Positions 1-23,864 of a stretch of DNA of 23,864 nt are shown here, one piece after another. This DNA is from a virus: positions 1-23,864 of IMG/VR virus record IMGVR_UViG_3300047548_001279. One strand, written 5' to 3'. The first letter of the stretch is position 1. Each line of letters opens with the position of its first letter. A program made the position numbers and the translations under genes. Below the pieces are notes generated by a model. That model saw nothing but the letters and a program-made list of their open reading frames with translations, did not search any database and was not told where the DNA came from.

Positions 1-1
1 T

Positions 2-2527
2 TATAATGCAATTGGAAATGGAACTACAATAACTAATTCTATAGGATTTGCCAGAACTGCTGGTGTATCTACAGTATCTGGATACGCAACTACTGCTGGT
101 ATTTCGACTTTTGCTGTAACTGCTGGAGTATCTTCTTATTCTAATATTTCTGGACTGTCTACCACTTCTACATACGCAATAACTGCAGGAATTGCAACTG
201 TTGCTCTTTTTGCTGGAAATTTTTCCTCAGTTCCAGATATTACCGTTGGTGTGGTCACTGCAACATCATATAATGGTTCTGGAGCAAATTTAACAGGAAT
301 TGTTACAAATATTCTTGCTGGTTCAAATGTATCAATAGCAAGAACTGGAGGAAATGTAACTATAAACTCAACTGCACAGAGTGCAGTTTCTACACAATGG
401 ACTACTGTTGCATCTGGAATTGTAACATCATCTAGTGTTGGTATTGGAACAAATGCTCCTGTTAGTGCTTTACAGTTAAATAATGGAACATTTACTATTA
501 CTGGTCAATCCAGTAAAATCCAATTAAATGATGGAGTTCGTATAAATTTAGGTTCTGGTGGACAAACGGATGCCTCAATTTATTATGATGCTGTAGATTT
601 AAGAATAGATACAAGTTCTTCTATTAGAATTGGTAACGGAAATAATAACGTATTTACTGCAGTTGCAGGAGAAGGGTCTATTCTCTATTATAATGGATCC
701 AAAAAACTACAAACTCTTCCAAATGGAGTTGCTATATTTGGTGACATTGGAGTTACTGGAATTACAACTACAACAAATTTAAGAGCAAGTGGTGTAATTA
801 CTGCAACAAATTATTATGGAAATGGTTCAACTTTAAGTAATGTTGTAACTTCTCTTGTTGCGGGAAGCAATATAAGTATTTCTACTTCTTTTGGTGCAGT
901 TACATTAAGTGCAAATACAGATTCGGTCTGGAATAGAACTAATACAGGTATTCATACCCTTGGTAATGTTGCGATAGGAACAACAATTGCAACTTCACCT
1001 TTAACTGTCTCTGGAAATTCCACATTTAATGGTTACATTAATGTATCTGGTGGTTCAGTTCTTGCTGGTGTCACTACAATTTCTTCTGGAAGAATAGAAT
1101 TTGGTGCTTCTGATAATATCAGAATTGGTAATTTAAATATGGGTTCTGGGGCAACCAGAAATATTTCCATTGGTGATCAGTCATTATTCAACTTAAGTTC
1201 TGGATTAGGACACAATATAGCAGTTGGTGAATTTACTTTATATGACACTACTAGTGGTCAATTTAATATTGCCCTTGGTGATAGAGCAGGACAGAAAATA
1301 ACAACTGGTAATTATAATGTTATCCTTGGTAATTATGATGGAAATTCTGGAAATCTTGATGTTAGAACTGTATCTAATAGAGTTATAATTGCTGATGGTC
1401 AAGGAAATATTCGTCAGTATATTGACCAGAATGGCAATGTGGGAATTAAGACCACTTTAGTCACCGAAGCACTCACAGTTGCTGGTATTGTCTCTGCAAC
1501 TGGGTTCCATGGAACTTTGAATGCAGGTCAACTTACAGGAACATTACCTGCAATTGATGGTTCAGCACTACTGAATGTCGTTGGAAGTGGTAGTGGAGTT
1601 ATTGTTCAAGATGATAATAGTCCAATTGGAACTGCAGGGACTATTAACTTTGGTTCAAATCTTAGTGTTTCTTTTGCTTCTGGAATTGCTACTGTATCTG
1701 GAAGTGGAATAGCAACTTATTCTACTATTGCTGGAATTGCAACTTATTCTACATCCTCTGGTGTTTCTACTAGTTCAAATTATGCAAATTCAAGTGGTAT
1801 ATCAACATATTCAACAACATCAGGAGTATCGACATACTCAAATTCAAGTGGAATTTCATCTTCATTAATTTCAACTGTAAATATCAATACCAGTGGAATC
1901 ATAACGGCATCATCGTTCTCTGGATCTGGTTCTGGACTAACAAATCTTCCTTCTGGACAACTTACAGGAGCACTACCAGCAATCGATGGTTCTGCACTAC
2001 TTAATGTAACTGCAGCAGGTACTGGTGTTGCAGTTGAAGATAATCAAGTCAATGTTGGTTCTGCAACTACAATTGATTTTGGAACTGGACTTGATGTTAC
2101 ATTCAGTGCAGGAATTGCAACAATCACAGCATCTGGTGGTTCACTACAATCAAGAACTATAGTAACTGGAGTGACTACTTCAATCGTAAATAATGGAATT
2201 GGAAATACTAATATTCCTGGATTTAAATCTTATGCTTTGATGAAAGTTGGACTTTCTACTGCAGGATGGTTAAGACTATATACTGATAGTACATCAAGAG
2301 AAAATGATTCCAATAGAAGTGTTGGAACCGATCCACTGCCTGGAAGTGGAGTGATTGCTGAGGTCATCACCACTGGAATTTCTACCACACAAATTATATC
2401 TCCATTTGTTATGGGTGGTAATATGGATAATCCTGAAGATATCATAATTTACGCATCAATTAAAAATTTATCGGGAACTACCCAATCCATTACAGCAGAT
2501 TTAACCATTCTTCAACTGGAGGCATAA
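2..2527 (+). CDS. Tail-fibre-like virion protein, 5' partial (841 residues visible)
   Basis: The reading frame is open from base 2, so the gene begins upstream; the GTG at 251 lies inside a repeat and is not the real start. The visible N-terminal part is low-complexity repeats of the type YATTAGIST and TAGVSSYSN, followed by repeated GxxTATxYxGxG units typical of trimeric marine phage fibres. Visible residues about 387-451 carry NIAVGEFTLYDTTSG and NIALGDRAG repeats, resembling the beta-roll of YadA-type heads and phage fibres. Two 61-residue modules starting GQLTG(T/A)LPAIDGSALLNV occur in tandem order. Residues about 715-841 form a compact C-terminal domain (YALMKVGLSTAGWLRLYTDS, GSGVIAEVITTG, ending LTILQLEA) that is common at the tips of phage fibres. 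No transmembrane segment or enzyme motif is seen. Role as a host-contacting adhesin is inferred. It ends 6 bases before the next gene. Confidence 0.85.
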   Translation, partial: YNAIGNGTTITNSIGFARTAGVSTVSGYATTAGISTFAVTAGVSSYSNISGLSTTSTYAITAGIATVALFAGNFSSVPDITVGVVTATSYNGSGANLTGIVTNILAGSNVSIARTGGNVTINSTAQSAVSTQWTTVASGIVTSSSVGIGTNAPVSALQLNNGTFTITGQSSKIQLNDGVRINLGSGGQTDASIYYDAVDLRIDTSSSIRIGNGNNNVFTAVAGEGSILYYNGSKKLQTLPNGVAIFGDIGVTGITTTTNLRASGVITATNYYGNGSTLSNVVTSLVAGSNISISTSFGAVTLSANTDSVWNRTNTGIHTLGNVAIGTTIATSPLTVSGNSTFNGYINVSGGSVLAGVTTISSGRIEFGASDNIRIGNLNMGSGATRNISIGDQSLFNLSSGLGHNIAVGEFTLYDTTSGQFNIALGDRAGQKITTGNYNVILGNYDGNSGNLDVRTVSNRVIIADGQGNIRQYIDQNGNVGIKTTLVTEALTVAGIVSATGFHGTLNAGQLTGTLPAIDGSALLNVVGSGSGVIVQDDNSPIGTAGTINFGSNLSVSFASGIATVSGSGIATYSTIAGIATYSTSSGVSTSSNYANSSGISTYSTTSGVSTYSNSSGISSSLISTVNINTSGIITASSFSGSGSGLTNLPSGQLTGALPAIDGSALLNVTAAGTGVAVEDNQVNVGSATTIDFGTGLDVTFSAGIATITASGGSLQSRTIVTGVTTSIVNNGIGNTNIPGFKSYALMKVGLSTAGWLRLYTDSTSRENDSNRSVGTDPLPGSGVIAEVITTGISTTQIISPFVMGGNMDNPEDIIIYASIKNLSGTTQSITADLTILQLEA
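1526..1708 (+). repeat. Internal 61-codon module, copy 1
   Basis: It begins GQLTGTLPAIDGSALLNV and ends SGIATVSGSG in the fibre frame. It aligns without gaps to the second copy 429 bases downstream. The unit reads as a beta-rich stalk segment. Confidence 0.8.
1955..2137 (+). repeat. Internal 61-codon module, copy 2
   Basis: It begins GQLTGALPAIDGSALLNV and ends AGIATITASG. The first 18 residues are nearly identical to copy 1. The rest keeps the pattern (VEDN for VQDD, IDFGTGLDVTF for INFGSNLSVSF) but has diverged, so the duplication is not recent. Confidence 0.8.
2518..2522 (+). promoter_or_regulatory. Shine-Dalgarno site for the 2534 gene
   Basis: GGAGG sits in the last codons of the upstream fibre gene, 11 bases before the ATG at 2534. 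It is one of the few clear ribosome-binding sites in the window, and its position inside the previous gene suggests coupled translation. Confidence 0.6.
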
Positions 2528-2533
2528 GTTTAA

Positions 2534-4420
2534 ATGGCAATTACAACTACAACAATTTCCGTAAATCCTGGATGGGCATCCAGTAGTTTAGTTAATCAAT
2601 TAGAAAGTGCTTTTGAATGGTTGGGTCTCCATGGTGAGACTGATAGTGGCCTTGTTGTTGGTGTTACAACATTCACTTCTAATATTGGAGGAACGGTTGG
2701 GACCATAGGTGATGATTATTATGATGTTCCCACAACATCATTAACTGGAATTGGAACAGGTCTTACATTAGATATTTTTAGAAGTTCTGGAATTATTGAT
2801 ACCATTTTTGTAAATAGACCAGGATATGGATACACTGGAGGAGAAATTGTAACAGTATCTGCAGCAGATATTGGTGGTGCAGCAAATGGTGCTGTTAATT
2901 TTCAAGTTAAAGTAGCAATAGCAGCAACAGTAACGGGAAGTGTTTCATATGCATCCACGATTGTTTCTCGTAATGGTAGTTTTGATTGGGTTATAAATGG
3001 AACAGATAGAAATGGTAATGTTGGTGGAGGAAACACAACTATTACAATTAAAGAAGGAGATACATTAATATTAACTAATAGTTATGGTTATACAGTAGGT
3101 ATTTCAAAAACAACTAATCCTGGATATGCTTATGCATATCACTCTCTTGCATTTAATGCACCATATAATATTGGTAGTGGTTCTAATTTAACATGGTCAC
3201 CCCTTCCTGGTCAGGCAGGAACGTATTATATTAAAGATAATACTAATGCTAGTCAAAATGGAGGTACTATTGTTGTTCTTCCCGCAGACTCTGGGGACAT
3301 AAATCCAATTGGATATGGAACAACAAGTTCATTCTATTATAAACAACTTTCATCAAGTGGATACAATAGTGGTTCTATATTAAAACAAACAATAAATCCA
3401 AATAAAAAATATGGAACAACATATAGAATGTTTTTATTCCATGATGATTATAATTTAATTTTAGGTGCAGGAAGTGGATTCCACCCATATGCTGCTGGAT
3501 CTTTAAATTTTGGTGCAATGTCTTATTCTAGAAGATGGGTCGGAGCAGAAAAACTTGACCACTCAAGAAGACCAACAGCAGATCCTTATAGTAGTTTTGA
3601 AGATCTTGATAGATTGAAAAGATATTCATCTCAAAATGGAGCTAGTCAGAATAAAATAATTACTGGTTCAAATACTGGATACAAATTAGATTTAAACATT
3701 TATCGTTCAAGTCTTGATCCATCCTTTTCAGTATTATCATATAAAGCACCAACTCTTTCTAGTCAAAAAATTTCAGATAATACTTATGGAACTTTTATTT
3801 TACACAACTTTGAAAATCCAAACTTATGGGACTTGGATGAGTTATTCATAAGTGGTTTTACTCAAATTCTCCCAGGTCCTTCTGGGTCAGGAAATTTCAG
3901 ACCAAGTATAACTTTTAGGACTTGGAATGCGGGAAATGTAAACACAGATTATTCTAGTGACCATTCAAAAAGAGCAGCAGAATTTGGATATTCTACATTA
4001 AATGCTTCTACTTATGCAAACATTTATACTGAGGATTTCTATGTTTCTACTGCAGCATATAATCCAGGTGAATATTATTATTCTACTAATAGTTCATCTA
4101 AAAGAATTTATTATAGAAGTTCTTCACAAACACCAGAAAGAGGAAATGGTGGATATAATGGAAATAAATCTATATCCTCTAATGCAGATTTTAATGCTGT
4201 AATTAAAGGAATACCGATAAATGGACAATTGGTTCCAGTTCCATATTATATTCCTGATGATTTTGTTTTGATTGAATTTTCTTATAATTTGCCAGGTGTA
4301 AATATTCAACAAAATGATACTGTTACAGTAAGTCCATCTGAAGTTTACAAAGTAATTAATGGTTCTTACATTCAGACACAAAGGACAAGTGGCATTTTAT
4401 TCTGTGCGAGGGTAATCTGA
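2534..4420 (+). CDS. Virion structural protein with cupredoxin-like segment (628 aa)
   Basis: No enzyme motif is visible. The N-terminus (residues 1-30, NPGWASSSLVNQLESAFEWLG) is followed by one copy of the short GxGY module (residues about 93-109, NRPGYGYTGGEIVTVS) found in three later genes. Residues about 167-251 read as a cupredoxin-like beta sandwich (ITIKEGDTLILTN, then AGTYYIKDN and GGTIVVLP), but the copper-binding Cys, His and Met are absent. The remaining about 370 residues are rich in Tyr, Ser and Asn and end with a beta-rich stretch (DDFVLIEFSYNLPGVNIQQ). This looks like a virion surface or baseplate-associated protein. It has no T4 counterpart that I recognise. Its stop TGA overlaps the next ATG by one base (TGATG). 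Confidence 0.8.
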   Translation: MAITTTTISVNPGWASSSLVNQLESAFEWLGLHGETDSGLVVGVTTFTSNIGGTVGTIGDDYYDVPTTSLTGIGTGLTLDIFRSSGIIDTIFVNRPGYGYTGGEIVTVSAADIGGAANGAVNFQVKVAIAATVTGSVSYASTIVSRNGSFDWVINGTDRNGNVGGGNTTITIKEGDTLILTNSYGYTVGISKTTNPGYAYAYHSLAFNAPYNIGSGSNLTWSPLPGQAGTYYIKDNTNASQNGGTIVVLPADSGDINPIGYGTTSSFYYKQLSSSGYNSGSILKQTINPNKKYGTTYRMFLFHDDYNLILGAGSGFHPYAAGSLNFGAMSYSRRWVGAEKLDHSRRPTADPYSSFEDLDRLKRYSSQNGASQNKIITGSNTGYKLDLNIYRSSLDPSFSVLSYKAPTLSSQKISDNTYGTFILHNFENPNLWDLDELFISGFTQILPGPSGSGNFRPSITFRTWNAGNVNTDYSSDHSKRAAEFGYSTLNASTYANIYTEDFYVSTAAYNPGEYYYSTNSSSKRIYYRSSSQTPERGNGGYNGNKSISSNADFNAVIKGIPINGQLVPVPYYIPDDFVLIEFSYNLPGVNIQQNDTVTVSPSEVYKVINGSYIQTQRTSGILFCARVI

Positions 4421-4650
4421 TGCCTAATTTCACTTTTATTTCACTGGAATCTCAAGTTTCTGGAACAGATGCAAATATTGAATATTCTTTTGATTCAGCA
4501 ACAACTCCATTTGTAATTCCAGAAACAAATGGAACAATTTCTATTGGTAATCTTTCATTAAGAGATGAAGATAGGTCTTCTCCTGGATATTTGACAGGAA
4601 GAAGACCAGCAAAAGGACAATTATTCCCCCGTGGTGTATATAACAAGTAA
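4420..4650 (+). CDS. Small conserved-type structural protein (76 aa)
   Basis: This short gene starts on the last base of the upstream stop (TGATG), so it is probably translated by re-initiation. It ends 6 bases before the next gene, which argues that it is real. The protein reads as beta-rich (PFVIPETNGTISIGNLSLRD) and ends with a basic, proline-containing tail (TGRRPAKGQLFPRGVYNK). It has no signal peptide, membrane segment or coiled coil. Its lack of low-complexity repeats sets it apart from its neighbours. Function is unknown; a small capping or linking piece of the baseplate is a guess from position. Confidence 0.65.
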   Translation: MPNFTFISLESQVSGTDANIEYSFDSATTPFVIPETNGTISIGNLSLRDEDRSSPGYLTGRRPAKGQLFPRGVYNK

Positions 4651-4656
4651 AATAAT

Positions 4657-7600
4657 ATGTCAACAAGAGAAGTTCCAGGATCGGGTGCTGTATTAATACC
4701 CAATTTTAATTCAGAGTATGGTGTCTCATCATTCGATGTTATATCTGGTGGAACTGGATATGCATCTACTGACCCACCAAAAATAGAAGTACTTGGTACT
4801 AAAACACCTTTAGTTGAAGGTCTTTTCTATCCAGTAATTGTTGGTGGATCCATAAGAAGAATTGCAATTTTAAATCCTGGTTCTGGATATTTTCCAACGA
4901 CTGAAGATTTGGGAACTAAAGTAGGTATTGCAACAACTTCATATGTTGAAAGTTCTTTGATTGTTAGAAAAGGTCCAGATAGTTCCCCATATCTATCAGT
5001 TGCATCAACCGAATCTTCAATTATTATGCAAGTTGAAGGTGGAAATGGAACTTCTATTTTTGAAAATGGTTATAATGTTGCTATTTCAACAACTATTGTA
5101 GGTACTTCTGCATCTATAACTCCTGACCTCTCTTTAAATCAAAATAGATTTTATGGATTTTTTGATCCATTTCCAGCATATTCCACAAGTGGAGTAGGAA
5201 CTCAAGCAAAATTTAGTGTTTTTATTGTTTATAATTCATCAACTGGATATCCAATCTCAACTTCTTTAGTCTTAAGAGAAGGTGGAAGAGGATATGCAGT
5301 TGGTGATACAGTTTCAATCTCTGGAACTTTTATGAATGGTACAAGTCCAACAAATGACCTATCATTCACAGTTTCTTCTGTAGCAAATACAAGAATAGTT
5401 GGACAAGCAAATAGTACATATTCAAATTTACCAAGTTCTACAATAGTTGGACTTGGAAGTGGTGCCACTTTTAATGTAACAAGAAATACATTTGGTGATA
5501 TTTCTTCTATTATTGTTCAAAATGGTGGCGTTGGTTATGCCCTTACAGATAAACTTAAAATTTCTGGTTCATTAGTTGGAGGTGTAACTCCAGCAGATGA
5601 CTTATATTTGACTCCTAAAGTTTTAGGGACCGATAAATTACCATCAACATTATATGTAACAAAAATAGATAATGACAATTATAAAGTTTCTGGATTATCA
5701 ACTTCTAATGAATTAAATATTACTTCATATGGAACTGGTCCACAATCCTTTACATTTGATAACCCAAATGCAAGTGCAATTATTTCCGTCGATAATATAA
5801 TTCAAAGTCCATTATACAAGAGAGACTTATCACCATCACTAACATCTTCAGTAGGTGTCACTACAGATGTCATTTATCTCTCTGGAATTTCTTCAATAAC
5901 TTCATTAGATACTCTCCAAATTGATTCAGAGTATATGAGAATTAATACCATTGGTATTGGTTCGACTAATGCATTTAATGTAACAAGGGGATACTTGGGG
6001 TCAAGAGTTGGTTATCATACTGTTGGAGCAGCAATTACAGTACTTAGAGGTGATTTTAATATATCTAAAGATGAAATACATTTTACCACTGCACCATATG
6101 GACCAACTGGATATGAAGGGTTAAAGGTAAATTCTTCATTTACTGGAAGAGCATTTACAAGAAGGTTTGACCCAGGAACTCCAAATGATAAAAACTTAAT
6201 TTTTGATGATATTTCTACAAAGTTTGTTGGTGCTTCTTCCACTGAATTTTTCCTCCAGAATTATGGAAATGATATAGTCGGAATTTATACAAATACAAAC
6301 ACAGTTTTGACTAGTTCAATTGATGTTAATAATAATCCAATAGTATTAATCAACAATGTTCCACAAATATCAAATACCGATTTTGTAGTTGATAATCCAG
6401 GAAAGAATAGAATAAGATTTTTAACTGGAACACCAGGAGCAGGAAAAATTGTTAGAACTGGGATTAGTACTGGTTATGGTTATCAACCATTGGTCGGTGC
6501 AGGGGCATCAGTAACTGTTTCTGCAGCAGGAACAATATCTGCAGTAACAGTTAGAGGATTTGGAAGTGGATACAGAACTCCTCCAAAAATTCAAATTTTA
6601 TCAAATGTTGGTTCTGGAGCATCACTATCTGCAACTATTGGAACTGGTGGAACTATAACTTCAATTTCAATCGTAAATGCTGGAAGTGGATATACTTCAT
6701 CACCACCACCAAGGGTTTTAATCGGCATACCAACATCATATAGTGATTTGCCTCTTGAGTATATTTCTGGAAGTTCTGGAAATGGAATTGGTGCTAAAGC
6801 ATCGGTTGTTGTTGGAAATCAAGGAAATATTATTGGATTTGATATTGAAGATCCTGGTCTTTATTACAAAGTTGGAGATATACTAAAAGTTTCTGGAATC
6901 ACAACTAATCCAAATATAGGAATTGGATTTAGTGAATTTAGAATAACTGTAGAAGAAACACTAACAGATAAATTTAGTGGATTCTATCCAGGTCAATTTA
7001 TTCAGTTTGATGACATATCTCAGTATTTTACAGGGACAAAGAAGAAATTTACTTTAACTGTTTCTCAAGGTGGAACTACAGAAGTATTAAGTTTAAAATC
7101 AGACCCAAGCACAGATATTAAGATTGAATATAATTTATTTGTTTACCTGAATGATATTCTGCAAGAACCAATAAAAGCATATACATTTAATGGTTCCAGA
7201 ATAACATTTACAGAAGCACCTAAAGAAAATTCAAAATGCACAATATTGTTCTTTAGAGGTTCCGACTTAGACGTTGAACAAATTGACCCACCAAAAACAA
7301 TTAAAGAAGGAGATTCTGTACAAATTGGTGAGAATATTTTAGATCCAGCAGATAGACCACAATTCGAAAGAGTTGTTAAGAAAATAATATCTTCTGATTC
7401 CTTAGATACATTTACTTATGACAGTATTGGAATTAATACTGATGTCACAAAGGAAAGACCTCTAAGGTGGATGAAGCAGACTGTAGATAAAATTATAAAT
7501 GGTGTTCTTTATTCAAAATCAAGACCAGATTTGAAGGCAAGAATTTCTCCAAACACTAAACTAATTAATAATGTTTTTGCTGAAGATGAAGCACTATATG

Positions 7601-9498
7601 TAAATAATGCTTTCCCACTATTCAACGAAGTTGATGGTCTTAGTGAAAACCTGAGAGATGTACATATTGTAGATGTCAATGATATACAACCAGCAATTTC
7701 TACTGCGATAGTTTCTTCCGCATCAACAATTTCGAGTTTGAACATTTCCTATGCTGGAACAGGATACAACACATTAACAAATCCTGTTGTTGCTATTTCT
7801 TCTGCATTCATAAAGATGAAGGATCCAATTTATAATTGGAAAGGAACAAATAATGGAATATCAAGTTCATATACACTTAATAAAATTGCAATAGGAAAAC
7901 CAATTATTTCTGTTGGTTCAAGTGGTATAGTTGCAATTTCAACAAATGGTTTGGAGTGGAATCAATCATTTATTGGTTATGGTCAAACCATATCTTTCAA
8001 TTCTGTTGCTGTTGCAGAAACAAGTCGTTATTATGCAGTTGGACAGTTTGCAAAAGTAGTTACTGCCACTGGGATTAATACTACACTATCTCCTTGGTCT
8101 GAACTTAAATTATTGGAAGAGACAGTTGTTATTGGATTACCAGATCCAATAATTAATTTTTCTACCTACTATGGCACATTTAATGATGTTGCATATTCTT
8201 CATTGAGAAGAACTGTAGTTGCAGTTGGAGATGGGACAGGATTATTTACTGGTGTTGGCATAGGAACTACTGCATTATATAAGAGAAATCCTCCTGCATT
8301 TGTTAATTTAAATAGTGTGGCAACAAATAATGCGAGATTTGTTGTTGTTGGTGATGGTGGAATAATTTTACATTCCACTGATGGAAATATTTGGGATAGA
8401 ATAGTACAATTACCTACTACTAGAAATTTTGAAAAGGTCATTTGGACTGGAACAAAATTTGTTGCAGTTGGGCAAAATGGAACAATATTTGTTTCTTCTG
8501 CAGGAAACACAAATTGGACAAGAATAGTTCCAAATATTTCTGATGATATTCTAAACATCAAGTATGAGTATGGAATTTATGTTGCATTAACTTCTGCAAA
8601 TAAATTGATGTTCTCTTTAGATTTATCTTATTGGACAGAAAGAGATACAAAACAAAGCAATGTTGTTAAAGATTTGGCATTTATTCCTGCTCCACCTCCT
8701 CCAGAGTTAAGACTTCCTGGACCAATAATTGCAGAGGAAGGTAGATATTTACTAGTTGGGACTGCTGGAACTACAATGTATGCTGAACCAATTTATAATA
8801 GAGCAACTGCAACTTCTACTGTAACAAATGGAACTGTTTCCAACGTTAATATTGTAAATCCTGGTTTTGGTTATTCTCAATCATCTCCTCCTCCAGTTAT
8901 CATTGAGGGAGATAATATTACAACTGAAAAGATATATTCAATTAAAGCAAAAGGTGATTTTGGAATTATTAAATACGTAGGAGTTGGAGCAACTCATATT
9001 GATTTTGTGTTACAGAGTGAACAATATGATAATGTTTCATTAGGAATCGGTTATTCTTCACTTAACACATTTGGGGTAACAAATAGTCAATTAGAAGTAG
9101 GTGATTATTTTGTAATTTTTGATAGCAATTCTACTGTTGGTCATGCTTTAACTGGTATAACAACTTCAATAGGAGGAATGAATAATTATCCAGCATCTAA
9201 AGTTGGAACTGCAACTTCTTTCCTTGATGGTGTTTATAGAGTTGGTGCTGTAAGTCCTTCTGTTTCTGGAATAGTGACCGTAAGATGCTACTTTGCACCA
9301 GGTCCAGGAAATATTGCAATTCAGGTTAATACTAATACTAATGAAAATGGAGTATACGGTAAGTACACTTGGGGCAAGATTTATGATTTCCAAAATAGAA
9401 CTAGATTTAATCCAGAAAACTTCTTTGTAAACACAAATAATGGATTAGTTGGATTGTCAACTGCTCCAGATGTATACAGAACTCGTGGACTGAAATAG
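4657..9498 (+). CDS. Large mosaic baseplate-type structural protein (1613 aa)
   Basis: The protein is a string of small domains. Nine GxGY modules (such as GGTGYASTDPPKIEVLG and NAGSGYTSSPPPRVLI) are spread from the N-terminus to about residue 1416. Residues about 399-467 hold a TRG/YH domain (IDSEYMRI, NVTRGYLGS, GYHTVG), also present in the 2516-residue protein. Residues about 517-601 and 785-870 are two copies of a domain with the signature D-D-I-S-x-x-(F/Y)-x-G, also present in the 235-residue protein. Residues about 1079-1328 carry repeated (A/V)VG.GG.I..S.DG..W patterns, as in BNR or Ycf48-like beta-propellers. It lies directly upstream of gp8, where T4 has gp7, but I do not see the C-terminal region of T4 gp7, so I do not assign that symbol. 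It is probably a baseplate wedge or peripheral protein. No clear Shine-Dalgarno site precedes the ATG. Confidence 0.8.
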   Translation: MSTREVPGSGAVLIPNFNSEYGVSSFDVISGGTGYASTDPPKIEVLGTKTPLVEGLFYPVIVGGSIRRIAILNPGSGYFPTTEDLGTKVGIATTSYVESSLIVRKGPDSSPYLSVASTESSIIMQVEGGNGTSIFENGYNVAISTTIVGTSASITPDLSLNQNRFYGFFDPFPAYSTSGVGTQAKFSVFIVYNSSTGYPISTSLVLREGGRGYAVGDTVSISGTFMNGTSPTNDLSFTVSSVANTRIVGQANSTYSNLPSSTIVGLGSGATFNVTRNTFGDISSIIVQNGGVGYALTDKLKISGSLVGGVTPADDLYLTPKVLGTDKLPSTLYVTKIDNDNYKVSGLSTSNELNITSYGTGPQSFTFDNPNASAIISVDNIIQSPLYKRDLSPSLTSSVGVTTDVIYLSGISSITSLDTLQIDSEYMRINTIGIGSTNAFNVTRGYLGSRVGYHTVGAAITVLRGDFNISKDEIHFTTAPYGPTGYEGLKVNSSFTGRAFTRRFDPGTPNDKNLIFDDISTKFVGASSTEFFLQNYGNDIVGIYTNTNTVLTSSIDVNNNPIVLINNVPQISNTDFVVDNPGKNRIRFLTGTPGAGKIVRTGISTGYGYQPLVGAGASVTVSAAGTISAVTVRGFGSGYRTPPKIQILSNVGSGASLSATIGTGGTITSISIVNAGSGYTSSPPPRVLIGIPTSYSDLPLEYISGSSGNGIGAKASVVVGNQGNIIGFDIEDPGLYYKVGDILKVSGITTNPNIGIGFSEFRITVEETLTDKFSGFYPGQFIQFDDISQYFTGTKKKFTLTVSQGGTTEVLSLKSDPSTDIKIEYNLFVYLNDILQEPIKAYTFNGSRITFTEAPKENSKCTILFFRGSDLDVEQIDPPKTIKEGDSVQIGENILDPADRPQFERVVKKIISSDSLDTFTYDSIGINTDVTKERPLRWMKQTVDKIINGVLYSKSRPDLKARISPNTKLINNVFAEDEALYVNNAFPLFNEVDGLSENLRDVHIVDVNDIQPAISTAIVSSASTISSLNISYAGTGYNTLTNPVVAISSAFIKMKDPIYNWKGTNNGISSSYTLNKIAIGKPIISVGSSGIVAISTNGLEWNQSFIGYGQTISFNSVAVAETSRYYAVGQFAKVVTATGINTTLSPWSELKLLEETVVIGLPDPIINFSTYYGTFNDVAYSSLRRTVVAVGDGTGLFTGVGIGTTALYKRNPPAFVNLNSVATNNARFVVVGDGGIILHSTDGNIWDRIVQLPTTRNFEKVIWTGTKFVAVGQNGTIFVSSAGNTNWTRIVPNISDDILNIKYEYGIYVALTSANKLMFSLDLSYWTERDTKQSNVVKDLAFIPAPPPPELRLPGPIIAEEGRYLLVGTAGTTMYAEPIYNRATATSTVTNGTVSNVNIVNPGFGYSQSSPPPVIIEGDNITTEKIYSIKAKGDFGIIKYVGVGATHIDFVLQSEQYDNVSLGIGYSSLNTFGVTNSQLEVGDYFVIFDSNSTVGHALTGITTSIGGMNNYPASKVGTATSFLDGVYRVGAVSPSVSGIVTVRCYFAPGPGNIAIQVNTNTNENGVYGKYTWGKIYDFQNRTRFNPENFFVNTNNGLVGLSTAPDVYRTRGLK

Positions 9499-9500
9499 AA

Positions 9501-9508
9501 CTAAATAA
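9501..9508 (+). promoter_or_regulatory. Possible degenerate late-promoter motif before gp8
   Basis: CTAAATAA lies in the 30-base gap between the 1613-residue gene and gp8, about 21 bases before the ATG. It differs from the T4-type NATAAATA consensus and the surroundings are AT-rich, so it may be chance. Confidence 0.2.
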
Positions 9509-9528
9509 AGAAAAAACGGTTGTATAAA

Positions 9529-11094
9529 ATGCCTGCTATAATAACTGAACAATTTAGGGTGATGAATGCTGAAACTTTTGTAAAAAGTTTAGTTTCAGTT
9601 GGTAATACTGCAAATAATTACTATACCTTTATTGGTCAACCAAATAGCTTAAATCCACAGGCAGGTGGATCTGCTATTTGGGGGGATGGATTAACTCCAT
9701 TGGATGGTTTTGATGAAGAAAATCAAATAAAAGAAACCATCATTGCGATGAAGAAAATAACAAATGAAGATGTTCGTAGGATGATTAGAAAAGTCCAATG
9801 GACATCTGGAACAACCTATGAAATGTACCGTCATGATTATTCAATTTATAAAAAGACTCCAGTAACAAATCAACCAAGTTTATATGAATCAAATTTTTAT
9901 GTAATAAATGAAGATTTTAGGGTTTATATTTGCTTACAAAATGGAACAGACCCAGAAAACCCAGGGGGAAGGCCATCTTTTGACCAACCAACATTTATTG
10001 ATTTAGAAGCAAGACCAGCAGGAACAAGTGGAGATGGTTATATTTGGAAATATTTGTTTACAATAAAACCATCAGAAATTGTTAAATTTGATTCTATCGA
10101 ATTCATTCCAGTTCCAGAAAATTGGGGAGAAGTTGGGGAAACTATTGCAACTAAAAATAATGCTATTAATGGAAAAGTAGAAGTAATCACTATTACAGAT
10201 AGAGGAATAAATTACCAACCAATTTCCAAATCCTTTACTAATATCCCAATATTAGGTGATGGTACTGGAGGAAAAGCAACTATTACTGTTGATTCATTTG
10301 GAAAAGTTTCTGAAGTCTTTGTTACAGACGGTGGTTCTGGATATACTAAGGGAATTATTAAATTTGAACCAGGTGCCCCTGGTATACCATCAGAATTATC
10401 AAATGATGGAAGAACAGCATCATTTGATGTTATTATTCCACCTAAGGGAGGACATGGATATAATATTTACAGAGAACTTGGTGCATATAGAGTACTTGTT
10501 TATTCAAGATATTTAACAGATGAGCAAAACCCAGATATTATCCTTGGAAATGATTTTGCTAGAATTGGAATCATAAAAAATCCTACAATTTTTGGAAGTG
10601 ATACTGAAAAATTAACACTTGGGCAGGTAAGTGCATTAAATTCAATAAAATTATCTGGAGTAACAACACAGACAACATATCCAGTTGATTCTGTAATTAG
10701 ACAGACAGTAGGAACAGGAATGACTGCAATTGGATTTGTTGCTTCTTGGGATAATGTTACTGGTGTTCTAAAATATTATCAACCAGTTGGACTTGCTACT
10801 GCTGGTGTTAATTATAAGATTAATGGATTTAGTTCATCTCCAATTGCTGGTGGTTCATATACTATTGAATGTCCAACTATTATTGGTCCAGCACTATCAA
10901 TTGATAGGAACTTTACGGGCATAAGTACAGTAATAAATAGTAGGACATATCAATTGGGAAGCAACTTTGTTGCTGGAATATCATCTGCAGAATACAACAA
11001 AAGATCTGGTGATATAATTTACATAGACAATAGGAAAGCAATTCCAAGATCAGCAAGCCAAAAAGAAGATATTAAAATCGTATTGGAGTTCTAA
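9529..11094 (+). CDS. gp8: Baseplate wedge subunit gp8 homologue (521 aa)
   Basis: In T4, gp8 is a dimeric beta-sandwich protein of the baseplate wedge that helps hold the gp6/gp7/gp10 periphery. Matches to T4 gp8 from memory are GDGYIWKYLFTI (about residue 165), YRVLVYSRYL followed by FARIGIIKNPT (T4 FRQISIITNPL), and the C-terminal GDIIYIDNRKAIP..EDIKIVLEF (T4 GEMIYMENRPPI..EEINILFTF). The ATG at 9529 (MPAIITEQFR) is preferred over the TTG at 9520 because this is the usual start of the marine family. At 521 residues it is much longer than the 334 of T4. The extra sequence is a pair of GxGY-type modules (residues about 223-280) and about 110 residues between IIKNPT and the C-terminal motif. 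The short gap before the next gene suggests co-expression. Confidence 0.9.
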   Translation: MPAIITEQFRVMNAETFVKSLVSVGNTANNYYTFIGQPNSLNPQAGGSAIWGDGLTPLDGFDEENQIKETIIAMKKITNEDVRRMIRKVQWTSGTTYEMYRHDYSIYKKTPVTNQPSLYESNFYVINEDFRVYICLQNGTDPENPGGRPSFDQPTFIDLEARPAGTSGDGYIWKYLFTIKPSEIVKFDSIEFIPVPENWGEVGETIATKNNAINGKVEVITITDRGINYQPISKSFTNIPILGDGTGGKATITVDSFGKVSEVFVTDGGSGYTKGIIKFEPGAPGIPSELSNDGRTASFDVIIPPKGGHGYNIYRELGAYRVLVYSRYLTDEQNPDIILGNDFARIGIIKNPTIFGSDTEKLTLGQVSALNSIKLSGVTTQTTYPVDSVIRQTVGTGMTAIGFVASWDNVTGVLKYYQPVGLATAGVNYKINGFSSSPIAGGSYTIECPTIIGPALSIDRNFTGISTVINSRTYQLGSNFVAGISSAEYNKRSGDIIYIDNRKAIPRSASQKEDIKIVLEF

Positions 11095-11100
11095 AGAAAA

Positions 11101-14100
11101 ATGCCTCAAAATACCAATTTAAATGTATCTCCATACTTTGATGATTTTGATTCAAATAAAAATTATCAAAGAGTATTATTTAAACCAGCGACTCCAATAC
11201 AAGCAAGAGAATTAACTACACTACAGTCAATTCTCCAAAATCAAATTGAAAAGTTTGGACAGCACTTCTTTAAAGAAGGTGCAATGGTTATTCCTGGACA
11301 ATTATCCTATGATTCAAACTATACATGTGTTCAAATTGACGAAACTCATTTAGGAATACCAGTTTCATTGTATATTGATAGTCTTGTAGGAAAATTAATT
11401 AAAGGTGAAACTAGCGGAGTAACCGCAAAAGTAGAAAACTATATTACAAATCAAATTTCAGATAGAAAGAATTATACTCTTTATATTAAATATCAAAGTT
11501 CAAGTGATACTAATTTCTCAACAAATAAATTTGTTGATGGAGAAAATCTTTTAGCAGTCAATGATATAACTTATGGAATTTCTGCAATTAGAAGTGGTTC
11601 ATCTTTTGCAACTTCAGTAATTTCAAATTCTACTGCTATTGGTTCTGCAGCAAAAATAGCATCTGGTGTTTATTTCATTAGAGGATTCTTTGTTACAGTA
11701 AATCCACAAACAGTTATATTAGATCAGTATACAAATACACCTTCATATAGAGTTGGACTTTTAATTAATGAAGAATTGGCAGTAGCATCCAATTCTTATA
11801 ATGATTTGTTTGATAATGCTCAGGGATTCTCTAATTTTTCAGCACCAGGAGCTGATAGATTAAAGTTTGATGTAACTTTAATTAAAAAGGAAATTACAGA
11901 TTTTAATGATGAAAATTTTGTCGAATTACTTAGAGTAGAAAAGGGAGTAATTCAAAAATTCGTAAAAACAACCAATTACGATTTAATTAAAGATGAATTG
12001 GCAAGAAGGACATATGATGAATCTGGAGATTACTATGTAAGACCATTTAATATTTCTCTAAAAGAATCATTAAATGACCAGATTGGAAACAATGGAATGT
12101 TTGTATCCAATCAACAAACAAAACAAGGAAATATTCCTAGTGATTCTGTTGGTTGTATTTTAGTATCACCAGGAAAAGCAGTAGTTAGAGGATATGATAT
12201 TGAAACTATTGATACTACTATCATAGATTTCAATAAGCCAAGAACCACAGAAAAAGTAGTAAATCAATCAATACCTTTTAGTGTTGGCAGACAAATTGTA
12301 TTGAACAATGTTTATGGTTCTCTTCCAGTTGGTTTTGGTTCAACATCTCAAGTAGCACTTTATTCTGGAAGAACGGCTTCCCCAGGAACTCCTGCTGGAA
12401 AGAAAATTGGTGTTGCTAGAATTTATGATTTAAAATTGAAAAATGCAGGATATGCAAATTCATTGAGTGAATTTGATTGTTCTCTTTTTGATATTCAGAC
12501 TTATACAACAATAACTTTAAATACATCTGTCACTTTAAGTGCATCTACTTTTATTGAAGGAAAGAATAGTTCCTCTAGTGGATACGTAGCAGAAGATGTT
12601 GTAAACACAAATATAATTAACTTATACCAAGTTTCTGGTTCATTTAAAGTTGATGAAGGAATTATAATTGATGGAATAGAAGATGGAAGAGTAATTACAT
12701 CAGTTAGAGATTATAACCTTACAGATGTACATCAACTTGTAGGAATAAACACAGTATTGGGAATTGGAACATTTACTGCAGATCCACTTCTTACAAATAA
12801 AATTTCGTTAACAGAACCTGGAGTTCAATATACTATTACCAGTGGTGCATCAGGTATAAGTACAGTTACAACTTCCACTAGTAATTTCTATGTTGGAATA
12901 AAAACAGGTGATATTGTATCTTACACAAAACAAGGCAACTCAATACCAACCTACAATGAAGTTATAAGTATTAATACTTCAGAGAAGAAATTAATTCTTT
13001 CTCCAACAAACAGTGTTGCTGGAATTTCAGATGGAACTCTTCCATCTTCTACAATTACCGCAAATGACTTTAAAAAAGTAACATTAAATGTATTAAACAC
13101 TTCTAATGCATTTCTTTATGCAAAACTTAGAGATAATAATATCTCTAGTCTTGATTTAAGTTCATCTTCCATCTCTATAAGAAAATCATATCTTATAACA
13201 GTAGTATCAAATTCTTTCAATGGAAATTTAGAAACAGATACTAATTTAACTTTGGAATCATTTGATGAGGAAGATTATAGTCTTACCTATATTTCCAATG
13301 GAATTATCGAATCTTTAGATAATCAAAAAGTATATGTTTCTGGAAGGACTATAAGTTTAGTTAATTTAAGTGGGAATGGTCAGGCAATTCTTACTGTAAC
13401 GTATAAAAAAGTAAATACAAAATTAAAGAAAAAACTTTTTAATAGATGTTCAAGTATTATTGTTGATGGTTCATCTTTAGTTTCTTCTGGCATTGGAAGA
13501 ACAACTTTGAACGATGGTTTAACATATAGAAGACCTTATGGACTTAGAGTTCAGGATAAATCAATATCATTAAATATTCCTGATGTTGTTAATGTTCTTG
13601 GAATTTATGAATCTTCTTCAACATCAGACCCATCTTTACCTAGAGTCTATTTTACCTCATTAAATTCAAGTTTAAACAACTTTATAAAGGGTGAAAAGTT
13701 GGTTGGAAGCACAAGTGGTGCTGTAGCTGCTTATGTTTCAAACGATAACACAAATAGTATAGAAGTAGTTTATTTGAATGAAAATAGATTTGCTTTGGGT
13801 GAGCAAGTGACATCTTCAGAAACAAATATTTCTGGTACTGTTAGTGCTATTTCAGTTGGTGATAAAAATATTAAGGATAATTATATTTTAGATAATGGAC
13901 AGAGATCTGAATACTATGATTATTCAAGGATAATCAGAAAGAAAGAAGTTTCTGCTCCAACAAAGAGAATAAGAGTAATATTTAATAATTACACAATCAA
14001 TCCTGCAGATGATGGAGACTTTGTTTCTGCAGATTCCTTTGATAGAGATAGATACACGAAAGATGTTCCAGTAATTGATGGATACAGAAATACTGATATT

Positions 14101-17100
14101 GTTGATTTGAGACCAAGAGTTTCTGAATTTAATCCAACAACTGCAACAAAATCTCCCTTTGAATATCTTTCTAGAAGATTCTCATTAAATGCTAATGCAT
14201 CTAACAACATTTTAACAAAAGATAGAACTATAAATCTATCTTATAGTTATTTCCTTCCAAGAATTGATAAACTATTCTTAACCAAAGAAGGAACATTTGT
14301 AATTAATAGTGGTGTTCCATCCAATTCTCCAAAGGCACCAAATAATTTAGATTCTGCTTTAGAAATAGCAACTTTCTATTATCCTCCATATCTTTATGAT
14401 ATGAAGGATGTAAGTATTTCTATCTCCAGTCATAAGAGATATACCATGAAGGATATCTCAAGGTTGGAAAATAGATTAGCAAACGTTGAGTATTATAGTT
14501 CACTATCTCTATTAGAAACTGATACAAAAAATCTATCAATTAGAGACCCACAAACAGGACTAGATAAATTCAAAGCAGGATTCTTTGTTGATAACTTTAA
14601 GTCCTATGATGGTGGAGATATAACAAATCAATCTTATAAAGCAAGTGTGGATTCTTCACTTGGTGTTTTAAGACCACAGCATTACACTACTTCTGTTGAT
14701 TTAATTTTAGGTTCCGAAGCAGTTATTGGTATTGGAACAACTTCCAATCCTAATATAGATTTGAGATTTGCGACTGATTTAGGTTCCAAGAATGTAAAAC
14801 GTATAGGTGATGTAGTATGCTTAGATTATTCTGATGTAATTTACACTGAAAATAAATTTGCTACTAGAACTGAAAATGTAAATCCATTCAACACTCCAAG
14901 TTGGATTGGAACAATCGAATTAAATCCTTCAACAGATACTTGGATAGAAACTAGAAGAACACAAAGAACACAAGATATTGAAGGAAATTATAATACAGCA
15001 ATTCAAATGCTTGGTGTTGATACCAATACTGGATTGTCACCAATTAACTGGAATGCATGGGAAACAAATTGGACAGGAACATCCACAGTACAGGGTCCTG
15101 TAATTACACAAATTCAAAATCCATCTACATTTTTATCATCATCTACAGTTACATCTGGAAATGTTATAACAACAACAGATATTTTCCAGGATTCTGTCAC
15201 GCAGTTCAGAAATAACACAATTACAACTACGACTGAACAGACAAGACAAGGAATTCAATTTGGAGTTAGTGAAAGATTCGATACAACTAGTCTTGGAGAT
15301 AGGGTTGTTTCTAGAGCAATTCTAACATTGATGAGATCTAGAAATATTGAAATTATAGCAAGAAGATTGAAACCATCTACAAGAATGTACGCATTCTTTG
15401 ATAATAGGGACATGACAAATTTTGTTGTTCCTAAACTTCTTGAAGTTAGAATGACAAGTGGAACATTTATTGAAGGGGAGACTGTTACTGGATTCATGCC
15501 TGTAACTGGTGTAAACAGATCAATAACATTTAGATTGGCAAAACAAAACCATAAGTATGGTCCATACAATCAACCAACTGAATTCTATAAAGAGAATCCA
15601 TACAACCCAACAAGTTCCATTTCTGGTTCATATTCGTCAACTACAACCATTTTAAATGTTGATACTGCAAGTTTAGAAAATCAAGCAGATTCTAGATTCT
15701 TTGGTTCTGTTGCACCATCTATGCAATTAGTTGGTGCATTGAGTAATGCGATTGCTACAGTAACTGATATTAGATTGGTAACAGATTCTTCTGGAACTTT
15801 TATTGGAACTTTATTCATTCCCGATCCAACGATTCCATCAAATCCAACTTTTGATACTGGAACAAAGACTTTAACTTTAACCACAAGTTCAACAAATTCT
15901 ACAGTTGGTGGTTCAGTAGATAGTATTGCAGAATCAAACTTCACTTCTAGTGGAACTGTAGATAATGTAGAGAGTCTTACGTTAAGAATTAGAAATGCAG
16001 ATATTGAAAGAAATATTAGAACAGATTCTAGAACTTTAACTGAAACTGAAGATAGATTAGTTGCAAACACAACTCTTACAAACAGATCTGTAGTCTCTAC
16101 TAGAGTAATTCAAACTAGATGGGTAGACCCTCTTGCACAAACATTTGAAGTTAATGAAAATAATGGTATTTTTGTAACCAAGTGTGATGTATTCTTTAGA
16201 ACCAAAGATGAAGCAAATATTCCAATTACACTGCAGGTAAGAACTTCTTATCTTGGACTTCCATCACAAGAAATTCTTCCATTCGGGGAAGTAGTTTTAA
16301 ATCCAGACCAAATTAATGTTTCTGAAGATGCTTCAGTTCCAACAACATTTACATTCCCTGCACCAGTATTTTTAGAAGGTGGTAATGATTATGCAATCGT
16401 CTTAATCTCCAACTCAAATTCATATAATGTTTGGATTTCTAGAATGACCGAAGTTGATGTATCAACCATCAACAAACCAGAAGCAGAAAAAATTATTGTT
16501 TCTCAACAACCAACACTTGGTTCACTATTCAAGTCACAAAATGGGGCAACTTGGGAACCTTCTCAGTTAGAAGATTTAAAATTTGTTCTTTATAGAGCAG
16601 AGTTTAAATCAACTACAGGAAGTTTTAGATTCTACAACCCAGACTTGGGAGTTGGCAATAGACAGATTGCTTCATTGAGACCAAATCCAATAGTTGCATA
16701 TTCTAAGAAAGTTTTAGTGGGACTTTCTGGAACTTTAACTACTTATGATGTAACTAATTTAATTCCAGGAACAACAATTCTACAATCAAATTATCCAAAT
16801 TTCTCAGGTAAATTAGCAAGTATTGTTGGTGCTATCGGAATTAATTCAACCTTAAGCATTACAAATTCAGGAATTGGATACACGCAGAATGCTACTTATT
16901 CTGATGTAGCATTAACTACTATTTCTGGAAGAGGTTCTGGTGCTAAGGTCAACTTAACTGTTCAATCTGGTGTTGCAGTTGCTGCTACAGTATCCATCGG
17001 TGGAACTGGATATGCAATTGGTGATACACTAACTGTTTCAAGTAGTTTAACTGGAAACTTTGGCAAAAATCTTGTTCTGACTATTCCAAATTCTGTTGGA

Positions 17101-18651
17101 ATAATATCCTCGTTTAACTCACTAATTATTGATCAAGTTCAAGATGATATAAACACATCAAATGTTGCTAATGAGATTTCATATATTAATCCAAGCAATG
17201 GAATTTCAACAATTACAAATGGTTTAGTAAATTATACTGAACTATTAGAAGATGGATTACACTTCAAAGTTAATCACAATAACCATGGAATGTATTCCAA
17301 CAATAATAAAGTAACATTGTATGGAATTGAATCAGATATTCCTCCAGAAAAGACAGTAAGTGATTACAACCAAGCAGCAACTGGTAATATTCAAGTTTCT
17401 TCTGTTGGTATCTTTACTAGTTTTGAAAATGTTGGAGTTTCTTCTGATAATCCAGGTTATATAAAAATTAATAATGAAATTATTAGATATACTGGTTATG
17501 AGGCATCGACAAATACTCTTACTGGAATAACAAGAGGTGTTGATATTGATCAAACTGGAGTCTTTAGTGTTAATATGATTCCATATCATGTTGCTGGTTC
17601 TCCAGTATTCAAATATGAATTCAATGGTGTTTCATTGAGAAGAATAAACAGAACTCATTCATTTAGTGATGTTGATGCTAATAAGTATCCAATAACTTTG
17701 GATAGTTACCACATTAAAGTTAGAATGGAAGAAAGAGGAAAGGATAGAAAGTTTGGTCCACCAAAACTCTTCTTCAAAGAAACTAAGACTGGTGGAACAT
17801 ACGATTTAAATATTCTTTCACCTAGCACAAATACCATATCTGGTCCAAAAGCATCTCAAAATATTCAATTTGATATCATTAGACCAAATATACAATCATT
17901 GATGCCAGAAACAACCTCAATTGCAGCAAAGATAAGAACAGTAACAGGAAAGAGTGTAAATGGAGAAGAACTTCCATTTAGTGCAAGAGAATTTGAATCT
18001 ATATCATTAAATTCAAATAATTATTTTGAAAATCCAAGGATTATAGCATCAAGAGTAAATGAAATTGATAATTTACAAAGTTATCTTGGATACAAATCAT
18101 TTGTTATGGAAATGACTTTATCTACAAGTGATACTAAAGTTTCACCAATTATAGATTTAGATAGGGTCAATATTATTACAACAATGAATAGAATTGATAA
18201 ACCAATAACAAATTATCTCTTAGATCCTAGAGTTAATAGTCTTTATGATGACCCATCATCTGCAATTTACGTTTCTAAGATAATAAGATTACAAAAGTCT
18301 GCAGATAGCCTTAAAGTGTATTTTGATGCTTATAGAGATACAACAAATGATATTATAGTCATGTATCGTTTGCTTAGACCAGATACCCCAGATGATCAAC
18401 AATTATTTGAACTATTCCCTGGATTCAAAAATGTTGATGCAAATGGAAATGTGATAAATCCAAAAAATAGTGATGGCACACCAGATACAAATGTTTTACC
18501 ATCATCAACTGAATCTGAATATAGAAGTTATGAGTATACTGCTAAAGATTTGCCAATGTTTAATGGATTCCAGATAAAAATCATTATGACTGGAACCAAT
18601 CAATCAGTTGTTCCAAAGATTAAAGATTTAAGGGCAATAGCAGTACTATGA
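11101..18651 (+). CDS. Giant DUF4815-like virion structural protein (2516 aa)
   Basis: The N-terminus (NVSPYFDDFDSNKNYQRV, then ARELTTLQSILQNQIEKFG) is the hallmark of DUF4815 proteins, large tail or baseplate proteins of marine T4-like phages. Three GE-x-x-x-G-TSG-type modules occur (residues about 97, 480 and 865). Residues about 1418-1443 hold a conserved RRLKPSTRMYAFFDNRDM segment and residues about 1673-1786 a DPLAQTFEV..G.FVTKCDVFFRTKD beta domain, both familiar from this family. Residues about 1922-1985 carry two GxGY modules and residues about 2100-2174 a TRG/YH domain shared with the 1613-residue protein. The C-terminus (RSYEYTAKDLPMFNGFQIKIIMTG) reads as a closing beta domain. It follows gp8 by 6 bases and its stop overlaps the next ATG (ATGA). 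Location in the peripheral baseplate or as a fibre-anchoring element is inferred. Confidence 0.85.
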   Translation: MPQNTNLNVSPYFDDFDSNKNYQRVLFKPATPIQARELTTLQSILQNQIEKFGQHFFKEGAMVIPGQLSYDSNYTCVQIDETHLGIPVSLYIDSLVGKLIKGETSGVTAKVENYITNQISDRKNYTLYIKYQSSSDTNFSTNKFVDGENLLAVNDITYGISAIRSGSSFATSVISNSTAIGSAAKIASGVYFIRGFFVTVNPQTVILDQYTNTPSYRVGLLINEELAVASNSYNDLFDNAQGFSNFSAPGADRLKFDVTLIKKEITDFNDENFVELLRVEKGVIQKFVKTTNYDLIKDELARRTYDESGDYYVRPFNISLKESLNDQIGNNGMFVSNQQTKQGNIPSDSVGCILVSPGKAVVRGYDIETIDTTIIDFNKPRTTEKVVNQSIPFSVGRQIVLNNVYGSLPVGFGSTSQVALYSGRTASPGTPAGKKIGVARIYDLKLKNAGYANSLSEFDCSLFDIQTYTTITLNTSVTLSASTFIEGKNSSSSGYVAEDVVNTNIINLYQVSGSFKVDEGIIIDGIEDGRVITSVRDYNLTDVHQLVGINTVLGIGTFTADPLLTNKISLTEPGVQYTITSGASGISTVTTSTSNFYVGIKTGDIVSYTKQGNSIPTYNEVISINTSEKKLILSPTNSVAGISDGTLPSSTITANDFKKVTLNVLNTSNAFLYAKLRDNNISSLDLSSSSISIRKSYLITVVSNSFNGNLETDTNLTLESFDEEDYSLTYISNGIIESLDNQKVYVSGRTISLVNLSGNGQAILTVTYKKVNTKLKKKLFNRCSSIIVDGSSLVSSGIGRTTLNDGLTYRRPYGLRVQDKSISLNIPDVVNVLGIYESSSTSDPSLPRVYFTSLNSSLNNFIKGEKLVGSTSGAVAAYVSNDNTNSIEVVYLNENRFALGEQVTSSETNISGTVSAISVGDKNIKDNYILDNGQRSEYYDYSRIIRKKEVSAPTKRIRVIFNNYTINPADDGDFVSADSFDRDRYTKDVPVIDGYRNTDIVDLRPRVSEFNPTTATKSPFEYLSRRFSLNANASNNILTKDRTINLSYSYFLPRIDKLFLTKEGTFVINSGVPSNSPKAPNNLDSALEIATFYYPPYLYDMKDVSISISSHKRYTMKDISRLENRLANVEYYSSLSLLETDTKNLSIRDPQTGLDKFKAGFFVDNFKSYDGGDITNQSYKASVDSSLGVLRPQHYTTSVDLILGSEAVIGIGTTSNPNIDLRFATDLGSKNVKRIGDVVCLDYSDVIYTENKFATRTENVNPFNTPSWIGTIELNPSTDTWIETRRTQRTQDIEGNYNTAIQMLGVDTNTGLSPINWNAWETNWTGTSTVQGPVITQIQNPSTFLSSSTVTSGNVITTTDIFQDSVTQFRNNTITTTTEQTRQGIQFGVSERFDTTSLGDRVVSRAILTLMRSRNIEIIARRLKPSTRMYAFFDNRDMTNFVVPKLLEVRMTSGTFIEGETVTGFMPVTGVNRSITFRLAKQNHKYGPYNQPTEFYKENPYNPTSSISGSYSSTTTILNVDTASLENQADSRFFGSVAPSMQLVGALSNAIATVTDIRLVTDSSGTFIGTLFIPDPTIPSNPTFDTGTKTLTLTTSSTNSTVGGSVDSIAESNFTSSGTVDNVESLTLRIRNADIERNIRTDSRTLTETEDRLVANTTLTNRSVVSTRVIQTRWVDPLAQTFEVNENNGIFVTKCDVFFRTKDEANIPITLQVRTSYLGLPSQEILPFGEVVLNPDQINVSEDASVPTTFTFPAPVFLEGGNDYAIVLISNSNSYNVWISRMTEVDVSTINKPEAEKIIVSQQPTLGSLFKSQNGATWEPSQLEDLKFVLYRAEFKSTTGSFRFYNPDLGVGNRQIASLRPNPIVAYSKKVLVGLSGTLTTYDVTNLIPGTTILQSNYPNFSGKLASIVGAIGINSTLSITNSGIGYTQNATYSDVALTTISGRGSGAKVNLTVQSGVAVAATVSIGGTGYAIGDTLTVSSSLTGNFGKNLVLTIPNSVGIISSFNSLIIDQVQDDINTSNVANEISYINPSNGISTITNGLVNYTELLEDGLHFKVNHNNHGMYSNNNKVTLYGIESDIPPEKTVSDYNQAATGNIQVSSVGIFTSFENVGVSSDNPGYIKINNEIIRYTGYEASTNTLTGITRGVDIDQTGVFSVNMIPYHVAGSPVFKYEFNGVSLRRINRTHSFSDVDANKYPITLDSYHIKVRMEERGKDRKFGPPKLFFKETKTGGTYDLNILSPSTNTISGPKASQNIQFDIIRPNIQSLMPETTSIAAKIRTVTGKSVNGEELPFSAREFESISLNSNNYFENPRIIASRVNEIDNLQSYLGYKSFVMEMTLSTSDTKVSPIIDLDRVNIITTMNRIDKPITNYLLDPRVNSLYDDPSSAIYVSKIIRLQKSADSLKVYFDAYRDTTNDIIVMYRLLRPDTPDDQQLFELFPGFKNVDANGNVINPKNSDGTPDTNVLPSSTESEYRSYEYTAKDLPMFNGFQIKIIMTGTNQSVVPKIKDLRAIAVL

Positions 18652-18851
18652 TACCGATAAAAGATACTACAGGTCTCTTTAGAGATGAAGAGACCAATGC
18701 AGTTTTAAATTGCAATGAACATGAGTATAATGAATATTTGAAAATAAAAAATGCAAAATTGGAAGAAAAGCAAGAATTGGATAAGATAAAAACAGATATC
18801 CAAGAAATAAAAGATTGCTTAAAACTTATAATAGAAAGGATAAATAACTAA
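18648..18851 (+). CDS. Small coiled-coil protein (67 aa)
   Basis: The ATG overlaps the TGA of the giant upstream gene by four bases (ATGA), a classic translational-coupling arrangement. The protein has a short N-terminal part (MIPIKDTTGLFRDEETNAVLN) and then, from about residue 28, a charged helix (KIKNAKLEEKQELDKIKTD, then IQEIKDCLKLIIERI) with hydrophobic residues in heptad spacing, indicating an oligomeric coiled coil. It has no membrane segment. It may act as a trimerising connector or chaperone for the neighbouring structural proteins; this is inferred from shape and position only. Confidence 0.75.
   Translation: MIPIKDTTGLFRDEETNAVLNCNEHEYNEYLKIKNAKLEEKQELDKIKTDIQEIKDCLKLIIERINN
18839..18846 (+). 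promoter_or_regulatory. Candidate T4-type late promoter (GATAAATA)
   Basis: GATAAATA matches the NATAAATA late -10 element of T4-like phages. It covers the last codons of the 67-residue gene, 20 bases upstream of the ATG at 18867, leaving room for a transcript start and a very short leader. The AT-rich setting makes chance matches possible. Confidence 0.4.
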
Positions 18852-18866
18852 AAAGTAACTTTTTCA

Positions 18867-19202
18867 ATGTCTGCCAAGATTATAAATCTAGTATTAGAAC
18901 AAGGTGCAGATTTTCAAAGCACTTTTACGATTTATAATGAAAACGGTTCAAGATTGAACCTCTTCAATTATACTGCGATAAGTTACATCAAAAAGAGCCC
19001 ATATTCATCAAAAACTTATCCATTTACAATATCATTTCCAGATAGAGCTCAAGGAAAAATAATGGTTTCCATGGCAAAATCTGAAACTTCCTTAATGGAA
19101 GGTGGAAGATATGTATATGATGTTGTAATTACATCTCCATCAAATTACAATACTAGAGTTGTACAAGGAAGTTTACTAGTTACTCCTGGTGTTAGCATAT
19201 GA
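18867..19202 (+). CDS. Ig-like/BppU-type beta-sandwich structural protein (111 aa)
   Basis: The whole protein fits one beta-sandwich domain: an opening EQGADFQSTFTIYNENG, a middle strand LNLFNYTAISYIKKSP, an SFPDRAQGKIMVSMAKSETS edge, then GGRYVYDVVITSP and a closing VVQGSLLVTPGVSI. This order (Gly-Ala-Asp start, G-x-Y-x-Y-D-V strand, V-V-x-G-x-x-x-V-x-P end) is common in small phage baseplate and fibre-attachment domains, including the N-terminal part of BppU-like proteins. No Shine-Dalgarno site is seen. The stop overlaps the next ATG by four bases (ATGA), so this protein and the 235-residue one are probably made together. Confidence 0.75.
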   Translation: MSAKIINLVLEQGADFQSTFTIYNENGSRLNLFNYTAISYIKKSPYSSKTYPFTISFPDRAQGKIMVSMAKSETSLMEGGRYVYDVVITSPSNYNTRVVQGSLLVTPGVSI

Positions 19203-19906
19203 GCAATTATGATGTAGTAGTATCATCTCCAAATTTTAATGTTAATTTAGTCCAAGAGGACCAATATAACATTGGGGTAAATTATGAAGCACCTCTGAGA
19301 AGTGTGCAATACACCAATTTGATTTTGGATAATATTTCATCTCAATTTAATGGTTCTACTACATTATTTCAATTGGCAGTAAATGGACAACCATATACTC
19401 CAGCAAATGAGCAGCAATTGGTCATTTCAATTAATGGAATTATATTAAGACCTGTTATTGATTATCAAGTTTCTGGAAGTACTCTTTCGTTTACAAATCC
19501 TCCAGCAGCAGGAGCAAATTTTTCTGGAATAGCATTACAAACAACGGCAGATTTGACAAGAACTATTGTTTTCATGGTTGATAATGGTTCTCTAGATATT
19601 ACTCCTGGAAATAAAGGGTATTTAACATTAGATGTCACTGGAACAATAGAATCCTGGACGATACTTTCGGAAACAACTGGGACAATAGCATTTAACATAG
19701 AAAAATCTTCTTATAGTAATTTCCCAAATAATTTTAATTCAATTGTTGGGAGTGAATATCCAATACTAAATAATCAAAACAAAAATAAAGACGACAACCT
19801 TACAACTTGGACAAAAACATTAGAATTAGGTGATGTTTTAAGATTCAATGTATTGAGTTGCACTGGGGTCCAAAGATGTTCTGTATTTTTGAAGTTAAAG
19901 ATTTGA
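19199..19906 (+). CDS. Structural protein with shared D-N-I-S-x-x-F domain (235 aa)
   Basis: Residues about 44-116 hold a domain with DNISSQFNG, then QLVISINGIILRP, DYQVSGSTLSFTNPPAAG and FSGIAL. It matches two copies inside the 1613-residue protein and is familiar from many marine phage virion proteins. The C-terminal half (residues about 120-235) is a second beta-rich domain (GYLTLDVTGTIESWTILSE, then LGDVLRFNVLSCTGVQRC) that reads like a sandwich or head domain. It starts inside the previous gene's stop (ATGA). A 61-base gap with a late promoter follows, so it is the last gene of its transcription unit. A role as fibre connector or adhesin is inferred. Confidence 0.75.
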   Translation: MSNYDVVVSSPNFNVNLVQEDQYNIGVNYEAPLRSVQYTNLILDNISSQFNGSTTLFQLAVNGQPYTPANEQQLVISINGIILRPVIDYQVSGSTLSFTNPPAAGANFSGIALQTTADLTRTIVFMVDNGSLDITPGNKGYLTLDVTGTIESWTILSETTGTIAFNIEKSSYSNFPNNFNSIVGSEYPILNNQNKNKDDNLTTWTKTLELGDVLRFNVLSCTGVQRCSVFLKLKI

Positions 19907-19917
19907 TTATTCTATAT

Positions 19918-19925
19918 TATAAATA
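19918..19925 (+). promoter_or_regulatory. T4-type late promoter (TATAAATA)
   Basis: TATAAATA is a perfect match to the T4 late promoter element, which is recognised by host RNA polymerase carrying phage late sigma and co-activator factors. It lies in the 61-base intergenic gap, 42 bases before the ATG at 19968. It is the best promoter in the window and stands alone in non-coding DNA. Confidence 0.75.
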
Positions 19926-19953
19926 AGAATATAAAGTTAATTCATAACGAGTT

Positions 19954-19959
19954 AGGAGA
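19954..19959 (+). promoter_or_regulatory. Strong Shine-Dalgarno site (AGGAGA)
   Basis: AGGAGA lies 8 bases before the ATG at 19968, an ideal spacing. The same AGGAGAC string precedes the gene at 21430. Most other genes here lack a clear site, so these two stand out as translated at high rate. Confidence 0.7.
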
Positions 19960-19967
19960 CATTATCA

Positions 19968-21353
19968 ATGGCACTATTAGTACCAGATTGTGGAGAACTT
20001 CAATCCTTAAGGTATCTTGTAAATAGTAATCATGAGATTCCAAGAAATTTAATTCTAAAACTTTATTCCAGTGACACTAATCCAGCGGAATCAGATGTTC
20101 CTGCTCAAGATAAATTCTATGAGCCATATGATGCTTCTGGTAATATTGGATATGGTACTGCACCATCAAATGGATATCCAGCAGTAATCAATAATAGATT
20201 TGACCAAGATTATGCAAATCAATATGGTATCCTTTTAAATGGAAACCTTTGGAACGTAAGAACCATTGTGAACCCAATCGTCACTACAACTGGTTCTGGA
20301 ACAGTAAATCAATATACAATAACAGTCTCCTCAACAACTAATATTGCTGTTGGTCATTACGTAGAAGGCGGTGGAGTAGGTTCCCGTGCTACTGTTGCTG
20401 CTATTGATGGTAATACAATCGTCCTAACCGTTCCAAACACTGGTACTTTCTTAAACCAATCACTTTCATTTGGTAGAGGAACAACTACAGCATCATATCC
20501 TGAGCAAACATTTACATTCAGTTCTGCAGCAAATAACCAGTATGGTTATTACCTAGTTAGAGCAAATAACATGCCAGTTAGCATCCATGGTGTTCAGGAT
20601 GCAGTGACAGTATCTACAGCAGTAGCAGTTGCAAAAACACAAACTACTGGAACAATTGGTAGAAACTACGTTACTCTATTTGATAAAAAGTACAGTCCAA
20701 CTGGTGTTGGTTCAACTGGATATTTCTCGGTAGATGTTGACTCACCAACTGGAATTACTACAAATCAAAGAGTTTCTGGTACAGGAATTGCACCTGGAAC
20801 AAGAGTAGTGGGAGTTGCAGGAACCAATAGAATTGTATTAGATAAGGCAACCACAACTACAGTAAGTGGTATTGTAACTTTCACCGAGAACGTTGGTGAA
20901 AATATTACCGTTGGTATGGCAGTAACTCACGGAAATGTTGTTGGGGAAGTTAATGCAATCCCAGAAAATACTTTAGTTACTGGTTTTGATGAAAGTCAAA
21001 GAATTGTATATTTAAGCAATAACCTGGTAAACAACATTCAGGCTGCTACTGGTGCTACTATTTACTTCAATGCTTCTCAGGTAAGTGTTGGTGCAACTAC
21101 TCATGGATTGGTTCCAGGAGATGTAATTTACATTGCAGCAGGAACTGGTAATACAACCACGGCATCATCAACATATACAATTTTTGAGACACCAGATGCA
21201 AGCACATTCAGAACTACTCCAGCACTTTCTGGTGTAGGAAGTGCGACACTTTACAGCAGCATCATGTTTGCTGAAAGATTTACAAACGGTCCTTACAACA
21301 TTCAGAACAACGGAGACCAAATTAAGGTCACCCTAAATATCAGCCTCGACTGA
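19968..21353 (+). CDS. Virion structural protein with three GTxVxxV repeats (461 aa)
   Basis: The N-terminus (MALLVPDCGELQSLRYLV, then NLILKLYSSDTNPAESD) and the C-terminus (ERFTNGPYNIQNNGDQIKVTLN) are familiar from tail or adhesin-like proteins of several phage groups. Between them lie three copies of a beta module with the pattern VG..V.G.G(I/V)..GT.V..V....I.L. The gene has its own late promoter, strong Shine-Dalgarno site and downstream intrinsic terminator. Its codons, mainly towards the 3' end, use C-ending forms (AAC, TAC, ATC, AGC, TTC) far more than the neighbouring genes, as expected for a highly expressed protein. No membrane or enzyme motif is seen. It is probably an abundant decoration or fibre protein; exact location in the virion is unknown. 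Confidence 0.8.
   Translation: MALLVPDCGELQSLRYLVNSNHEIPRNLILKLYSSDTNPAESDVPAQDKFYEPYDASGNIGYGTAPSNGYPAVINNRFDQDYANQYGILLNGNLWNVRTIVNPIVTTTGSGTVNQYTITVSSTTNIAVGHYVEGGGVGSRATVAAIDGNTIVLTVPNTGTFLNQSLSFGRGTTTASYPEQTFTFSSAANNQYGYYLVRANNMPVSIHGVQDAVTVSTAVAVAKTQTTGTIGRNYVTLFDKKYSPTGVGSTGYFSVDVDSPTGITTNQRVSGTGIAPGTRVVGVAGTNRIVLDKATTTTVSGIVTFTENVGENITVGMAVTHGNVVGEVNAIPENTLVTGFDESQRIVYLSNNLVNNIQAATGATIYFNASQVSVGATTHGLVPGDVIYIAAGTGNTTTASSTYTIFETPDASTFRTTPALSGVGSATLYSSIMFAERFTNGPYNIQNNGDQIKVTLNISLD
20292..20474 (+). repeat. GTxVxxV module, copy 1 in the 461-aa protein
   Basis: It runs from GSGTVNQYTITVSSTTNI through VGHYVEGGGVGSRATVAAI to TIVLTVPNTG. The pattern is the widespread phage beta repeat 'V G x x V x G x G I x x G T x V x x I'; here ATV replaces the usual GTxV. 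Confidence 0.65.
20703..20882 (+). repeat. GTxVxxV module, copy 2 in the 461-aa protein
   Basis: It contains GYFSVDVDSPTGITTNQRV, then SGTGIAPGTRVVGVAGTNRI and VLDKATTTT. It is the most canonical of the three copies. Confidence 0.65.
20886..21068 (+). repeat. GTxVxxV module, copy 3 in the 461-aa protein
   Basis: It contains ENITVGMAVTHGNVVGEVNAI, PENTLVTGF and RIVYLSNNLV. It is more diverged than copies 1 and 2 but keeps the order of strands. Confidence 0.5.
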
Positions 21354-21379
21354 TTTCTCGAAAACGATATCTTTGTTAT

Positions 21380-21413
21380 GGAGGGGTTGCCAAAGCGATC
21401 CCTCCTATTTTTT
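21380..21413 (+). terminator. Strong intrinsic (rho-independent) terminator
   Basis: An 11-base-pair stem, GGAGGGGTTGC against GCGATCCCTCC with two G-U pairs, closes a CAAA tetraloop and is followed by TATTTTTT. It lies 26 bases after the stop of the 461-residue gene and is by far the most GC-rich stem in an AT-rich region. Confidence 0.9.
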
Positions 21414-21418
21414 ATTGT

Positions 21419-21424
21419 AGGAGA
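21419..21424 (+). promoter_or_regulatory. Shine-Dalgarno site (AGGAGA) for the 21430 gene
   Basis: AGGAGA lies 5 bases before the ATG at 21430, just downstream of the terminator's T-run. No NATAAATA promoter is visible between the terminator and this site. Confidence 0.6.
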
Positions 21425-21429
21425 CTTGT

Positions 21430-22350
21430 ATGGTATTGCGTTACGTCGGACCAAATTATACATTTGAACAACAACGTGTTGAGATTAACAATCTTGCCAA
21501 TGATGTTGCTGGATTGGGAACTCCTACATATTCAATTACCGCTGGTTATGCAACTACAGCAGGAATTGCAACAGTTGCACAAGGACTAACAGGAACTCCA
21601 AATGTTACTATTGGTGTTGTTACTGCTACATCAGTAGTTATTGGATCAGCAGTTACTATTACTTCTGGAGGAATTAGAGCTTCTGGTATTGTAACTGCAT
21701 CTTCTTTCCGTCCAAGTAGTGGTTATTATCAATCATCAAATGGAACAAATGCATTTTATGTTTTTGATACAAGTGGTGATGTATCTTTCCAAGGAAAAAT
21801 AGTAACAAATTATATTAGAAGTAATACAAATTTAAATCCAACGATTACAGTTTCGGATCTTGACCTTCAATTTGCAAGAAATGTTACTATTTCTGGTATT
21901 ACAACAATCACTGGTAATTTAAACGCACCTGGAAATTATTATGTAAAACTAGCAAGAACAACAGATCAAACTGCTCTTAACGGTACTGATACTTTAATTG
22001 GATTTTCTGTAGTTAGTGATCCAAATAATTGGTATAGTGGAATTACAACTCGCACTACACCAACTGTTGCTGGAACTTATCATGTCGATTTAATGGTTAA
22101 TTGGTTGGAGGGTACGATTACAAATAATCAAACAAATATTCAAATCAGAAAAAACGGAAATACATTTGCATTGAGTATGGTTGGAATACATACCTTCTCT
22201 TATACTCAAAATGCTTGCGGGATTGTTACGATGAATGGAACAACAGATTATATTGATGCCACTGTTTATACATCAAATCCAACCAGTCAAGTCATTAGGG
22301 GACCTAGTGATGGTGCCTGGACGAAGATGGAGGTATTTAAAATTAACTAA
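21430..22350 (+). CDS. Short tail fibre with C1q-like head (306 aa)
   Basis: The N-terminus (VGPNYTFEQQRVEINNLANDV) looks like a short attachment and coiled region seen in marine T4-like fibres. Next come TAGYATTAGIATVAQG and VGVVTATS repeats, the same grammar as in the fibre at the left edge of the window. Residues about 172-306 read as a C1q/TNF-like jelly-roll head: YVKLARTTDQTALNGTDT, AGTYHVDLMVNW, IQIRKNGNTFALSM, GTTDYIDATVYTS and a closing WTKMEVFKIN. Such heads form trimers at fibre tips and often bind receptors. The gene follows an intrinsic terminator without a visible promoter, so it is probably read by partial readthrough. Its stop overlaps the next ATG by one base (TAATG). Confidence 0.8.
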   Translation: MVLRYVGPNYTFEQQRVEINNLANDVAGLGTPTYSITAGYATTAGIATVAQGLTGTPNVTIGVVTATSVVIGSAVTITSGGIRASGIVTASSFRPSSGYYQSSNGTNAFYVFDTSGDVSFQGKIVTNYIRSNTNLNPTITVSDLDLQFARNVTISGITTITGNLNAPGNYYVKLARTTDQTALNGTDTLIGFSVVSDPNNWYSGITTRTTPTVAGTYHVDLMVNWLEGTITNNQTNIQIRKNGNTFALSMVGIHTFSYTQNACGIVTMNGTTDYIDATVYTSNPTSQVIRGPSDGAWTKMEVFKIN

Positions 22351-23864
22351 TGGCAATATTCTCCTATACAACTGGATCTGACAGCCATAGGATTAGTCTT
22401 TATGCTAATGAAACCATTAGCAACTACTCCTCTGTTTTGCTGTCTGATCTTACTTTCATAGGAGATCCAGAATTTAAACTCTCATCATATTCCGAAGAAC
22501 TTGAAGAGCAAAGAACATATTCTTATAATGAATCTGCTTTAGTTAATTTTGAATCCGAGGATTACGGATTAATAAATGAAGTTTTTAGTTATTATGATGA
22601 TTTTGGATTAATTACTGATGAAATAACCTCCGAGAAACAGAAGTTTGATTATGGAACTATTACAATTCTCAGTAGTAATATTCCTTTTGGAACACTAAGT
22701 ATTTCTACAGAATTTGCAGATGTAAGTCTGGTAAGAAGAAGTGTTGGTGGAATAACATTTCTTGTTCAAGGAAAAGCAAAGATATACGTTTTACCAATAC
22801 ATGTCGGTTCTGGAAGGATTCGAGGACTTGGAGAGTCTCAGAATTCCAGAGTTGCATACCAATCTGGATCTGGAAAACTATTTGGATTCAGTGGAGCAGT
22901 TTATGCTACCACCAACGCACCATCAGAAGGAATTAAACGTTCCATTAATTTCTCTGGTGGTGCTTTTCATGCATTCTCAAGAGGAAATTACTCTTCAACT
23001 GGCACATTCTCTGCATTTACTGGTGCTGGTCTCTCAAGAGTTATTATTACAAAGGCAGAAACAAATATATTCAGATTCTCTGGTTCTGCGGTCGAGAAGA
23101 ACGCAGAAAACTATGTTGGTTCAGGAAATCTATTTGGATTCGTTGGTCATGCAGAAAGAGTTACTTATGACTACAACGAATCTTCTGTAGTAAGACCAGA
23201 AGGAATTGATTATGGATTTATTGCGGATGCTTATACTAGTGATGATGATTACGGATTAATATCTGAAATAGTAAGTCCACAAAAACCATGGAATAATATT
23301 AATTATGGATTTATTATTGATAATGACACAAGAATTCCATTCGGAAAACTAAAACTAGACTCACTAACCAGTGTTAACCAGTCTCCATCAATATTTGGTA
23401 CTGATGGAATTTCTATATTTGGTTCAGCAAGAATTTTTGTACTACCAATTCACAAGGGTTCTGGACAATTCGTTCTTGGGGGAAGTGCAGAACCAAAAGC
23501 AGCACTATCACATATTGGTTCTGGCTCACTATTTGCATTTACTGGTTCTGCAGAATCTATTGGAGCAAAACAAGAGTCCACAAATCTCTTTAGATTCTCT
23601 GGTTCTGCTAAAGATTCAATTGCACCAGCACCGCATGTTGGTTCTGGTCGTATCTTTGGATTTACTGGTGCTGGTCTCTCAAGAGTTATCATTACAAAGG
23701 CAGAACCAAATATATTCAGGTTCTCTGGTTCTGCATTAGAAAAGAATACAGAAAACTATATTGGTTCTGGTTCACTCTTTGGATTTGTTGGTCACGCAGA
23801 AAGAGTCACTTATGACTATAACGAATCTTCTGTAGTAACTATTGATGGACTTGACTATGGATTT
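22350..23864 (+). CDS. Large tandem-repeat tail fibre protein, 3' partial (505 residues visible)
   Basis: The frame from the ATG at 22350 (MAIFSYTTGSDSHRI) is open for 505 codons to the last base of the window, so the gene continues beyond it. The ATG overlaps the previous stop (TAATG). After a leader of about 70 residues the protein consists of a 216-residue unit, a 215-residue unit and the start of a third. Each unit has DYG(L/F)I elements, an IPFG(T/K)L segment, a K/R-I-(Y/F)-VLPIH segment, and several copies of a short GSG.LF.F.G.A(E) repeat, and ends with AERVTYDYNESSVV. This repeat style is familiar from large marine cyanophage fibres. It is predicted to be beta-rich, with no membrane or enzyme motif. 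The apparent small reading frames at 22762-23190 and 23371-23739 are out-of-frame shadows of it. Confidence 0.85.
   Translation, partial: MAIFSYTTGSDSHRISLYANETISNYSSVLLSDLTFIGDPEFKLSSYSEELEEQRTYSYNESALVNFESEDYGLINEVFSYYDDFGLITDEITSEKQKFDYGTITILSSNIPFGTLSISTEFADVSLVRRSVGGITFLVQGKAKIYVLPIHVGSGRIRGLGESQNSRVAYQSGSGKLFGFSGAVYATTNAPSEGIKRSINFSGGAFHAFSRGNYSSTGTFSAFTGAGLSRVIITKAETNIFRFSGSAVEKNAENYVGSGNLFGFVGHAERVTYDYNESSVVRPEGIDYGFIADAYTSDDDYGLISEIVSPQKPWNNINYGFIIDNDTRIPFGKLKLDSLTSVNQSPSIFGTDGISIFGSARIFVLPIHKGSGQFVLGGSAEPKAALSHIGSGSLFAFTGSAESIGAKQESTNLFRFSGSAKDSIAPAPHVGSGRIFGFTGAGLSRVIITKAEPNIFRFSGSALEKNTENYIGSGSLFGFVGHAERVTYDYNESSVVTIDGLDYGF
22560..23207 (+). repeat. Fibre super-repeat, unit 1 (216 codons)
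   Basis: It runs from DYGLINEV to just before the next DYGFIADA. It contains IPFGTLSIS, KIYVLPIHVGSG, FTGAGLSRVIITKAE and GHAERVTYDYNESS in that order. Confidence 0.8.
23016..23192 (+). repeat. 177-base conserved block, copy A
   Basis: This is the most conserved part of the super-repeat (FTGAGLSRVIITKAE to YNESSVV). By hand count it differs from copy B at 20 of 177 bases and 5 of 59 residues. Confidence 0.8.
23208..23852 (+). repeat. Fibre super-repeat, unit 2 (215 codons)
   Basis: It has the same order of elements as unit 1: DYGFIADA, IPFGKLKLD, RIFVLPIHKGSG, FTGAGLSRVIITKAE and GHAERVTYDYNESS. A third unit begins at 23853 with DYGF. Confidence 0.8.
23661..23837 (+). repeat. 177-base conserved block, copy B
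   Basis: It is the partner of copy A, 645 bases downstream, aligned without gaps. Most differences are synonymous third-position changes. Confidence 0.8.

Follow-up and report, generated by a model that had tools for sequence, protein, structure and literature searches.

A giant repeat-chain gene of T4-like cyanophage-type viruses with whole-unit length differences between relatives and conversion between units

Several phage tail fibre genes are described as varying by internal duplication or at their C-termini. The tail fibre gene of EfV12-phi1 gains 1.8-kb tandem copies as the host becomes resistant (PMC6365445), and duplications in T4 gp37 expand host range according to Tetart et al. 1996, as cited in PMC6365445 and PMC9603124. 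Repeat patterns and variable C-termini have been reported for the tail fibres of marine phages (PMC3909814). In cyano- and pelagimyophages, the area downstream of VrlC is a variable host recognition cluster (PMC7029224).

The window analysed here (i.e. the whole stretch of DNA) is a viral fragment of 23,864 bases, in which a run of baseplate and tail genes leads into a giant repeat gene. The region of this gene is the host recognition cluster described downstream of VrlC (PMC7029224). The features upstream of the giant gene are as follows.

4657..9498, + strand: baseplate wedge subunit, PHROG 2885, gp7-like by position in S-SSM7
9532..11094, + strand: baseplate wedge subunit, gp8-like, PHROG 438
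11101..18651, + strand: DUF4815 protein of 2516 aa, counterpart of the 'virulence-associated structural protein' of S-CAM phages
18867..19202, + strand: 111-aa protein, PHROG 1084 / PHROG 3304, L-shaped tail fibre assembly
19199..19906, + strand: virion structural protein of 235 aa, PHROG 10330
19968..21353, + strand: conserved 461-aa gene, the constant left neighbour of the fibre slot, PHROG 10467
21380..21415, + strand: terminator-like hairpin (21380-21405) and T run
21430..22350, + strand: 306-aa fibre-like gene in the exchangeable slot, its stop overlapping the ATG of the giant gene (TAATG)

The giant gene was always found directly downstream of the DUF4815 gene and the 111-, 235- and 461-aa genes, within the baseplate/tail gene run. 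Downstream of the giant gene, contig L003 encodes a tail protein with an Mtd_N domain and a tail fibre with CBM5/12 modules. Two adjacent glycine-rich and unusually cysteine-rich proteins, of which the first matches PHROG 4205, follow the tail fibre genes of this contig (L003, 19429-21427). The window also encodes a 628-aa protein without a PHROG match (2534-4420), and the fibre slot of L039 holds a 644-aa protein (..SDVISQMESALTWLG..) that resembles a homologue of it.

The giant gene opens with the ATG at 22350 and continues without a stop codon through the end of the window. Its parts are listed below.

22350..23864, + strand: giant repeat protein gene, 505 codons seen, running off the window; PHROG 11522
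22350..22517, + strand: N-terminal segment, residues 1-56, holding a cassette of ~33 residues at about residues 15-48
22518..23165, + strand: large unit 1, residues 57-272 (216 aa), a DYG.I module followed by small GSG.LF.F.G repeats
22518..22697, + strand: DYG.I module of unit 1, about residues 57-116, ending in PFG.L (from sequence and alignment)
23166..23810, + strand: large unit 2, residues 273-487 (215 aa)
23166..23354, + strand: DYG.I module of unit 2, about residues 273-335, equivalent of the conversion tract of L004/L005
23811..23864, + strand: first residues (488-505) of large unit 3, truncated by the window end

Large units start with a Y.YN.S motif at residues 57, 273 and 488 (i.e. 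spacings of 216 and 215). Self-comparison of the protein gave a score of 171 at offset 215, as compared to a best score of -48 for 500 shuffles over all offsets of 150-300. Units 1 and 2 are 48% identical across 209 aligned residues, with near-identity over the final ~45 residues. No repeat was reported for the DNA by Tandem Repeats Finder because the unit copies have diverged. Within the units, the small repeats have the consensus GSGSLFtFvgaTEs....p..tGLFKFsGsA.EknTe.Yv, a period of 41 residues made of two halves of ~20 residues (~20.5). An HMM of this period, built from 39 segments, found 797 matches among family members as compared to none after shuffling, and autocorrelation of hydrophobicity peaked at lags of 41, 20, 82 and 81. 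The motif spacing and the offset-215 score confirm what an earlier note had described from this DNA, namely an uninterrupted 505-codon frame in which two head-to-tail units, of 216 and 215 residues, are followed by the beginning of a third, and its smaller repeats inside the units were borne out by the HMM and the autocorrelation lags. The repeat observation in the window is real.

Full-length relatives place this architecture in context. The family HMM of PHROG 11522, a group of cyanophage proteins, matched the window protein with an E of 6.3e-38 and its relatives with values from 1.6e-143 (L002) to 2.9e-205. In scans of IMG/VR, about 30 distinct related genes were readable to a stop codon and encode proteins of 1114-3032 aa. 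These genes occupy the same slot in the virion-gene block of T4-like cyanophage-type viruses, and the finished genomes of S-CAM1 and S-CAM3, in which the products are hypothetical proteins of 2130 and 2558 aa, respectively, have the gene order of the window. The nearest named relatives infect Synechococcus. No work on the giant gene of S-CAM1 or S-CAM3, nor any description of the family, was found in a literature search. L002, the closest relative of the window, matches it in 86% of nucleotides along 9.9 kb of upstream sequence and in 91% within the portion of the gene that both contain. Its protein (1617 aa) has large-unit starts at residues 24, 240, 455 and 669, and the remaining ~900 residues consist of small repeats. 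Four large-unit starts are present in L004 and L005, three in L030 and L006, and 13-14 shorter ones in L008; each large unit consists of the DYG.I module (60-90 residues) and then ~150 residues of small repeats. Since large units are confined to the N-terminal part in the genes of full-length relatives, the two-level repeat proposed in the earlier note, which holds in the window, describes the N-terminal part of the gene. A C-terminal motif, P.(R/K)..(Y/F)..II-stop, was present in nearly all of 30 distinct gene ends; it was scored in relatives alone, the window ending before the C-terminus of its giant protein. The last ~10 residues of the giant protein are kept while the rest diverges to about 25% identity, and perhaps this motif has a role in docking or assembly. 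The repeat chain of S-CAM3 (L016, 12765-20441) is interrupted at about residues 195-370 and again at about 1340-1495 by non-repeat inserts of ~150 residues, which are similar to each other and resemble inserted binding domains.

The product of the giant gene is probably a structural adhesion fibre of great length, or the long flexible shaft of one, of a T4-like cyanophage-type virus. It would be an extended, probably trimeric beta-fibre that forms part of the virion and contacts the host, and its length may have some functional use, such as the tuning of reach or avidity put forward in the earlier note. No recognisable binding domain was found in the giant protein itself. A Pfam search of the window protein returned nothing above the cut-off, including any gp37 or tail fibre domain; UCR_6-4kD, Ribosomal_L35Ae and FliC_D2 were all below it and were discarded. 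Sequence and profile searches of the PDB gave no credible structural relative, the matches to a tick histamine-binding protein (E 0.04-0.07) and to Lockin (E 0.85) being weak and chance-like, and a search with a 10-row alignment of the C-terminus gave no usable pattern. AlphaFold2 monomer models of the 505 aa of the window and of the C-terminal 517 aa of L002, with 12 alignment rows each, had a pLDDT of 27 throughout and are unusable.

Exchange was evident both beside and within the giant gene. Homology of the window to relatives without its fibre gene ends at 21413-21419, just past the hairpin. For most relatives, this terminator-like hairpin is exactly where homology gives way to the exchangeable fibre slot. 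The distal part of the 306-aa fibre of the window exhibits 88-90% nucleotide identity to L037/L038 as compared to a match of only 76% between the 461-aa genes of the window and L037, and therefore the fibre piece has moved. An N-terminal cassette of ~30-33 residues in the giant protein is present in the window, L030, L006 and L007 and absent in L002, L004, L005 and L019. The cassette and such a fibre gene occurred together or were missing together in three comparisons (i.e. L037 versus L035, L006 and L007 versus L019, and the window and L030 versus L002), yet the cassette is absent from L004 and L005, which have other fibre genes. The giant protein is 77-86% identical between relatives as compared to 89-99% for its neighbours. 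In L090 (1933-8823), the flanks are 100% identical in nucleotides to those of L092 while the giant gene is 67-78% identical over the last two thirds; the giant genes of L090 and L091 are nearly identical and the flanks differ. Either L090 is a recombinant that arose naturally, or the contig is chimeric. The pair L012 and L014 was considered as a case of allele exchange in one background and was dropped, the comparison with L091 leaving L090 as recombinant or chimeric.

A different role has also been considered for the giant protein, in which it would serve as a structural connector or rope, holding other fibres to the baseplate or keeping them spaced and making no host contact, with receptor-binding tips carried by the exchangeable neighbours. 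The homologue of the 461-aa protein in S-SCSM2R carries the annotation 'tail fiber rope protein', and separate fibre genes lie immediately upstream, differing between genomes and combining a common N-terminus (..VG.N.TFEQQR..IN) with exchangeable ends. Retention of the C-terminal motif in nearly all 30 ends likewise contrasts with an adhesin, whose tip would be expected to vary. The greater divergence and recombination of the giant protein relative to its structural neighbours is, however, more typical of host-contact proteins, and a connector without host contact is considered rather unlikely. It counts against the preferred adhesion fibre or shaft that the neighbouring exchangeable fibres could do the receptor binding instead.

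The earlier note had also suggested that the length of the fibre can change by whole-unit recombination. Aligned pairs of relatives exhibited clean in-frame block differences of 81 aa (L021/L022, L035/L037 and L052/L045) and 82 aa (L012/L014), a size equal to four small repeats (i.e. 81-82 residues), and a difference of 243 aa between L004 and L030 corresponded to one large unit (4 versus 3 large units). Unit number thus varies across relatives rather than being constant, with 3 versus 4 large units. The 461-aa and DUF4815 genes, used as controls, had no indel of at least 10 aa in the pairs allowing comparison. Assembly of repeats from metagenomes could produce such differences by collapse or chimerism. 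This artefact would fit L053 and L054, in which genes that are otherwise identical (100%) differ by 780 nt between exact 195-nt repeats; this pair was downgraded as proof of length change within a population due to these flanking repeats, and the difference may be a true deletion or an assembly collapse. A chimera could similarly give the combination of L092 flanks and L091 giant gene observed in L090. The 81-, 82- and 243-aa differences, in contrast, occur almost without an exact flanking repeat between genes that are 77-94% identical. The exact repeat at the indel edges is only 5-16 nt in most pairs (58 nt in L045), and collapse is therefore unlikely. Finished isolate genomes also differ between species (2130 versus 2558 aa) and several lengths recur across independent metagenomes, making artefact a very improbable source of the differences in unit number.

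Within species, the length of the gene was constant. All seven records of S-CAM1 had 6393 nt, all four of S-CAM3 had 7677 nt, and in several populations 3-8 contigs from separate metagenomes agreed in length. Copy-number polymorphism within a species or population, of the kind expected for rapid switching resembling phase variation, was not encountered in the records of S-CAM1 and S-CAM3, and the pair L053 and L054, with its possible assembly collapse, is the only candidate. With length constant within species, the change is slow and on an evolutionary scale, as opposed to a rapid switch. The suggestion of length change by whole units hence stands among relatives (81, 82 and 243 aa; 3 versus 4 large units) and fails within species: fibre length shifts over evolution and stays fixed within a species. 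Whether these shifts are used by the phage is a separate matter, as length change and conversion may be passive by-products of repeated DNA that are tolerated at many shaft lengths and have no adaptive role. The giant gene is under purifying selection overall, with a dN/dS of about 0.2-0.4 and no gene-wide sign of positive selection, and all lengths from 1114 to 3032 aa are kept and are constant within species, as a passive process would allow. Constancy within species and unit-precise steps are, however, equally compatible with selection, and tandem duplication in the tail fibre gene of another phage arose repeatedly under host resistance (PMC6365445). A passive origin is a serious possibility, falling somewhat short of an even chance.

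Conversion between units was detected in L004 and L005. Over most of their length, the units of these genes pair by position (i.e. unit 2 of L004 with unit 2 of L005, etc.). In codon columns 18-80 (~190 nt), grouping of units 2 and 3 within a genome has the support of 20 sites, as compared to one site for grouping by position. The flanking columns 0-18, 80-138 and 200-255 favoured descent, with ratios of within-genome to descent sites of 0:9, 1:21 and 0:19, respectively. A four-sequence AU test rejected unit-by-unit descent for columns 18-80; the segments were picked after inspection of the data, which weakens the formal p-value and not the contrast. Over columns 58-80, units 2 and 3 are 100% identical in L004 and 98% identical in L005, and 80-82% identical between the genomes. 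An insert of 31 aa, absent from every large unit of L002, occurs in three of those of L004/L005; a tree test of this insert in units 2-4 gave an AU value of 0.16 for unit-by-unit descent. Grouping within genomes at columns 18-80 combined with descent in the flanks is the mark of gene conversion between units inside the giant gene, with the number of units unchanged. The conversion was concentrated in the DYG.I module. An extended reading treats the large units as a self-correcting multivalent adhesin, in which the DYG.I module would be the putative binding site, conversion would keep the module copies alike within a fibre while they diverge between lineages, a new variant would spread to all positions, and gain or loss of units would set valency. 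This reading is regarded as speculative and improbable.

For the favoured adhesion fibre or shaft, the following course of events is proposed. The chain would be made of ~20-residue beta-type repeats paired as 41-residue periods, and in the lineage of the window several such periods together with a DYG.I module make up the large unit of 215-250 residues near the N-terminus. Repeats in the DNA would allow recombination within the giant gene and between it and those of relatives. Unequal exchange would gain or lose whole in-register periods, gene conversion would copy tracts between units while leaving their number unchanged, and selection seems to hold one length per species and the C-terminal motif. 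Few unexplained genes of T4-like cyanophages are larger than those for giant 'hypothetical proteins'. One such gene can now be described as a chain of repeats, altered both in whole-unit steps and through internal conversion, beside fibre genes that are swapped. With this description, it can be tested whether the attachment of cyanophages to picocyanobacteria depends on the length of the fibre and the homogeneity of its repeats, and short-read assemblies may misjudge the length of the giant gene.

The relatives of the giant gene in PHROG 11522, represented by S-CAM1 (2130 aa) and S-CAM3 (2558 aa), share its position, upstream genes and C-terminal motif. These S-CAM proteins are only about 25-28% identical to the window protein and differ in unit length and number, the 215-residue large unit being specific to the clade of the window. 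More distant counterparts are S-SSM7_110 and S-SCSM2R_111 ('TolB'), which occupy the same slot and have GSG/LF-type repeats and the endings ..RTYVVII and ..RTFTIIV, respectively. The repeats of both have diverged, with three repeat-HMM matches in S-SSM7_110 and a non-repeat insert of ~340 residues in S-SCSM2R_111. In the latter, a positional counterpart of the giant gene (L098, 15131-19240), the insert lies at about residues 380-720 and contains regular repeats of ~50 residues, which give it a propeller-like look. In the large tail fibre gene of EfV12-phi1, copy number likewise changes by entire in-frame segments. Its change is, however, fast, selected in the laboratory and made of identical copies, whereas that of the giant gene lies between species and involves diverged units; the two systems were compared by description. 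The T4 gp37 long tail fibre is alike in principle, being a long fibre of a T4-like phage altered by internal duplication, but the window protein has no gp37 or tail fibre Pfam domain and no match to the PDB relatives of gp37. Copy-number change in tail fibre genes is already known, and the giant gene is an unusually large and layered example with conversion between units that is ordinary in principle.
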